A stretch of DNA of 64,000 nt, from NCBI RefSeq assembly GCF_900119145.1, contig NZ_FPIY01000005.1:124001-188000 (forward strand). Direction: 5' to 3'. The notes beneath the pieces are model-generated. The model saw only the letters and a program-made list of their open reading frames with translations. It was not told the DNA's origin and searched no databases. The stretch is from Cellulophaga fucicola (GTDB lineage Bacteria > Bacteroidota > Bacteroidia > Flavobacteriales > Flavobacteriaceae). Of this stretch, positions 1-64,000 are shown in pieces (the stretch's first letter is position 1; every line of letters begins with the position of its first letter). Both the position numbers and the translations under genes were made by a program.

Positions 1-74
1 AAGTATAATAAGAAAATTATACAGAAAAGAAAATCAAATTCCATTTTAAAAGCATTTAATAAGAGCTTAATTAT

Positions 75-1534
75 TTGAAAAAAGATCTCATAAATATTGT
101 TTGGCTAAAAAGAGATATACGCTCTCAGGATCACGAGCCATTGCTTAAAGCAGAGCAAGCAGGTGTTCCGTATTATATTATATATGTATTAGAGCCTAGT
201 TTAATTACATACCCAGATACAAGCCTACGCCACTTACAATTTATTTATTATTCTATAGAAGCCTTAAATAGTGTTTTAGAGTCTTATAATAGAAAGGTTG
301 TTGTTTTTTATGCAGAAGTTCTTAATGTTTTTAATTATTTAAATGAGTTGTTCAAGATTAAAAATATATTTAGCTATCAAGAAAGCGGAACATTAAGTAC
401 TTGGAAACGAGATAAAGAAGTAACGCTGTTTTGTAAACAACAAAATATTATTTGGCAAGAATCTCAAAGAGATGGTATTTTAAGAGGTATAAAAAATAGA
501 CAAGATTGGAACACCCAATGGCATAAAACAATGCATTTGCCAGTTATTAAAAACAACTATTCGTTTTCTAAAAATATAGAATTAGAGCACTCTTTTAAAT
601 TACCTGAAGAGTTGGTTAAAAAATTAAAAGAATACCCAAGACAATACCAACCAGCTGGCGAATTTAATGCTTGGCGGTATTTAAAATCTTTTGCATCAAA
701 AAGGGGTTTTAACTATCAAAGACACATATCTAAACCTGCAGAGAGTAGAGTTTCTTGTAGTAGATTGTCTCCTTATTTGGCTTGGGGAAATATAAGTATA
801 AAACAAGCTTTTCAGTTTGTTGGCACTCACCCTAATGGAACAAAAAATAGCAGAGCATTTTCAGCAATGCTTACAAGGTTGCATTGGCATTGTCATTTTA
901 TTCAAAAATTCGAAGTAGAATGCTCTTATGAAACCCAATGTATAAATAAAGGTTACGAACTTTTAGATCACCCTAAAAACGATTCTTTTATTAAAGCTTG
1001 GAAAACAGGAACTACAGGCTATCCGCTAATAGACGCCTGTATGCGAGCAGTAGAAGAAACAGGGTGGATTAATTTTAGAATGCGAGCTATGGTTGTTTCG
1101 TTTTTAACGTTAAACTTAGACCAGGATTGGCGAGAAGGTACGTATCATTTAGCGAGACAATTTTTAGATTATGAACCAGGTATACATTACCCCCAATTTC
1201 AAATGCAGGCTGGTACTACAGGTGTTAATACGGTACGCCTATACAATCCTGTAAAAAACTCTATGGAACACGATCCAGAAGGTGTTTTTATTAAAAAATG
1301 GGTTCCAGAATTAGCTAATGTTCCTGTAAGTTATATACATGAACCTTGGAAAATGACACAGATGGAGCAGACTTTTGTGGAGTTGTTATTGGTGAGCATT
1401 ATCCGTTGCCAATAGTAGATTTACAAGAAAGTGCTAAAGTAGCAAGAGATAAAATTTGGAGTCACAAAAATCATCCTGCAGTACAACAAGAAAAAAATAG
1501 AATACTGGCTACACACGTAAATAAAAGAAAGTAG
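75..1534 (+). pseudogene. Photolyase/cryptochrome-family protein, split by a frameshift
   Basis: Flavoprotein of the DNA photolyase/cryptochrome family, which repairs UV pyrimidine dimers or senses blue light. The N-terminal alpha/beta antenna domain ([12 protein letters not shown] near residue 10) and the C-terminal FAD-binding helical domain are clear, including [13 protein letters not shown], the [12 protein letters not shown] region and [13 protein letters not shown]. After Phe434 the frame of the first part runs off into unrelated residues and stops at 1415. The natural end ([12 protein letters not shown], about 52 residues) continues in the -1 frame to 1534. The break falls in a run of four T at 1373-1376; one more T would restore a protein of about 486 aa, a usual family length. 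The start is TTG at 75, directly before [11 protein letters not shown]. It is the first gene of a + strand photorepair group. A real mutation, a read error in the T run and recoding cannot be told apart here; no canonical slippery heptamer is visible. Confidence 0.8.
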
Positions 1535-1563
1535 AATACTTTTACAAAAAAATAAGAATAGAT

Positions 1564-2334
1564 ATGATATACGGTATTGGATTTTTACTGTTAATAGGGT
1601 TTGTTATTTATGGTTTTATTTCTACAAGAAAGAAAGATGTTGAGGTTTTCCCTGCCAATTGGCATAATCTATTAATTAAACATGTTCATTTTTATAAAAA
1701 TTTACCTGTTGCAGAGCAAAAACGTTTTCAGAGTCGTATGATGTTGTTTTTAAGTGAAGTTCACTTAGACAGCGTAGGTTTTGAGTTAGATGATCTTGAT
1801 AAAATATTAATTGCATCTAGCGCTGTTATTCCAGTCTTTAATTTTCCTGAATGGTACTACAAAAGTTTAAGTACGGTACTAGTGTATCCAGATCATTTTA
1901 ATGAAGATTTAGGTTTTGCTCAAACCGATGAAAACAGGCAAATTGCAGGTATGGTTGGTAACGGACAATTTAAGAATCAAATGCTTTTGTCTAGAAAGGC
2001 ACTTCATAGTGGTTTTAAGAAAAAATTGCATATACACAATACCGGTATTCATGAGTTTGTACATTTAATAGATAAACAAGATGGTATAATAGACGGTGTA
2101 CCAGAAAGGTTAATACAAGAGCCTTATGTTATTCCTTGGTTAAAAACCATACATAAAAAAATGGAGGACATAAATAATAATACATCTGATATTAGAAATT
2201 ATGGAGGGACTAATGAAGCTGAATTTTTAGCAGTAGCTTCAGAATACTTTTTTGAAAGACCTAAATTAATGAAGAAAAAACATCCAGATTTATACCAAAT
2301 GCTTAAAGTTTGTTTTCGTGTAAAAGATGAATAG
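1564..2334 (+). CDS. MtfA-like zinc metallopeptidase (M90 family)
   Basis: 256 aa protein of the MtfA/M90 peptidase family, relatives of anthrax lethal factor-type zinc peptidases. One N-terminal membrane segment (residues 3-20) is followed by a cytoplasmic catalytic domain. The zinc motif HEFVH is at 163-167 and a downstream NEAEF glutamate (about 220) is the likely third ligand, as in MtfA. In E. coli, MtfA binds the Mlc repressor and affects glucose uptake, but that role cannot be carried over here. It lies 29 bp after the frameshifted photolyase and 71 bp before the second photolyase, so it is probably co-transcribed with them. Family assignment is firm; substrate unknown. Confidence 0.85.
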   Translation: MIYGIGFLLLIGFVIYGFISTRKKDVEVFPANWHNLLIKHVHFYKNLPVAEQKRFQSRMMLFLSEVHLDSVGFELDDLDKILIASSAVIPVFNFPEWYYKSLSTVLVYPDHFNEDLGFAQTDENRQIAGMVGNGQFKNQMLLSRKALHSGFKKKLHIHNTGIHEFVHLIDKQDGIIDGVPERLIQEPYVIPWLKTIHKKMEDINNNTSDIRNYGGTNEAEFLAVASEYFFERPKLMKKKHPDLYQMLKVCFRVKDE

Positions 2335-2405
2335 CACTAGGATAGTAGATAAAAGTATTGAGAATATTTCACAAGATTTTACAGAAAGAGTTTTAAAAGA
2401 AATAA

Positions 2406-3890
2406 ATGAAAAGTATAAGTATAATTTTTCCTCATCAATTATTTAAAGAGTCTCCTCTTTTTAAAACAGAAGGTCCTATTTATCTGGTAGAAGAGTTCTT
2501 GTTTTTTAAACAGTATCCTTTTCATAAACAAAAAATAGCTTTTCATAGGGCTACAATGAAATGGTATTTAGATTTTTTAAGAGATGAAAAAAGTTATAAT
2601 GTAACCTATGTAAATGCAACAGAAGTTATTGCTGATGTTAGAGAATTAATCCCTGCATTAAAAGAAGAAGGCATTAGTTATATAAACTATATAGACCCTA
2701 CGGATAATTGGTTAAAAAAACGAATTGAAGAAAGTGCTGAAAAAGCAGGAATAAAAACTACAGTGCATACGTCACCTTTATTTTTAAATTCTGAAAAAGA
2801 TTTAGCATCATTTTTTGCCACAGACAAAAAAAAATACCACCAAACTACTTTTTACAAAGAACAGCGTAAAAAATTAGATATCCTTATTGATGAAAACGGA
2901 GACCCAGAAGGTGGTAAATGGACATATGATGCAGAGAATCGCAAAAAATATCCTGCTAAAAAAACACCACCATCTATTCAGTTTCCAGATGTAGATGTTT
3001 ATTACAAAGAGGCAAAGAAATATGTAGAAATGCATTTTTCGAATCATTTAGGAGTAATAACAGAGCTGTCTCTTTATCCTACTAATTTTAAAGCAACAGA
3101 AGATTGGTTGCAGCAATTTTTAGATCAGCGTTTTATGGAGTTTGGAGTGTATGAAGATGCTATTGTGGCAGAGAACTCTATACTAAACCATAGTGTTTTA
3201 ACACCAATGCTAAATGTTGGGTTAATAACACCAAAAGAGATTCTAAATACTACTTTAAAATATGCAGAAGAAAATAAAGTGCCTATTAACTCTATAGAGG
3301 GTTTTGTACGCCAAATTATTGGTTGGCGAGAGTTTATTAGAGGTATGTATATTGCTAAAGGAACAGAGGAACGTACAACCAATTTTTGGAAGTTTAAACG
3401 TAAAATACCAGCTTCTTTTTATGATGGCTCTACGGGTATACCACCAATAGACCAAACTATAAAAAAAGTATTACAAACAGGTTATTGTCACCATATAGAA
3501 CGCTTAATGGTACTAAGTAATTTTATGCTGTTGTGCGAGTTTGATCCGGATGAGGTATACCAATGGTTTATGGAACTGTTTATAGACTCTTATGACTGGG
3601 TTATGGTGCCCAATGTGTATGGTATGAGTCAGTTTGCAGATGGCGGTTTAATGGCAACCAAACCCTATATAAGCGGCAGCAATTATTTAATGAAAATGAG
3701 CAACTATAAAAAAGGGGAGTGGCAAGACGTTTGGGACGGGCTCTTCTGGAGATTTATGCACACCCAAAGAGATTTTTTCTTGTCTAACCCTAGGTTGGGT
3801 ATGTTAGTGCGTATGTATGATAAAATGCCTGAAGAGAAGCAAAAAAATCACTTTAAAAATGCAGAGAAGTATTTAGCTACATTAGACTAA
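2406..3890 (+). CDS. Prokaryotic (6-4) photolyase-like protein (PhrB/CryB type) without Fe-S cysteines
   Basis: 494 aa flavoprotein of the PhrB/CryB branch (photolyase-related protein family) that repairs (6-4) photoproducts or acts as a bacterial cryptochrome. Recognisable blocks are the N-terminal IIFPHQLF, the RQIIGWREFIRGMY block near 300, HHIERLMVLSNF near 360, and NVYGMSQFADGG with TKPYISGSNYL near 400-425. Classical PhrB proteins bind a 4Fe-4S cluster with four cysteines, two of them in a CxxC just after the GSNY block. Here that stretch reads NYKKGEWQDVWDGLFW, and the whole protein has only two cysteines, so a four-cysteine cluster cannot form. It is followed after 12 bp by a Crp/Fnr gene. 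Whether it repairs DNA or senses light cannot be decided from sequence. Confidence 0.85.
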   Translation: MKSISIIFPHQLFKESPLFKTEGPIYLVEEFLFFKQYPFHKQKIAFHRATMKWYLDFLRDEKSYNVTYVNATEVIADVRELIPALKEEGISYINYIDPTDNWLKKRIEESAEKAGIKTTVHTSPLFLNSEKDLASFFATDKKKYHQTTFYKEQRKKLDILIDENGDPEGGKWTYDAENRKKYPAKKTPPSIQFPDVDVYYKEAKKYVEMHFSNHLGVITELSLYPTNFKATEDWLQQFLDQRFMEFGVYEDAIVAENSILNHSVLTPMLNVGLITPKEILNTTLKYAEENKVPINSIEGFVRQIIGWREFIRGMYIAKGTEERTTNFWKFKRKIPASFYDGSTGIPPIDQTIKKVLQTGYCHHIERLMVLSNFMLLCEFDPDEVYQWFMELFIDSYDWVMVPNVYGMSQFADGGLMATKPYISGSNYLMKMSNYKKGEWQDVWDGLFWRFMHTQRDFFLSNPRLGMLVRMYDKMPEEKQKNHFKNAEKYLATLD

Positions 3891-3902
3891 CTTATTTTAA
3901 CC

Positions 3903-4478
3903 ATGCCATACCAATTATTAAAGAAAAACTTAAACGGTAATTTAAACCTTTCTAGCAAAGAGCTAGAGAAAATAAGCTCTTATTTTACATCTAAAGAGAT
4001 AAAGAAAAAAGAATTTTTATTAACTCAAGGTAGCATATGTAAGTTTGAGGGCTTTGTAGTGCAAGGCTGTTTTAGAGTGTTTTCAATAGATAAGAATGGT
4101 AATGATAATACCCTCTATTTTGCAGCAAAAGATTGGTGGTTAATGGATATAGATAGTTTTATGAACCAAACACCATCAGAATTAAGTATTGAGGCATTAG
4201 AAGATAGTAAGGTGTTATTAATTGGTAGAGAAGATAAACAAGAACTGTGTAACTCGTTACCAATTGTAGAGAAGCTTTTTAAAATTATGTTTCAAAAAGC
4301 AATTGTATCGTGGCAAAGAAGATTAATACGCAACCACTCTTTAACAGCTAAAGAAAGGTATTTGTATTTTATAAAAACATATCCAGACATATCATTAAAA
4401 CTTACAGATAAACAAATAGCAGGTTACTTAGGTATTAGGCACGAATTTTTAAGTAAAATTAAAAAGACAGAGAAATAA
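3903..4478 (+). CDS. Crp/Fnr-family transcriptional regulator
   Basis: 191 aa regulator with an N-terminal cyclic-nucleotide-binding-type beta-roll (about 20-120, including KKEFLLTQGSICKFEGFVVQG) and a C-terminal winged helix-turn-helix (LTDKQIAGYLGIRHEFLSKIKK, about 167-188). It has no Fnr-type cysteine cluster, so oxygen sensing through Fe-S is unlikely. Bacteroidota carry many such short Crp-like proteins of unknown ligand. It starts 12 bp after the photolyase, which suggests the same transcript, and is followed by a strong terminator, so it closes this transcription unit. It may regulate the photorepair group or the secreted-protein genes downstream; that is inference from position only. 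Confidence 0.85.
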   Translation: MPYQLLKKNLNGNLNLSSKELEKISSYFTSKEIKKKEFLLTQGSICKFEGFVVQGCFRVFSIDKNGNDNTLYFAAKDWWLMDIDSFMNQTPSELSIEALEDSKVLLIGREDKQELCNSLPIVEKLFKIMFQKAIVSWQRRLIRNHSLTAKERYLYFIKTYPDISLKLTDKQIAGYLGIRHEFLSKIKKTEK

Positions 4479-4488
4479 TTTTTTTTAG

Positions 4489-4513
4489 AGTTGAACTTGT
4501 TCAACTTTTTTTT
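4489..4513 (+). terminator. Rho-independent terminator after the Crp/Fnr gene
   Basis: Perfect 8 bp inverted repeat AGTTGAAC / GTTCAACT with a two-base centre, followed by eight T. It lies 10 bp after the Crp/Fnr stop codon and separates the photorepair group from the secreted-protein genes. Confidence 0.85.
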
Positions 4514-4559
4514 CATTTTCATTATGGAGATTTACATTCATTAAAAAATGTAATAATCA

Positions 4560-5105
4560 ATGAAAAGAAAATTATTTGATTTTAAAAGTCATACAAGCAT
4601 ATCTAAATCAGTAGAAAAAAAGAAGACCTTAAAATATATTCAGTTTTTATTGTTGTTCCTAATATTTGCTTCTACTATAACTAAGGCCCAAACCATAACA
4701 GATATTACAGATAAATATGCTTTAAGTGCTGTTTTAGCAGCAAAAGAAAAAGCAGAAAGTATGGATGTTTTAGTAAATATTGCTGTGGTAGATGCAGGAG
4801 CAAATTTAAAAGCTTTTATACGTATGGATAATTCTTTTTTAGGCAGTATAGATGTGGCTATAAAAAAAGCTAAGACTTCTCGTTATTTTAATATTGACAC
4901 TGGCGACTTAGGAAAACTTACGCAACCAGGAGGTATTATTTATAATATAGAACTCTCTAATAATGGGTTGGTTTCCTTTCCTGGTGGTGTTCCTATTACA
5001 AATAAAGAAGGAGAAATAATAGGTGCCATTGGTGTTAGTGGTGGTACAATAGAAGAGGATCATAAAATAGCTTCATTTGGAGCAAAATCTATATTAAAAA
5101 ACTAA
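4560..5105 (+). CDS. Secreted GlcG/HbpS-like (DUF336) protein
   Basis: 181 aa protein of the GlcG/HbpS family, small alpha/beta proteins some of which bind haem outside the cell. A basic N-terminus is followed by one hydrophobic segment (about 28-42) ending in KAQ, a typical Bacteroidota signal cleavage context. The mature domain shows ALSAVLAAKEKAESMDV, VAVVDAGANLKAF-like and FPGGVPITN, then a glycine-rich GAIGVSGG, all family hallmarks. The 27-residue extension before the hydrophobic core is long for a signal peptide, so a later start is possible. It lies 5 bp before the propeller gene, consistent with an operon of periplasmic or exported proteins. Haem binding is not shown by the sequence. 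Confidence 0.8.
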   Translation: MKRKLFDFKSHTSISKSVEKKKTLKYIQFLLLFLIFASTITKAQTITDITDKYALSAVLAAKEKAESMDVLVNIAVVDAGANLKAFIRMDNSFLGSIDVAIKKAKTSRYFNIDTGDLGKLTQPGGIIYNIELSNNGLVSFPGGVPITNKEGEIIGAIGVSGGTIEEDHKIASFGAKSILKN

Positions 5106-5110
5106 ATAAA

Positions 5111-6637
5111 ATGAATTGGATTAAAAGTGTATTTTTTATTGTTATTACTTGTAATTGCCTATTTGGTTATGCTCAGCCAACAAAAGATACCCAGACATTA
5201 TTAGAGCAAACAGATTTTAAAACTACTAAGTACAATACGGTAACGGCTACAACGTATAAGAAAAATGGGGTTAGTTATGTGTTTTCTGGAGGAGATGGTG
5301 CATTTATAAATGTTTTTAAATTAAATGCTAGTGGAGAATTATTGCCAGTTGGTGCTTATGAATTGCAGAACAAAAAAGGCCCAGCAAGAGGTATAGTTGC
5401 TAGTAATATTAAAGGAAAAGATTATTTATTTATTGGTAATAAAGGAGCTAATACTGTAGAAGTATATAGTATTACTAATAGCGGAAGTCTTGAGTTTGTA
5501 TTTACTGTAGCAGACACGTCAGAAACTTATTTAGGGTCTGTTATTACATTAAAAGTTATTCATATAAAAAACAATTCATATCTTTTTGTTGGAGGGTTAG
5601 AGAGTACACCAGGTTTAAGCTGTTTTAAAATACATAAAAACGGAAAACTTAGTCATATACAATCTCTTGTAGATAATGACCTTATACATACAGACGGTAT
5701 AATTGGTATGTATTCGCATAAAATTAATGGTAAAACATTCCTTTTTACAGGTGGTTTTCAAGATAATGGTATTAGTAGTTTTGAGGTTTTTAATAATGGT
5801 AATTTTAAAAATATAAATAACATTGCAGATAATACTACCAATCGTTATCTAACAGGTGCATACCCTGTAAACGGAGTTACTTTAGGAGATAACCACTATG
5901 TAGTAGTTGGTCATAGACATCATAAATATTATAAGAGAGGTAATTTTATTAAAAAGAAAGATTTTATATTTCACGGTGATGGCGTAAGTGTATTTAAAGT
6001 TAATGCTGCAGGAGAACTTATTCCTCATTCGGTTTTGGTAAATGATGCTACTACAAAACTAGCAGGACAAACACGTATTGAAATATTAAAAATTGATGAT
6101 TCTGAAGCATTAGTTGCAGTAGGTACTCGTGATGATAACAGCATACAACTATGTAAATTAAACGCAAATGGCGTATTAACACCTTCTGGTGTATTAGATA
6201 CTAATTACCCTATTTATTACGGGTTAGCATCAATAAAAATTAATGAGAATTTCTTTTTTCTATCGGGTTCTGTAGATCCAAAAGTAAAAAAGATGTTTGC
6301 TTATAAAGTCAATTTTAAGCCAAAAAATGGCAAAAAACTTAGACATGTTGTAAATTTAAAATATAAAGATGCTGCTACACCAAAAGAGGTAAATAGGGCA
6401 GTAGAGAATTTTGTAGCGTTAAAAAATAAAATTCCTGAGATTATAGATTTTGAATGGGGAATTAACAATAGTAAAGAAGGAAAAAGTAAAGGGTTTACCC
6501 ATAGCTTTATGCTTACTTTTAAAGATGAAAAAGCACTAGAGGTGTATTTAGTTCACAAAGAACATTTAGCACTTATAAAAAATATAGGTTCACTAATAGA
6601 TGATGTTTTTGTAATGGATTACTATACAAAAGAGTAA
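5111..6637 (+). CDS. Secreted beta-propeller protein with C-terminal Dabb domain
   Basis: 508 aa exported protein: signal peptide 1-22 ending in YAQ, then a beta-propeller of the lactonase/6-phosphogluconolactonase-like type (about 35-400) with repeats of the form YLFIGN/YLFVGG/FLFTGG and short strands such as VFKLNASGELLPVG. The last hundred residues (about 408-508, KKLRHVVNLKYKD to DDVFVMDYYTKE) match the dimeric alpha-beta barrel Dabb domain (stress-responsive A/B barrel), normally a stand-alone protein. The genes before (GlcG-like) and after (SDR) are close, suggesting joint expression. The catalytic role is unknown; lactonase activity is one option but no active-site residues can be assigned by eye. 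Confidence 0.75.
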   Translation: MNWIKSVFFIVITCNCLFGYAQPTKDTQTLLEQTDFKTTKYNTVTATTYKKNGVSYVFSGGDGAFINVFKLNASGELLPVGAYELQNKKGPARGIVASNIKGKDYLFIGNKGANTVEVYSITNSGSLEFVFTVADTSETYLGSVITLKVIHIKNNSYLFVGGLESTPGLSCFKIHKNGKLSHIQSLVDNDLIHTDGIIGMYSHKINGKTFLFTGGFQDNGISSFEVFNNGNFKNINNIADNTTNRYLTGAYPVNGVTLGDNHYVVVGHRHHKYYKRGNFIKKKDFIFHGDGVSVFKVNAAGELIPHSVLVNDATTKLAGQTRIEILKIDDSEALVAVGTRDDNSIQLCKLNANGVLTPSGVLDTNYPIYYGLASIKINENFFFLSGSVDPKVKKMFAYKVNFKPKNGKKLRHVVNLKYKDAATPKEVNRAVENFVALKNKIPEIIDFEWGINNSKEGKSKGFTHSFMLTFKDEKALEVYLVHKEHLALIKNIGSLIDDVFVMDYYTKE

Positions 6638-6683
6638 AAGAGAATTTATTACTAATTTTAGAGGTAAATAAAAATAATAAAAG

Positions 6684-7397
6684 ATGAAAAAAACAGCATA
6701 CATAACAGGCGGGTCTAAAGGAATAGGACTAGGAATAGCAGAGGCATTGCTAAAAGATGGAGTTAATGTTGCTATTACTGCAAGAACGCAGAACGATTTA
6801 AATGAGGCAGAGAAACATTTAAAAACAATAGGTGATGCAGAGGTTTTAGTCATTAAATCTGATGTAAGAAACCTAGCAGATGAAGAAAATGCCATACAAC
6901 AAGTTGTAGATAAATGGGGACAATTAGATTATTGTATAGCTAACGCAGGCGTAGGAAAATTTTCTTCTATAGATGAAATGAGTGAAGAGGATTGGAATGC
7001 CGTTATAGATATAAATGTAACAGGTGTTTTTAATACCGTAAAGTCTGCAATACCAGCTCTTAAAAAGTCTAAAGGTTACATTTTTACTATAGCCAGTTTA
7101 GCAGGTACTAATTATTTTGAAAAAGGAGCAGCTTATAACGCTAGTAAATTTGCGATAGTAGGTTTTTCACAAGCCATTATGTTAGATCTAAGATCGTATG
7201 ATATTAAAGTAACTACTATTATGCCAGGATCTGTAGCTACATACTTTAACGGACATACACCAACAGCTGCTGATGCTTGGAAAATACAACCAGAAGATAT
7301 AGGCCAAATGGTAGTAGATTTGGTACATATGAACCCTAGAACTTTACCAAGTAAAGTAGAGGTGAGGCCAGCTGTACCGCCATCTGCACGAAAATAA
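6684..7397 (+). CDS. SDR-family NAD(P)-dependent oxidoreductase
   Basis: 237 aa classical short-chain dehydrogenase/reductase. The cofactor motif TGGSKGIG is at 8-15, NAG at 87-89, the catalytic Ser138 in TIASLAG, and YNASK gives Tyr151 and Lys155. The length is standard for the family. A 46 bp gap separates it from the propeller-Dabb gene, so it may share that transcript, and a terminator follows at 7439. Substrate unknown; FabG-like or 3-ketosteroid-type reductases have the same layout. Confidence 0.9.
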   Translation: MKKTAYITGGSKGIGLGIAEALLKDGVNVAITARTQNDLNEAEKHLKTIGDAEVLVIKSDVRNLADEENAIQQVVDKWGQLDYCIANAGVGKFSSIDEMSEEDWNAVIDINVTGVFNTVKSAIPALKKSKGYIFTIASLAGTNYFEKGAAYNASKFAIVGFSQAIMLDLRSYDIKVTTIMPGSVATYFNGHTPTAADAWKIQPEDIGQMVVDLVHMNPRTLPSKVEVRPAVPPSARK

Positions 7398-7438
7398 AAA
7401 TATAAGTTTTTAAAACACGTAATTTTTGGAATTTATAC

Positions 7439-7471
7439 AAGGCTTTATATATTATATATGAGGCCTTTTTT
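7439..7471 (+). terminator. Terminator after the SDR gene
   Basis: AAGGC / GCCTT stem with an AT-rich inner stem, followed by six T. It lies about 40 bp after the SDR stop and between convergent genes. Confidence 0.7.
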
Positions 7472-7500
7472 GATGAAATTATACTTAAAAATAATTAAGG

Positions 7501-8229
7501 TTATAGCTCTTCGTCATCATCCCATTTGCTCACCCATTTGTTGTGACCAATTTTTTCCATTTTAGGAATTCCTTTTTTAGCTATCATTATAAAATAACCC
7601 CAGGTCCCTAATGCAAGTCCTATAACAAAAAAAACTAGTATGGCAGTAACAAATCTGGGTACAGGGTTTCCAAAGAAAATACCATATATAAGCATTAGGT
7701 TAAAGCCAATTAGTATTACAGGGACAATTATTTTAAAGGTAAGTTCTTTAAATCTTTTCATTCTGTATCCTAGTGTGTATTTTAGAACACCTATAAAAAT
7801 AAAAACAAGGAGGGAACAAAAAAGAAGCTTCCCAATTATTATTCCAATTAATTCGGTTGGAAATTTAAGTTCCTCATCGTTTTTAACATCATAATAAACC
7901 GTATAGGTATCCCCTATTTTTATTCTAGATTTTTGAAAATCTAATTCTTTTTCAATAATGTTACCCGTATTTGTTTTAAACTGTACTAAGGGTTTGTATA
8001 CAACGTAGAAATTACCATAAGAGTCGTTTTCTGTTTCAGATGTATAACTAATAACTGTTGCTGTATATTTTTCATTTAAAATTGTGATTTGATGCATTTC
8101 TTTAACAGAGCTATACACAAGCATTAATGAAAACAATAAACAGATATTTAATGCAAACATTATAACAATGGTTGTAAAGAACGATAAGAAGCCTGGTTTA
8201 TTGGCTCTTTTTACAAAATAAAAAGCCAT
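7501..8229 (-). CDS. DUF3592-type membrane protein (paralogue 1)
   Basis: 242 aa membrane protein with about four predicted membrane segments (near 15-38, 130-150, 165-185 and 193-215) and a soluble domain between the first and second. That domain (EKYTATVISYTSE, then PLVQFKTNTGN and KIGDTYTVYYD) matches DUF3592, a small beta-rich domain often found in membrane proteins of unknown role. It is paralogous to the next upstream gene, with the same domain order. The C-terminus is acidic (WDDDEEL). It is the last gene of the - strand block. Confidence 0.7.
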   Translation of the reverse strand: MAFYFVKRANKPGFLSFFTTIVIMFALNICLLFSLMLVYSSVKEMHQITILNEKYTATVISYTSETENDSYGNFYVVYKPLVQFKTNTGNIIEKELDFQKSRIKIGDTYTVYYDVKNDEELKFPTELIGIIIGKLLFCSLLVFIFIGVLKYTLGYRMKRFKELTFKIIVPVILIGFNLMLIYGIFFGNPVPRFVTAILVFFVIGLALGTWGYFIMIAKKGIPKMEKIGHNKWVSKWDDDEEL

Positions 8230-8318
8230 AAATAAAGAAAAGACTAGTGCTATTATTGTTACAAATATGGTACATGTTATTCTAAGTGACTTTATCAGAA
8301 GTATGCTATAGTTATACG

Positions 8319-9110
8319 TTAGTTTTTTCTTGTTTGTTTTGTGTTTCTTGATTTTTTATCCAGTTTATTAGGATTTTTCAGTTCAGAGGTACTATTTATA
8401 TAGCCCCAGATTAGCATTGCTCCACCAAAAACAACTAAAATTATTATGTTATTAGGAAGGCCATCTGGATTCCTTGAAACAGAAATACCTATAAGAGCTA
8501 TTATCATAAAAAAAAGTATTATTAACGGTACACCAAATTTAAAAAATAGGTAGGAGAGGCTGTCTCTAGAGTAATAGCCTTTCATTGGGTATCCTAGCGC
8601 ATATTTAAAAATACCTATAAATAGAAAAGTTAGTAATGTACAAGCAAATATATTTATAGGTATTATTAAATATATATTAGGGCTAAAAGCAATTACGGTA
8701 TTCTTTTTTTCATTGTAATATAGAATGTATGTGTCTCCTAACTTTGTTTTAGAGACCATAAAATTTAATTTTTTGGTAAGTTCATTACCAGTATTAGTAG
8801 TAAATAAAACAATAGGTGTGTATTTTACGAAAGTCTTTTTTTTAGGGTCATCATCATCTATGAGTATGGAATCATACTCTATTACGGTTCCTATATATTT
8901 TTCTGATGTTGTAGTGGCAACATAAACATTAGAAGCAATTCTAGATAAATTAGTCCAAGCATAAAAAGTAAGTACATTTAAGCAGAGAATAATAAAAAAT
9001 GTAACAATAAACGCAAAGCAGCCAGTTGTTTTAATTCTCTTTAAAGCGTAAAAAACAATTAAAAATGTTAAAGCTAAAACAAGCAATATTATAATTAGGT
9101 TGTTATTCAT
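8319..9110 (-). CDS. DUF3592-type membrane protein (paralogue 2)
   Basis: 263 aa paralogue of the 7501-8229 product. The matching domain reads EKYIGTVIEYDS, PIVLFTTNTGN and KLGDTYILYYNEK, and about four hydrophobic segments sit at the same places. The tail is basic (KNPNKLDKKSRNTKQTRKN) whereas the paralogue's is acidic. Tandem duplication with opposite tail charge is the clearest thing to see; function unknown. Confidence 0.7.
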   Translation of the reverse strand: MNNNLIIILLVLALTFLIVFYALKRIKTTGCFAFIVTFFIILCLNVLTFYAWTNLSRIASNVYVATTTSEKYIGTVIEYDSILIDDDDPKKKTFVKYTPIVLFTTNTGNELTKKLNFMVSKTKLGDTYILYYNEKKNTVIAFSPNIYLIIPINIFACTLLTFLFIGIFKYALGYPMKGYYSRDSLSYLFFKFGVPLIILFFMIIALIGISVSRNPDGLPNNIIILVVFGGAMLIWGYINSTSELKNPNKLDKKSRNTKQTRKN

Positions 9111-9133
9111 TTGTAAAAACAGTATTGATTTAA

Positions 9134-9373
9134 TTATTTGTCTGGCATTAATGCAAGTCTAAGCATCACTGTTGTTACAGCAAATATGCCAAATGTAACT
9201 CTAATAACGTCTACAATAAAGCTAGCTATAGCTTTTCCGTATCCATTGCCAAAACCTGAAGGATCTCTGTGTACATAAGTACTAGGCGTAGGCGATGAAG
9301 GAAAAAAAGAAATAATAAAGGGTATAGCTATTAATATAGTTAAGACTAAAAACACCTGGTAGGCTTTTTTCAT
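9134..9373 (-). CDS. Small two-helix membrane protein
   Basis: 79 aa protein with a hydrophobic segment at 7-24 and another at 48-70, joined by a polar loop rich in Pro, Ser and Gly (SSPTPSTYVHRDPSGFGNGYG). It lies 23 bp upstream of the DUF3592 paralogue 2 start, in the same orientation, so it is probably translated from the same mRNA. No family recognised. Confidence 0.55.
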   Translation of the reverse strand: MKKAYQVFLVLTILIAIPFIISFFPSSPTPSTYVHRDPSGFGNGYGKAIASFIVDVIRVTFGIFAVTTVMLRLALMPDK

Positions 9374-9465
9374 TTTTTGAAAATTTAAATTAAGGGTAAT
9401 ATTGTTGCTGGGTCTTTTAATATGAAACGGTATTTTGTACGTGTCTAATGCAAGTTGTAATAATT

Positions 9466-10956
9466 TTATTTGTTATTTTCTTCTATTAGCTTATTAAAAA
9501 AAGCATCTTTTATTTTAATTTTTAGATATTCTATTTTCTCTTCTTGCTTGTTATAAAAAGCATTACTATGTATAGGAGAAATTGCTTGTAGTATTATTGT
9601 ATTGTTATTAACCCATCTAATTTTAGGGTGATAGTCTATAACCCAATGAGGAAATTGAAAAGAATAAAGAGGTTCTATTTTTCCGTTTTTAATTTTATTA
9701 AATTGAATAAAGGAGGTGTTATCATAACCATTAGGCATTGCAGATATAATAATGTTGCTATTGGGAGATATATATGGCTGTCCGTCTAAAGTAATTATTT
9801 CTTTTCCTGTGGTTTTACTAATAAGTTTATTTACTATATAATCAGGGTCGTTAAATTCTATTATATAAGCATCTAAAAAAGGAATTTCTCCATTGTATTT
9901 ATTCCTCATGGTATATTCGCCAAAACTGTCTTCTAATACAATTTTATAAGGTTCATTCTTAATAGGAAGCGTTAATGTGTTTTCTTCTTTTTTTATGTTT
10001 TGGTTGTAGGTAATATGCTCTTTTTGTTCTTTATATGTATCAAACTCTAACTTATTACTAACCGTAATATCTAGCAAAGAATCTATTTTTGTTTTTTTAT
10101 CAGTTCGGTTATAGTCTATAATTTCAGTTAATAGGCTTTCTTTAATTTTGATGTTATTTTCTTTGATGTAGTCTGATTTTGGAGTAAAAACATATCCAAA
10201 ATCTGTTTGGTAATTGGTACTATATTGCTTAATAGAGTCATAGCTTCTAATTTGAAAACTATTTTTATATACATACCAATCCTTATACAATGTAGGTTCA
10301 TAAACAAATCTAGATTCATACAGAGCAAGTGTTTTTGTTGGTCTGTTGTTTAGTCTATCATATTGATATTCTGGAAAAACAGAATCTTTATGCGGATACC
10401 AGTAGAACCTGCTTCCGCTTACATTGTTTACTATATATTTCTCTCCTAGAGAATCTTTAACTTCCAGGGTCTTTATCAATTCTTTTTTATAATATTTTTT
10501 AGTGATTTTTATATCTTCTTTTCTAAGATATAAGTTTCCTTTAGGAGCTGTGTAAATTACACAAGTAGAATCTTTGTAATTATAATCTACATAGTGCAAA
10601 GATTGATTTTTTCTTACAACCCAATCTTCATACCCTTTATAAACATATCCGCCATAACTACGCTCTTTGTTTGGGTAATTAATGTAAACAGATTCTTTAT
10701 TTGGATAAGTATATTGTGGGGTTTTAAGTGAATCTTTAGGTTTAAACTCAAAATAATCTAACTGCATATGATTAGGAAAGTCTAATTTAGGTTTAGAAAG
10801 AGTTACATAACTAGCTTTAAAACCATTGTAGTAAAGTGTATCCTTAGTTGTTTTTTTCTTGTCTTTTGTAGAGGTGTCTGGTTTAGTAGTGTCTGGTGCC
10901 AGTTTACAAGCAATTACAGAAAGAAAAATTAGAGTAATAAGTAATTTTTGTTTCAT
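9466..10956 (-). CDS. Large lipoprotein of unknown function
   Basis: 496 aa protein with a lipoprotein signal (lipobox SVIAC, Cys17), then a Lys/Thr/Asp-rich linker (about 20-40) and a long beta-rich body with many YxY and KD motifs. No catalytic motif or known domain is visible. Its start lies 1 bp from the end of the next upstream gene, so it is translationally linked to that lipoprotein and to the secreted protein further upstream. Probably an outer-membrane or periplasmic surface lipoprotein; role unknown. Confidence 0.65.
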   Translation of the reverse strand: MKQKLLITLIFLSVIACKLAPDTTKPDTSTKDKKKTTKDTLYYNGFKASYVTLSKPKLDFPNHMQLDYFEFKPKDSLKTPQYTYPNKESVYINYPNKERSYGGYVYKGYEDWVVRKNQSLHYVDYNYKDSTCVIYTAPKGNLYLRKEDIKITKKYYKKELIKTLEVKDSLGEKYIVNNVSGSRFYWYPHKDSVFPEYQYDRLNNRPTKTLALYESRFVYEPTLYKDWYVYKNSFQIRSYDSIKQYSTNYQTDFGYVFTPKSDYIKENNIKIKESLLTEIIDYNRTDKKTKIDSLLDITVSNKLEFDTYKEQKEHITYNQNIKKEENTLTLPIKNEPYKIVLEDSFGEYTMRNKYNGEIPFLDAYIIEFNDPDYIVNKLISKTTGKEIITLDGQPYISPNSNIIISAMPNGYDNTSFIQFNKIKNGKIEPLYSFQFPHWVIDYHPKIRWVNNNTIILQAISPIHSNAFYNKQEEKIEYLKIKIKDAFFNKLIEENNK

Positions 10957-10957
10957 A

Positions 10958-11533
10958 TTAATTCTTCAATTTATTATTGAATAATGAGGCTAATTTTTCT
11001 CTTTCCTTTTTATTCTTCAATATGTTTTGTAACCACATTTGGGGTTGATCTGTTGCACTTGTAATTTTTTTACCATCGTATTCTTTAAAGTGTGCAAAGT
11101 TGTACCAGTTTATATCGTAAATATGCTGAAGAGCGTAAACAGCCATTTCACCATTTGTGGCATTAGAAAACGGACAAGTGTGCACAGCTGTTCTGGTTGT
11201 GTCTGCTAGTTTAGAAAGTAAAAAAGATGTTACTTCTGTTTTATCTCTTTTAGAGAATGTCTTCCATTCTTTTTCGCTAAACACCATAGTAGGTATTTCT
11301 CTTTTAAAGTCTTTTATATACTGCGCACCACCCAAACAACCTCCTTTTTCTAGAACCATAACATTCCAAAGTTCTTCTATAGATTTTGTTTGCTGTATTG
11401 CAGGTTGTGTAATTTGTTCTGCTTTAGCAATAATTGGTTTTAACTCTAATTTAGGTTTGTTTTCACAGGACAAAAGGCTTAGAGTCAGAAATAGTAAAAC
11501 TATAAATTGTTTTATGTTTAGGATATCAATCAA
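10958..11533 (-). CDS. Lipoprotein of unknown function
   Basis: 191 aa protein with a signal peptide and lipobox LLSC (Cys23). The mature part is mostly helical and polar, with a Cys at 65 in EKGGCLGGAQY and another near 118 in HTCPFSNATNGEM. The pair could form a disulfide after export. It overlaps the end of the upstream gene by 8 bp and is followed after 1 bp by the larger lipoprotein, so the three form one unit. No family recognised. Confidence 0.6.
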   Translation of the reverse strand: MIDILNIKQFIVLLFLTLSLLSCENKPKLELKPIIAKAEQITQPAIQQTKSIEELWNVMVLEKGGCLGGAQYIKDFKREIPTMVFSEKEWKTFSKRDKTEVTSFLLSKLADTTRTAVHTCPFSNATNGEMAVYALQHIYDINWYNFAHFKEYDGKKITSATDQPQMWLQNILKNKKEREKLASLFNNKLKN

Positions 11534-12590
11534 AATAATATTCTTTAAAAGTCTTAATGTCTAACCAGCCTTTCTTTTCATTCTTTGTAATTTTATAAAA
11601 AGATGTTGTTTTTTCATCAAACACAGAAAAACTAGTGCTCATATGCTTTGGGTACAGACCTATTTTGTTGTCCTTGTACAAGTATATAAGGCCTGTATTG
11701 GTGTTTTGCTGAATTTGGTTGTAAACTATAGGCAATACTTCTTTAAAGGCTATGGTTCCTTTTTTATTAAAAAAGTATGCATACTCTAATAGTTCAGGAA
11801 CATAAATAGTATCTCTGGTTACTGTGTCAATAGTATAAATTTCTCTTTTTTTAGTTTTTTGCTTTTTAGGGTAAATAACATCTTCAAGGTTATATGTATA
11901 CATACCATCTTTGCCATTTTTAGTTGCTTTTATAAGCAACGGATGAGGGTTATAATCGTTGTTAATACTTTTGGTTAGGTAGGTTTTATCATTTAAAAAA
12001 CTTAATTCCTCTATGTTGTCAGGAAGTCCTTTTAACTCTAATGTTAACTGCCTGGTTGTAGCTCCAAAATCTCCTTTTTCTATGTTAAGACTGTATTTTT
12101 TTGTTTTGCTATCTTGTTTAAGCCTGTATGTTTCAGAATAAACAGTTCCGCATTTAAAAAGTTCTATGTATGGGAAATTATCAATTTTAGAAATGCTATT
12201 GTCGTAATATTGTGCTCCTTTTTTAGTTAAAACTTCTAAACCATCTCTTACAAAATAAGCTTGTTGTGTGTTATGTAATTTTATTTTTTTTAATGTGCTG
12301 CACCTGTAAATTGTTATAGAATCACCAATTACGGTTTTAATAAAGTGTGCATTTTTTATAATAGTATCGTACTCCTTTTGCAGAACATTTCTGTTTTTAG
12401 GGTCTGTTAATTTATACTTGCTACCATCTTTAATAATATTGTAATAGTATTGAGCATCGGAATATTGATAATTACCTTGGTTAGCTTTATATGATAATGA
12501 ATTTTGAGAATAAACTTCACCTGTAAACATAAAGCTGATCAACAATAATAGCATTAACCTAAATAATAATATTTTGTTTATTTTACTCAT
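11526..12590 (-). CDS. Secreted beta-rich protein of unknown function
   Basis: 354 aa protein with a signal peptide (hydrophobic 8-24, cleavage near VYSQ). The body is rich in Tyr and Lys with short repeats such as KYKLTDPKNRNVL, YLYKDNKIGLYPK and EKKGWLDIKT, resembling WG-type repeats in which a short 'this is what the value is' strand motif recurs. The assignment is weak. It overlaps the downstream lipoprotein gene and lies 56 bp after the PQQ-type propeller gene. Confidence 0.6.
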   Translation of the reverse strand: MSKINKILLFRLMLLLLISFMFTGEVYSQNSLSYKANQGNYQYSDAQYYYNIIKDGSKYKLTDPKNRNVLQKEYDTIIKNAHFIKTVIGDSITIYRCSTLKKIKLHNTQQAYFVRDGLEVLTKKGAQYYDNSISKIDNFPYIELFKCGTVYSETYRLKQDSKTKKYSLNIEKGDFGATTRQLTLELKGLPDNIEELSFLNDKTYLTKSINNDYNPHPLLIKATKNGKDGMYTYNLEDVIYPKKQKTKKREIYTIDTVTRDTIYVPELLEYAYFFNKKGTIAFKEVLPIVYNQIQQNTNTGLIYLYKDNKIGLYPKHMSTSFSVFDEKTTSFYKITKNEKKGWLDIKTFKEYYFD

Positions 12591-12646
12591 GAGCGATTAT
12601 TTTAAATGGTAGAGAATTACATTTACAATATTATTTACGCAACTAA

Positions 12647-13897
12647 TTAGTTTGCCTTTACTATTTCAAAATATAGGTTAAAAGCGTCATTTATTTCATA
12701 TTCTAACTTAATATCTCTGTAAACATATTTTCCAGATTTTAAATTGTAAGTCACAAAATAACTTTTGGTTAAAAATGTTAAGTTTCCTTCTGAAATAAAA
12801 ATGTTAGATAGTATTTTTTCTTTAGGCTGATTAATTTTTAACTGCTTACCATCACTAGAGTTTAGAATAAAAAATGCGTTAGTATCTGCTTTTGTAAAAC
12901 CAAAAATATAGTTGTTGTATTTACTAAAGTACCTTACTTCTTCTTCATTATTTAAACTAGTTTTCCATATTAATTCTCCATTGTTGCTGTTTAAAGCTAT
13001 CACATTTGAAATTTTACTTTCTGTATCAGCAGCAAAATAATAAGTATCACCATCTAGTATCGTATTATTATCCAGGCTAGCATAGTTGTATTCTGTTTCG
13101 TATTCCCATGCTATAGACGCCATATCATCAATATTTAGTGCGTATACTTTATTAGATTCACTAGCAACATAGGCTTTTTTATCATCAATTTGCATTAAAG
13201 AATACATAGGAGTATTGCCAAAACCTCTTTGCCAAATAGGCTGGCCTGTTTGCGATTTAAAAGAGTACACATAAGGAGCGTTAGGTATTACTAAATTTTC
13301 TTTGTTTAGAACAGGAGTGTAGTTGTTGTAAGGAAACTGTAATTTGTAATTCCATACTTTGTCACCAGTATATTTATTAAAAGCATAGAGTTGTTTGTTG
13401 TTAGAAGCTAAAAAAATTAGGTTTCCCTGTATTGGTAGATGCTGACCATTTATATCATATCTTCTTTCAACCTCATTATGCATACCTATTTCTGTTTTCC
13501 AGTACAAGCTACCATCATTTACATTAGCAGCAATAATTTCTTTTTGTGTACTTGTAGCATATAAAATGGCATTTTCTATATTAAACTGATTATTCATTTT
13601 ATTATTAGAACTATCTGTAAATTGAATATTCCATTTTTGATTTAGACTTTCTAAATCGTAAGATGTTAATTGTCCGTCATTTTTTAAAACAATAATAAGG
13701 TCTTTCTCTACTTTTTCATCGCCTAAAATATCTTTGTGGTAGGTTGTATTTAGAATTTCTTTAATAGAAGTTGCTATTTGGTCATTGCTATACTGGTTGG
13801 TCTCGGTATCGTCACTACCAAGACTCATTGTTTGTCCAAATGTAAAAACACTAATTAGTGCCGTAAAAATTGTTGTTAGTAAAACTTTTTTTTTCAT
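12647..13897 (-). CDS. Secreted PQQ-like beta-propeller protein
   Basis: 416 aa exported protein: signal peptide 1-21 (cleavage at TFGQ) and a PQQ-dehydrogenase-like propeller. Its repeats show the usual pattern of a strand, then Ala/Asn-x-x-x-Gly and W-x: SLNQKWNIQF, DGSLYWKTEI, TGDKVWNYKL, TGQPIWQRGF and NGELIWKTSL. Proteins of this fold without catalytic residues mostly act as scaffolds, for example BamB. It begins the three-gene unit downstream of a small membrane protein. Function unknown. Confidence 0.75.
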   Translation of the reverse strand: MKKKVLLTTIFTALISVFTFGQTMSLGSDDTETNQYSNDQIATSIKEILNTTYHKDILGDEKVEKDLIIVLKNDGQLTSYDLESLNQKWNIQFTDSSNNKMNNQFNIENAILYATSTQKEIIAANVNDGSLYWKTEIGMHNEVERRYDINGQHLPIQGNLIFLASNNKQLYAFNKYTGDKVWNYKLQFPYNNYTPVLNKENLVIPNAPYVYSFKSQTGQPIWQRGFGNTPMYSLMQIDDKKAYVASESNKVYALNIDDMASIAWEYETEYNYASLDNNTILDGDTYYFAADTESKISNVIALNSNNGELIWKTSLNNEEEVRYFSKYNNYIFGFTKADTNAFFILNSSDGKQLKINQPKEKILSNIFISEGNLTFLTKSYFVTYNLKSGKYVYRDIKLEYEINDAFNLYFEIVKAN

Positions 13898-13951
13898 TTA
13901 TATAGATTTTAATTCGTGTTCTTTATTTTTTAGTATTAAAATTTTCTTGTG

Positions 13952-14473
13952 TTAAGAAAAATCGGGACTATATACTTCGTGTTTTAAGTTGAAGTTTTCT
14001 TCTAAATAAGTAATAGTTTTTTTTGATATATCGTCGTTAGTTAACGTAATCAACATTTCTTTTTTTGTGTGTTTATCATTTAATAAGGTAATATCAAAAG
14101 CATTAAATTCTGAAGCTAAGTCCGGCTTTGCAGCAGAGAACCAAGCCATTTTTTGAGACCTTTTAAATCTTAGTATTGTTACTTTAGGCTTAGCTGTTAA
14201 GCTAATTTTCTTTTTTTTAATTAGTTTGTTTTTAAAATAAAGACATCTGTACAATTGGTTATCTTTTTTTAATAGCCCTCTTTTAGTAAATGCAAAACAA
14301 ATAAGCACAGTGTACATTAGTATAAAGAATAGTAATACCATATAGCCTATGTAGTTTAAATCTATACCTAGTAAAGAGACTATAATAAGTATAAATGGCG
14401 CACCTAATACTAGCACCATATGTATTTTTTGATGTGTTGTATATCTGCTTTGTAAAATAATAGAGTTAGCCAT
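13952..14473 (-). CDS. Two-helix membrane protein
   Basis: 173 aa protein with two close membrane helices (about 19-38 and 42-62) and a cytoplasmic basic domain (FTKRGLLKKDNQLYRCLYFKNK and on), resembling PH-like or DUF-type membrane proteins but not identifiable. It is the first gene of the - strand block, 54 bp before the propeller gene, with no terminator between them. Confidence 0.6.
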   Translation of the reverse strand: MANSIILQSRYTTHQKIHMVLVLGAPFILIIVSLLGIDLNYIGYMVLLFFILMYTVLICFAFTKRGLLKKDNQLYRCLYFKNKLIKKKKISLTAKPKVTILRFKRSQKMAWFSAAKPDLASEFNAFDITLLNDKHTKKEMLITLTNDDISKKTITYLEENFNLKHEVYSPDFS

Positions 14474-14630
14474 TGCTGTTGTTTTCTTTAGGTTTTATAA
14501 AATATTAGGCTAGTAAAACACCTAATTAAGTTTATTTACTACTAAAAAAAGCATTTTATAGATACGGTGTTGTAGCAAGTTTTTTTTCGTTAAGCATTAA
14601 TCTATATTCGTTTGGTTTATTATAAAATAA

Positions 14631-14672
14631 AAAAGCTTACTATCTCTATATGTTTAGGGATAGTAAGCTTTT
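14631..14672 (-). terminator. Terminator after the lipocalin-like lipoprotein gene
   Basis: Perfect 14 bp inverted repeat (AAAAGCTTACTATC / GATAGTAAGCTTTT) with a 14-base loop, 44 bp past the stop at 14716. The T-rich arm on the - strand makes it a good rho-independent terminator. The surrounding 240 bp hold no other gene. Confidence 0.85.
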
Positions 14673-14715
14673 AAATTATGCACTATGGCTACACAATGTT
14701 TTGTGTAATGTAGAT

Positions 14716-15177
14716 TTATTTTACGTATTGTAGTTCAAACTCATCGTTTTGTTCATCACCATCTATATCAGTAGATACAGTTTTAATTTTTAAAGAGCTA
14801 CTAGTTAATTCTAATATTTCAAATATATAAGTGTCATTTTGAATTATACTTCCAGTTTGAGTGTAATTTAAAGTTAATTTAGAATTACTAATGCTCCAAG
14901 TTCCTTTAGATGGTTCTGCTTCAACACATTCTCCTTGTATTGGATCTAATTCTACAGAGAAAAAAGATTTATCTGTTTTAAATTCAGTAGTTTCTATTGC
15001 ATGGCAGTCATCACTAAACGGAAGTATATCTCCATTTAAAAATTGTTTGTCAATTTCCCAAAGACCTATAATTTGTATTGCATTATCTATTTCTGGCTTA
15101 GAGTCATCATCGCTATTACAGCTAGTTATAAATAGACTAATAGATAACGTAATAAATAAGTAAAATGTTTTTTTCAT
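14716..15177 (-). CDS. Lipocalin-like lipoprotein
   Basis: 153 aa lipoprotein: lipobox ITSC (Cys20), then the Asp-rich SDDDSKPE linker typical of Bacteroidota surface lipoproteins. The body has the lipocalin-like layout common in this phylum: GLWEIDKQFLNG, then GTWSISNSKLTLNY and a final series of strands. Such proteins are often conserved in Flavobacteriaceae with unknown ligands. Single-gene unit with its own terminator. Confidence 0.75.
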   Translation of the reverse strand: MKKTFYLFITLSISLFITSCNSDDDSKPEIDNAIQIIGLWEIDKQFLNGDILPFSDDCHAIETTEFKTDKSFFSVELDPIQGECVEAEPSKGTWSISNSKLTLNYTQTGSIIQNDTYIFEILELTSSSLKIKTVSTDIDGDEQNDEFELQYVK

Positions 15178-15261
15178 AAGTAAGTTTAAAATGTTGACTT
15201 CAAACTTACAAATTAAAAAATAAAAACCTACAAATTAATAATTTCTTATTCTTTTGAAGGA

Positions 15262-16326
15262 TTATACGTTAGCTATGTGTGATACAATCTCCTTTACAGT
15301 TTGTTTGGCAGTTTTTCCAACACCATAAATAGTGGCAGATGCAAAGCCTGTCCAGTTGCCATAGCCAACCAACCACAAGCCATTTATATCTGTAGCTTTT
15401 GTACCTGTAGTATTTATTTTACTGTTTTGGGTAATTTGCAATGTAGACAAGTGTTTTAAATTAGCTCTAAAGCCAGTACACCAAATAATTACATCTACAG
15501 GTTCTTTAGTGTTGTCTTCCCAAATAACACCATCTTCATAAAAGGATGTAAAAGGTCTGTAATCTTTAAAAACACCTCTTTTTAAGGCTTCTTGTACGCT
15601 TTTAATTTGTACAATATCGCTTAATGACACTTTCTCTGTATAGCTTTTTGTATCGTTATTAACATAGCTTTCTGTAGCTTGTTTAAACAAATAACGACCA
15701 TCTATCTCCTTAGGTAAAAATTTAGGTTTTTTTAAGGTGACCCATTTTGTTTTAGCAACTTTAGATACTTCCGCTAAAATTTGAGCACCAGAGTTACCTC
15801 CACCAACAACAATAACATTTTTGTCTTTTAAATTACTAGCGTTTTTATAATCTACAGAGTGTATTTGTTCTCCCTTAAAAATGTCAGCTTTTAGATATGT
15901 TGGAATAAAAGGATTTTTAGCAGTACCTGTAGCACTTACTAGTGTTTTGCTATAAAAATCACCCTTGTTTGTAGTTACTTTATAAAAATTATTTTCTTTA
16001 ACTACCTGTTGCACAGTTGTACTATAGTTTACAGGAAAATTGTATCTTTTTTTATAAGCAGTAATATACTTAATAAACTCGTTTTTAGTTGGGTATTCTT
16101 CATCTGTATTAGGCATTTGCCAACCAGATAAAGAACTGTATGTTGCTGGCGAAAATAGTTTTAAGCTATCCCAGGTTTTTAGCCAGGCACCACCAGTGGT
16201 ATCTTGTTCATCTAAAATAAGATGGGTTAATTTAGTTCTTCTAAAAAAATAACCAACAGACATACCAGCTTGTCCGCCACCAATAATAATACAGTCGTAT
16301 ATTTTATGTTCAGAGTTACTTTTCAT
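15262..16326 (-). CDS. arsO: ArsO-type flavin-containing monooxygenase
   Basis: 354 aa FAD/NADPH monooxygenase of the ArsO/CzcO type. It carries the FAD motif GGGQAGMSVGYF (16-27), LFSPATYSSLSGWQMP, the ATGT linker, and a second nucleotide motif VVGGGNSGAQILAE for NADPH. The tail has WCTGFRANLKHL and LWLVGYGNWTGFASATIYGVG, all typical of ArsO. Family members are often in arsenic-resistance operons, but none of arsR, arsC, arsB or acr3 is nearby, so a role in arsenic or another oxidation is open. The 209 bp upstream contain the R3 repeat. Confidence 0.8.
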   Translation of the reverse strand: MKSNSEHKIYDCIIIGGGQAGMSVGYFFRRTKLTHLILDEQDTTGGAWLKTWDSLKLFSPATYSSLSGWQMPNTDEEYPTKNEFIKYITAYKKRYNFPVNYSTTVQQVVKENNFYKVTTNKGDFYSKTLVSATGTAKNPFIPTYLKADIFKGEQIHSVDYKNASNLKDKNVIVVGGGNSGAQILAEVSKVAKTKWVTLKKPKFLPKEIDGRYLFKQATESYVNNDTKSYTEKVSLSDIVQIKSVQEALKRGVFKDYRPFTSFYEDGVIWEDNTKEPVDVIIWCTGFRANLKHLSTLQITQNSKINTTGTKATDINGLWLVGYGNWTGFASATIYGVGKTAKQTVKEIVSHIANV

Positions 16327-16420
16327 TGCTACTAAATTTAGTAATTATAGACTAAAGTTACTCTTATTTTTTAAGCGGAAAAAGAACATAAATCATATTT
16401 AAAAACAGCTGTGTAATTAA

Positions 16421-16540
16421 AAAAATAGAGTAGAAGCACCAACTTAAATTTAGCGTATAAAAAAAGCTCATAGAACCTGTTTAAGAGCTTATGAGCTTAC
16501 TATAATAAAGCCTTAAAATAACTAAGAATTTGTTTTTAGT
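16421..16540. repeat. R3 boundary repeat, copy 1
   Basis: Begins AAAAATAGAGTAG and continues through TTAAATTTAGCG, a run of A and a hairpin. It matches 18557-18625 over its first 45 bp and 32562-32700 over the hairpin and beyond. It lies at the far end of the PD-(D/E)XK/PLD gene pair, just as the third copy lies at the end of module B. Confidence 0.7.
16464..16498 (-). terminator. Terminator in R3 copy 1
   Basis: AAGCTCATA / TATGAGCTT stem followed on the - strand by seven T. It ends transcription of the 278 aa gene (stop at 16536). Confidence 0.75.
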
Positions 16541-17372
16541 TTAGTTTTTTGTTAGGCAACGTAATTTTTAATTCGGTTATTTCTCTATGAGAAAAGTCAT
16601 AAATAAATATCTTATCAAAATTTGATTCAAAAGGTTTTTCGGTGATGCCAGAATCGAAAAATGAATAATCAGATGATTTTTCAACTCCAGCAATGACTAA
16701 TAACAGCCATATTTCATCAAGATTTTCATTTGTATAACTTTTCAGTTTATTCTCTTTTGATTTTATTTTTTCTTCAACAACTGTTCGTTCTAAATTCCCT
16801 AAAATTGTAGTTTCTCCTTTGTAAATGCTAATTTCAGACATTGGTCTTTTCTTTATAGCTTTTACATATTCTTGTTCTATTTCCTGACCTTTAATCAGAG
16901 CAATTATTTCTTTTTTGAGAGCTTCTCTATTCTTCTTTTTTAAAGATAAATTTTCATCAACTAATTCTACACGATAGAATCCACAAAGAGATTTTTCTTC
17001 ACTTTTTAATTCGGATTTAATTTGCTCAAAAAGTGATTTTAAAATTCCTTCTTTTTCTTTTTCATTCTGTCGAATTACTAGATCCTTTAATTCAACACCA
17101 ATATTTAACTCATTTTGTTTTATAATAAAGTCAGGACTTTCGCTTAAAGCGTCTTCGATTACTAAACTCGAATCAAAATAATGTATAAAGTTCCCAATGT
17201 CAATAATTTCTTTATGTTTCTGTTTTTTTTCAATTTTTGATTGTGAACTCTTTTCTAAAATATCTAACCAAGGATTTATTTTTGAAAGCACAACCTTTCT
17301 ATCTTTTTCAAGTTTTTTACTTTGTTCACGAAGTAATTCAATTAGATTTGGATTATCTGCTTGTATTCCCAT
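16536..17372 (-). CDS. Unknown protein with a PD-(D/E)XK nuclease-like motif
   Basis: 278 aa soluble protein of no recognised family. It starts with a charged helical stretch (1-60), then shows ESPDFIIKQNELNIGVELKD at 78-97, which fits a PD-(D/E)XK nuclease core: Asp81 after Pro, then Glu94-x-Lys96 on the next strand, with Glu73 as a possible first acid. The second half is helical and Lys/Glu rich. It is paired with a PLD-family protein upstream and separated from it by a nested inverted repeat. The R3 terminator follows. Nuclease activity is inference from the motif only. Confidence 0.55.
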   Translation of the reverse strand: MGIQADNPNLIELLREQSKKLEKDRKVVLSKINPWLDILEKSSQSKIEKKQKHKEIIDIGNFIHYFDSSLVIEDALSESPDFIIKQNELNIGVELKDLVIRQNEKEKEGILKSLFEQIKSELKSEEKSLCGFYRVELVDENLSLKKKNREALKKEIIALIKGQEIEQEYVKAIKKRPMSEISIYKGETTILGNLERTVVEEKIKSKENKLKSYTNENLDEIWLLLVIAGVEKSSDYSFFDSGITEKPFESNFDKIFIYDFSHREITELKITLPNKKLN

Positions 17373-17394
17373 TCAGTTTGGTTATGTTATACAA

Positions 17395-17515
17395 CGTTTG
17401 TGTATGTGGCTCGTAGATTGAAAATTAAATAATTATTATAGGATTTAGTACGAGCCAAATTTTAAATTTAGGCAACTTTGTAAATAAACACGGAACTTTC
17501 GGTTTAGCACAAACG
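17395..17515. repeat. Nested inverted repeats between the nuclease-like and PLD genes
   Basis: Outer arms CGTTTGTG (17395-17402) and CACAAACG (17508-17515) enclose inner arms GGCTCGTA (17408-17415) and TACGAGCC (17449-17456). Two nested pairs with unequal spacers resemble the layout of a folded recombination site or a terminator-rich leader. No clear integron core is present. The whole gap (17373-17548) holds no gene. Confidence 0.6.
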
Positions 17516-17548
17516 CTCTATGGTTTTATACTATGTAGTAAACAGTTT

Positions 17549-18280
17549 TTATTCTATTATGTGTTCAGAAATGTCTTCAGGCCAAACAACAAATTTTCCA
17601 TATTGGCCACTTTTTTCGATTCCTCCAATTTCTTTTCCTTGTTTTGTCGTGATCCAATCATCATCTTTTTTGTACATCAATTTTTTATCGGAAAACCATT
17701 TATTAACTTTTCGACTACTTAAACCTGTTAACTGAGATAATTCTTTTGTAGTTAAGAGTTTGGAATTTGAGGTGTTTTTGGATAGAGCAATTTTTGAAAT
17801 TGTTTTTTCAGATTGTCTTTCAATATTTTTGTCAACTTTTTTAACAGAAACTCGAATTTCTTCACTTATAGTTAGTAGTCTTTCAGCTTCCTTTCTAATA
17901 TCATTATACAATTCTTCGTCAGCTTCTTTGGTCACGTAAATTCCCATTTCATCATTATTCTGTTGTGAAAAAGAATATAAATTCATAGAAGTTACAATAG
18001 CTTCTTTTTTGTTTAAATAGCATTTGGCGTGTAGTGAATTGCAGAGACTTGTCCTAATGCCAATTTGACTTTCAAGCCAATTACTTTCTTCAACTTGTAA
18101 TTTATTCTCTCGGTAGATGATTCGTATATCTTTTTTTCGAATATGTAAATGCTCTAAATTATCTTTTACTCTTTTGTGAAATTGAAGATATGGACTTATT
18201 AGAATTAATTGGTCTTCTGTATTTTTTATTAATTGTTCTAAATGATAAGAAACACCTGTGGTGTCTAAAAATTTTGCCAT
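17549..18280 (-). CDS. Single-HKD phospholipase D-like protein with a helix-turn-helix
   Basis: 243 aa protein of the PLD superfamily, nucleases or phosphodiesterases that usually act as dimers with one HKD each. The motif reads LHAKCYLNKKEAIVTSMN (His84, Lys86, Asn100), followed by an acidic residue at 111. The C-terminal part (about 173-200) reads LLTTKELSQLTGLSSRKVNKWFSDK, a helix-turn-helix, so it likely binds DNA. Such PLD-HTH proteins occur in defence and restriction contexts. It forms the upstream member of the pair with the PD-(D/E)XK-like gene. Target unknown. Confidence 0.75.
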   Translation of the reverse strand: MAKFLDTTGVSYHLEQLIKNTEDQLILISPYLQFHKRVKDNLEHLHIRKKDIRIIYRENKLQVEESNWLESQIGIRTSLCNSLHAKCYLNKKEAIVTSMNLYSFSQQNNDEMGIYVTKEADEELYNDIRKEAERLLTISEEIRVSVKKVDKNIERQSEKTISKIALSKNTSNSKLLTTKELSQLTGLSSRKVNKWFSDKKLMYKKDDDWITTKQGKEIGGIEKSGQYGKFVVWPEDISEHIIE

Positions 18281-18409
18281 TTCTTTTTCAGTTTTTTTTA
18301 ATAGTTATACAACTATAAATAACCGCAATTACTAAAGTTTATTGCACAAAATGGTTAAATAAAAACACATTTAGCTTGCTAGTCCATTTTTGGTTGCTAA
18401 TTTTCAACA

Positions 18410-18530
18410 CAATGTAAAACTATTTTTTTGTGTTCAATTACGGATATGTGTAATTGGATAAGATTTACTTATAAATGGTATACAATTAGTTATGAGTAAA
18501 CTTTTCTTATGCTATTTAAAGTAGAAAGAG
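18410..18530. repeat. R5 boundary repeat, copy 1
   Basis: Starts CAATGTAAAACTATTTTTTT and runs through TTCAATTACGGATATGTG. By eye about 93 of its first 100 bases match 41091-41190, and most match 32449-32570, all in the same orientation. In the 41091 copy the end overlaps the last codons of the dnaE gene; here the corresponding stretch is degenerate coding remnant. Confidence 0.85.
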
Positions 18531-18556
18531 TATGTAAAACAGAAGTGTAGAAATAT

Positions 18557-18625
18557 AAAATAGAGTAGCGGCACTTGTTTAAATTTAGCGCATAAAAAAA
18601 GCCTCACATTTCTGTGAAGCTTTTA
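18557..18625. repeat. R3 boundary repeat, copy 2
   Basis: AAAATAGAGTAG..GGCAC..TTTAAATTTAGCG..ATAAAAAAAGC, matching 16421-16470. It stands directly before the displaced tRNA fragment, so it is the chromosome-side flank of the island. The 538 bp gap 18281-18818 holds only R5, R3, the attachment repeat and the arm-like repeats, with no gene. Confidence 0.75.
18598..18623 (-). terminator. Terminator beside the displaced tRNA 3' end
   Basis: AAAGC-TCACA stem, loop TTTC, then TGTGA-GCTTT, followed on the - strand by seven T. It lies 5 bp past the tRNA fragment, where a tRNA terminator would be, and was probably the original terminator of tRNA-fMet before island entry. Confidence 0.75.
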
Positions 18626-18627
18626 AA

Positions 18628-18674
18628 CTTTGTAGCGGGAACTGGACTCGAACCAGTGACCTTCGGGTTATGAG
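18628..18674. other. attL: 47 bp direct repeat of the tRNA-fMet 3' part
   Basis: Identical to 47854-47900, running from CTTTGTAGCGGG through the T arm and variable region to the anticodon loop (GGGTTATGAG). Here it is a fragment: the 5' half of the tRNA is missing and the sequence turns to TTTTAAAAAC. It is the displaced tRNA end left by integration. Confidence 0.95.
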
Positions 18675-18726
18675 TTTTAAAAACACCCCAAATTTTACAC
18701 TAAAAATGCCTTATATATAATAAACC

Positions 18727-18744
18727 GTGTACGGTATTGTGTAC
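18727..18744. repeat. Paired GTGTAC repeats at the left island end (possible integrase arm sites)
   Basis: GTGTAC occurs at 18727 and 18739, a 12 bp period, 53 bp inside attL. The same pair with the same period occurs at 47757 and 47769, just inside the other end. This fits arm-type binding sites of tyrosine integrases. Confidence 0.55.
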
Positions 18745-18818
18745 TCTGATTAGTTAATAATTTTAAGCAAATATATAATAAAAATTGTTTCATCTAAATG
18801 AATTACAAAAAGTATAAT

Positions 18819-21800
18819 TTAATTTTTCTTTTTCTCAAACTTCAATTTAGGTAGTACAACTTTATATTCTTTTTGATCTTTGCTATCAAACCAATATACT
18901 AAATACTCAACACTTCCATTAACAATTTGATAACCCTGTTTTAAAAATGAACTATGCTTTTTATTTAAAAATTCCCTAGAATATAAAAGCACATTACCAC
19001 CATCTAGCTTTCCAAGTCCCAAAGCTGTATTTTCTTTGAAATTTACTTTATTGTTTTTTAGTAAATCCCCAGATTTAAGAGTTTTTATAGTATTGGCTGT
19101 TTCAGAATATTTTTGAGACCCCAAGTAAATGTCTTTGTGACCAAGTATTATTTCAAAATGTTCAGGTTGTGCTGTAACTCCTAAAAATTGATCTATAAAT
19201 AAATTATTTGTTTGAAATTCATCAAAAAAGCTAGTATTACAATGAATTTGAAGGTTTAGTTTAGCTCTTGAACATCCTACATATAATAATCTTTTTGCTT
19301 CGTTATCATTAAAATTATAGTCTTCTAATAACAGATAAACATTATCAAATTCTTTTCCTTTAGATTTATGCATTGTAGCAATTACTATTGCCGTAGAATC
19401 TGCATCAATAGCATCTTCTATTTTTATCTCTCTTGTATATTCATACCAGTCTACTAATTGTTTATGCTTATCAAAATTAGACTCAAACTTTAAAATAATT
19501 TTACAACAGATATCAAAATGTATGCTAGAATTATGCTTTAATTTAAAATCATCCTTAGCTTCTCTCCATACATTGTTAAAAATAATGCCTGCATCATTTT
19601 GTTTAAGTTTTAAATAGTCAGTAAATGTTCTCAGCTCAAATAAGTGATCTAAACTAAAACCTTCTAGGCCTGTTATGAGTCTAGTTTTTTGCCCATATTC
19701 ACTTAAAAATGTTCTTAGCATTAGAGCTTGTTTATTAGTCCTAACTAATATTGCTGTAGTACCTTGGTAGTCATCTTTAATTACCCTTTCAGCTAATGAT
19801 TTTTCTAGATATTTAGATTTGTATTTAATAACCTTAATACTAATCCCTGTGATTCTTGTTATTGATTCTAATTTTTGTGTTTTTAATCTATTTGATATTT
19901 TATTAAGTAATTCATTATTAAATTCAACTATGCTAGAGCTACTTCTATAGTTTTTAATTAAAGAATAGCTTGTAGCATTATATTTTGTTTTGAACTCTAA
20001 CATATACTTGTTTGACGAGCCTCTAAATCCATAAATATTTTGATCATCGTCTCCAACGGCAATAACTCTTATGTTCTTCGATTTTTTTATTATGGTTTGT
20101 ATAAGTTTCCATTCAATTTCATTTACATCTTGAAATTCATCTAGTAACAAAACACTTTTATTGATAATTGAAGATATATCAATTTCTTTATTATTAATTG
20201 CTGTAATACAGTCGTGAATTACATTCTCAGATTTTTCTAAATCTCCCAGTTGCCCCATTAGTTGAAAACAAAAACCGTGGAAAGTTGTTATTTTTATTAA
20301 CCCAGAGTATTCTGGAACTAGCTTTCTGGCTCTTGCCCTAAATTCTAATGATGCTGCTTTTGAAAAAGTAAGCATTAAAAATTGTTCTGGTTTTATATCT
20401 TCAAGAAGTAGTAAACTAGCAATTTTATGTACAAGGACCTTGGTTTTTCCGCTACCCGGACCGGCTAATACCAAAATATTATCGGACTTATTATCATCTA
20501 CAATTTTTCTTTGATCAACATCTAATTCCCCAGCAATTTCTTTAAATCGTTCAGGTGTAAGTGGTCTACTTATTTCTAGTTTACGTCTAGGGAAATACTT
20601 AGACAAAAATTCTTCATATGGTTGACTAAAGTAGTCATTGACATATGATAAGGCAGCTTCATAGTTCTGAAGCCTTCTTTTTGCATATTCGCCAACTATA
20701 TGTATTTGCTCGGTTTTATGTAAATAATGTTGTTCCATTTTTAAAAAGTTCTCTCTTGTAAACCTTGGAATGGAATTATCAATATCTTCAATGTTTAATT
20801 TATTATAAGAAACCATAAAACCACCCTCTAGTTTTATTGATTTTATTTGATTTAAGAATAATAATGTTTTCTCATATCGTTTAACATCCTCTTCTTTAAT
20901 TTTTCCAAAAAGATGATTAGAATTTTTTAATTCTAACATAGAAAAATTTACAGGTAAATCTTTCTTTTCCTTAAGCTTATCCTTTTTTTTCTGTTCAATG
21001 TAAAATTTTTCAAGGATTTCATAGACATCTAATGTTAGTTCGTGTCTCCATTCTATATCTTCCTTTAAAGAGTTATGTTTTTTTATAATTATTTGATATA
21101 AATCATTCTCACGATCAACACGTTTTTTTTGAATAAAGTTTCTTATTTCCCAGTAATTAAGAATGTTTTTTATAGCCTCAATAGATGTTTCTTTTTCCCC
21201 TAAATCAATGATACTTTGGTTTAGCGACCTCATTGAAATTTTAATATTATTAGATATAAAATTGTGAAGTGCAATTTCAACTTTTCTATATCTTTCAAGA
21301 ATTTTTTTTGAGCTATTAGTAGATTTAGAAAGATTTATAAAAGCTGTTAAATCCTTAGCATCACCTAGTATCTGTAATTTTCTAAGAATATTAATTACAT
21401 CTCTTATTTCTCTTAATTTTAATCCTGTTCTATCTGCTAAATAATCTATTCTACATTCATCATCCTTAACAATGCGTTGCAGTACCCTAGAGCAATGATC
21501 AATTTGTATTTCCGATATATCTTTACTTTTATGAATTAAAGTTAGAGCTTTAGAAATATTTGGAACCATAAGACTATTAGCAAAAACTCTAGGAGAATTT
21601 TGTTTTCTTTTAAGGAATCCTTGATCTTCTAAAGCAGAAATAGATGTTTTTACTTTTGTTTCTAGTTCCTGAATTTCAGTGTCCCATCCTGCTTTTTGTG
21701 CTATTTCTAAAGCAGAGTTACTAATACTTTTTGTTTTTCTATATTTAGATAAAAATTTAAGTGCTTGCCAGATTTGCTGTATTTCTTTCTGGTTTACTTT

Positions 21801-23636
21801 GGTCTGTTGTAGTAGGCTAAAATGCTTGTTTAAATCGTTTTCATTAAATAAAATATAACATTTAGCTTTTATTTTTTCATCTCTCCCTGCTCTCCCTGCT
21901 TCTTGTACATAGTTTTCTAAAGAATTAGATATGTTATAATGAATTACAGATTTTACATCATCTTTGTCTACTCCCATACCAAAAGCAGAAGTTGCTACAA
22001 TAATGTCTTTTTCATTGCCCATAAAGGCATCCATATGCTCTTTCTTAACATCTTTGTCTAGCTTTCCATGGAAATATGTAGCATTGTAACCTGCCTTTTC
22101 TATTAGACCGTGTATCTCTTGAACTCTTTTAGTTCTTGAAGCATAAATTATTATTGGTTTTTCACAACGTTCTAATAGTGGCAATAAAGTATTCATCTTA
22201 CGAGTAGGGTCTTTAATACCTATTACTTCGTATTTTAAATTAGTTCTATTAGCTCTTGTAACATATTCATCTAATTCAATATTAAGTTTGGTCTTAAAGT
22301 AATTTTTGATATCAGTAATTACCTGTGGTTTAGCCGTGGCAGTAAAACAAGAAACAGGTATGCTACCATACATTTTTTCTTTCTCAAGACTTTTAATAAA
22401 ATCAACGATATACATGTAGTCAATTCTAAAATCTTGGCCCCAAGAAGAAAAACAATGTGCTTCGTCTATTACAAATCTAGCTATAGATCTTTGTCTTAAT
22501 ATTCTTAAAATGGTTGGAGATCGTAAAGATTCTGGTGAAAGGTATAATAAATTTACACCTCCTTTTTCTACCCTATCAATAGCATCCTGTCTTTCTAAGG
22601 GGGATAACAATCCATTAATGGCTATAGCTGATGTTATATCAAAACGTTTTTCAAGATTTTCGACCTGATCTTTCATTAAAGACACTAATGGAGATATAAC
22701 AACTGTTAGCTGTCTTGATAAAGAACCTTTCATTAATGCAGGTAGTTGAAATGTAAGTGACTTGCCTCCACCTGTAGGGAAAACTGCTAAGAAAGAACTA
22801 TTTGTTAATCCTGCTCTAACCGTTTTTTCTTGAATACTTACACCTTCATTTTCATCAAAACTTCTAAAGTCTTCATATCCATAATAAGCTTCTAAAGCCT
22901 TTTTAGGGTTTAAGTTGGTATTACAATAAGAGCAAGAAGGTTTACCACAAAAACTAAACCTTAGAGCATCTAATACTTGTTGTGTCTTTGGGTGTGTTTT
23001 ACTTACCCAATATGCTAAAATAGATTTATCCTCTTTGGTATTTATCAAAGAAAAAGCATATGCCAGTTCTACTGGGTAATGCTTTTCTATTTTAATAATG
23101 TTAGAGCTATCGCATATTTTATTTTTTAATAGAATGTTAATATCAATTAAGGAATAATCTGCTTGAAAATTAATTAGTTCTAAAAAGCCCGAGTATGCAT
23201 TATTATTAGCTAACAATTTACCATATACCTGCTTTATATTTGATTCTATTTCATCAAACCTGTTGAGCTCATCTATTAATAGTTGTTTGGTTAACTTACA
23301 ATCTGATAGTGGGTTGTTGTACTCACTGTCATTAACTATTTTGTAACCTTTTACAAGTTTATGGTATGGGTTATCACTAAATAATAAAGGAGACCAAAGT
23401 AGTGTGTCAACTATTTTTTTATTTGCGAAAACATTTCTGCCCAATACTTTTTCTATTAAAGGAATATCATGTGCAACTATGTTATGACCACAAATATATT
23501 TAGCTTGATTAATCCAAACTTCTAATTTTTCTAATTTATTTTCATGCAATTCTTGCCCGTTAAAAAGAGCACCAACATCTTTAATTTTTCCTTGTTGGTT
23601 TGTTTCTATATCTAGATAAAGAATTTCATTTATCAT
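18819..23636 (-). CDS. Exonuclease-RecQ-UvrD fusion helicase
   Basis: 1605 aa protein joining three enzymes. Residues 1-130 are a DEDD-type 3'-5' exonuclease (LDIET with Asp9 and Glu11, HNIVAHD with Asp57, SDCKLT with Asp112). A CGKPSCSYC cysteine cluster (230-238) precedes a RecQ-family SF2 helicase with FPTGGGKS at 286-293, DEAHCFSSWGQDFR at 391-404, and conserved QEAGRAGRD. After a long helical linker comes an SF1 UvrD-type helicase with LAGPGSGKT near 1060, LDEFQD near 1167, DDDQNIYGFRG near 1195 and HKSKGKEFDNV near 1423. Each helicase keeps its Walker motifs. It is the last gene of module A, 159 bp after RNase HI. It likely unwinds and degrades DNA or R-loops; the exact role is unknown. 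Confidence 0.85.
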   Translation of the reverse strand: MINEILYLDIETNQQGKIKDVGALFNGQELHENKLEKLEVWINQAKYICGHNIVAHDIPLIEKVLGRNVFANKKIVDTLLWSPLLFSDNPYHKLVKGYKIVNDSEYNNPLSDCKLTKQLLIDELNRFDEIESNIKQVYGKLLANNNAYSGFLELINFQADYSLIDINILLKNKICDSSNIIKIEKHYPVELAYAFSLINTKEDKSILAYWVSKTHPKTQQVLDALRFSFCGKPSCSYCNTNLNPKKALEAYYGYEDFRSFDENEGVSIQEKTVRAGLTNSSFLAVFPTGGGKSLTFQLPALMKGSLSRQLTVVISPLVSLMKDQVENLEKRFDITSAIAINGLLSPLERQDAIDRVEKGGVNLLYLSPESLRSPTILRILRQRSIARFVIDEAHCFSSWGQDFRIDYMYIVDFIKSLEKEKMYGSIPVSCFTATAKPQVITDIKNYFKTKLNIELDEYVTRANRTNLKYEVIGIKDPTRKMNTLLPLLERCEKPIIIYASRTKRVQEIHGLIEKAGYNATYFHGKLDKDVKKEHMDAFMGNEKDIIVATSAFGMGVDKDDVKSVIHYNISNSLENYVQEAGRAGRDEKIKAKCYILFNENDLNKHFSLLQQTKVNQKEIQQIWQALKFLSKYRKTKSISNSALEIAQKAGWDTEIQELETKVKTSISALEDQGFLKRKQNSPRVFANSLMVPNISKALTLIHKSKDISEIQIDHCSRVLQRIVKDDECRIDYLADRTGLKLREIRDVINILRKLQILGDAKDLTAFINLSKSTNSSKKILERYRKVEIALHNFISNNIKISMRSLNQSIIDLGEKETSIEAIKNILNYWEIRNFIQKKRVDRENDLYQIIIKKHNSLKEDIEWRHELTLDVYEILEKFYIEQKKKDKLKEKKDLPVNFSMLELKNSNHLFGKIKEEDVKRYEKTLLFLNQIKSIKLEGGFMVSYNKLNIEDIDNSIPRFTRENFLKMEQHYLHKTEQIHIVGEYAKRRLQNYEAALSYVNDYFSQPYEEFLSKYFPRRKLEISRPLTPERFKEIAGELDVDQRKIVDDNKSDNILVLAGPGSGKTKVLVHKIASLLLLEDIKPEQFLMLTFSKAASLEFRARARKLVPEYSGLIKITTFHGFCFQLMGQLGDLEKSENVIHDCITAINNKEIDISSIINKSVLLLDEFQDVNEIEWKLIQTIIKKSKNIRVIAVGDDDQNIYGFRGSSNKYMLEFKTKYNATSYSLIKNYRSSSSIVEFNNELLNKISNRLKTQKLESITRITGISIKVIKYKSKYLEKSLAERVIKDDYQGTTAILVRTNKQALMLRTFLSEYGQKTRLITGLEGFSLDHLFELRTFTDYLKLKQNDAGIIFNNVWREAKDDFKLKHNSSIHFDICCKIILKFESNFDKHKQLVDWYEYTREIKIEDAIDADSTAIVIATMHKSKGKEFDNVYLLLEDYNFNDNEAKRLLYVGCSRAKLNLQIHCNTSFFDEFQTNNLFIDQFLGVTAQPEHFEIILGHKDIYLGSQKYSETANTIKTLKSGDLLKNNKVNFKENTALGLGKLDGGNVLLYSREFLNKKHSSFLKQGYQIVNGSVEYLVYWFDSKDQKEYKVVLPKLKFEKKKN

Positions 23637-23795
23637 AATTATTGGTAATGTAATAAATAACTCTTTTTATGTAACGACTTAAGATTTTGTTTGTTGTTAA
23701 AATGTAGCTTGGTTTTCTATATAAGAATAAAAGACAGATACTTCTGCTGTTGATTTGTTTTCTAAATGAAAAAGATCTTTTGGATATGAGTACTG

Positions 23796-24539
23796 TTATT
23801 CATTAAACAAATTATTATTTTGGTTTATATGTCTTTTAGCTTCTTCTAGCATATAAATTGTTTTACAGCTATTACAAAATAAAGTATACTCAAAATAGTA
23901 AGTTTGACTGGGTTTAATCTTCGTTTTTTTATTTCTCATTTTTTTAACTACAGGTTCATTACATTTTCTGCAAGGGTCTCCTTCTTTATTAACTTTTATT
24001 TTATTTAAAGAATTAGAATTAATTTGGTTAACACTTGCTTCTTTTACGCTAGTATCTTTTAGTTCATAGCCAGTATCATCAATTTTATCATTAGAATTTA
24101 TACCATAACCTGCAAGGGTATCACATCTCTCATTTTCTATGTGTCCTGAATGTCCTTTAACCCAATTAAATTCTACTGAGTGCTTTTCAATAACAGTTAG
24201 TAATTTATCCCATAAATCACTATTTACAGCTTTTGTATTCTTTGTTCTTTTCCAACCGTTTTTTTTCCATTTTTGAGCCCACCCCTTTGTTATGCCGTCT
24301 ATTACATATTTAGAATCTGTATAGACTTGAACATTGGATTTCACAGTTAATTTTTCAAGACCAAAAATTACACCCATTAGCTCCATTCTGTTATTCGTGG
24401 TTAGTTTATAACCTTTAAAGAACTCTTTTTTTTTGTCATTATATGTCAATATAACTCCAAAGCCACCCTTACCAGGATTAGGTTCTGCACCTCCATCAGA
24501 ATATAATTCTACATTTGGTTTTACTTCCCACTCTTTCAT
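23796..24539 (-). CDS. RNase HI with C-terminal zinc ribbon
   Basis: 247 aa protein; the first 150 residues are a complete RNase HI that cleaves RNA in RNA-DNA hybrids. Catalytic acids are Asp15 (LYSDGGAEPNPG), Glu53 (NNRMEL), Asp75 (YTDSKYVI) and Asp140, with His130 in VKGHSGH. The C-terminal part has CRKC (190-193) and CNSC (222-225), a zinc ribbon not found in housekeeping RNase HI. It is in module A, before the RecQ-UvrD fusion; both suit R-loop or hybrid processing. The housekeeping gene is expected elsewhere. Confidence 0.9.
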   Translation of the reverse strand: MKEWEVKPNVELYSDGGAEPNPGKGGFGVILTYNDKKKEFFKGYKLTTNNRMELMGVIFGLEKLTVKSNVQVYTDSKYVIDGITKGWAQKWKKNGWKRTKNTKAVNSDLWDKLLTVIEKHSVEFNWVKGHSGHIENERCDTLAGYGINSNDKIDDTGYELKDTSVKEASVNQINSNSLNKIKVNKEGDPCRKCNEPVVKKMRNKKTKIKPSQTYYFEYTLFCNSCKTIYMLEEAKRHINQNNNLFNE

Positions 24540-24587
24540 AATGTAATTTATTGTTAACTATACTAACTAAATGGTTTAATAATTATT

Positions 24588-24668
24588 TTAAATTAGTTGT
24601 TCTCCTTTTACATTTTTAGCCCAATCCTTATTGGCTTCTACATCATATTTTTTTTCTTCTAAAGGCAT
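24588..24668 (-). CDS. Possible 26-residue ORF in the gap before RNase HI
   Basis: An ATG 11 bp after the DUF262 gene stop opens 26 codons (MPLEEKKYDVEANKDWAKN and on) ending in TAA, filling much of the 140 bp gap. It is polar and charged with no hydrophobic segment and no known match. It may be a short leader, a gene remnant or chance. Confidence 0.25.
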   Translation of the reverse strand: MPLEEKKYDVEANKDWAKNVKGEQLI

Positions 24669-24679
24669 TGACAATCTTA

Positions 24680-27181
24680 CTATTTCAATTTCTTAATTGC
24701 AGGTTGTAATGCAGATTCGAACTTTGGTAAGTATTCAATTAAGAATTGACTCATCTTATCCCATTCAGCCCTATCAAATAAATTAACACCGGTTAGCTCA
24801 TACTTAATACGGCTCATTTTATGTTCAGGTAATTCTTCCCATTCAAGAGGTCTACCAAAATCATTTTCAATACTGTCTTTTTGACTTAGAAGGTTTTTAA
24901 AGTACTTTTTGTTTTTTTCTTTACTCGAAGAAGTAATACCTAATTCAATTCTAGCATAACTACTAGTAATCCCAAAAGTATAACTTACACCGCTTATACC
25001 TGCTCCAGAACTTAACCAATGGTCTTTTGTAGGGCTTACATTAGCAAATAATTTGGTATTTACTATTTGAGGTAATAATTGTTTCCAAAACTCTCTGCGT
25101 ATTGAAAATCTATTTTGTGAATCGTTACTTACATTATCTTCATATTTTATAACTAATTCATCTTCAAGTTCAAATAGATTAAGTAACCTTTTAAGGCTAC
25201 TAAATTTTGAGTTGCTATCTAAATTAGATTCTATAAAATAGCCGTTATCTAATTGTTGTGGTGTTCTAAAATCTTCAGCATTTCTTGTGATTTTAAAAAT
25301 GTCTTTTGCTTCTAATAATAGTTGTGGATTCTTTTCATAAAGTCTATTAATTACATAAATATACATTTGGGATATTACCTCTTCATCTACTTTAGTATTT
25401 TCAAAAATGAAATACTCTAACTTTTTATGGGTTGGTGATTCTGCAATAAATATGTTTTGTGCCTCGCTATTATCTGAAGTAGGAATAGTTACATTAGGGT
25501 ATTCCCAAATCTTAAGAAACCTATTGTAAATTAAATCAAATCGCTCATTATAGTTTCTAATATCCCAGTTGTCAATTGTTTTAAGATAGTCATTCAGCCA
25601 AAGGCGACTAAAATTATAACCTTGTTCAGCACCTTGTCTATTCATTGATTTTTTCTCTCGAAAGGACTTATTACTCAAAGCACCATTATTACCTGACAAA
25701 GTTAAATTTGCTATTGTATTAACGTACTTTTCTTTTAATTGAAAATAATCATCGGGTGTAATGTCTTTATTCCAATCATCATTAGGGTTTTGAGGAAAGA
25801 TGTGCTCAATAGTTATATTTTCATTTGAGGTATCTACATATTCACGGTTATTAAAATTCTCTAATAACTCAAACATATAGTTTCTATTCTTAGATTTAAT
25901 ATTGTATAAATCTTTATCTCTTAAAGCTGTTTTTAAATCCTCATCTGTTGGAAATTTTGAACTACCTCTTTTCTTTATTAAGGCCAATGCAATGGAATCA
26001 TAATATTCTTCAGTATCAACTTCAGAATACAAAGTCATAAATATTTTATTTAAAGCGTTGGTAGGTAAGCCTACAACAAATCTACGCCACGTATAGGTCT
26101 GTATTAATTTTAATACTTTTAGTAATTCATCATTTGTTATCAATCCATTCTCGGTATCCTCAAATACTTGTAATAGAAATGGAAACGCTACATTAATTTC
26201 TAGACGAGAAATATATTCCAATTCTCTTCTTATGTTAGGTTCTTTGACTGAAGATGGGTTAATAAACTTTTTATAGTGTGAAGAAAGAGATTTAATATTT
26301 TCTAATTCCTGATGATACGCCTCGTCTTTTACTGCATACAATTTTTTAAATTCTACATATACCTTACCTCTGTTAGGAATCTTTTTGTTGCGAAGTGTTA
26401 AGTAGTCTCTTATGTAAGATGATACTAACGATTTCTGTTTAGTTAAATCTATTGCATTTTCTTCAATAGGATTCCAAATTTGCTCAAATACTTTATGCTG
26501 ATTTTTTGGATCTAAATCCATTAGAATATAATTCCTAATTAAATCAGATTGAGATAAATCTAAACCTGTAGAGTTTAAGCTTTCAAAAATACGCTGTGGA
26601 TCGTCTTTACCACGTTCTAAAGATATTTCTACAAAAATGAGTCGCTTTAACCCATTTAGTATGTTATTAAAACTATCTTTTGTAATTGCTAATTTGAAAA
26701 AATTAAAGTTCTCAATTACATTAGAATAATGACCAAATTCATTTTCTGTACTATTCATTATCGCTTTAAAAGCCAAAGAATTGGTGTCAGTCTGTTTTAA
26801 CTTTAGTTTGCTTGCTTCTTGCTGAACGTATTGATTTACTAAAAACATATTATGCAACATATCTGCTTCTTGTTGCATATCATTATCTTTTGCAAAACGA
26901 TATAGTGCTACATATAAAATATTGATGGTAGTTAATCTTTGTTGACCGTCAATTATTACTAACTCTTTAACTTCACTCGTGCTATATGCACCCTCGTGAA
27001 TAAAAACGATGCTACCAATAAAATGTGTGCCTCTATCAGCTGTTTCTACAGCTATAATATCGTTTAATAATTCTTTACATTCATTATTTGTCCAGTCATA
27101 ATTACGTTGATATACAGGTATTACAAATTGAACATTAGGCGCTTGTAAGAAATTTATAATTGGTAGTTCGTTTGCTTTCAT
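24680..27181 (-). CDS. GmrSD-like DUF262-DUF1524 protein with DUF4268 tail
   Basis: 833 aa protein of the GmrSD class, type IV-like modification-dependent nucleases that use nucleotides to cut phage DNA. The DUF262 domain has IPVYQRNYDW (21-30) and the DGQQRLTT motif (78-85), which in relatives binds and hydrolyses nucleotide, then FESLNSTGLDLSQSD. The DUF1524 HNH-like nuclease is near 450-530, with ITIEHIFPQNPNDDW. The last 140 residues (about 690-833; REFWKQLLPQI, WLSSGAGISG, LEWEELPEHKMSRIKY) match DUF4268, a PD-(D/E)XK-like domain. It lies 5 bp after the helicase-methylase gene in module A. It probably attacks modified or foreign DNA. Confidence 0.85.
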   Translation of the reverse strand: MKANELPIINFLQAPNVQFVIPVYQRNYDWTNNECKELLNDIIAVETADRGTHFIGSIVFIHEGAYSTSEVKELVIIDGQQRLTTINILYVALYRFAKDNDMQQEADMLHNMFLVNQYVQQEASKLKLKQTDTNSLAFKAIMNSTENEFGHYSNVIENFNFFKLAITKDSFNNILNGLKRLIFVEISLERGKDDPQRIFESLNSTGLDLSQSDLIRNYILMDLDPKNQHKVFEQIWNPIEENAIDLTKQKSLVSSYIRDYLTLRNKKIPNRGKVYVEFKKLYAVKDEAYHQELENIKSLSSHYKKFINPSSVKEPNIRRELEYISRLEINVAFPFLLQVFEDTENGLITNDELLKVLKLIQTYTWRRFVVGLPTNALNKIFMTLYSEVDTEEYYDSIALALIKKRGSSKFPTDEDLKTALRDKDLYNIKSKNRNYMFELLENFNNREYVDTSNENITIEHIFPQNPNDDWNKDITPDDYFQLKEKYVNTIANLTLSGNNGALSNKSFREKKSMNRQGAEQGYNFSRLWLNDYLKTIDNWDIRNYNERFDLIYNRFLKIWEYPNVTIPTSDNSEAQNIFIAESPTHKKLEYFIFENTKVDEEVISQMYIYVINRLYEKNPQLLLEAKDIFKITRNAEDFRTPQQLDNGYFIESNLDSNSKFSSLKRLLNLFELEDELVIKYEDNVSNDSQNRFSIRREFWKQLLPQIVNTKLFANVSPTKDHWLSSGAGISGVSYTFGITSSYARIELGITSSSKEKNKKYFKNLLSQKDSIENDFGRPLEWEELPEHKMSRIKYELTGVNLFDRAEWDKMSQFLIEYLPKFESALQPAIKKLK

Positions 27182-27186
27182 ACAAT

Positions 27187-30100
27187 TTACATTGGTTTTA
27201 TCATACTTTCAATAAATTCAATTTCTTCACTTGTTAAGTTGTATTTTTCATACAACTGGTTGTCTATGTTTACAATAGATTGATTCCAATCTATATCTGA
27301 TTTTTTTGTAAAATCTTGTAATGGAACGAACCTGTATGTCTTTGCGGTAGCGTGTTGACTTGCTTTGAGAAGGCTATGCATAAATCTCAAAAAGCGAGTC
27401 GATAAATATTTGCTTACATATGTTGCGGTATTTTTATCTAATTCTAATTCAGCACCAATCACAATATAAGATTCAGTACAAATTGTCCCTGGTGTTCCTA
27501 TAAATGAATTTAGGTTATCATCATTAAGTTCTGTTCCAATGTTATTAGCATAAGGCGCAAAAATTTTGAACCTATTAATTAAGTTCATATTATTTTTAAT
27601 TAAATCAGACTCAACATATCCAGTTTTTTTACCTCTACCATAGCACAATAATGGTTTTTTTAAACCGTCCTTTGATAAATTAAATTTTGAGTTTTTTATG
27701 AATGCACTATCAAGACCAAAAGGCTTTCTTGATGAAATGTAAGTATCAAAAGGCTTAAACTTAGTGCTACCTAAGACTTTATCTAAAATTTCAACAGAAG
27801 TAAAATGTCTTACAAAAATATCTGTTTTGTTGGTCTTTAAATTACGCAATACGGAAATTGAATCTTTATTACGTTCGTGAGTTACAACTTTAGTTAAACT
27901 CTCCTGATTATTATGACTTTCATCCCATAAAAAATAACAAACACCTCCACGAATATTGGTTTTGGGAAATACTTGTTCTGGGTTTAAGAAGTCGTGTAAA
28001 ACAGCAATATTTTTATCATTTAGCATATTATCTCTAAACTCATCCAAACCTTTACCACCAGAATACCATCGAGAAGGCATAATCATAGAGATATAATTTG
28101 GTTGAATTTTTTTAGCGATTTCAACAAACTGATTGTAAATTGGTTTTGCACTTGCCTGTGCACCACCATCCATTTCCATATAAGGTGGATTTCCTACTAT
28201 AGCATTAAACTTCATATCGTTATTGTTATTAGCCTTCCAATAGGATTGCCCTTTTTTAATTTTTACTATAAACTTGTTTGGTCTATTAGTTATCTGATGC
28301 ACTAAATCTTCAAAATAATGCGTATTTATACTTGCCTCTCTAAAACCTAATAGCGTACGTTTAGTAATACTTTTTGCCATTGGTGTTTTACATAACACAA
28401 AAATATTTTTATCAATTACTTTATCCCAACACGTTTGTTGTTCTTTAACTGTTAGCTGGTTAAACTCTATATTGGGATACTCATTGGCAATTACATTTCT
28501 ATATATACTGTATGCAACAAAAAGAGGATACAAACCTGATTTAGAATTAATTTCAAGAATGTTAGTATTTACATCAAAAGCATCTTTTGTTACTTTACCT
28601 TGAGTTACAAAGCGAGGTTGTGAAATATTATTTTCAAATTTATCATCGTAAAAAACAAAGCCACCTAAGCAGTCTCCCATATGCATATTAACAACACGCC
28701 AAGGTGTTAATACCGTTTCTTTATCAGGGTTTTTAAATTTGCTGAAAATAGCCGTAATACGTTCAATTCGTTCCTCTATAGTTAAATTGTCGGTTGCTCT
28801 TGCTAATGCTCTAATACGTTTACCAGCTGCTCTAAATACATCTGGCTCATAGTATTTCTTAAACTTTTTAAAGGTAGCTTTGGTTACACCTTTTGGCATA
28901 AACTCTTTCCAAGATTGGTTATCAACTAAGTCCGCAAAATTGTCGATGGTTAATTCTTTTTCTTCATTCTTAATATCTGCACCATAAATTAATAATGGCA
29001 TACGTATAGAAATACCTCTAAGAATAGAAACCGCTGTGTCTCTATTTTTCTTTTTTTCTTTACGTGCGTCTAAAAGTTTTTTATCATCTTCTGTTAGTTC
29101 AGTTTTTTTCTTCTTTTTAGCAGCTTCTAATTTTTCGTATTCCTCATCAGTAAAACCTTGTTTGTTAACATCTATTTCATTTGTCTTAGGCATTGCCTTA
29201 GTGCTACCGATTATTTTTTTTAAACCATTAAATTCTTCTAAGTCTAATTCCTCCAACTGCATTAGCTGGTCATTATTGTATAAATTTGAATCTTCAAAAC
29301 CGTTATTTACGACACGCTCTATATACACTTTTTTGAGTTGTGCCAACATTGAGTTGACGTTGTACTCTATCATTTGAGTGCCTTCAGCAGAAATAATAGG
29401 ACAAAAGTTGAGGAACTCACCCATTATTTTACGGTCTTTGTCTGTTGTTTTACCTGCCTTGGCAGACATTTTAGCGGCCTCAGCAATAACTTTAAGTGTT
29501 CTATCTGGTGCAAAGTCGAATACAAAACATTCTTCCTTAACCTTACCATTTATGGTTGCAGGTGTTTGTACTCTAAAAATAGTTTGCATATAACTTGAAG
29601 CAGACGTATTGTGAGAACCTGATAACATAAATACAGCTGTCCACGCTTTTACAGAAACACCGGTTGTAAGACGACCACAGGATAATGTTATTGTATACGT
29701 TTCTTGTGGTTTATCGGTTATAGCATTTTCTACTTTTTTAAGTGCCTCCTCGTTAGCTTCTTCCTCATCTCCATCTCCTGCAACATTGACAATATTAAAG
29801 TGACTAAAAACTGGGTGCGATTTTAATAAGGCGCTTAATGCACGAGCTTCTTTAACACCAGGAACCATCCATAAAGAATGTCTAAAATTATCTCTATATT
29901 CCTCTTTAGCGAATGGATAGTTACTTTCAGAATCACCTTTACAAATAAGATTTAGAAATTTCTCTACATCCTTTTTATGTATAAAGTTGTAAGTTTCATC
30001 AACTCTAAAAAACTCTTTAAAATTAAAAGCAACATCTTCATCAACAAAATCATTAATAAGTTTCCCTAAATCATAAGTAAAAATATTCATCTTAGGTAAA

Positions 30101-31170
30101 GATGCATAAGGGTTAGGGTCACCAAAATGTATTTCGTCCCATTCGGCTTTTGCCTTTTGCTCCATTACATAATCCCAAGTGTAGATTTCTTCTTCCTTAT
30201 AATCATCAATTAAATTAAATGGTGTCCCTGATAAGTGAAGAATTTTAGGATTATTGTTTCTAAGCCCATTTAAAACATTTCTACCAAGGTCTGTTTGTGT
30301 TCCCTCGTGTGCTTCATCTACGATAATAAAATCCCAAGCTGCATTAAAAATCTCATCATTCTTATCAAAATTACCACCTACTAATTCAGAGCCTCTTAAA
30401 TCTTGTATAGAAGCAAAATAGATATAATGAATATCTTCTTTATTACTTCGGTTTTCTAATACAAGAAATTCACCCCCTTTATTTTTAGAGCCGTAATGAT
30501 AATACTCTTTATCATAAAATATTTTACTAAAATCCTCAAACCACCCAGAATCAACTACAGGTCTGTGCGTTAGTATTAAAGTTCTTTTAAAATCGTGTTC
30601 TCTAATTACTTGAAGAGCAGAAAGTGTTTTCCCAAAACGCATTTTAGCAAACCATAGCATTTCATTACTCTTTTTGAATTGCCTTTTAGTTTTTGCAATA
30701 GCATCTTGCTGTTCAGGTCTAAAAATTATTGGACTTTTATTAGTAGATATTTCACTCGGATTTAAAGAAGATTTACCTTCCTTAACTGCTTTTATTGCTG
30801 TTTTTACTGTTTCTAAATCGGTAATTACCCATTCATTAGCTTTATTCTCAATATCAAATACTTTCTTTTTTATGCCTGAACGAAAAAGTACATTTCTAAC
30901 TTCATAGTCGTTAAATGATTTAATAGTACCCTTATCGTTATATACTGCTAATTCTGTATGAAGCAAATCATAGGCAATACCAGCAGTTTGAGTGTAACTA
31001 TTTATTCTATTTTTCGCAGCTTTATTTAAAGCTTTACTGTTAGGTGCAAGTCCCCAAATATCAAAATCATCTGAGGTTGCTTCACCAACTTTTAGACAAT
31101 CTAAATGTGTAATATCATTAATGCGAAACACATAGATTAATTTGAGTTTTAATGCTGAAGTAAATTTCAT
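27187..31170 (-). CDS. GIY-YIG-like / SF2 helicase / Eco57I-type DNA methylase fusion
   Basis: 1327 aa protein. The N-terminus (LKLIYVFRI to CLKVGEAT, 9-32) resembles the start of GIY-YIG/T5orf172 nucleases; this is a weak match. An SF2 helicase follows, with AKMRFGKT (175-182), VDEAH (284-288) and LHLSGTPF (311-318), then the second RecA half with TLSCGRLTTGVSVK. The C-terminal third is an N6-adenine methylase: motif I ILEINSKSGLYPL (871-883) and motif IV NPPY (994-997), then MPSRWYSGGKGLDEF as in Eco57I-type enzymes. It is spaced 5 bp from both neighbours, so it is translated with the small MTase-like gene before it. A type I/III- or BREX-like restriction or exclusion role is likely but not shown. 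Confidence 0.8.
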   Translation of the reverse strand: MKFTSALKLKLIYVFRINDITHLDCLKVGEATSDDFDIWGLAPNSKALNKAAKNRINSYTQTAGIAYDLLHTELAVYNDKGTIKSFNDYEVRNVLFRSGIKKKVFDIENKANEWVITDLETVKTAIKAVKEGKSSLNPSEISTNKSPIIFRPEQQDAIAKTKRQFKKSNEMLWFAKMRFGKTLSALQVIREHDFKRTLILTHRPVVDSGWFEDFSKIFYDKEYYHYGSKNKGGEFLVLENRSNKEDIHYIYFASIQDLRGSELVGGNFDKNDEIFNAAWDFIIVDEAHEGTQTDLGRNVLNGLRNNNPKILHLSGTPFNLIDDYKEEEIYTWDYVMEQKAKAEWDEIHFGDPNPYASLPKMNIFTYDLGKLINDFVDEDVAFNFKEFFRVDETYNFIHKKDVEKFLNLICKGDSESNYPFAKEEYRDNFRHSLWMVPGVKEARALSALLKSHPVFSHFNIVNVAGDGDEEEANEEALKKVENAITDKPQETYTITLSCGRLTTGVSVKAWTAVFMLSGSHNTSASSYMQTIFRVQTPATINGKVKEECFVFDFAPDRTLKVIAEAAKMSAKAGKTTDKDRKIMGEFLNFCPIISAEGTQMIEYNVNSMLAQLKKVYIERVVNNGFEDSNLYNNDQLMQLEELDLEEFNGLKKIIGSTKAMPKTNEIDVNKQGFTDEEYEKLEAAKKKKKTELTEDDKKLLDARKEKKKNRDTAVSILRGISIRMPLLIYGADIKNEEKELTIDNFADLVDNQSWKEFMPKGVTKATFKKFKKYYEPDVFRAAGKRIRALARATDNLTIEERIERITAIFSKFKNPDKETVLTPWRVVNMHMGDCLGGFVFYDDKFENNISQPRFVTQGKVTKDAFDVNTNILEINSKSGLYPLFVAYSIYRNVIANEYPNIEFNQLTVKEQQTCWDKVIDKNIFVLCKTPMAKSITKRTLLGFREASINTHYFEDLVHQITNRPNKFIVKIKKGQSYWKANNNNDMKFNAIVGNPPYMEMDGGAQASAKPIYNQFVEIAKKIQPNYISMIMPSRWYSGGKGLDEFRDNMLNDKNIAVLHDFLNPEQVFPKTNIRGGVCYFLWDESHNNQESLTKVVTHERNKDSISVLRNLKTNKTDIFVRHFTSVEILDKVLGSTKFKPFDTYISSRKPFGLDSAFIKNSKFNLSKDGLKKPLLCYGRGKKTGYVESDLIKNNMNLINRFKIFAPYANNIGTELNDDNLNSFIGTPGTICTESYIVIGAELELDKNTATYVSKYLSTRFLRFMHSLLKASQHATAKTYRFVPLQDFTKKSDIDWNQSIVNIDNQLYEKYNLTSEEIEFIESMIKPM

Positions 31171-31175
31171 TAATC

Positions 31176-32183
31176 TTAATTATTTAATAGGTCTATAAAT
31201 CTAATCTTCTTGCCTTTTCGTCCTGTTGCTTTATCTTTTTTTGACCAGTCTTTTACTAAACAATATATTCCATTGTGCTTTCTGATATTATCCTTTTCGC
31301 AACCAGAGCAAGGAAAACTTTTAACTTCTTCAATATCAAAAAACAATTCATTTGATGTATGAATAGTTTTGCAAGAATCAGGAATAACTCCTTTTATACC
31401 ATCCATTTGCCAAACATTCCAAGATATTATATATGCTATATATTTTATTGACTTCAACAATGGCTCTTTACCAAATTTCAGAGTGTAGTTTTCAATAAAC
31501 GTAAATAACATTGCTTCTCTTGCTAACAACAAACTATCTCCTTGCCATTCATAAGCATAAGTTGACATAAATGCTGTTTGTGCCGCCTTTAACCATTCAC
31601 CAGATGTATTTACATTCTCATTAATTACTCTAAGTTTGCGGTCTAATATTCCTATTCTTTCATTTACAGGGATAAAGGCTCCTGTAGTTGTATCATAGCG
31701 ACTTGTTATATAAGGTGCTTCACCACAAGCCATTTCAAGACGTTTATTTCGTACATAATCTTTCCACGTTTTATTTTTCGGAAATGTTACTTTTCGTGGA
31801 TTCACATCCCAAACCCAACTACCATCATCAAGCTCTATTTCTTTATTAAAAACGTTTTGTTTCTCGAACCAAGAATTATCAATAAGATTATTTTGCGCAT
31901 TACAAATCCAAGATGGTGTAAATACTTCTGCCATATTTCTTGCTCTTGATTGTTGCAAGATTTTATCCTTTTGTACCCTTGGCATAATTACATTTCCATT
32001 ATGACCTGTAATAGATGCAGGACTAATTTCAGATTTGTAATTATACGATTGACCTAAATCGTTGTAGTTATTAGTAGCCCATAAAATATTGCGCTGAGTT
32101 GTTTGGTCTCGTAAAAGAACATCCAAAACATCAGGATATTTTTCAATGATTTCGTTTTCTAATATATCTACTTGAATATGCAC
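31176..32183 (-). CDS. Restriction-subunit-M-like protein lacking motif IV
   Basis: 335 aa protein with features of N6-adenine methylases: NMAEVFTPSWI (84-92, as in FTP-box type I and Eco57I enzymes), then LEMACGEAPYI (149-159) at the place of motif I, and a YEWQGDSLLLAREA block near 215. No NPPY or DPPY motif IV is present, so it probably cannot methylate alone. It ends with a CxxC cluster (PCSGCEKDN, with another Cys further on). It opens module A and is followed after 5 bp by the helicase-methylase fusion, which does have NPPY. It probably forms part of one complex with that protein. Confidence 0.65.
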   Translation of the reverse strand: MHIQVDILENEIIEKYPDVLDVLLRDQTTQRNILWATNNYNDLGQSYNYKSEISPASITGHNGNVIMPRVQKDKILQQSRARNMAEVFTPSWICNAQNNLIDNSWFEKQNVFNKEIELDDGSWVWDVNPRKVTFPKNKTWKDYVRNKRLEMACGEAPYITSRYDTTTGAFIPVNERIGILDRKLRVINENVNTSGEWLKAAQTAFMSTYAYEWQGDSLLLAREAMLFTFIENYTLKFGKEPLLKSIKYIAYIISWNVWQMDGIKGVIPDSCKTIHTSNELFFDIEEVKSFPCSGCEKDNIRKHNGIYCLVKDWSKKDKATGRKGKKIRFIDLLNN

Positions 32184-32448
32184 TTATATTTTTTTATGAA
32201 ACTAACAATTTTAAAAACTCTATAGTAATTATTTGGCATTTAAAATTATCAGAGTTAAGACTATTTTGGTTAATTACTTATAATATTAATTATATTTTTA
32301 AATATAGTTTTTACTTTGGATTAATACTTAGTATTTGACTATAATTTTCTTACACCTATGTTAATCTTATAACATACAAATTAATTATGAATAGGTATTA
32401 GATCTTTTTTTTATAAATATTTAGTACCACTAGAAATTCTCATTCTTA
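32184..32448. promoter_or_regulatory. AT-rich leader upstream of module A
   Basis: No gene. A short palindrome AATAC-TTA-GTATT at 32323-32335 lies about 140 bp before the first module A start and could bind a regulator. No clear TAnnTTTG box was seen. The remaining gap up to 32865 is filled by the R5 and R3 repeats and about 165 bp in which I see nothing. Confidence 0.3.
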
Positions 32449-32570
32449 CAATGTAAAGCTATTTTTTTATGTTCAATTACGGATATGTGTAATTGGGTGT
32501 CAATTATTTATAAATGGCATAAAATTGGTTATAAGTAAACTTTATTTTTACTATTTAAAGTAGAAAAGAG
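32449..32570. repeat. R5 boundary repeat, copy 2
   Basis: CAATGTAAAGCTATTTTTTT followed by TTCAATTACGGATATGTG, same orientation as 18410 and 41091 and somewhat more diverged. It lies on the module A side of the boundary between modules A and B. Confidence 0.8.
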
Positions 32571-32700
32571 GTAGCCAGTTAAACTTAACGCACATAACAA
32601 TAAAAAAATATAATAAAAAAGCTCAAAGAATCTGTTTTAAAATCTATGAGCTTATTCTTATAATATCTCAAATTAACAAAGAAATTGATTTTTAATTTTC
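32562..32700. repeat. R3 boundary repeat, copy 3
   Basis: GAGGTAGCC..TTAAACTTAACGCACATAA, then a hairpin and its downstream bases that parallel 16460-16540 (GAGCTTA..TAATA, then AA..TTGATTTTTA). It lies at the 3' end of module B, as R3 copy 1 lies at the 3' end of the nuclease-like/PLD pair. Confidence 0.65.
32619..32653 (-). terminator. Terminator in R3 copy 3
   Basis: AAGCTCA / TGAGCTT stem followed on the - strand by six T. It terminates the module B operon, about 210 bp after the AAA ATPase stop. Confidence 0.65.
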
Positions 32701-32865
32701 ACGTTTCTTTATAGGGTTGAAAAAGGCTTACTCTTTTGCAATTTTAGTGAAGCTTGGATGATGCGACTGTAAATGTGTATGGCTTTTAGCGCGGGCTTTT
32801 CATTCAATTCATACTTTTTTTAGCGATTCTGTTTTCAGTCTGTATATTTTGATAAGGTTCGTATT

Positions 32866-34461
32866 CTAAAATATATCTTCTTCCTTTTCTCTTTTTGTCA
32901 ATGTTTTAGTTTCATCTTTCTTTAAATCTTCTTTATCTATATCAGAACTTGCTGGTCTAGCTCTTGTTGATGCCCAATCTCTTAATCCGTCAATTTTATT
33001 TTTCATTGTGATTGCTAGAGGAACAATTGCTTTGGCTGATTCAATTAGATGTGATAATTTAATTGCTGGTTCTTCATTATTTTCAATATACGCCTTAAAC
33101 ATTGCTTCTTTTACAGTTTCTTCAATTTCAGCTCCATTGAAATATTTAGACTCATTAATTATTGGATTGAAGTCAGTTATATTTAATTGATTGTTTTTCT
33201 TAAGATGAATTTCAAATATATTTTTCCTTTCTTTTTTTGTTGGTAAGTCTATAAAAAAGATTTCATCAAAACGACCTTTCCTTAAAAGTTCAGGTGGAAG
33301 ATTGCTAATATTGTTGGCAGTTGCAACAACAAAAACTGGCTTCGTTTTTTCTTGCATCCAAGTTAAAATGGTTGAAAATACTCTTGAATTTGTTCCTCCA
33401 TCTTTTTCGCCACCTCCAGTACTTAATCCTTTTTCGATTTCATCTATCCACAAAACACAAGGTGCGATTGCTTCTGCTGTCATTATTGCATTTCTTATGT
33501 TGTTTTCACTACTGCCAACTTCTGATTGAAATACTTTACCTATGTCTAATTTTAATAATGGTTGATTCCATTCTGTTGCAATTGCCTTTGCTGTTAAACT
33601 TTTACCAGTTCCAGGAACACCTAAAAGCAACATTCCTTTTGGTTCTTTTAAACCGAATACTTTTGCCTTTCTTTCAAATGCTTTACTTCTTTGTTTCAGC
33701 CATATTTTTAAACTATCTAAACCACCAACGCTTGAATCTAAATTTTCTGTTGTATGATAATAATCTAGGATACCGCTTTTCTTGATTATCTGTTCTTTTT
33801 CACTTGCTATAATTCTAATTGCATCTTTACTATTTAAACCAACTTTTTCTTTTGCTAAGCGAAAAGCCAAATCAGCTTCAACATCTGTTAATCCTGCACC
33901 TGCATCAAGAATTAGGTTTTTTAAATCCTCGTTTATAGTTTCTTCTCTAATTATTACATTAAGCCGTTTTTCTAAATCATTTTTATCAGGTAAAGGCATA
34001 TTTAGAACTGTCACATATTTTTCTAATTCAATAGGTAGTTTGAAAAATGGGGATAGCAACAATAAGTGTTTGTTTAGTGCTTTAAAATATTGTGTTAGTT
34101 TTCTTAATTGAACCACAAATTTTTCATCTCGAAACTGTTTATGTGCATCTTCAATAATAAAAATCTCTTTTGATTCTCGGTTTTCATTATTACCTTTTAA
34201 TAAAAATTCAAGAAAAGAATCAGGATTTTTAGTTTCGCCATTATTAGGATGTTTCTCGACTTTATCTAATCTATTAGAATTTTCATCTTTATTGTGGATT
34301 TGTAAACCATCAACAATATCCCAAGTGCTAAATGTATATCCTTTTCTAAAAGCTGTGCTTCTAACTTTTTGAATTATGCGTCCATATTCAGGTGACGCTA
34401 AATAAATTAGTGGATAATTAGCGTCGAGCATATATTTTAAATCCTCAAATGATTTTTCCAT
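32866..34461 (-). CDS. Ycf46-like AAA+ ATPase (module B)
   Basis: 531 aa protein of the Ycf46 class of AAA+ ATPases, known from cyanobacteria and plastids and linked there with Ycf35/DUF1257. The N-terminal 200 residues form an inactive RecA-like fold (YPLIYLASPEYGRI, FIIEDAHKQF) without a P-loop. The C-terminal AAA domain has GVPGTGKS near 277-284, WIDEIEKG near 339-346, and the Arg-finger region LLRKGRFDEIFF near 395. A mixed-charge tail ends the protein. It is the last gene of the four-gene operon, 4 bp after the DUF1257-DUF2997 gene. It probably remodels a partner protein or complex; the partner is unknown. Confidence 0.8.
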   Translation of the reverse strand: MEKSFEDLKYMLDANYPLIYLASPEYGRIIQKVRSTAFRKGYTFSTWDIVDGLQIHNKDENSNRLDKVEKHPNNGETKNPDSFLEFLLKGNNENRESKEIFIIEDAHKQFRDEKFVVQLRKLTQYFKALNKHLLLLSPFFKLPIELEKYVTVLNMPLPDKNDLEKRLNVIIREETINEDLKNLILDAGAGLTDVEADLAFRLAKEKVGLNSKDAIRIIASEKEQIIKKSGILDYYHTTENLDSSVGGLDSLKIWLKQRSKAFERKAKVFGLKEPKGMLLLGVPGTGKSLTAKAIATEWNQPLLKLDIGKVFQSEVGSSENNIRNAIMTAEAIAPCVLWIDEIEKGLSTGGGEKDGGTNSRVFSTILTWMQEKTKPVFVVATANNISNLPPELLRKGRFDEIFFIDLPTKKERKNIFEIHLKKNNQLNITDFNPIINESKYFNGAEIEETVKEAMFKAYIENNEEPAIKLSHLIESAKAIVPLAITMKNKIDGLRDWASTRARPASSDIDKEDLKKDETKTLTKREKEEDIF

Positions 34462-34465
34462 TGGT

Positions 34466-35104
34466 TTAATTTTTTGCTATGATTTTATTTGAAGCACTAC
34501 AGTAAGACTTGTTTTTATATTTTACTGGTATTTCTTTTCTTTTTATTTCTATTCCTTCTCTTCTAGTATTTCCGAATGACTTTTCTATTCCTTCCATTGC
34601 TTTATCCGCTAACTCGTGAACATCATATGGAATATAGTTTGAATCTGAAATTATAGTACCATCTTTTAGAATTGAAAATTCTATTTCAGTACGTTTTTCA
34701 TCTTCATTTTCTAGCTTAGAATAACCAACCATAAAAAACTTCTCTTTCACTTCTTCATTTGGTTTAAAGTCGTAGTCTTTTTTTAAAGAAAACCCAACAC
34801 TTTCAAATTCAGTAAGAATAGTTTTTTTGGCATATTCGACATTTAAAACAAAAAAATCACTCTGCAATTTTTTAATTAATTCTTTGCCATTTTTTAAGTA
34901 ATAACTGTTATAAGTTACTGTTCCATTTTTAATTTGTATTGCATATTCTCCGTGAAGATTTGTATTTGGAATTTTAGTAACAACAACTTCATTATTACTT
35001 TTAATTTCATAATCCCAATTAAATTTTTTAACTGCTTCGATAAAAACCTCTGTTTTGAAAACTTGAGGGTTTTTTAGGAAAGTAGATGTTTCAAAACAAG
35101 ACAT
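34466..35104 (-). CDS. DUF1257 (Ycf35)-DUF2997 fusion protein (module B)
   Basis: 212 aa protein that looks like two small families joined. Residues 1-125 fit DUF1257/Ycf35: MSCFET at the start, the length, and VEYAKKTILTEFESVGFSL at the place of the family's YAYNKVLEEAKKxGF block. The end (about 138-195; TEIEFSILKDGTI, then ELADKAMEGIEKSFGN) fits DUF2997, whose short proteins read xIEFxIxxDGxVxE and CxxLTxxLExxLG. In other bacteria DUF1257, DUF2997 and a Ycf46-type ATPase occur as separate neighbours, so their presence here next to a Ycf46-like ATPase supports the assignment. It is spaced 1 bp from the PIN gene and 4 bp from the ATPase. No enzymatic motif. Confidence 0.6.
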   Translation of the reverse strand: MSCFETSTFLKNPQVFKTEVFIEAVKKFNWDYEIKSNNEVVVTKIPNTNLHGEYAIQIKNGTVTYNSYYLKNGKELIKKLQSDFFVLNVEYAKKTILTEFESVGFSLKKDYDFKPNEEVKEKFFMVGYSKLENEDEKRTEIEFSILKDGTIISDSNYIPYDVHELADKAMEGIEKSFGNTRREGIEIKRKEIPVKYKNKSYCSASNKIIAKN

Positions 35105-35105
35105 A

Positions 35106-37340
35106 TTATCGTTTTTTTCTATTGTTTAACTTTCTTTTTGAGAAACTTTTTATACTCAAGGACAATAACCTCGACAATTCGTCAATGTTTTTTGCTGGTA
35201 TTCCTTCAATTTCTGCCTTTAGCATTAATCCTTTATCCTTTGTTAAAATTATCGGATTTTTTCTCTTGTACTTAAGCGAAACAGACAAAATTTTATTGTC
35301 TGGTGAATTTTCGTCATAATCATTAGATAGGTTTGAGATATTACTCTCTTCGAAATATATATTTTTATCCTTTTGATGTTTAAGTATTTCCTTAATTGCT
35401 TGTTGAGCTTTATCTTTAATTTTATAATCTCTCTTTTTATTATCAAGTTCGTCAATAACTTTTTTAGAAAAGACAATATTTTGAAGTGGACCTATTACAT
35501 CTATAATTTTAGGTTCTTCAATTAGAATATTTGTGTCAATAATTATTGATTTTCTCTTTTTTATCAGTTCAAACTCTTTCTCTTTAAGTAAAAACTTCTT
35601 TTCCAATTCTAAGAATAAACTAGATTCTTGCTCTTCAAATTTTTCTTTTTCTTTATTTATTTTTGATTTTAAAGTTTTAAATTTTCTTTCATCAGACAAC
35701 TCTAAGATTTTAAGTTCTGCTAACATTGAATTTATAAAAGATTTTATTTTCTCATTTTTTGCATTTTTTACAGCCTTTAGCAATGCTATCTTATTTTCTC
35801 TAATTTCACTTAAAATTAAATCGTGTTCAGTTGAATTATAAAAAGGTCTTATTTTAAAATCAATATCCTCAATTTCCTTTATGCTATAATTAGATAAATC
35901 GTCATTATTAATTTTTTCAGCAATTAGAGAATCGATTTTATTATTAATATTTTTCACATATTCATCAGCAAAATCTCGCCTAAAAGAATCAATGTGCTCT
36001 TTGATTTCTACATTGGTATGTTTTTTAACGAATTGATATTTTATTGATTTACTACTTATTTCTAAAGGAAAAATTTCTTTTTTATATATAAATGTTTTGT
36101 TTGAGTTTTCAGTTATTACATTAAATTCATCTATGTTGCCAATTATTAAATATGAATTTAAAGTTTCTGAAACTTTACTTTTAAACTCTTCTAATTCAGT
36201 TTCTAAATCAACACTAACAGGAAGATAAATGAAAAGATATTTATCTTTTATGTCGATAATAATTTTAGATAATGTTTCAATTAGTAAACCTGACACCTTA
36301 TTAAACATTAGCCAAACTTCATTTTCTGAATTTTTGATAATTGTATCTAATTTATCAATAAACATAAATGGTTCAATAAATTCTAGTTGATTGACGTTTT
36401 TTGCGATTTTTTCAGAAATATTTTTATCCTCTGTTATTAACCTTTCAATTTCTTTTTGAGATTTAAGTAGCTCTTTTCGATATGAAAAATCACTAGAAGT
36501 TGGATTTTGATAAATACCATACTTGCGTAAAATTTGAAAAAACAAATTGTCTGCGTTTACTTTGTTTTCATTTAAATATGAAGAAAAGTAATCATTAGTT
36601 GTTTTTGAATATTCTTCATAAACAAGAGTTCTATATTTTCCAGAAATTACATCAACTAAAAAGACTGCATATAAAGTAGCAGATTTATGTTCTTTTTCGA
36701 TTAGAACAGAATCCTTAAAAGAATTCATTTTTGCAACATTATAAATTTCAGGGATTTGATTTTCTGAAAAAGATTTTAATAGTTGTTCATCTTCATAATT
36801 AATCCTAGAATTAATTGAATTTTCTTCAGTATTAACACTGTTCAAAAACTCAAAATTATCTTTTGCTATTGAATGGTGATTATTTGTGTTGTCAAAATAT
36901 AACTCAAACCGCTTATTTGTATGGACTTTAAATTTTTTTCCTTTTTGAAAGTATTCTTTACCAATATCAGTCAATTGGCAATAAGAATAAGAACTATCTC
37001 CAGTCGTTATCATCTCAAATTCTTCTAAACTTTGTAAAGCATCTTTCAAGATTTCATATTCGGCAAAGTCTTTATATTTTCTTTGAGAGGGATTGTCAGT
37101 TACATTAAATCCTAAAATTTCGCCTATTTCTTCAAAACTTAACGAGCTTTCAATATTTAGTAAACCACAAATAGTCTTGTCGAATAATGTAAATTCAACT
37201 GCTTCTGTACAAGTTGCAGAATACTTTGCTTTTGTAAAAAACCAGTCAAAAGGTTTATAGCCAAGATATATTTCTGTTAGTTTTTTATCTTGTTCTATTG
37301 CTTTAAATATGTTGTAGTCTATATTAGTCATCATTACCAA
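35106..37340 (-). CDS. PIN-domain nuclease protein (module B)
   Basis: 744 aa protein ending in a PIN ribonuclease domain (597-744) of the PhoH-like or NYN/VapC-like fold. All four acids are in place: Asp602 (IIIDTNIL), Glu631 (KVIDELD), Asp681 (NSPDNKILS) and Asp702 (ILTKDKGLM). Residues 1-130 contain a winged-helix-like region (CGLLNIESSLSFEEIGEILGF). A central domain is unrecognised, and a charged coiled coil (about 500-595) leads to the PIN domain. It overlaps the helicase gene by 17 bp, so the two are translationally coupled. The likely activity is endoribonuclease on an RNA presented by the helicase; this is inference. Confidence 0.75.
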   Translation of the reverse strand: MVMMTNIDYNIFKAIEQDKKLTEIYLGYKPFDWFFTKAKYSATCTEAVEFTLFDKTICGLLNIESSLSFEEIGEILGFNVTDNPSQRKYKDFAEYEILKDALQSLEEFEMITTGDSSYSYCQLTDIGKEYFQKGKKFKVHTNKRFELYFDNTNNHHSIAKDNFEFLNSVNTEENSINSRINYEDEQLLKSFSENQIPEIYNVAKMNSFKDSVLIEKEHKSATLYAVFLVDVISGKYRTLVYEEYSKTTNDYFSSYLNENKVNADNLFFQILRKYGIYQNPTSSDFSYRKELLKSQKEIERLITEDKNISEKIAKNVNQLEFIEPFMFIDKLDTIIKNSENEVWLMFNKVSGLLIETLSKIIIDIKDKYLFIYLPVSVDLETELEEFKSKVSETLNSYLIIGNIDEFNVITENSNKTFIYKKEIFPLEISSKSIKYQFVKKHTNVEIKEHIDSFRRDFADEYVKNINNKIDSLIAEKINNDDLSNYSIKEIEDIDFKIRPFYNSTEHDLILSEIRENKIALLKAVKNAKNEKIKSFINSMLAELKILELSDERKFKTLKSKINKEKEKFEEQESSLFLELEKKFLLKEKEFELIKKRKSIIIDTNILIEEPKIIDVIGPLQNIVFSKKVIDELDNKKRDYKIKDKAQQAIKEILKHQKDKNIYFEESNISNLSNDYDENSPDNKILSVSLKYKRKNPIILTKDKGLMLKAEIEGIPAKNIDELSRLLSLSIKSFSKRKLNNRKKR

Positions 37341-40300
37341 ATTCTTTTTTTAAGTTTTTGAAATCAACAACAATCCCTTCATCGTTTATAGTGTCAATTA
37401 CATTTTTATAAATTTGGTTTCCATTTTTATCTTTAAATCTGTAAAACATGTTTTTATTACCAACGACTATTAATAATCGTTTGGCTCTTGACAGTGCTAC
37501 ATTTAATCGCTTTGGTGATTTAGCAAAACCAATATCTTTGTTTGTTAATGTTACTCCGTTTTCAATTTTTTTATCACTTCTTACTGTTGAAACAATAATG
37601 ATATTTCTTTCCATTCCTTGAAATTTATCGACAGTATTTAATCGAACTGGTATATCATATTTGTTTCTTGCTTTTAAGGCAACTTCCTTTAGTTTAGATA
37701 CTTGATGTCCGTAAAAACTAATTAAACCAATTTCTTTTTCTTCTTGAATTTTATTTTGGTCATTACTGTTTTCCCAATATTTCATATACTCTTCAAATCC
37801 ATTTGATTTTTTCAGAAGTTTTATGACTAGCTCAACAGCTTCAATTTCATAATTATTTATTCTTGATGTTCCACTTAATTCTTCTGGCTCATCCACATTA
37901 ACCCAAATAGTATGAATATCTGGATTTATAAATTTATTAAGTAAAAATCCGTGATGTCTAGAAAATGGATTATTTAGATTTGGGTCATTTGCGTTTTCCT
38001 TTATCGGTTTTCCTGGTTCTAAACCACCTTCATCCAAGTAAAATTGTTTAATTACATTGTTAATTTTTGGATGCATTCTATATTGTTCATTAAATGTAGA
38101 TTTAATGGTTGTTGAAACTTTAGGGTGCATTATTAATCTTTCAAACTGAGAGGTTTCAACAAAGTCCTTGTTAATTTCAGATGCCAATTCTTTTGCTTCT
38201 GTTGTTTCAAGTGATTCTAATGTTTCTTTAAAGGTTTTATCGTGAAGCATTGGTGGTAATTGTCTATGGTCGCCAATTATAATGTTTTTGCGTCCAAAAC
38301 ACATTGGCAATAATAATTCAGGTGGTGTCGCTTTACTTGCCTCATCAGTTATTACTGTATCAAATTCAATAGGTTTAATTACCTCTAATAAATTTGTTCC
38401 TTTATACCAACCGTTAAAACCTATATGTTTTTTAATTAGATTTTTAGCTCGTTTATATAATTGACCAATTTCTAATTCGCCTTCATAATCGTTGAAAATT
38501 CGTTGATAATCAGCACCGAAATTTGGACTTCCTGCTGAACTACTTGTGCTACCAACAACATTTGCATATTTAAAGTATTTATCTTTAAATAAGGTTTTCA
38601 TTTCTTTATCAGGTTGAGCCATTTCAAAAGCCCAATCTTTCATAATGTCACTATATTTTGGATTAGATTGTTGAGAATTGTTCGCAATTCTTCGCATCCA
38701 TAATTGTACAGAATTATTGTAAAAATCTTCTTCAACTATTTCAACATCATCTTCCTCTAAAACTTCATTTTCATAATTATCATCAGTTTCAAATTTTTCG
38801 TCAACCCATTTCATTATGCGTTCAAACGCATACTTTTTTCCTTCTTCCTCAAACTTACTAGCTCTTCCAAAACGTATTGGTTTTACTAGTGTATGATTTT
38901 TATTTAGTAATTTTTCTAATGCGTTATCTACAGCAAGATTTGTTTCAGAAGTTAAAAGAATTTTTTGTTCTTGGTTAACTCTTACCATTTGCCAAATCAT
39001 TTCTGCGATAACAGTTGTTTTACCAGTTCCTGGTGGACCTTGAAGTAATGCTAAATCTGTACAATTTAAAGCAGATAGAACAGCTTTTCTTTGAGAATCG
39101 TTTAAGATTAGTAATTCGTGTCTTTTTAATTCATTCCATTCTTCCTCATCTTTTGAGAGGTTTTTATATATTTCCTCTGCTTTTGAACTATCAAAAATGA
39201 AATCTTTGATTTTTTCGTTTACAGGTTTTAGGTCTAATCCTTCTTTTGGATTAGTAATTTTATTCATTGCTTCATTTAGCCAAGATATTTTTGCTTGGTC
39301 TCCTCTTAAATTTGGTGTTACAAATTTAATTTTAGGTTCTTCTTCAATGAACTTGAAAAATTTATCTGTTTGACGTTTATCACCTGACCATTTATAAGGT
39401 AAGTTGAAAACATAATAATTATAGTCGGAATTTCTACCATTTAAATTTCCAATTACAACCTGTCTTTTTTTGTATTCAAATTTATCACCTCTATCAATGT
39501 AGAATTCTGAACGAGCTATCTGTCTTGTTTTATCCAAAAACTCTTCTTTTTTAGATTTTTTAGCTATGATGTCAATTTTTACTTTGAATTTAAAATCGTC
39601 ATTTAATGGCGAGAGCATAATATTAAATCTATTTAAAGATTTTATTTTCTCGTATTTTGATTTTAAATCTGAATAATCGACAAATTCAAAAGCAAGAGTT
39701 TGTTGTGATTCACTAACATTTGTGTCAAAATCGAATGAATAAAATTCTCGTTTTATTTCAGTCCAAAAAGTGTTTTTAAATGATGAGTTTTCAAACTTTA
39801 TTGGTTCGTTAACTCTAGATTGGTCGAATTGTAAATACACTTTTGACTTAACTTTATCTTTTCCAAAAATGGTGATTAATTCTTGGTACATTTTTTTTAG
39901 ACTATCAAATTCATTATGTTTTCTTGAGAAAACATTGTGCCTTAATCGTCTCAATAAATGGTCGCTAATATTTAAGTTCTTATCTAATTTTATATTGCAA
40001 TGCCAATCAATTTCGAATTCTGCTCCGTAACTCTTGAAGTAAAATTGCTCTAAAAACATTTTATCTACAACCTCTTGCTTTTGAGATAAATTATTTATGT
40101 AAACATTAATTGTATCGCTATTATTTGAAACTATAAAACGATTGTTAAATGTTTTACTAATTTTATTTGATATAGAAAAAGGTGTGATTTTAAGAACACA
40201 AGCAATTTGTTTATTCCTTTCGAGTATGGTTGTAAAATCTTTTTGTATAACTCTATCTAATACATCGTTAATATCTTTAAACCTCAAAAACAGACTTCCA

Positions 40301-40974
40301 TCAGGATTTATTCGTTCCTTTAAATTGAAAGGTTCTTCTGAAATAATCTTTTCAATATTCTTAAATTCTGGATTTTCTTCTTGCTTTAACTTAACTCGAA
40401 ATTGATAGAGTGATTCGTGAATATTTATCGGTTGGTCGTATTTGACTATTTCTAATGGTTGAGAATTTTTATTAAGAATGAGTTTTTGTGCTTCAATCCA
40501 TTTATCCCAAATTTCTTGCTGATTTTCAATTTCTGATTTTGGCGAAATTTCAAGTTTGCATATTTTGTTATATAAATCTTCTAATTCTCTTTGAGAGCGA
40601 TAAGGCTTTTTGAAGTCAATAAGTTTTACTATACAATTTTCAGTAATAGTATATTCATCTGAATTGAGTTGTTGAATTTCAGATATTACATTTTTCGATT
40701 TTTGATTTATTAATGTTTTGTAGTCGAAAGTTTGTTCTTGCCATTTTAATATAAACTCTATTTGCTTATTTTCAACTTGAAAAACTACTTTATGCTCGTC
40801 CTCATTTTTCTTTTGAAAGAAGCATTTTATTGATTTGTTTTCAATCCACCTTTTTAATTCTTCAAAACTTCCTTTATTTTGTTTGTCAAGAGTAGTTATT
40901 GCTTTATTCTCGAATCGTATTATTAGTTCTATAGGTTCGTCATCGAAAATATCTTCATTATTATGGTATGCCAT
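37324..40974 (-). CDS. UPF1-like SF1 helicase (module B)
   Basis: 1216 aa protein with a C-terminal UPF1/DNA2-type SF1 helicase. Motifs are NDSQRKAVLSAL (Q motif), LLQGPPGTGKTT near 655-666, TDEASKATPPEL near 875-886, GDHRQLPPML, EQYRMHPKIN near 960, VDKFQGMERNIIIVS near 1122 and NVALSRAKRLLIVVGN near 1160. The first 600 residues are a large beta-rich and helical region with no recognised domain, possibly substrate binding. Such helicases act on RNA or DNA 5'-3'. It is the first gene of a tight four-gene operon and overlaps the PIN gene. In eukaryotes UPF1 works with the PIN nuclease SMG6; the pairing here is only an analogy. Confidence 0.85.
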   Translation of the reverse strand: MAYHNNEDIFDDEPIELIIRFENKAITTLDKQNKGSFEELKRWIENKSIKCFFQKKNEDEHKVVFQVENKQIEFILKWQEQTFDYKTLINQKSKNVISEIQQLNSDEYTITENCIVKLIDFKKPYRSQRELEDLYNKICKLEISPKSEIENQQEIWDKWIEAQKLILNKNSQPLEIVKYDQPINIHESLYQFRVKLKQEENPEFKNIEKIISEEPFNLKERINPDGSLFLRFKDINDVLDRVIQKDFTTILERNKQIACVLKITPFSISNKISKTFNNRFIVSNNSDTINVYINNLSQKQEVVDKMFLEQFYFKSYGAEFEIDWHCNIKLDKNLNISDHLLRRLRHNVFSRKHNEFDSLKKMYQELITIFGKDKVKSKVYLQFDQSRVNEPIKFENSSFKNTFWTEIKREFYSFDFDTNVSESQQTLAFEFVDYSDLKSKYEKIKSLNRFNIMLSPLNDDFKFKVKIDIIAKKSKKEEFLDKTRQIARSEFYIDRGDKFEYKKRQVVIGNLNGRNSDYNYYVFNLPYKWSGDKRQTDKFFKFIEEEPKIKFVTPNLRGDQAKISWLNEAMNKITNPKEGLDLKPVNEKIKDFIFDSSKAEEIYKNLSKDEEEWNELKRHELLILNDSQRKAVLSALNCTDLALLQGPPGTGKTTVIAEMIWQMVRVNQEQKILLTSETNLAVDNALEKLLNKNHTLVKPIRFGRASKFEEEGKKYAFERIMKWVDEKFETDDNYENEVLEEDDVEIVEEDFYNNSVQLWMRRIANNSQQSNPKYSDIMKDWAFEMAQPDKEMKTLFKDKYFKYANVVGSTSSSAGSPNFGADYQRIFNDYEGELEIGQLYKRAKNLIKKHIGFNGWYKGTNLLEVIKPIEFDTVITDEASKATPPELLLPMCFGRKNIIIGDHRQLPPMLHDKTFKETLESLETTEAKELASEINKDFVETSQFERLIMHPKVSTTIKSTFNEQYRMHPKINNVIKQFYLDEGGLEPGKPIKENANDPNLNNPFSRHHGFLLNKFINPDIHTIWVNVDEPEELSGTSRINNYEIEAVELVIKLLKKSNGFEEYMKYWENSNDQNKIQEEKEIGLISFYGHQVSKLKEVALKARNKYDIPVRLNTVDKFQGMERNIIIVSTVRSDKKIENGVTLTNKDIGFAKSPKRLNVALSRAKRLLIVVGNKNMFYRFKDKNGNQIYKNVIDTINDEGIVVDFKNLKKEFGNDD

Positions 40975-41090
40975 TCATTCTCTTTTTATCAGTTCGGTTG
41001 TGCGTTGGCTTTTTTAGTTTAAATGTTCAATTTTAGCACGATTTTCGCATTACTTACAACCATATTGCAGTTTATTTTTTAATTTTTAAA

Positions 41091-41190
41091 CAATGTAAAA
41101 CTATTTTTTTGTGTTCAATTACGGAAATGTGTAATTGGATAAGAATTACTTATAAATGGTATAGAATTAGTTATGAATACCCTTTTCTTT
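41091..41190. repeat. R5 boundary repeat, copy 3 (overlaps the dnaE 3' end)
   Basis: CAATGTAAAACTATTTTTTT to the end of the DnaE coding region at 41190. The two other copies of this repeat carry a degenerate version of the last DnaE codons, so this one is probably the source copy. The 192 bp gap 40975-41166 has no other gene. Confidence 0.8.
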
Positions 41191-44169
41191 TAGACTTTTA
41201 AAAGTTGGTTTGTCTGATGCTCTTGGATCTCCTTGCTGTGCAATTTTTCGTGTCCAAATAGCAGCTATACTATAGTGCCCAAATTCTTCAGTTACTTTAC
41301 CGTAACACGCATACACACCAATACCTGTTATAGGATATTTATCTACTACTTTTGTAAAGTGTACAACATCAAAATAAGTACCTTCTTGGTCTATAAATGT
41401 ACTAAAGCGCATATGTTTGTTGTGCTTAGTAGTATTAAAACGTGTGTTTACCAAAATGCCATACAACAAAACTTCTTTATGCACATAATTTTTCATTTCT
41501 GTTGCTTTTGTGTTGCTAAGTAGTTGTTCTGCTATCATATCAAAATAACTGTACAACGGAAACCCCAAAAGCTCCATTTGGTCATACGCATCTTCTAACC
41601 AAGAATGCTCTAATACTGGTAACTCAAAATTTCTGTGTTTAGGTTTAAATAAACTAGGATTTGTGTTTCTTTTCTTAGACTTATTTAATTTAAAAATTGC
41701 TTGCCAGTGCAATTGGTTTTTCTGTAGTTTGGTAAAGCTAAAAGCGCCTATTCTTATTAAAATAGACAACTGCTCTATGCTTATGGCAACACGATCTATA
41801 AAATCATCTAAAGAACTATAGTTACCATACAATTGTCGTTCTGTAAGTAAACGTTGTATTACTAATTTTTCTAAATTCTTTACATATCCAAAACCCAAGT
41901 AAATATCCTTGCCTTTAATTATATTATGGTTGTTGCTATTGTTAATACATGGTGGGTGTATACTAGCGCCACACATACGAGCTTCGTGTATGTAATGTTC
42001 TGCTGTATAAAAACCACCTCCGTTATTTAATACAGCTACCATAAACTCTAATGGGTAGTAACACTTTAAATACATACTCTGGTAACTTTCTACAGCATAG
42101 GATGCAGAATGACCCTTTGCAAAAGCATAGCCAGCAAAACTTGCTATTTGTTCCCAAACCTTTGTAGTTAATTGGTCTGTGTAGCCTTTTGCTTTACAGT
42201 TTGACTTAAACTTGTTTTCTACCCGTGTAAACTCTTCTCTAGATTTAAACTTACCGCTCATTCCTCTACGCAACACATCAGCTTCGCCTAAGTCTAAATC
42301 AGCAAACTGATTTGCAACTTTTAAAACATCTTCTTGATACACCATAATACCATAGGTTTCAGGCATTATTTCGGCTAGAATAGGATTCGCTTGTTTACGT
42401 CTTTTAGGATCTCGGTGTCTTCTAATATATTCATTTTTCATACCAGAACTAGATACTCCTGGTCTTATTACAGAACTTGCAGCAACCAAGCCTAAATAAT
42501 CATTAACCCTAAGTTTACTCATTAAACCACGCATAGCAGGAGATTCTACATAATAAGCACCAGTTGCTTTACCTTGACTTAAAAGTTTGTTGATGTTTTT
42601 ATCTACTTTAAATTTTTCAACCTGAGTAATATCTATGTCGCCTACTTCTGGTTTATTTTCTTTAATAATATCTAAGGCATCTTTAATTTTAGCCAAACCT
42701 CGTTGTCCTAAAATATCAAACTTAAAAACACCTACATCTTCAGCTATATTCATATCAAACTGTACTGTAGGGAAACCTTTAGGTGGTAGGTCTGTTGCAG
42801 AATAATAATGTATTGGTTTTTCTAGTATTAATATACCAGCAGAATGTACACTAATGTAATTTGGAAAACCTCTAATAAGTGCACTGTATTTTAAAACCAG
42901 TTTTCCCATTTCATCTATGTCATTCATAGAAAAATGACCTTTGCATAGTTTGTCTATTTCTTCTTTAGGTAAACCAAATACTTTACCTAATTCCCTAACA
43001 ACAGCCCTGTATTTAAAAGTATTATAGGTTGCTAATAACGCTGTATTTTTAAATCGATTAAAAATATACGTAGTTACGTCATCTCTGTCTTTCCAACTAA
43101 AATCAATATCAAAATCTGGAGGCGAAGCACGGTAAGGATTGATGAAGCGCTCAAAATATAAATCTAACTCTATAGGATCTACATCTGTAATTCCTATTAT
43201 ATAAGCAACAATACTATTTGCACCACTACCACGACCAACGTGTAAATAACCCTTAGAATTGGCATAGCTTACTATTTCGTGATTAATTAAGAAATAGGAA
43301 ACAAAATCCATTTCTTTAATTGTTTTAAGCTCCACCTCTAAACGTTTTGTAACGGCATTAGTTATAGTAGAATATCGTTTTGGTAATCCAATACTACAAA
43401 GCTCATTTAGATATTCAAAATCAGCTTCTTTGGACTCTCCAAATACTTGTTGATTCTGTGAGACTCTATTTTCTCCAAAACCAAAACTTATAGAACAAGT
43501 AGACAACAGCTTTTTAGTATTTTCTATAATAAATGGGAAATCACCATAGGTTTTTAGCAACTCATTTATAGGTAACATTTTTTCTGACGGACTACCTTCT
43601 TCTGTTTTTTGAAGTTTACTTAGTAAGGTGTTGTTTGCTATTGCTCTTAACAAGCGGTGCGCATTAAAATCTCTTTTATTTCTAAACGTTACAGGTTGTT
43701 GAACTACCAATTTCTCTTCATACATTTTATATTTAGAAAATGGCAATCGTTTTAAGTTTTCTATAGAAATGCCTATGTATTCATTAGGTCTAAATTCTAT
43801 TTTCTCTAATTGTAAAACCTTTTCAAAAGGATAAATAAAAAATGCATTTGCTAGCTCTGGTGCTTCTTTAGGTAAAGGTTGTGATTTATGAGAGTACAGT
43901 GATAAAAAATCATTTAATTCTTTAAATCCTTCATTATTTATAGCTAAGCCTACATACAATTGTTCTGCTCCGTTTCTAAAATCAATACCAACAATTGGTT
44001 TTATTCCATATTCCTTAGATTTACGAATAAAGTTTAAACAAGCAGATGTATTATTGATATCTGTTAGCGCCAAACAAGACACGCCAAAACCTTTAGCCAT
44101 TTCCAAAAGGTCTATTTCTGAAAATGTACCAAAACGCAAAGAATAATATGTGTGACAATTTAAATACAT
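41167..44169 (-). CDS. DnaE-like error-prone DNA polymerase III alpha subunit (ImuC/DnaE2 type)
   Basis: 1000 aa C-family polymerase, shorter than replicative DnaE (1100-1400) and in the size range of ImuC/DnaE2. It starts with a PHP domain (NCHTYYSLRFGTF, ALTDINN, VGIDFRN). The polymerase acids are in PDFDIDF near 352-358 with a later FKFDILG near 480. The fingers show GRGSGANSIVAY and YQEDVLKVANQFADLDLGEADVLRRGMS. The end has an OB-fold (GILVNTRF onward). It is translated with the Y-family polymerase in a TAATG overlap. Such dinB-dnaE pairs are common in Bacteroidota and are thought to do lesion bypass. It is the island core nearest the cargo, and its 3' end is repeated at module boundaries. 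Confidence 0.9.
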   Translation of the reverse strand: MYLNCHTYYSLRFGTFSEIDLLEMAKGFGVSCLALTDINNTSACLNFIRKSKEYGIKPIVGIDFRNGAEQLYVGLAINNEGFKELNDFLSLYSHKSQPLPKEAPELANAFFIYPFEKVLQLEKIEFRPNEYIGISIENLKRLPFSKYKMYEEKLVVQQPVTFRNKRDFNAHRLLRAIANNTLLSKLQKTEEGSPSEKMLPINELLKTYGDFPFIIENTKKLLSTCSISFGFGENRVSQNQQVFGESKEADFEYLNELCSIGLPKRYSTITNAVTKRLEVELKTIKEMDFVSYFLINHEIVSYANSKGYLHVGRGSGANSIVAYIIGITDVDPIELDLYFERFINPYRASPPDFDIDFSWKDRDDVTTYIFNRFKNTALLATYNTFKYRAVVRELGKVFGLPKEEIDKLCKGHFSMNDIDEMGKLVLKYSALIRGFPNYISVHSAGILILEKPIHYYSATDLPPKGFPTVQFDMNIAEDVGVFKFDILGQRGLAKIKDALDIIKENKPEVGDIDITQVEKFKVDKNINKLLSQGKATGAYYVESPAMRGLMSKLRVNDYLGLVAASSVIRPGVSSSGMKNEYIRRHRDPKRRKQANPILAEIMPETYGIMVYQEDVLKVANQFADLDLGEADVLRRGMSGKFKSREEFTRVENKFKSNCKAKGYTDQLTTKVWEQIASFAGYAFAKGHSASYAVESYQSMYLKCYYPLEFMVAVLNNGGGFYTAEHYIHEARMCGASIHPPCINNSNNHNIIKGKDIYLGFGYVKNLEKLVIQRLLTERQLYGNYSSLDDFIDRVAISIEQLSILIRIGAFSFTKLQKNQLHWQAIFKLNKSKKRNTNPSLFKPKHRNFELPVLEHSWLEDAYDQMELLGFPLYSYFDMIAEQLLSNTKATEMKNYVHKEVLLYGILVNTRFNTTKHNKHMRFSTFIDQEGTYFDVVHFTKVVDKYPITGIGVYACYGKVTEEFGHYSIAAIWTRKIAQQGDPRASDKPTFKSLKEKGIHN

Positions 44170-45386
44170 TATTGTTTTCTATGAGCTAAAACAATTGGTG
44201 GTTCTCCACTAAATGGATTATGAAAACGACCTATAGTTTTTGCGCCCATAGATGTTGCTCTCATAATACTTTTTTCTCCATACTTTTGACGTATATGATC
44301 CATAGCATCATATAGATTTAGCATTTCTTCAGTGTCATCAAATAGGTTTATTTGATAATTGCCAGTTACTATGTCTGTATATTTTACGCCAACCAAGCGT
44401 ATTAACAAACGTCTATCATATAAACGCTCAAATAACTCTAATATCTTAGGTATTAAAATATGATCTGCACTCGTATAAGGTATTTTTATTTGTTTTGAAT
44501 AGGTTTGATAATCCGAATACCGAAGTCGAACAGAAATGCAAGCAGTTAATTTATCAGCTCTACGTAATTGATAAGCTAAATTTTCTGCCATTGCGGTTAA
44601 TGTGGTTCGTAACTGAACCATATTTGTTGTGTCTTTAGAAAATGTGCGCTCTGTAGAGATAGATTTACGCTCGTGAAACGGAATTAAAGGAGGTCTATCT
44701 ATTCCGTTAGCTCGTTTCCATATCACTTCACCTTTTACACCTAAAGCACTAACCAACATTTCTACAGGCATTTCTTGTACTATTTGCACTGTTGTAATCC
44801 CTAAATTACGCAGTGTTTGGTAGGTTTTTGTACCTACAGAAGGTATTTTCTGAATTGATAACGGTGCTAAAAATTGCTTTTCTAAACCATTGTCTACTCG
44901 CATTTGATTATTGGGTTTAGCCTCACCAGTAGCAACTTTAGAAACAATTTTATTTGATGATAAACCAAAAGATATGGGCAAACCTGTTTCTTTAATTATA
45001 GTATTGCGTAATTCTGTGGCAAATTTATACGTACCAAAAAACTTATCCATACCTGTTAAATCTGCATAGAACTCATCTATACTAGCTTTTTCAAACAAGG
45101 GTACACGTTCTTTTATAATTTGGGTAACAGTTTGCGAGTGCTTTGTGTAAATACTAGAATCTCCTCTAATTACTGTAGCTTCTGGGCAAAGCTGTTTTGC
45201 TAATTTCATAGCCATACCAGAGTGTACTCCAAACCTTCTAGTCTCATAACTACAGGCAGCAACAACACCTCTGTCTCCCGTGCCTCCAACTAAAAGAGGT
45301 CGCTTTACTAACGTTGAGTCAATTAAGCGTTCGCAAGACACAAAAAAAGTATCTAAATCTAAATGTAATATTGATTCTGGCTTCAT
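44169..45386 (-). CDS. dinB: Y-family DNA polymerase (DinB/ImuB-like), start corrected
   Basis: Lesion-bypass polymerase; from this start 405 aa. Using numbering with 17 extra upstream codons, the acids are Asp27 (HLDLDTFFVS) and Asp121-Glu122 (KASIDEFYADLTG). SYETRRFGVHSGM, then RIPSVGTKT-like helix-hairpin-helix and the little finger follow. QINLF near 366 matches a beta-clamp binding motif. The upstream ATG at 45437 lies before a TAGTTTTG promoter box (45425-45432) and a 17 bp palindrome (45389-45405), so the start used here is the second Met (MKPESILHLD) at 45386. It overlaps the DnaE-like gene by one base. Catalytically competent, unlike ImuB proteins that lack the acids. Confidence 0.85.
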   Translation of the reverse strand: MKPESILHLDLDTFFVSCERLIDSTLVKRPLLVGGTGDRGVVAACSYETRRFGVHSGMAMKLAKQLCPEATVIRGDSSIYTKHSQTVTQIIKERVPLFEKASIDEFYADLTGMDKFFGTYKFATELRNTIIKETGLPISFGLSSNKIVSKVATGEAKPNNQMRVDNGLEKQFLAPLSIQKIPSVGTKTYQTLRNLGITTVQIVQEMPVEMLVSALGVKGEVIWKRANGIDRPPLIPFHERKSISTERTFSKDTTNMVQLRTTLTAMAENLAYQLRRADKLTACISVRLRYSDYQTYSKQIKIPYTSADHILIPKILELFERLYDRRLLIRLVGVKYTDIVTGNYQINLFDDTEEMLNLYDAMDHIRQKYGEKSIMRATSMGAKTIGRFHNPFSGEPPIVLAHRKQ

Positions 45387-45388
45387 AT

Positions 45389-45405
45389 ATTGGATATAAT
45401 CCAAT
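45389..45405. promoter_or_regulatory. Palindrome upstream of the dinB start (candidate operator)
   Basis: ATTGGAT-ATA-ATCCAAT, 7 bp arms around 3 bp, between the promoter box and the dinB ATG. Position fits repressor control of the polymerase pair. No LexA box seen. Confidence 0.55.
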
Positions 45406-45424
45406 TGTAAAACTGGATATTTTC

Positions 45425-45432
45425 CAAAACTA
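45425..45432 (-). promoter_or_regulatory. Bacteroidota -7 box of the dinB-dnaE pair
   Basis: TAGTTTTG fits TAnnTTTG, about 40 bp before the chosen start. A TTTTG lies 15 bp upstream and may serve as the -33 element, slightly close. Confidence 0.5.
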
Positions 45433-45544
45433 CACATTAAAGCAAATCAAAACTCATTTTTAACATTGTTGTTATTAACAATGGTAATTTTTAGTAAATT
45501 GTAGTAAACGGAATTAATTATGTGTTACGGAATTAGAGTAGTGT

Positions 45545-45706
45545 ATTAAAAAAAGATGTATTCTCCTTGTTGATCTTTTTTTAATTATCTGGATTAGCAA
45601 CAACAAATTATATTAGTGTTGCTTAATGTAATTTTCCTAATGTATCTAGTTGGGGAGCTGTATATGCCGTTGCAACAACACTTTTTTGGTTGTTGTTAAA
45701 AGTGTT
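45545..45706. terminator. Hairpins in the gap between the 226 aa gene and dinB
   Basis: Two hairpins in the 310 bp gap: 13 bp arms ATTAAAAAAAGAT / ATCTTTTTTTAAT (45545-45585), and AACACTTTT / AAAAGTGTT (45677-45706). Both have T-rich arms and probably end the integrase transcript. Nothing else was found in the gap. Confidence 0.55.
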
Positions 45707-45746
45707 ATTAGAAAAAAAGAGTTTCGTTAATAGTAAGCACTACGTA

Positions 45747-46427
45747 TTATGACTTTCTAGTCTTATTAAAATAATTGGTAATTAAATAGGCAATCCCGTC
45801 ATCCTCGGTAAAGTCAAATAATTGTTTCTTCTTATGTGTAAGATTGTTTTTGATTTTATCAATTTTAGTTGTTGTTATTTCTGCTTTTGGGTTTTGAATC
45901 TCTCTTTCTATTATACGATAAGGGTATTCAATATCCATCATTTTTTCATAGATAGTCAACGTTTGGTAACTAGTGTTTTTTAGTTTTTTAAATTGAATGT
46001 ATTTGTATTTTTTTTGATTGTATACGAGTTTGAAAAAGGGACTAGTTGTGCTAAATATATTGTAGATTTCCTGTAGTGCTTTATGTATTGCAACGGAAAA
46101 GATAAAGTCCTTTATGTTGTTGTTTGTTGTTGCAAAATATTCTTGTATTTCATTTTCTAAAATACATTTAATTTCTTCCAATTCAGTTTCCATTTCATAA
46201 TACTGAGCCTTTTTACTAAAAAGCTCAAAAGGCTCAGTATATTTTGTGTCAAGTATATTAGTATAGTTTTCTTGAGTATATACATACAACCATTTAGTTA
46301 TTTGGTTTTTTATTGTTGCAAATGGTCTATTCTTGTTTTTGTTATCGATAAAAGCAAATCGTAAAAATCGTTCCGCTATACGATAGGTTTTTTCATAAGT
46401 GTATGTATATAGTTCGAAATTATCCAT
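45747..46427 (-). CDS. Unknown 226 aa protein coupled to the integrase
   Basis: 226 aa, rich in Tyr, Lys, Ile and Asn, with no signal peptide, membrane segment or known motif. The middle (FELFSKKAQYYEMETELEEIKCILENEIQEYF) is predicted helical. Its ATG directly follows the integrase stop with no gap, so the two are co-translated. Proteins of this type next to Bacteroidota integrases may be accessory factors for integration or excision, but no family can be named. Confidence 0.5.
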   Translation of the reverse strand: MDNFELYTYTYEKTYRIAERFLRFAFIDNKNKNRPFATIKNQITKWLYVYTQENYTNILDTKYTEPFELFSKKAQYYEMETELEEIKCILENEIQEYFATTNNNIKDFIFSVAIHKALQEIYNIFSTTSPFFKLVYNQKKYKYIQFKKLKNTSYQTLTIYEKMMDIEYPYRIIEREIQNPKAEITTTKIDKIKNNLTHKKKQLFDFTEDDGIAYLITNYFNKTRKS

Positions 46428-47747
46428 CTATTGAAAATAATTAGAATAGTCTTCAGGAAGTGCAGCATCAATATCTCGAAGATACAATTCTAATGCTTGC
46501 ATAGTTGAATGTCCTGTTATTAATTGCATTTTACTTTTTATCATAGATGGTGTAGCATTTGGAACTTTGGCCATTTCCCTATATAATGTAGTGATGAAGG
46601 TATGTCTAAAACTGTATAAACCATAATCTGTACCAAGACCAAAATGATCCTTAACTTTTTTAAACTTTTTAGAGTAATGATTTCTTTTGTTGTCTTCTTT
46701 TGAATCCCATACACCACCAACAGAAGTACTTGTAAATAAAAAATCATCTTTTTTATAAATACTTAAATCAGGAAGTTCTTTTAATAAGATGTTTGGAATG
46801 ATTTTAATTTTTACAGGCTGATTTTTAGCTCTAACGTACAATTTTTTATCTTTTACATCAATATCTCCTATTCGTAATCGGCATACCTCTATAGGTCGTA
46901 AAAAATTATAAGAAACAAATTGAATAAACAACAATAATGTTTTGTCATTTTCTTTTAGATACTCAAAAATTTCTTCTTGTTGACTTGGAGTGTATGTTTT
47001 GTTGCGTTCTGGTTTAGAGTTTAATTTTGATATTTTTTGAAGAAAATTATCTGGAATTAGCTCATTTTCTTCAAATACCTGAAAAAATGAACGTAAATCT
47101 GTATGTGTATTATTTCGGTTACGTGCACTTGTTCTTATAAGTACATCATTTAAGTATCGCATTACAATCTTTTTGGTAATAATACTTATAGGTTGATCAG
47201 GGGTTATTTGTTGTGATACAAGCCATCGTTCAAATTGTCCTATTTTACTCTTAAACTTACTAAAAGAGTTTTCTTTCATAACACTTTGCTTCAATGGAAG
47301 AGCTAGTTCAAAAGCTTCTTTTATGCTTACAGTGTCTTTAGCAACAACAGTTGTAGTTTCTGTTGTTGGAATTATTTTAGTTGTTGGTGTAGTAGGAGGT
47401 AGATCAATTGTTTTTTCAGTTTCGATCTCTTTTTCTTTTAATTCTAAATATTGCTTAAGTGTTAAATTAGTTTTATAGGGGTCAAAACCTTCCTCTAATA
47501 AAATAACTAAGCTCTTAGCTAGAATATTAAGAATGTGCAATCTAGTTTTTTTGTCTTTATATCTATTTGCACCTGCTTTGATGTTTTGTTGACGAACTAA
47601 CTTATTTGTTTTAGGATTTCTAAAAGAAAAATATACATACCAGTCTTTTTCTAAGGCTAGTTTTTTTTCTTGTTTTGAAAGGGAACTCCAAGCATTAATA
47701 TCAATACCACCTGTGTAGATTTTTGGTTGTGAATATTTTAGCTTCAT
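46428..47747 (-). CDS. Tyrosine recombinase (site-specific integrase), start corrected
   Basis: Integrase of the phage/ICE family, 439 aa from Met20 of the longest frame. The N-terminal arm-binding part (KYSQPKIYTGGIDINAWSSL) is a typical Bacteroidota integrase start. In the full frame numbering the catalytic residues are Arg303 (FLRPIEVCRL), Arg400 (YSFRHTF, with Tyr in place of the usual His three residues before), His432 (ITGHST) and Tyr441 (ALELYLR). An ATG at 47804 would add KVHDKVHD, encoded by the GTGTAC repeats. Those look like arm-binding DNA, so the start after them is preferred. It lies 107 bp inside the tRNA repeat and reads away from the tRNA. Confidence 0.9.
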   Translation of the reverse strand: MKLKYSQPKIYTGGIDINAWSSLSKQEKKLALEKDWYVYFSFRNPKTNKLVRQQNIKAGANRYKDKKTRLHILNILAKSLVILLEEGFDPYKTNLTLKQYLELKEKEIETEKTIDLPPTTPTTKIIPTTETTTVVAKDTVSIKEAFELALPLKQSVMKENSFSKFKSKIGQFERWLVSQQITPDQPISIITKKIVMRYLNDVLIRTSARNRNNTHTDLRSFFQVFEENELIPDNFLQKISKLNSKPERNKTYTPSQQEEIFEYLKENDKTLLLFIQFVSYNFLRPIEVCRLRIGDIDVKDKKLYVRAKNQPVKIKIIPNILLKELPDLSIYKKDDFLFTSTSVGGVWDSKEDNKRNHYSKKFKKVKDHFGLGTDYGLYSFRHTFITTLYREMAKVPNATPSMIKSKMQLITGHSTMQALELYLRDIDAALPEDYSNYFQ

Positions 47748-47756
47748 TGGCAAATC

Positions 47757-47774
47757 GTGTACTTTATCGTGTAC
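47757..47774. repeat. Paired GTGTAC repeats at the right island end (possible integrase arm sites)
   Basis: TCGTGTACTT occurs twice, with GTGTAC at 47757 and 47769, a 12 bp period, 10 bp upstream of the preferred integrase start. It mirrors the pair at 18727-18744 in the other island end. Confidence 0.55.
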
Positions 47775-47808
47775 TTTTTGTAAAAGTAAGAAAATAGAAG
47801 ACATAAAA

Positions 47809-47836
47809 AAACGGATTGTGAGAACACAATCCGTTT
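47809..47836 (-). terminator. Terminator of tRNA-fMet
   Basis: Perfect 12 bp stem AAACGGATTGTG / CACAATCCGTTT with an AGAA loop and a T run on the - strand, 23 bp past the tRNA 3' end. It came with the island, since the original terminator is displaced to 18598-18623. Confidence 0.9.
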
Positions 47837-47853
47837 AATTTATTAGCTTGAAG

Positions 47854-47931
<78 letters not shown>

Positions 47932-48005
47932 ATTTGCGTTTCCAAAATAAACAACTTAGCTTTTAACTTTCAGATCATAACTGCTGACCGTTATATTTCG
48001 GACTG

Positions 48006-48036
48006 CAAATATACGCCCTTTTTTAGAACTGGCAAA
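48006..48036 (-). promoter_or_regulatory. Promoter of tRNA-fMet
   Basis: TTTG (48036-48033) and TATATTTG (48013-48006) separated by 19 bp on the - strand, an exact fit to the Bacteroidota -33/-7 consensus. The transcript would start about 70 bases before the tRNA. Confidence 0.75.
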
Positions 48037-48074
48037 TTAAAATCAAAATAATTCTAAAAAATATTTATTCCCCA

Positions 48075-48107
48075 TTTTTTTAAGCAGTTTTTTACTGCTT
48101 AAAAAAA
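48075..48107. terminator. 14 bp hairpin between tRNA and nhaC-like gene
   Basis: TTTTTTTAAGCAGT / ACTGCTTAAAAAAA with a five-T loop: a perfect stem. Possibly a transcription barrier upstream of the antiporter. The 368 bp gap 47805-48172 otherwise holds the tRNA and its signals. Confidence 0.5.
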
Positions 48108-48172
48108 CTGCTATTCTATAAAATCTTACTATTTTGTAAAGATTTTTAAAACCTTTACTAAACCTATTTTTT

Positions 48173-49651
48173 ATGGATAATTACGGCTGGCTATCAATAT
48201 TACCTCCTATAATTGCAATTGTACTAGCGCTACGTACCAAACAAGTTTACATAGCATTGCTATTTGGTATTTGGTTTTCTTGGGTAATTATAAACGATTG
48301 GAACTTTTTAACAGGTACATTAAGTGCTATAGAAGGTATGGTAAACGTATTTAAGTCAGAAGGGAATACAAGAACCATAATGTTTAGTGCTTTAGTTGGT
48401 GCATTGCTACTGTTTATTCAGTATTCCAAAGGTGTAGAAGGTTTTATTAATCAGCTTAATAAAGTAATTGCTTTTTTTGAGAAAAAACAAAAAGGCTACA
48501 GTAGGGTAATTGTACAGTTATTAGCATTATTAACGGGTATTTTGTTGTTTGTAGAAACTAGTATTAGTTCTTTAACGGTTGGTACGTTGTACAGACCAGT
48601 TTTTGATAAACTAAAAATACCAAGAGAAAAACTAGCTTATATAGCAGATTCTAGCTCTGCACCATCATCTATATTAATTCCTTTTAATGCTTGGGGAGCT
48701 TTTATTATGGGCTTGTTGGTTACACAAGGGTTAGAAAATCCGTTTGGATTAATGCTTTCATCTATAGTGTATAATTTTTATCCAATTTTAGCCATTGCAA
48801 TAGTGGTAATTGTAATTGTGTCTAAAAAAGATATTGGCCCTATGGCCAAAGCAGAAAAAAGAACACGAGAAACAGGTAAACTTTTAAACGACAATTCTAA
48901 ACCTATGCTATCTAGTGAGGTTACTTCTTTAGCTCCAAAAGAGGGTATTAAAGCAAAGGCGTATAATATGATTATTCCTTTGGCTACAATGGTGTTTATG
49001 ATGCCAATAAACTTGGTGTACACAGGTTGGGGTAATGTTACAGATGCTGTATCAACATCAGACCATATATTTAAAGCAATTGGTCAAGGTTCTGGGTCTT
49101 CTTCTGTATTATACGCTGTATTAACCGCTATTTTGGTGGCAATGGTGTTGTACAGGTCTCAAAAAATAATGAAAACCAAAGAAATGATAGATTTGGTTTT
49201 AAAAGGAATTAGTGAGCTTATGCCACTTGCACTGTTAATGTTGTTGGCATTTGCAATTGGTGATGCTTGTAATGAGTTGGGTACAGGTAAATTTGTAGCA
49301 GAATGGTCTAAAGATTGGTTGTCACCAGAATTTTTACCAGCCATAATATTTATAATTAGTTCTTTTATAGCATTTTCTACAGGTACATCTTGGGGAACAT
49401 TTGCAATTATGATGGCTATAGCAATACCAATGGCAGAAGTGCACCAAGCGCCAATAACGCTTGTAATTGCAGCAACTTTGGGTGGTGGTATTTTTGGCGA
49501 TCATTGTTCGCCTATATCAGACACCTCAATAATATCGTCAATGTCTTCTGCTAGTGACCATATAGATCACGTAAATACACAGTTGCCATATGCGCTAATT
49601 GGTGGTGTTATTACAATTATATTATACTTAATTTTAGGGTTTGCATTATAG
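48173..49651 (+). CDS. NhaC-family Na+/H+ antiporter
   Basis: 492 aa inner-membrane protein with about eleven hydrophobic segments. The family signature is near the end: STGTSWGTFAIM (about 402-413), then GGGIFGDHCSPISDTSIISS (about 440-459), as in NhaC/YuiF antiporters. A cytoplasmic loop (about 215-265) is rich in Lys and Glu. It exchanges sodium for protons and suits a marine lifestyle. The substrate could also be an organic ion in this superfamily. Single gene; era follows 50 bp later with its own promoter. Confidence 0.85.
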   Translation: MDNYGWLSILPPIIAIVLALRTKQVYIALLFGIWFSWVIINDWNFLTGTLSAIEGMVNVFKSEGNTRTIMFSALVGALLLFIQYSKGVEGFINQLNKVIAFFEKKQKGYSRVIVQLLALLTGILLFVETSISSLTVGTLYRPVFDKLKIPREKLAYIADSSSAPSSILIPFNAWGAFIMGLLVTQGLENPFGLMLSSIVYNFYPILAIAIVVIVIVSKKDIGPMAKAEKRTRETGKLLNDNSKPMLSSEVTSLAPKEGIKAKAYNMIIPLATMVFMMPINLVYTGWGNVTDAVSTSDHIFKAIGQGSGSSSVLYAVLTAILVAMVLYRSQKIMKTKEMIDLVLKGISELMPLALLMLLAFAIGDACNELGTGKFVAEWSKDWLSPEFLPAIIFIISSFIAFSTGTSWGTFAIMMAIAIPMAEVHQAPITLVIAATLGGGIFGDHCSPISDTSIISSMSSASDHIDHVNTQLPYALIGGVITIILYLILGFAL

Positions 49652-49669
49652 TAAAGACATACAATAGTG

Positions 49670-49677
49670 TACCTTTG
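49670..49677 (+). promoter_or_regulatory. -7 box upstream of era
   Basis: TACCTTTG followed by CA, a Bacteroidota -7 box, 24 bp before the era ATG. A clear -33 TTG at proper spacing was not found. Confidence 0.5.
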
Positions 49678-49701
49678 CATTTTAAATGATAAAATAGTAA
49701 A

Positions 49702-50586
49702 ATGACTCATAAAGCCGGATTTGTAAATATTATAGGAAACCCAAATGTGGGTAAATCTACTTTAATGAATGCCTTTGTGGGCGAAAAATTATCTATAATT
49801 ACCTCTAAAGCACAAACTACAAGACACCGTATTTTGGGTATTGTTAATGGTGATGATTTTCAGGTAATACTTTCTGATACACCAGGTATTATAAAACCAG
49901 CATACGAACTACAAAGTTCTATGATGGATTTTGTTAAGACTGCTTTTGAAGATGCTGATATCCTTATCTATATGGTAGAAATAGGAGAAAGAGCATTAAA
50001 AGATGAAGCATTCTTTAATAAGTTAAAGAATACAAAAATTCCGGTACTATTATTATTAAATAAGATTGATGCCTCTGAACAAGAAAAATTAGAGGAGCAA
50101 GTACAATACTGGCAAGAGCAATTGCCAACCGCAGAAATACACCCAATCTCTGCATTAATGAACTTTAATGTAAAAGAAGTTTTTCTTAGAATTATAGAGT
50201 TGCTTCCAGCATCTCATCCATATTACCCTAAAGACCAGTTAACAGATAAGCCAGAACGTTTTTTTGTAAACGAGACTATTAGAGAAAAAATACTTCAGTT
50301 TTATAAAAAAGAAGTTCCTTACGCAGTAGAAATAGATACCGAAGAATTTTTTGAAGACGAGGAAATTATTAGAATGCGTGCCGTAATTATGGTAGAAAGA
50401 GACTCGCAAAAAGGTATTATTATTGGTCATAAAGGTTCTGCTTTAAAAAGAGTAGGTGTAGAGGCACGTAAAGACTTAGAAAAGTTTTTTGACAAGCAAG
50501 TACATTTAGAGCTTTACGTTAAAGTAAATAAAAACTGGCGTAGTAATGCCAACCAGTTAAAACGCTTTGGTTACAATAAAGGCTAA
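49702..50586 (+). CDS. era: GTPase Era
   Basis: 294 aa ribosome-assembly GTPase acting on 16S rRNA and 30S subunits. The G motifs are GNPNVGKST (11-19), the switch TTRH near 40, DTPG (58-61) and NKID (118-121). The KH domain at the end has IIGHKGSALKRVGVEARKDLE (about 242-262). Length and domain order are normal. It has its own TAnnTTTG box. Confidence 0.95.
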   Translation: MTHKAGFVNIIGNPNVGKSTLMNAFVGEKLSIITSKAQTTRHRILGIVNGDDFQVILSDTPGIIKPAYELQSSMMDFVKTAFEDADILIYMVEIGERALKDEAFFNKLKNTKIPVLLLLNKIDASEQEKLEEQVQYWQEQLPTAEIHPISALMNFNVKEVFLRIIELLPASHPYYPKDQLTDKPERFFVNETIREKILQFYKKEVPYAVEIDTEEFFEDEEIIRMRAVIMVERDSQKGIIIGHKGSALKRVGVEARKDLEKFFDKQVHLELYVKVNKNWRSNANQLKRFGYNKG

Positions 50587-50670
50587 AAGCTAACCTTTCT
50601 TTGTTTTTAAGTTTACAATAAAGTTATATTACATCATCATTTTTGGGAGAACTATATAATCAACCTGAAA

Positions 50671-52188
50671 ATGAAAAAATATGTATTAAGTGCAGCATTA
50701 TTTGTTGCGCTATTTGTTTCTTGTGATAAAGACGACAACAGTGGTGGTGAAACTCCAATAGACACATCTGCTTTAACCTTTAACAGAATTGGCCGTTTTA
50801 CTAACGGTATCGGAGATGAAGGCTTTGCAGAAATTAGTACTTATGACAAGGCTTCTAAAAAGCTATTTGTGGTAAACCCTAATGATAACGAAGTTTCGGT
50901 TTGGGATTTATCTTCACCAGAATCACCATTAAAATTAACTTCTATTACTTTAAATGGCACACCTAATAGTGTAGCTACTTATAACGGCTTGTTGGCTGTT
51001 GCTGTAGAAAACGCAAATAAACAAGCAAACGGACAAATTTTAACCTATAATACAGATACACAAGTTTTAGAGCAATCTTATGCTGCTGGTGCTTTGCCAG
51101 ATATGGTAACTTTTAGTCCAGATGGTAAATACATTATTTCTGCTAATGAAGGTGAACCAAATGATGATTACACTATAGATCCAGAGGGTTCTATAACTGT
51201 AATAGATTTAACAAAAAAAGAAGTTGTACAGTTAAGCTTTGCAGGTTTTAATGGTCAGGATATAGACAATAATTTTAGAGTATTTGGTCCTGGTGCAACT
51301 GTTGCACAAGATATAGAACCAGAGTATGTAGCAGTTTCTAAAGATAGCAGGTTTGCTTATGTTTCTTTACAAGAGAACAACGGTATGGCTGTAGTTAACT
51401 TAAACTCTAAAAGTATTACTCAGGTTTTTGGTTTAGGTGTTAAAGACCATATGCTAACAGATAATATGTTAGATGCTAGTAATAAAGATGATATTGTTGG
51501 TAATTTTAAAAACTGGCCAGTAAAAGGTTTTTATATGCCAGATGCTATAACGTATGCATCTATAAATGGAACAGGTTATATTATTTCTGCAAACGAGGGC
51601 GACTCTAGAGATTATGATGGCTATTCTGAAGAAGAACGTGTTAAAGATGTAACATTAGATCCTGCAATTTTTCCTAATGCTGCAGACCTTCAATTAAATG
51701 AAAATTTAGGACGACTTAAAATTACTACAGCAAATGGCGATATAGATAATGATGGTGATTTTGAGGAGCTGTATTCATACGGAGCAAGATCTTTTACAAT
51801 TTGGAATACAGACGGCTCTTTAGTTTTTGATAGTGGTGACGCCATAGGAAGAAAAACACTAGAAGTTAATCCGGCTTATTTTAATGCAGATGAAGGAGAA
51901 GCAGATGGTAGAAGTGATGATAAAGGAGCAGAGCCAGAGTCCGTAGCAACTTTAAAAATAGGAGAGTCTACGTTGTTGTTCGTTGGCTTAGAACGCACAG
52001 GTGGTGTGTTGGTTTACGATATTAGTAATCCTGCTGCACCAGAGTACATACATTGGATTTTTAGTGCGCAAGATGTTGCACCAGAAGGATTATTAACTGT
52101 ATCTGCAGAAGATAGTCCTACAGGAGAAAACTTAGTTATTATTACTAATGAAGTCTCTAATACTGTTTCTATTTACGAGATTAAATAA
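50671..52188 (+). CDS. Choice-of-anchor-I family lipoprotein
   Basis: 505 aa exported lipoprotein: lipobox FVSC (Cys18), Asp-rich linker KDDNSGG, then a large beta-propeller of the choice-of-anchor-I family (relatives often labelled alkaline-phosphatase-like or mesenchyme-specific). Motifs include LFVVNPNDNEVSVWDLS (about 73-89), YIISANEGEPNDDYTIDPEG, YVSLQENNGMAVVNL, a second ISANEGDSRDYDGYSEEERV and EPESVATL. The two ANEG-D repeats may bind calcium or a metal. Cell-surface or periplasmic; no defined reaction. A terminator follows. Confidence 0.8.
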   Translation: MKKYVLSAALFVALFVSCDKDDNSGGETPIDTSALTFNRIGRFTNGIGDEGFAEISTYDKASKKLFVVNPNDNEVSVWDLSSPESPLKLTSITLNGTPNSVATYNGLLAVAVENANKQANGQILTYNTDTQVLEQSYAAGALPDMVTFSPDGKYIISANEGEPNDDYTIDPEGSITVIDLTKKEVVQLSFAGFNGQDIDNNFRVFGPGATVAQDIEPEYVAVSKDSRFAYVSLQENNGMAVVNLNSKSITQVFGLGVKDHMLTDNMLDASNKDDIVGNFKNWPVKGFYMPDAITYASINGTGYIISANEGDSRDYDGYSEEERVKDVTLDPAIFPNAADLQLNENLGRLKITTANGDIDNDGDFEELYSYGARSFTIWNTDGSLVFDSGDAIGRKTLEVNPAYFNADEGEADGRSDDKGAEPESVATLKIGESTLLFVGLERTGGVLVYDISNPAAPEYIHWIFSAQDVAPEGLLTVSAEDSPTGENLVIITNEVSNTVSIYEIK

Positions 52189-52206
52189 ATTTTAAACATA
52201 GTATAT

Positions 52207-52248
52207 AATCCTTAATTTCTATTTAAAGTAGATTTTAAGGATTTTTTG
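52207..52248 (+). terminator. Terminator after the choice-of-anchor gene
   Basis: AATCCTTAA / TTAAGGATT stem (52207-52215, 52235-52243) with a 19-base loop and a T run; 19 bp past the stop. Confidence 0.8.
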
Positions 52249-52280
52249 TTTTATTGTGTTAGTTTACTGTAAGTTACTAG

Positions 52281-52288
52281 TACCTTTG
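52281..52288 (+). promoter_or_regulatory. TAnnTTTG box with no gene downstream
   Basis: TACCTTTG followed by CA, pointing + into 52290-52340, where only a five-codon ATG ORF exists before the convergent gene at 52344. It may drive a small RNA or be a remnant. Confidence 0.35.
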
Positions 52289-52343
52289 CAATTAAGTAAA
52301 ATGATTGCAGTTGTTTAACGAGCAAATGTGGTAAGTCTCTTTT

Positions 52344-52844
52344 TTACGCAGAACACTCATTAATGGTTTGTTTCATAAACAAATAAAGATCATTCATTTG
52401 TGGTTTGCCTTTTTGTTTTCCAATTCTTCCAAAAGCATATAAAGACGCCCATATTAGTGTCATAAAAAGCATAAAAGAAAGTTGTAAAAAATAAGGCCTG
52501 TGTAAAGACCAGTTTGTATATCCCCAAATAGCAAAAACAATAAATGTTATTGCTATTGCAAAATGGATAAACATAAAAAAGGTCCAAAGTGATGGGTTGG
52601 GACCAAAGACACCGTATAATTTACAAGAATTAGAATCTATAGTATCTAGTTCTAAATGAAGTTGAGGAGACCAAAAATGAACATCTTTTGGTTTAATTTT
52701 CAAGAATATATGGTCGTCTAGTCGTTTGCAGGTGATAGAACTGCTGTTGGCTTTTTCAAATTGGTCAAGAATTATATTGCTTGGTTGGTCTAATTTTATC
52801 TGAAACCTAGGCCTTAAAACTATATCGTTAGGTAATGTTTTCAT
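52344..52844 (-). CDS. Unknown membrane protein
   Basis: 166 aa protein: a soluble N-terminal part (1-85) with ILDQFEKAN and HFWSPQLHLEL, then two membrane helices (about 88-107 and 120-140) and a C-terminal NDLYLFMKQTINE. It lies alone between the anchor-I gene and der, divergent from der. No family recognised. Confidence 0.6.
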   Translation of the reverse strand: MKTLPNDIVLRPRFQIKLDQPSNIILDQFEKANSSSITCKRLDDHIFLKIKPKDVHFWSPQLHLELDTIDSNSCKLYGVFGPNPSLWTFFMFIHFAIAITFIVFAIWGYTNWSLHRPYFLQLSFMLFMTLIWASLYAFGRIGKQKGKPQMNDLYLFMKQTINECSA

Positions 52845-52897
52845 TATGTAAATAGATAGTAAACAAAAAGATACTGTTTTTCTTCAGATATTAATAG

Positions 52898-52905
52898 TAC
52901 TTTTG
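52898..52905 (+). promoter_or_regulatory. -7 box of der
   Basis: TACTTTTG followed by CA, 16 bp before the der ATG. Its TTG is the only alternative start codon upstream, so it is promoter, not coding. Confidence 0.65.
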
Positions 52906-52920
52906 CAAAAAAATAAAAGA

Positions 52921-54225
52921 ATGAGTGCTATTGTTGCCATAGTAGGAAGACCAAATGTAGGGAAGTCTACTTTTTTTAATAGATTAATTCAACGTAGAGA
53001 AGCTATTGTAGACGCCGTTAGTGGTGTTACAAGAGATCGTCACTACGGAAAAAGTGATTGGAATGGTGTTGAGTTCTCTTTAATAGATACTGGAGGCTAC
53101 GTATTAGGGAGCGATGATGTTTTTGAAGCAGAGATAGATAAGCAGGTAGAACTTGCTATAGACGAAGCAGATGCAATTATCTTTATGGTAGACGTAGAGT
53201 CTGGTGTAACTGGTATGGATGAAGATGTTGCTAAGTTGTTACGTAGAGTAGACAAACCAATTTTCTTAGTAATAAATAAAGTAGATAATGCTAAAAGAGC
53301 AGAAGATGCTGTAGAGTTTTATTCACTAGGTTTAGGAGAGTACTTTACTATTGCCAGTATAAATGGTAGTGGTACAGGAGATTTATTAGATGCTGTTGTT
53401 AAAGTGCTTCCAGAGAAAGAAATGGAACATGATGATTTGCCTAGGTTTGCTGTAGTTGGTAGACCAAATGCTGGTAAATCTTCATTTATAAATGCTTTAA
53501 TTGGCGAAGAAAGATATATTGTAACAGATGTTGCAGGTACTACTAGAGATAGTATAGATACCAAATACAATAGATTTGGATTTGAGTTTAACTTGGTAGA
53601 TACTGCAGGTATACGTAGAAAAGCTAAGGTAAAAGAAGATTTAGAATTTTACTCTGTAATGCGTTCTGTTAGAGCAATAGAACACGCAGATGTTTGTATT
53701 TTAATGTTAGATGCTACTCGTGGTTTTGATGGGCAGGTAGAAAACATTTTCTGGTTAGCACAACGTAATAATAAAGGTGTAGTTATATTAGTAAACAAGT
53801 GGGATTTGGTAGAGGATAAAGAAACCAATACTATTAAAAATTATACTACTCGTATTAAACAAGCTATAGAACCTTTTACAGATGTGCCAATTATTTTTGT
53901 ATCGGTACTTACTAAACAACGTATTTTTAAAGCCATAGAAACTGCTGTTGAAGTTTACAATAACAGAGCTAGAAAAGTACAAACACGTAAGTTTAATGAC
54001 GTAATGTTACCTATTATAGAGAATAATCCGCCACCAGCGTATAAAGGTAAATATGTAAAAATTAAATTTTGTACACAATTACCAACACCTTATCCGCAAT
54101 TTGCGTTTTTCTGTAATTTACCACAATATGTGCGTGATCCTTATAAACGTTTCTTAGAAAATAAATTAAGAGAGAACTTTAATTTTGAAGGAGTTCCTAT
54201 CTCTGTATTTATGCGTAAGAAGTAA
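52921..54225 (+). CDS. der: GTPase Der (EngA)
   Basis: 434 aa double GTPase for 50S ribosome assembly. The first G domain has GRPNVGKST (8-16) and the second GRPNAGKSS (about 182-190); each has DTGG or DTAG and NKVD or NKWD. The KH-like end is RKFNDVMLP to VFMRKK. A reading from the TTG at 52903 would add six residues, but that TTG is part of the -7 box, so ATG at 52921 is the start. Confidence 0.95.
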
Positions 54226-54250
54226 TTTTTATATACTTTAAATATCATTT

Positions 54251-54296
54251 AGTTGTTAGTGCTTTATCCTTTAAAGGTAGATGCTCTAACAACTAA
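54251..54296. terminator. Bidirectional hairpin between der and the lacI-type gene
   Basis: TAGTTGTTAG / CTAACAACTA, a 10 bp perfect stem that overlaps the 3' end of the regulator gene. It can serve both convergent genes. The inner CCTTTAAAGG also pairs. Confidence 0.55.
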
Positions 54297-55289
54297 ATTT
54301 GTTTTTATCTCTATTGTTTTTGTAACCAAATCCTCAATGGGGTTTTGTATTTCTTTAATTAAGTAAGTTGTTGCGGTTCTGCCTAAGCGTTCTCCCGGCT
54401 GGTCTACAGTTGTTAAGCTAGGTGTTATAATTGTAGCGCTGGCAGAGTTACTAAAGCCTACCACAGCTATTTCTTCTGGTATTTTTATAGAAAATTTGTT
54501 TAAGGTTTGTATAGCGCCAATTGCTGCATTATCTGTAATTGCAAAAATGGCATCTGGCCTTTTTTTCATACTAAGTAAAACGTTGGTTAATCTTTTTCCG
54601 TTGATAAGAGAAATATCTTCCGTACTTAAAATTAATTTTTCTTTAAGCGGTATGTTATTCGCTTCTAAAGCTCGTTTGTAACCCGCAAATCTTTTTTCGG
54701 AGTTATAAGAGTTTTCGGTTTCCTTTAAAATAGCAATTCTTTCTTTACCTAAACCTATTAGATGTTGTACTGCATTGTAGGCAGCTTCTTCTTCATCTAT
54801 TACAATTTGTGTACAGGGTATTTTGTCAGATACTTTATCAAATAAAACTAAAGGTACGCGCTGTAACATACTTAGAATTTTATTTACCGAAGATGTTTTT
54901 TTTGCCAAAGACATTAAAATACCATCTGCTCCAAACTGTATCATAGTTTGCAACATTTCTACTTGTTTTGTTTCATCGTTTTTAGACTCAGAAATAATTA
55001 CTCTATAACCAGACAATTCAGCTTCATCCAAAATGCCTTTTAAAATAGTAGTTGTGTAAATATGACTAACATTTGGTACAATTACGCCAAGTATATTCGT
55101 TTTCTTGGTTCTAAATCCTTTTGCAAAAAGATTAGGAACGTAGTTTAATTCGTTGGCTAATCTCTTAACTCTATCTACTGTAATAGGACTTATGTCTGGA
55201 TGATCATTTAAAGCTCTAGAAACTGTTGATACAGAAATGTTTAACTTTTTAGAGAGCTCTTTTAGGGTTACAGTGTGGTTCTTAGCCAT
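54264..55289 (-). CDS. LacI-family transcriptional repressor
   Basis: 341 aa regulator. The DNA-binding helix-turn-helix (VTLKELSKKLNISVSTVSRALN, from about residue 7) and the hinge are followed by a periplasmic-binding-protein-like sensor (about 60-335) with GVIVPNVSH, ILMSLAKK, LFDKV, FAGYKRAL and AIFAITDNAAIGA. ATG at 55289 is used; the longer reading from TTG adds eight residues before the conserved start. It is divergent from the receptor gene, with two operator-like sites between them, so it likely controls the glycosyl-glycerate locus. The inducer may be the sugar product. Confidence 0.9.
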   Translation of the reverse strand: MAKNHTVTLKELSKKLNISVSTVSRALNDHPDISPITVDRVKRLANELNYVPNLFAKGFRTKKTNILGVIVPNVSHIYTTTILKGILDEAELSGYRVIISESKNDETKQVEMLQTMIQFGADGILMSLAKKTSSVNKILSMLQRVPLVLFDKVSDKIPCTQIVIDEEEAAYNAVQHLIGLGKERIAILKETENSYNSEKRFAGYKRALEANNIPLKEKLILSTEDISLINGKRLTNVLLSMKKRPDAIFAITDNAAIGAIQTLNKFSIKIPEEIAVVGFSNSASATIITPSLTTVDQPGERLGRTATTYLIKEIQNPIEDLVTKTIEIKTNLVVRASTFKG

Positions 55290-55334
55290 TTTAAGATGCT
55301 TTTTGTAGATCAATATACATAAAAATATCTAATT

Positions 55335-55358
55335 GCAAACGTTCCCGCAAACGTTTGC
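55335..55358. promoter_or_regulatory. Tandem LacI-type operators
   Basis: GCAAACGTTTGC (55347-55358) is a perfect 12 bp palindrome; GCAAACGTT (55335-55343) is a second half-like site. Both have the CGTT-centred form of LacI-family operators. They lie between the divergent regulator and receptor genes, just before TAGTTTTTTGG, a possible -7 box. Confidence 0.75.
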
Positions 55359-55474
55359 ATAGTTTTTTGGCAATAAAAACATTAAATAATTACGGTAATC
55401 ATTATAAATTTATATAATAATTACAAATTACGTAATAGCAACCAACAAACTTAATATTAATAAAAATCAAGAAA

Positions 55475-58069
55475 ATGAAAAACTTAATTTTTGCAATTGC
55501 ATTAGTTTTTAGCGCTACTGGAGTATTTGGGCAAACCGATATTTCTGGTACAGTTAAAGATACGGACGGAGTTCCAGTAGATGGTGCCAATATTATTATA
55601 AAGGGCACAACAGAAGGTACAACATCAGATTTTGATGGTAATTATACATTGTCAACTAATTTAAGTGGATCTCAAGTTGTTAGAGTATCATATATAGGAT
55701 ACACTGCAGTAGAAAAAACAATAAACTTATCTGGTGGCAAAGCGGTTTTAAATATTGTTTTAAGCACAGATGGTCAGCAGTTAGATGAGGTTTTGTTAAC
55801 AGCAACATCAACTAGAAGGTCTCAGAAAGAAACACCTTTATCTGTTACTTCTTTAGGTGCAAAACAGTTGGCAAAAGTAAATACAAGTAGCCAGGCAGAT
55901 GTTTTGCGTAGTGTGCCAGGTATTACCGCAGAAGGTGGTGGTGGTGAGGTAGCATCTAATATTTTTGTAAGAGGTTTGCCTTCTGGCGGACAATATCAAT
56001 TTAACCCATTACAAATAGATGGTATGCCAGTGTTAAGTACATTTGGTTTAAACTCATCTGCACATGATGTATATTTTAGAAATGATATTGGTATAAAGAG
56101 TTTAGAGTTTGTACGTGGTGGTTCTTCTATATTATATGGTGTAGGTTCTGTTGCTGGTATTATTAATTATACCAGTATTACAGGTACAGTAGACCAAAAA
56201 ACAACATTAAGAACAGAGGTTGGTAGCAATTCTAGATACAAAGCAGATTTTGTTACAAGTGGTCCTTTAGGAGGCGAAGATTCTAATACGTTTTATGCGC
56301 TTTCTGGTTTTTATAGATATGATGAGGGGCCAATTATTACAGGTTTACCAACAGAAGGTTTTCAGTTAAGAGGTAATATTAAGCATGTAACAGAAAAAGG
56401 ATCATTTACACTTTCTGGTCAGTATATAGACGATCAAGTACAATTTTTCTTGCCTTACCCTTTAGAAGGTGGTTCTAGAAAAAGACCAACAGGGAATAAT
56501 GGTGAAGAGATATTTACATTACAAACAGCAGCTGCACAAGATATATCTTACCAAACTCCAAACGGAGTATATACTTCTCCTATAGAAGATGGTGTGTCTA
56601 CTAAAGGATCTTACATTATGGCCGATTTTAAACATAGGTTTGATGATGATTTTAAATTAGATGCAAAATTACGTTACTCTAAATACGAGCATCAATTTAA
56701 TTTATTTTTAGATGGAAGTGGAGTAGGCGGAGCAAAAGTAGTAGAAACACAACAAGAGTACTTAGATGCAAGAGGTTTAGCAAGTGGAGATTTTACATAC
56801 TTAAACGGGCAACCTTTAGCAGCAGATGCATTACTTTTTGAAAACAGAATTTTAGACAGAGATAGACCGTTAAAAGAATTAATGGCAGATATTAAATTAA
56901 CAAAATCTGTAGGGGTGCACAACCTTACTTTAGGTACTTTTTTATCTAGATCAGAAGCCGGAGATTTTAATGTAATTACTAGATATTTAGGAGAATACAA
57001 TAATAGACCTAGTTTAGTAAATGTTTCAGATTATAGTGTAAATGGAGTTACAAACAGAGGTTTAGCTTATACAAACAGAAATATTTCTAGTAATAAAGTA
57101 GCTGTTTTTCTTGCAGACGAAATTAAATTAGATCGTTGGAATTTAGATTTTGGTGTACGTTACGAAAGAGCATCAGGAGATATAGAAAATGAAGGAACAG
57201 ATTCTTACTTAGTTGATAATACAGGTATAGCAGGTTTAGATAATGTAGCTTGGGGTAATGGTAGCTACACAAGAGGTCACGTTTATGCAGATGATTTTGC
57301 AGTAGCAGTAGCTGCCTTGTATAAAGTAAATGATGATTTAAGTGTGTATGGTAACTTCTCTAGAGGATATTTTTTCCCAGAATTAAGAGGTACAAAGTTT
57401 GATGATTTTGGAAATCCATCTTCTTATGATACAGAAGAAATTCTTCAAGGAGAATTAGGTGTTAAGTATGGTATTCCTGGTTTTTCTGCAACAGCGGCAT
57501 TGTATAATGTAGGCTTAAAAGATAGAAGATCTGTAAGCTTTATAAATGCACCAGGAGGTGGTTTTATAGAAGATGTAGATAAGCAAGATACTAATACGTA
57601 CGGTATAGAAGGTACTTGGAACTGGGGATTTGCAGATAATTTTGCCTTTACAGGGTCTTTTACATATCAAAATCACGAAATAACAAAGTCAGAGAACGAC
57701 CCAACTATAGAAGGTAACGAACTAAGAAGACAGCCAAAAGTAATAAGCGCTTTAGGTATTAGTTTTGATGATTCTAAGCTAGATGCTAATTTTGATTACA
57801 ACTACACAGGTAAAAAATTCTCTAACGAAACAAATACAATAGAGTTAGATGCTATAGGTATAGCAAATTTTAATTTAGGATATACTTTTAGTTTAAGTGA
57901 AGACGGAGAAACATTAAGAATAGGTACACAAGTATTTAATCTTTTTAATTCTGACGGAATTACAGAAGGTTCTCCAAGGTTGGGTAACAACCAAACAGAT
58001 GAAGAGTTCTTTGTTGGTCGTCCTGTATTGCCAACAAGAGTGTTCTTTAACGCAACATTCAATTTTTAA
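55475..58069 (+). CDS. TonB-dependent outer-membrane receptor
   Basis: 864 aa outer-membrane transporter. Signal peptide 1-19 (VFGQ), a carboxypeptidase-regulatory-like domain (22-105; SGTVKDTDGVPVDGANIIIKG-type start), then a plug domain (about 118-225; DVLRSVPGITAEGG, FVRGLPSGGQYQ, VRGGSSILYGVGSVAGIINY) and a barrel ending in a terminal Phe. It would bring the locus substrate into the periplasm. No SusD partner is present, so it is not a classical SusCD pair. It has LacI operators upstream and a hairpin downstream. Confidence 0.9.
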   Translation: MKNLIFAIALVFSATGVFGQTDISGTVKDTDGVPVDGANIIIKGTTEGTTSDFDGNYTLSTNLSGSQVVRVSYIGYTAVEKTINLSGGKAVLNIVLSTDGQQLDEVLLTATSTRRSQKETPLSVTSLGAKQLAKVNTSSQADVLRSVPGITAEGGGGEVASNIFVRGLPSGGQYQFNPLQIDGMPVLSTFGLNSSAHDVYFRNDIGIKSLEFVRGGSSILYGVGSVAGIINYTSITGTVDQKTTLRTEVGSNSRYKADFVTSGPLGGEDSNTFYALSGFYRYDEGPIITGLPTEGFQLRGNIKHVTEKGSFTLSGQYIDDQVQFFLPYPLEGGSRKRPTGNNGEEIFTLQTAAAQDISYQTPNGVYTSPIEDGVSTKGSYIMADFKHRFDDDFKLDAKLRYSKYEHQFNLFLDGSGVGGAKVVETQQEYLDARGLASGDFTYLNGQPLAADALLFENRILDRDRPLKELMADIKLTKSVGVHNLTLGTFLSRSEAGDFNVITRYLGEYNNRPSLVNVSDYSVNGVTNRGLAYTNRNISSNKVAVFLADEIKLDRWNLDFGVRYERASGDIENEGTDSYLVDNTGIAGLDNVAWGNGSYTRGHVYADDFAVAVAALYKVNDDLSVYGNFSRGYFFPELRGTKFDDFGNPSSYDTEEILQGELGVKYGIPGFSATAALYNVGLKDRRSVSFINAPGGGFIEDVDKQDTNTYGIEGTWNWGFADNFAFTGSFTYQNHEITKSENDPTIEGNELRRQPKVISALGISFDDSKLDANFDYNYTGKKFSNETNTIELDAIGIANFNLGYTFSLSEDGETLRIGTQVFNLFNSDGITEGSPRLGNNQTDEEFFVGRPVLPTRVFFNATFNF

Positions 58070-58100
58070 GTTAGTAGTTTTTTTGTTTATAATTATTACA

Positions 58101-58135
58101 AACACATTAGCGGAGGTTAGTGCCGCTAATGTGTT
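58101..58135 (+). terminator. Strong hairpin between receptor and glycosidase genes
   Basis: AACACATTAGCGG / CCGCTAATGTGTT, a perfect 13 bp stem with a 9-base loop. The T run after it is short. It may stabilise the receptor transcript or attenuate the downstream genes, which would give more receptor than enzyme. Confidence 0.6.
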
Positions 58136-58150
58136 TAATACAACAGTTTT

Positions 58151-59452
58151 ATGAAAGAGAAGTTAATATCACAAGCCATTAGAGTATTAGAAGATAATTT
58201 CCAAGAAGGAGGTTTTACTATACCATGTAAAGGATTGTATCCTTTTCAATGGAAATGGGATAGTGGTTTTATAGCTATAGGGCAGGCATATTATGATGCC
58301 TCAAAAGCAAAACAAGAAATAGCAACATTGCTAGATGCGCAATGGGATAATGGTTTTATACCACATATTGTTTTTCATAACGAAAGCGATACCTATTTTC
58401 CAGGAGCAGATGTACATAGGTCAGATTTAAGTCCGGTTGCATCTAAAAAATATAAATCTACAGGGATGACACAGCCACCTGTAACAGGTTTTGTGTTAGA
58501 AGAAATGTATAGAATTGCAGATGATAAAGAAGATATGTTTGCATTTATAAAAACCCAAATAGATAAGGTTTATGACAATCATAACTATTTTTATAAGAAT
58601 AGAGATGTAAATGATGAAGGTTTAGTGTTTATATACCATAACTGGGAATCTGGCACAGATAATTCACCTATTTGGGACGATATCTGGACAACAATGAATC
58701 CGCCAGAATATACTTTTGAACGTAGAGATACAACTCACGTAGACGCTTCTCAGAGACCTAGCAAAAGAGAATACGATCATTACCTGTATATTATAGAGAT
58801 AGCTAAGGAGAACAATTATAACGATGCTAAAATAGCAGAGTTATCTCCTTTTTTAGTTATAGATCCCTTGTTTAATGCAATGTTAATTAAATCTAACCAA
58901 GCTTTAATTAATTTATATATCCGTATTGGTGGTAACGAGGATAAAATTGCGCAATTAAAAAAATGGCAAGCAAAAAGTATAGAGGGCTTTAATTCTAAAT
59001 TGTGGGATGATAAGCTGGGAGCTTACGTCCATTACGATTTAAGAAAAGATGCACCTATTAGTTTTGTAACCTCTTCTTCTTTTGCGCCTTTGTATGCAAA
59101 CATACCTAGTCAAGAAAGAGCAGATGCTTTAGTGCACACAATGATGACCAAGTTTGGAGGAGAAGATAAGTACTTATGTGCTTCTTTTGACCCAGAAAGT
59201 GATCGTTTTGATCCTAAAAAATATTGGAGAGGACCAGTTTGGATTAATATGAATTGGATATTGTTCTACGGATTAAAAAATTATGGGTACACAGATATTG
59301 CAAATCGTGTTAAAGAAGATTCTATAGAACTTATAGAGAAATACGGTTTTTATGAGTACTTTAATTGTAAAAAAGGAACAGAAAATGCTGGTTACGGAGG
59401 AGGAGATTTCTCATGGAGTGCGGCATTACTTATAGATTTACTAAATAACTAA
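58151..59452 (+). CDS. GH63/MGH1-like glycosidase, probable glycosyl-glycerate hydrolase
   Basis: 433 aa (alpha/alpha)6-type glycosidase without a signal peptide, so cytoplasmic. It matches mannosylglycerate/glucosylglycerate hydrolases of GH63: PFQWKWDSGF (31-40), AQWDNGFIPHIVF (63-75), PPVTGFVLEEM (109-119), WESGTDNSPIWDD (165-177) and the tail FYEYFN..GT..AGYGGGDFSWSA (400-423). By position Asp170 would be the general acid and Glu402 the base. The length fits MGH/GgH (about 420-450). Neighbours are a sodium symporter and glycerate kinase, which supports release of a hexose and glycerate. Trehalase-type activity is the main alternative. Confidence 0.75.
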   Translation: MKEKLISQAIRVLEDNFQEGGFTIPCKGLYPFQWKWDSGFIAIGQAYYDASKAKQEIATLLDAQWDNGFIPHIVFHNESDTYFPGADVHRSDLSPVASKKYKSTGMTQPPVTGFVLEEMYRIADDKEDMFAFIKTQIDKVYDNHNYFYKNRDVNDEGLVFIYHNWESGTDNSPIWDDIWTTMNPPEYTFERRDTTHVDASQRPSKREYDHYLYIIEIAKENNYNDAKIAELSPFLVIDPLFNAMLIKSNQALINLYIRIGGNEDKIAQLKKWQAKSIEGFNSKLWDDKLGAYVHYDLRKDAPISFVTSSSFAPLYANIPSQERADALVHTMMTKFGGEDKYLCASFDPESDRFDPKKYWRGPVWINMNWILFYGLKNYGYTDIANRVKEDSIELIEKYGFYEYFNCKKGTENAGYGGGDFSWSAALLIDLLNN

Positions 59453-59462
59453 ACCAAATATA

Positions 59463-61109
59463 ATGAACTATATAGACTATATAATTGTTGGGCTTTACCT
59501 TTTTGGTTTCTTGGCGATGGGCTATTTTTTTAAGGAGAATAAAAATTCTAAAGATTATTTCTTAGGCGGAAAAAGCTTAGGGTGGTTTCCTTTAAGTCTG
59601 TCTACAATGGCTACACAATTATCGGCTATTAGTTTTATTTCTGCTCCTGCTTTTGTTGGTTTAAAACTAAATGGAGGGATGAAATGGCTTACGTTCGAGT
59701 TTGCTGTTCCGTTAGCTATGATTTTTATTATGGTTATTATAGTTCCGCCTTTGTTTAGGTCAGGAGTCGTTAGTATTTATGAGTTTGTAGAAAGACGTTT
59801 TCATTCTTCTACTCGTATGATTTTAAGTGTGGTGTTCTTAATTAGTAGAGCACTTGCAACTGGTGTTATGGTGTATACTATTTCTATAATATTACAGGCA
59901 GTTTTAGATATAGACTATGTGTACACGGTTTTAATTATAAGTGTAATAACCATTATATATTCTTGGCAAGGCGGTATGAAAGCTGTTGTCTGGGGAGATG
60001 CAATACAGATGATAATTTTATTTGTTGGCCTAATCGTTTGTTTATTTTACGGCTGGTCTTTATTAGATGCAACTCCAGGTGTTACAGAAAATTTTTCACC
60101 AGAAAGGTTACAAGTAATAGACTTTAATTGGGGCATAGGAGAAAATCAAGAATATGGGTTTTGGCCAATGCTAATCGGTGGTTTCTTTTTATATGTTTCT
60201 TATTATGGATGTGACCAAACCCAAGCACAACGTTTGTTATCTGCAAAAGATGAGGGTACAATACGTAAGCTGTTATTAGCTAACGGCTTATTGCGTTTTC
60301 CTGTGGTTCTTTTGTATTGTACAATTGGTTTGGTAATTGGTACACTGGTTATGAAAGCGCCAGATTTTTTAAATGACATTGCTGTAATGACGCAAAAGTA
60401 TTTTCCAGAAGAATATGCTGCTACTGGCGCCAAAGCAGATTTAATGATTCCTATTTTTATTACCAAGTATTTACCCCATGGGTTAATTGGTTTATTAATG
60501 GTTGGTATACTATCTGCAGCAATGTCTACTTTAAGTTCTACTGTAAACTCTTTATCTGCGGTTACTGTTGAGGACTTTTTTAATAGAGGTGATAAAAAAA
60601 TATCATCTAAAAAATATATGATAGTTTCTAAGGTCTCTGTAGTTTTTTGGGGGCTGGTATGTATGGCTAGCTCATTCTTATTTGGAGGTAGTAAAAGTGC
60701 CGTAATAGAAATTATTAATGCAATTGGTTCTGTTTTTTATGGACCAGTTTTGGTTACCTTTTTATTAGCAATGTTTTCTAAAAAGGTAAATTATAAAGGA
60801 ATAAATGCAGGTATTTTAGTAGCAGTTTTGGTAAATTTAATTTTTTCTAAGACAATGCAAAATATGGTAGGCATAGATCTAGGGATACATATTTTTTGGA
60901 TATGGTTAAACTTTACAGGTGTTCTTTTAACTTTAGGAGTTAGTTACCTTGTAAGTTATTTAACGGGTTGGCAAAAAGAAAAAACCAATGTTCTAACAAA
61001 TGTGTTTCCAAAGAAGTCAGATTTTTTAATCAAAGAAGTATATATCTTATTAGGCTTCTTTATTATAATACTTATTATAAGTTTTCTAATCCCCCAAATA
61101 TATAGCTAG
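59463..61109 (+). CDS. Sodium:solute symporter (SSS family)
   Basis: 548 aa inner-membrane transporter with about 13-14 helices. SSS motifs are NSKDYFLGGKSLGWFPL (29-45), SAISFISAPAFVG and GLMVGILSAAMSTLSSTVNSLSA (about 341-361). It starts 10 bp after the glycosidase gene. By context it carries the intact glycosyl-glycerate or its sugar into the cytoplasm with sodium. Confidence 0.85.
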   Translation: MNYIDYIIVGLYLFGFLAMGYFFKENKNSKDYFLGGKSLGWFPLSLSTMATQLSAISFISAPAFVGLKLNGGMKWLTFEFAVPLAMIFIMVIIVPPLFRSGVVSIYEFVERRFHSSTRMILSVVFLISRALATGVMVYTISIILQAVLDIDYVYTVLIISVITIIYSWQGGMKAVVWGDAIQMIILFVGLIVCLFYGWSLLDATPGVTENFSPERLQVIDFNWGIGENQEYGFWPMLIGGFFLYVSYYGCDQTQAQRLLSAKDEGTIRKLLLANGLLRFPVVLLYCTIGLVIGTLVMKAPDFLNDIAVMTQKYFPEEYAATGAKADLMIPIFITKYLPHGLIGLLMVGILSAAMSTLSSTVNSLSAVTVEDFFNRGDKKISSKKYMIVSKVSVVFWGLVCMASSFLFGGSKSAVIEIINAIGSVFYGPVLVTFLLAMFSKKVNYKGINAGILVAVLVNLIFSKTMQNMVGIDLGIHIFWIWLNFTGVLLTLGVSYLVSYLTGWQKEKTNVLTNVFPKKSDFLIKEVYILLGFFIIILIISFLIPQIYS

Positions 61110-61110
61110 G

Positions 61111-62268
61111 ATGAATTATTTAGTTATTCCAGATAAGTTTAAAGGCTCATTAACGGCTAAAGAAGTAATACAGTCAATTACTAATGGCTTGGAACGAGCA
61201 GACAAATCTCCATCTATAGATACTGTAATAGCCTCCGACGGAGGAGACGGTTTCTTAGATGCGGTTGCAACAAATATTGTGGCAGAAGAAGTTATAGTGG
61301 AAACATTAGATCCTTTAGGAACTAAAATTTTTGCTAGTTATTTATTTAAAGAAGAAACAAAAACGGCATATGTAGAACTTGCAAAGGCTTCTGGGTTAGA
61401 GCTGTTAAAAGAAAAAGACCGCTGTGCAAAATCTACATCTACTTATGGTACAGGTATTTTAATTAAAAATGCTATTAAAAAAGGAGCAACTAAAATATAC
61501 GTGGGTCTTGGTGGTAGTGCTACTAACGATGCTGGTATGGGTATAGCCGCTGCTTTAGGTTATTCTTTTTTAGATGAAGACGGAATAGTTTTAAACCCTA
61601 TAGGAGATAATTTATCTAAAGTATTTAAAATTGAACGTAATGCTACTGCTTCAATTCTAAACCGAATACAATTTTTTGCTGTTAATGATGTAGATAATCC
61701 ATTATTTGGACCTAATGGAGCTGCTTATGTTTATGCAAAACAAAAAGGAGCTTGTACAGAGGATATTGCAAAATTAGATAATGCTTTAGAGTATTTTAAT
61801 TCTGTTATTAAACATAGTTTAGTCGTAGATAATTCTCTATTACCTGGGGCAGGTGCAGCAGGAGGTACTGCTTATGGTTTAAAAACTTTTTTTAATGCAG
61901 AGTTTATAAGCGGGGTTAATTTTTTATTAGAATTAGCACAGGTTTCAACAATCTTTAAAAACAAAAAGATAGACTATGTAATTACCGGAGAAGGTAAAAT
62001 TGATAGTCAGACTAGTAACGGTAAATTGGTAAAAGGTATAGTAGACTTATCTAAACAGTTTAATGTACCTGTAGTTGCTGTTTGTGGTAAGTTAGATGCA
62101 AATAAGGCTGAATTACAAAAAATGGGACTAAAAAATGCTATAGAAATATACGATAAAAAAAAGAGTGTAGATTATAGTATGAGGAACGCAGCCAAGCTAG
62201 TAGAAAATATAATGTATCAGTTTTTCAAAAAAAAAACGAGCATAATGTTTAAAATAAAGTTAATGTAA
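61111..62268 (+). CDS. Glycerate kinase
   Basis: 385 aa type-1 glycerate kinase (GlxK/GarK family), giving 2-phosphoglycerate from glycerate and ATP. Motifs are PDKFKGSLTAKEV (7-19), SDGGDGFLDAV, the glycine-rich GLGGSATNDAGMGIAAALGY (about 131-150), GAGAAGGTAYG (about 250-260) and VITGEGKIDSQTSNGK. It starts 1 bp after the symporter stop, so it is the last gene of this operon. It is the clue that the locus substrate contains glycerate. The last residues (KTSIMFKIKLM) extend past the usual end. Confidence 0.9.
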   Translation: MNYLVIPDKFKGSLTAKEVIQSITNGLERADKSPSIDTVIASDGGDGFLDAVATNIVAEEVIVETLDPLGTKIFASYLFKEETKTAYVELAKASGLELLKEKDRCAKSTSTYGTGILIKNAIKKGATKIYVGLGGSATNDAGMGIAAALGYSFLDEDGIVLNPIGDNLSKVFKIERNATASILNRIQFFAVNDVDNPLFGPNGAAYVYAKQKGACTEDIAKLDNALEYFNSVIKHSLVVDNSLLPGAGAAGGTAYGLKTFFNAEFISGVNFLLELAQVSTIFKNKKIDYVITGEGKIDSQTSNGKLVKGIVDLSKQFNVPVVAVCGKLDANKAELQKMGLKNAIEIYDKKKSVDYSMRNAAKLVENIMYQFFKKKTSIMFKIKLM

Positions 62269-62354
62269 GTTATTACGTTGTAATATTTAATAGTATTTAA
62301 GATTAATTGTTGGTTTTTTAAGATTTTATTAAGAAGTGTAACTTTTGATAAAAT

Positions 62355-62362
62355 TACATTTG
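62355..62362 (+). promoter_or_regulatory. -7 box of the last outer-membrane protein gene
   Basis: TACATTTG, a fit to TAnnTTTG, 27 bp before ATG at 62389. A spaced -33 TTG was not evident. Confidence 0.45.
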
Positions 62363-62388
62363 TTCAAAACAAACTAAGCCAATCTTAA

Positions 62389-64000
62389 ATGAAGTATTTT
62401 TTAATGCTAGTATTAATGCTAACCACATTAACTAGTTTTTCTCAATCTAAACAGAAACAATTTAATGTTTCAGGAATTTTATTTACAGCAGATGATAATA
62501 AACCATTAGAATCTGCAACTGTTTATCTGCAAAGAGTAAAGGACAGTTCCTTGGTAACTTATACAATTACAGATCAAAAAGGTCAATTTACTTTAGAAGG
62601 TAAAACATATGACACTACTTTAAATATGTTTATATCTTATATAGGTTACAAAACCTATGCTAAGGTCATACCGGTAGATAGAAAAAAAGTTAACCTAGGA
62701 CAAATAAATTTAGAGGTAGATGAAAACCTTTTAGATGAGGTAGTAGTAAAAGCAACTGCTCCAGTAACAATAAAAAAGGATACTTTAGAGTTTAACGTTA
62801 ATTCTTTTAAGACAAAAAAGGATGCTAATGTAGAAGATTTACTTAAAAAACTACCAGGTGTAGAGGTAGATGAGTCTGGTAAAATTACTGTGAACGGTAA
62901 TGATGTTAGTAATATTTTTGTAAACGGAAAACCTTTCTTTGGTGATGATCCAACAATAACTACACGTAACCTTACTAAAGATATTATAGAAAAGGTTCAA
63001 ATTACAGATACTAAAACAAAATCAGAAGCTTTTACTGGAGAGGAATCAGAATCTGATAACAAGACAATAAACTTAACGATTAAAGAAGATAAAAATAAAG
63101 GTGTTTTTGGTAAAGCATCTGCAGGAGGTGGTACAGATGAGCGTTATGAGGCTGCTGCAATGGTAAATCTTTTTGATAACGACCAAAGATTAAGTGTTCT
63201 TTTTGGTGGTAATAATATTAATTCTGCTGGTTTTAGTTTTGGTGAGTTAGATAATATGTACAGTGTTGTTGGCGGCGGCAGCGGAAGAGGAATAACAACA
63301 TCAAAAAATGCAGGACTAAACTACACGGATAAGTTAAGTGATAAAGTAGAATTGTCTTCAGATTATTTTTATAGTGATAGCCATTCGGAAAATAATAGCG
63401 CAAGCCAGCGAGAAAATATTTTACCAGATTCAAGATATTTTACAGATGCAAATTCTAATTCTGTTGCAGATAATTATAAACATGATGCTAACCTAGAATT
63501 AGAGATAGAATTAGATTCTACATTACGTATAGATATAGAACCATCTTTTACTCATAGCAGAAATACCAACTCGTATACAAGTCAAGAAGAATCTAGAGAT
63601 GATGAGGATTTTGTAACCAACGAATCAGCTTCTAATTCTTTTTCAGAAGGAATCACTAATAATTTTAAAAACGATTTAGATATTACTAAAAAGTTAGGCT
63701 CCAAAGGTTCTTTTTTACGTGTAAGCATTACAAATAACATTAGTAAATCTACTTCGGAAAACTTTCTAGATTCGCAGACAGAAGTATATGGAGATAATCC
63801 AGAGTCTATTACAAGAAATCAGTTTACAGACGGAGAACAAAAATCGACAAGTTTAAATACTGGGCTTACTTATAGAATTCCACTTTTAAAAGAAGAATTG
63901 TCTTTGGATCTAAAATATAATTATCGATCTAATACAGATGAGGATGTAAAGAGTGCTTATGATTTTAACGAAAATTCACAAGCGTTTAATGATTTTAATA
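62389..64000 (+). CDS. TonB-receptor-like outer-membrane barrel protein (3' end outside the window)
   Basis: At least 537 codons, open to the window end. Signal peptide (1-19, SFSQ), then a carboxypeptidase-regulatory-like domain (about 25-110; SATVYLQRVKDSSLV, SYIGYKTYAKV), then a plug-like domain (LDEVVVKATAPVTIKKDTLEFNVNSF; LLKKLPGVEVDESGKITVNG; IFVNGKPFFGDDPTITTRNL). A beta-barrel with many paired Ser/Asn-rich strands follows. This is the OMP family of Bacteroidota with a DUF-like barrel rather than a classical receptor, often of unknown ligand. It is single and not part of the glycerate locus. Confidence 0.85.
   Translation, partial: MKYFLMLVLMLTTLTSFSQSKQKQFNVSGILFTADDNKPLESATVYLQRVKDSSLVTYTITDQKGQFTLEGKTYDTTLNMFISYIGYKTYAKVIPVDRKKVNLGQINLEVDENLLDEVVVKATAPVTIKKDTLEFNVNSFKTKKDANVEDLLKKLPGVEVDESGKITVNGNDVSNIFVNGKPFFGDDPTITTRNLTKDIIEKVQITDTKTKSEAFTGEESESDNKTINLTIKEDKNKGVFGKASAGGGTDERYEAAAMVNLFDNDQRLSVLFGGNNINSAGFSFGELDNMYSVVGGGSGRGITTSKNAGLNYTDKLSDKVELSSDYFYSDSHSENNSASQRENILPDSRYFTDANSNSVADNYKHDANLELEIELDSTLRIDIEPSFTHSRNTNSYTSQEESRDDEDFVTNESASNSFSEGITNNFKNDLDITKKLGSKGSFLRVSITNNISKSTSENFLDSQTEVYGDNPESITRNQFTDGEQKSTSLNTGLTYRIPLLKEELSLDLKYNYRSNTDEDVKSAYDFNENSQAFNDFN

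Follow-up and report, generated by a model that had tools for sequence, protein, structure and literature searches.

We describe an operon of four genes, conserved among Bacteroidota, that encodes a UPF1-type helicase, a PIN-domain effector, a remote DUF1257-DUF2997 relative and an AAA ATPase, and our results support its location in a mobile island together with other defence genes. The operon lies in a window of 64,000 nucleotides from Cellulophaga fucicola (contig NZ_FPIY01000005.1), the whole stretch of DNA that was analysed. It is probably a horizontally carried anti-phage helicase-nuclease of two modules, likely directed at RNA and gated by the AAA ATPase with its DUF1257/DUF2997 partner. 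A described defence core, namely a helicase with an exchangeable nuclease, is joined here to a conserved AAA-DUF1257-DUF2997 module.

The four genes occupy positions 32866-40974 of the minus strand in the order helicase, PIN protein, 212-aa protein and classical AAA ATPase. The ORF listing reproduced the tight operon of the original prediction together with its spacing (a 17-bp overlap, then a 1-bp gap and a 4-bp gap). The listed start of the PIN effector ORF is TTG, with in-frame ATGs two and three codons downstream. The operon had also been credited with its own terminator; a consensus terminator scan listed none at the 3' end, but a candidate intrinsic terminator with a longer loop is found about 210 nt past the last stop codon (32615-32653, minus strand). 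This hairpin has a 7-bp outer stem followed by a T run, and its energy (-10.9 kcal/mol) was equally low in 1 of 500 letter shuffles. A repeat of about 110 bp that flanks the operon was rejected as a module boundary, since its 9 matches in the genome indicate that it is not specific to the operon.

The first gene product (1216 aa, 37324-40974, minus strand) is an SF1 helicase of the UPF1 type, as had been proposed. Pfam AAA_11 (9.6e-41) and AAA_12 (1.5e-39) place its core at residues 624-1174 (37453-39105), the motifs GPPGTGKT, DEASKA, GDHRQLPP, QYRMHP and NVALSRAK are present, and its solved relatives are SMUBP-2, DNA2 and UPF1/NAM7. The best solved-structure stretches all lie inside the core and none in the N-terminal region of about 550 aa.

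The second product is an effector of 744 aa (35106-37340, minus strand) with an N-terminal region, a PLD-like middle part that lacks HxK, long helices and a C-terminal PIN domain. The PIN domain (residues 599-718, 35187-35546) matches PIN_4 at E 1.2e-18, with 68.1 bits against a cut-off of 21.9, and its acidic residues D602, E631, D681 and D702 are conserved in all nine aligned PIN-type homologues, in agreement with the complete active site originally claimed. The closest solved PIN domain is that of human SMG6 (Foldseek 2hww, E 4.0e-6). Eukaryotic UPF1 and SMG6 (or Nmd4) are among the best solved matches of the helicase and the PIN domain, and the analogy drawn earlier with UPF1 and SMG6 stands at the family level only and implies no translation-coupled decay.

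The nuclease is exchanged between sister operons, PIN in some and PLD-like in others, and each type keeps its own catalytic residues. In six sister effectors, a PIN domain is absent and a PLD-like one bearing HxK/GSxN is present, whereas the nine PIN effectors lack HxK/GSxN and retain all four PIN acidic residues; at the aligned position, HxK is found in 6/6 PLD-type and 0/9 PIN-type effectors. The exchange is captured in the window effector, in which a PLD-like region without the HxK/GSxN motif (residues about 320-445, 36006-36383) is kept alongside the PIN domain. This region aligns with the PLD-type effectors at a profile-profile P of 9.6e-9 (reversed decoy, P 0.3), and in Foldseek the effector weakly matched BJ-TSA-9 (4urj, E 0.017) and the NgoAVII R protein (4rct, 0.065). 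Since none of the five PLD-type effectors scanned has a PLD domain by Pfam, the PLD assignment rests on the motif, the match to MkoB described below and homology. The N-terminal region (residues 1-150, 36891-37340) is common to both types (profile-profile P 1.2e-30) and may be wHTH-like. Foldseek aligned the whole effector model, over a part that was not given, with the wHTH proteins TrmBL2 (E 4.3e-4, at an rmsd of about 20), HpaR (E 0.058) and LmrR (E 0.084).

The original prediction knew of no named system with this gene set. This holds for the full set of four, for which no name was found in the system libraries or the open-licence PMC papers searched, but its helicase-effector half has described counterparts. 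Mokosh type I likewise combines an SF1 COG1112/UPF1-type helicase with a separate nuclease gene. In PADLOC, the helicases of the window (1.9e-98), locus L019 (2.4e-110) and locus L014 (2.9e-94) match MkoA, and both PLD-type effectors tested match MkoB (4.6e-9 and 7.7e-7). Judged from these matches, the helicase-effector half is kin of MkoA/MkoB. It is conceivable, though unlikely, that the whole operon is a divergent Mokosh type I in which the helicase is MkoA, the effector is an MkoB whose nuclease has been swapped for PIN, and the other two genes (212-aa protein and AAA ATPase) are accessory passengers. The N-terminus of a Polaromonas PIN effector, which matches MkoB at 1.4e-4, would also fit this explanation. 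However, PMC11672841 attributes a serine-threonine kinase to Mokosh type I and a table of PMC10952713 gives NERD for it, and Pfam matched neither in the three Bacteroidota helicases scanned (window, L019 and L014); a kinase was likewise not matched in the four window proteins. Neither the PIN effector of the window nor that of L013 was matched in PADLOC, and the window effector lacks HxK. The window operon further differs from Mokosh type I in its PIN domain beside an HxK-less PLD-like region and in its two additional conserved genes, which, as shown below, accompany the helicase and follow its tree.

The same half also resembles CoCoNuT, in which, according to passages of PMC11090510, a UPF1-like helicase (CnuH) is followed by an effector (CnuE) with an N-terminal wHTH, a coiled-coil linker and an exchangeable nuclease, in operons predicted to target RNA. 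The comparison with CnuE is one of descriptions. The UPF1-like helicase and the gene order are present in the window, and a wHTH is suggested by the weak Foldseek matches, whose place on the effector is not shown. The McrB GTPase CnuB and McrC/CnuC of CoCoNuT types II and III have no match among the four window proteins; the AAA ATPase and the DUF1257-DUF2997 relative stand in their place. The single "pin" found in the text of PMC11090510 is an author name.

The third product, of 212 aa (34466-35104, minus strand; AF2 model pLDDT 78.8, pTM 0.73), had been labelled a DUF1257-DUF2997 protein. Direct searches did not bear out this label, whereas profile-profile comparison and gene context favoured it. 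The window protein matches no Pfam or NCBIfam family, DUF1257 (PF06868) and DUF2997 (PF11211) included; 3 of its 16 homologues reach DUF1257 (E 0.038 at best), and DUF2997 is listed for none of them. A search with PF06868 hit only another place in its own genome (E 0.147) and, in 198 Bacteroidota genomes, two places that are both unrelated to the operon. In profile-profile comparison, the family aligned with seven plasmid DUF1257 proteins (P 8.1e-5, 93 columns) and nine plasmid DUF2997 proteins (P 5.2e-4, 52 columns). The two matches, at residues 14-112 (34769-35065) and 138-197 (34514-34693), are remote and in order, and neither was reached by any of 200 column-shuffled decoys, although column shuffling is a lenient control. 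A smaller first set of five and five proteins, in which two of the five DUF1257 proteins were annotated merely as hypothetical, gave weaker values (P 0.0008 for DUF1257 and P 0.021 for DUF2997). Taken together, these comparisons support the 212-aa protein as a putative fused and remote DUF1257-DUF2997 relative. Three other families score as well as DUF1257 or better, and in more of the 16 homologues: RnlB_antitoxin (5/16, best 0.005), DUF2812 (5/16, 0.0059) and NSUN5_fdxn-like (6/16, 0.032). Foldseek returned no match to the model at E <= 0.001, the best being RnlA at 2.6e-3, and no solved structure is related to the family at E <= 1.

The fourth product (531 aa, 32866-34461, minus strand) is a classical AAA ATPase, as expected (PF00004, E 1.5e-32; AAA domain at residues 277-405, 33247-33633); the name Ycf46 is that of the original prediction and was returned by no search. 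Of 12 plasmid loci with an AAA relative that were opened, nine have DUF1257 and/or DUF2997 annotated close by and in the same orientation, and three (H2, H27 and H31) do not. The relatives beside these DUF genes are 34.6-41.3% identical to the window protein across 93-95% of its length. These clusters, on plasmids of Cyanobacteriota, Bacillota and Actinomycetota, combine the same AAA kin with DUF1257 (Ycf35) and DUF2997 partners; they encode the DUFs as separate small genes, whereas the DUF-like parts of the window operon are fused and remote. All nine loci lack the helicase-PIN pair by annotation, which indicates that the AAA-DUF1257/DUF2997 module has other uses. We know of no described cellular role for this module (Ycf46/Ycf35 type). 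For Synechocystis, PMC4284462 lists DUF2997, DUF1257 (ycf35) and fed7 as ferredoxin cluster g. Identity with IetAS was considered and rejected. The AAA ATPase matches IetA in PADLOC (2.2e-25), but reaches 84.6 bits against a cut-off of 510 for NCBIfam IteA. The partner of IetA is the protease IetS, and Pfam matched no peptidase family in the four operon proteins.

The original prediction had proposed a survey of gene neighbourhoods, and this survey found all four genes, on one strand and with their order unchanged, at 13 of 15 Bacteroidota loci and likewise in the window and L005 (L008 and L024-L026 were left out of the comparison). The fourteenth, L013, is cut by a contig end within the helicase. 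The fifteenth, L017, has only the 212-aa gene, and tblastn for the other operon genes gave no convincing trace there. The 212-aa and AAA genes accompany the helicase in 14/15 loci, and because the trees of all three proteins (the helicase tree without L013) separate the PIN-type from the PLD-type with a support of 1.000, these genes descend together. The operon is rare, being present in 3 of 395 Bacteroidota genomes, a count that includes the window's own. Among 397 genomes of the taxonomic family, three have convincing matches and one a weak match, again including the window's own. A match in this family at G561 (E 5.2e-4, with internal stops) was set aside as doubtful. None of the 57 viral stretches examined encodes a relative, and no plasmid relative was found of either the 212-aa protein or the PLD-type effector of L019. 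Records titled Lutibacter and Lacinutrix contain the operon at 100.0% identity. This rarity, mobility and near-identity across genera argue against a housekeeping complex for RNA decay or RNP remodelling with no conflict role, which, despite the likeness to the mRNA decay factors UPF1 and SMG6, we regard as very improbable.

The operon of the window is contained, as claimed earlier, in a mobile island. The island, 29 kb in length, lies at tRNA-Met and is bounded by 47-bp repeats. The left copy (18628-18674) is the 3' part of tRNA-Met, the right copy (47854-47900) overlaps tRNA-Met at 47858-47931 on the minus strand, and a tyrosine integrase is encoded at 46428-47804 on the minus strand (Pfam Phage_integrase, 5e-12). 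The island site is empty in three relatives (3/5 regions fetched); in L046 and L047, its left side was matched over 81 and 43 bp only. Among 12 loci at which chosen neighbours were tested, six (window, L005, L010, L014, L016 and L021) have defence neighbours by PADLOC at E < 1e-50, and those of the other six are weak or absent. PIN domains are common as toxins, and the operon resides on an integrative island in the window and its Pseudomonadota relative on plasmids. The operon might be an addiction or competition module in which the AAA ATPase and the 212-aa protein keep a toxic nuclease in check and whose main effect is to stabilise the island or plasmid that bears it, an explanation with which the RnlB_antitoxin and RnlA matches would agree. 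We consider this quite improbable, since those matches are weak, an operon of 8 kb includes a large helicase, and several copies adjoin other defence systems.

The preferred explanation, an anti-phage helicase-nuclease, would operate as follows. In the first module, the UPF1-type helicase and the nuclease effector would form a complex, probably via the conserved N-terminal region of the effector. The helicase would move on foreign or aberrant RNA, single-stranded DNA being the less likely substrate, and bring the PIN domain into place for cleavage; in the sister operons, the PLD-like nuclease would be the cutter. RNA is the target that we infer: operons of a helicase with a wHTH-effector are predicted to be RNA-targeting, and the L014 effector falls just short of an OST-HTH/LOTUS match (E 4.4e-5, 23.7 bits against a cut-off of 23.8). 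Against RNA, UPF1-like helicases act on single-stranded DNA too (PMC11090510). PLD nucleases can likewise cut DNA. In the second module, the DUF1257-DUF2997 adaptor may present the helicase-nuclease complex to the ring of the classical AAA ATPase, which would either hold the complex inactive or remodel it into an active state upon infection. If confirmed, this mechanism would be a bacterial parallel to UPF1-SMG6 decay and would make the function of Ycf46/Ycf35-type proteins testable by phage assay.

A more general suggestion is possible, if on balance doubtful: the AAA-DUF1257/DUF2997 pair may be a portable licensing module on UPF1-helicase/PIN machines, providing immunity by UPF1-SMG6-like RNA surveillance, with client remodelling as a first function for Ycf46/Ycf35 of cyanobacteria and plastids and with a Pseudomonadota cousin in which the AAA is Clp-type and a radical-SAM-like Fe-S protein is added.

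Also in favour of the preferred explanation, a related operon of five genes is found on Pseudomonadota plasmids (L049, L054, L055 and L059), with the helicase, PIN effector, a hypothetical protein and an AAA+ protein in the same order as in the window and an extra 4Fe-4S/NrdG-like protein. Its AAA+ protein is of the ClpB/AAA_2 class in the three tested, in contrast to the classical AAA of the window. Its third protein (367-381 aa) does not align with the 212-aa family (P 0.73) or match DUF1257 (P 0.36); a weak DUF2997-like end is indicated (P 0.0033; Pfam E 0.05 for L054 and no Pfam match for L049). Of 283 plasmid records in which the helicase was matched, 11 were opened; by annotation, three have this operon and eight do not. 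One of six Moellerella records was opened as well. Between Bacteroidota and Pseudomonadota, the PIN effectors have a firm alignment over the PIN domain alone (P 4e-16, against P 0.1 for the N-terminus).

The operon at 32866-40974 (minus strand) comprises, in the ORF listing, genes for a helicase of 1216 aa, a PIN protein of 744 aa, a 212-aa protein and an AAA ATPase of 531 aa. The neighbouring ORFs overlap by 17 bp and are then separated by gaps of 1 bp and 4 bp, as the original prediction had described. The helicase is of the UPF1 type by Pfam, with SMUBP-2, DNA2 and UPF1/NAM7 as solved relatives, and the ATPase belongs to the classical, CDC48-like class. The operon had also been credited with its own terminator: a hairpin with a T run lies downstream (32615-32653) and may end the transcript, but the consensus terminator scan gave none at the operon's 3' end.

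The helicase-effector half of this operon is already known. The pair in the window is similar to that of Mokosh, reported to degrade viral transcripts (available text of PMC11291487), and to CnuH-CnuE, the helicase and wHTH-effector of CoCoNuT, whose authors propose that the two are coupled via the wHTH and that RNA is the probable target (available text of PMC11090510). However, Mokosh type I has a kinase and CoCoNuT a McrB GTPase; since neither was found when searched for in the window operon, we place the operon outside both, as a variant belonging to neither. No name for the full four-gene set was found in the literature searched, the PIN protein and the 212-aa protein of the window had no model match in PADLOC (2023) or NCBIfam, and the NCBIfam matches of the AAA ATPase were far under the cut-offs. 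The claim that no named system has this gene set therefore holds for the full set in these sources, but not for the helicase-effector half. In the mechanism we consider most likely, the helicase would deliver RNA, the PIN domain would cut that RNA, and the AAA ring would gate the helicase-effector complex with the 212-aa protein serving as adaptor. On a Hymenobacter plasmid (L048:6762-15060) the gene after a related helicase encodes an ADP-ribosyltransferase protein of the DarT family, and a Nostoc plasmid match has the same pair by annotation; the gene arrangement suggests that DarT-family proteins are another effector class beside such helicases.

The effector exists in two kinds. Fifteen effectors were aligned (L010 was omitted because its operon DNA is identical to that of L009), and nine carry a C-terminal PIN domain while six do not. 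All nine PIN-type effectors retain the four acidic PIN residues, and HxK and GSxN are both absent from their aligned positions (0/9), whereas both motifs are present in all six effectors without PIN. Profile comparison shows homology between the two kinds in their N-terminal regions (P 1.2e-30) and again in the middle region (P 9.6e-9 across 238 columns, against P 0.3 for a reversed decoy). PADLOC matched MkoB, the Mokosh type I effector, to both of the PLD-type effectors tested among the six; Pfam recognised no PLD domain in the five scanned, so the label PLD-like rests on the motif, the MkoB match and the homology. PIN-bearing and PLD-bearing operons split alike in the helicase, 212-aa and AAA trees (support 1.000). 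The effector of locus L013 combines an N-terminal extension of the PLD kind with a PIN.

The AF2 model of the window effector (pLDDT 81.1, pTM 0.58) has alternating strands and helices in its middle region, and its first Foldseek match was the PIN domain of SMG6 (E 4.0e-6). TrmBL2 was also matched (E 4.3e-4, rmsd about 20), and the N-terminal region may be wHTH-like; we word this as inference because the Foldseek table does not give the aligned part of the model and the pTM leaves the domain arrangement uncertain. Weaker matches were the NgoAVII R protein (6.5e-2) and BJ-TSA-9 (1.7e-2); the latter is FAM83A, a PLD-like pseudoenzyme. The PIN effector at L014:5761-8217 has a near-threshold match in its C-terminal residues 761-810 (E 4.4e-5) to OST-HTH/LOTUS, a domain predicted to bind RNA.

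The 212-aa protein (34466-35104) had been labelled DUF1257-DUF2997. Direct searches of Pfam and NCBIfam with the window protein gave no match, and among 16 homologues DUF1257 was a weak Pfam match in three (best E 0.038), equalled or beaten by DUF2812 and NSUN5_fdxn-like. RnlB_antitoxin was matched by five of the 16 (best E 0.005), and the first Foldseek match of the 212-aa model was an RnlA chain of the RnlA-RnlB structure (E 2.6e-3); kinship with RnlB is conceivable. When the family profile was compared with seven DUF1257 and nine DUF2997 plasmid proteins, residues 14-112 aligned to DUF1257 (P 8.1e-5) and residues 138-197 to DUF2997 (P 5.2e-4), in that order. None of 200 column-shuffled decoys reached either score, a lenient control because column shuffling removes local structure. 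In nine of the 12 opened plasmid loci of AAA relatives, an annotated DUF1257 and/or DUF2997 gene lies close by on the same strand; the other three have none annotated nearby. A Synechocystis cluster contains DUF2997, ycf35 and a ferredoxin gene (available text of PMC4284462). Profile comparison and gene context, taken jointly, favour the DUF1257-DUF2997 identity, which direct family searches did not recover. Among plasmid proteins, the AAA ATPase has its best relative (44%) in Treponema succinifaciens; there the gene sits amid a contractile injection system's VgrG/baseplate genes, immediately preceded by a 4Fe-4S protein gene.

Another phylum, Pseudomonadota, has a related operon. This five-gene operon on Polaromonas, Acinetobacter, Photobacterium and Moellerella plasmids (the four records opened among nine matched by the Photobacterium PIN protein) encodes, in order, a helicase, a PIN protein, a 367-381-aa protein, an AAA+ protein and a 4Fe-4S protein. 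In the three loci tested (L049, L054, L055) the AAA+ is of the ClpB/AAA_2 class, and the fifth gene encodes a 4Fe-4S single-cluster protein, which in L055 resembles NrdG. The PIN domains match those of the window type (P 4e-16); no alignment was obtained between the third protein and the 212-aa family of the window, but the end of the third protein is weakly like DUF2997. A similar logic thus recurs with a different AAA: a helicase-nuclease, an AAA and possibly a DUF2997-like partner.

A contig search that used three 212-aa homologues as queries gave at least 15 loci, all Bacteroidota by title, a lower bound and a weak guide to other phyla because the scan demands near-exact peptide patterns. 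All four genes keep the same order and strand in 13 of the 15, and L005 holds an additional copy. L013 starts within the helicase gene, with the remainder present. In L017, a short MAG contig, the 212-aa gene (1210-1854) is solitary: none of the other three genes accompanies it. In an even draw the gene was present in three of 395 Bacteroidota genomes, and even sampling of family members gave three convincing and one doubtful of 397 (window's own genome included in both). The window operon is 88.7-92.8% identical in DNA to five copies, four of them in records with the titles Lutibacter, Lacinutrix, Polaribacter and Aureivirga and the fifth in a genome from a different genus; between Lutibacter and Lacinutrix the identity is 100.0%. 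Such identity across genera points to recent transfer, with a contaminated assembly a possible alternative source of the identical pair.

The operon lies, as proposed, in a mobile island: about 29.2 kb (18628-47900; 18.63-47.85 kb) located at tRNA-Met. An exact direct repeat of 47 bp marks both ends, and an integrase adjoins the tRNA. In three close relatives the left flank meets the tRNA directly; two more regions compared gave no clear empty site. Three copies of a repeat of ~110 bp in one orientation (18398-18527, 32448-32567, 41080-41189; nine matches in the genome) sit on both sides of the operon and just beyond the island's left end. The island also carries a gene for a GmrSD protein and type IIG/methyltransferase genes. 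At 18819-23636 it encodes a protein of 1605 aa that contains both DEAD and UvrD helicase domains; the neighbouring product (23796-24539) is an RNase H protein that matches Mut7-C weakly. At 41167-45437, a 1000-aa polymerase that looks DnaE-like by eye precedes a Y-family (ImpB/MucB) polymerase, perhaps a mutagenic repair pair. PADLOC was run on chosen neighbours of 12 loci, and in six of these a neighbour scored below 1e-50. Strong neighbours outside the window were DruE together with a UvrD helicase (L014, L016), ZacC (L014), a short Argonaute with its nuclease (L021), candidate PDC-S73 (L010) and type IIG enzymes (L005, L016). The DruE-like helicase and a UvrD/GajB-like protein lie immediately downstream of the four genes in the same orientation (L014:10544-18870, L016:12323-20643), so that the operon looks as though it had been attached to a unit of Druantia type.
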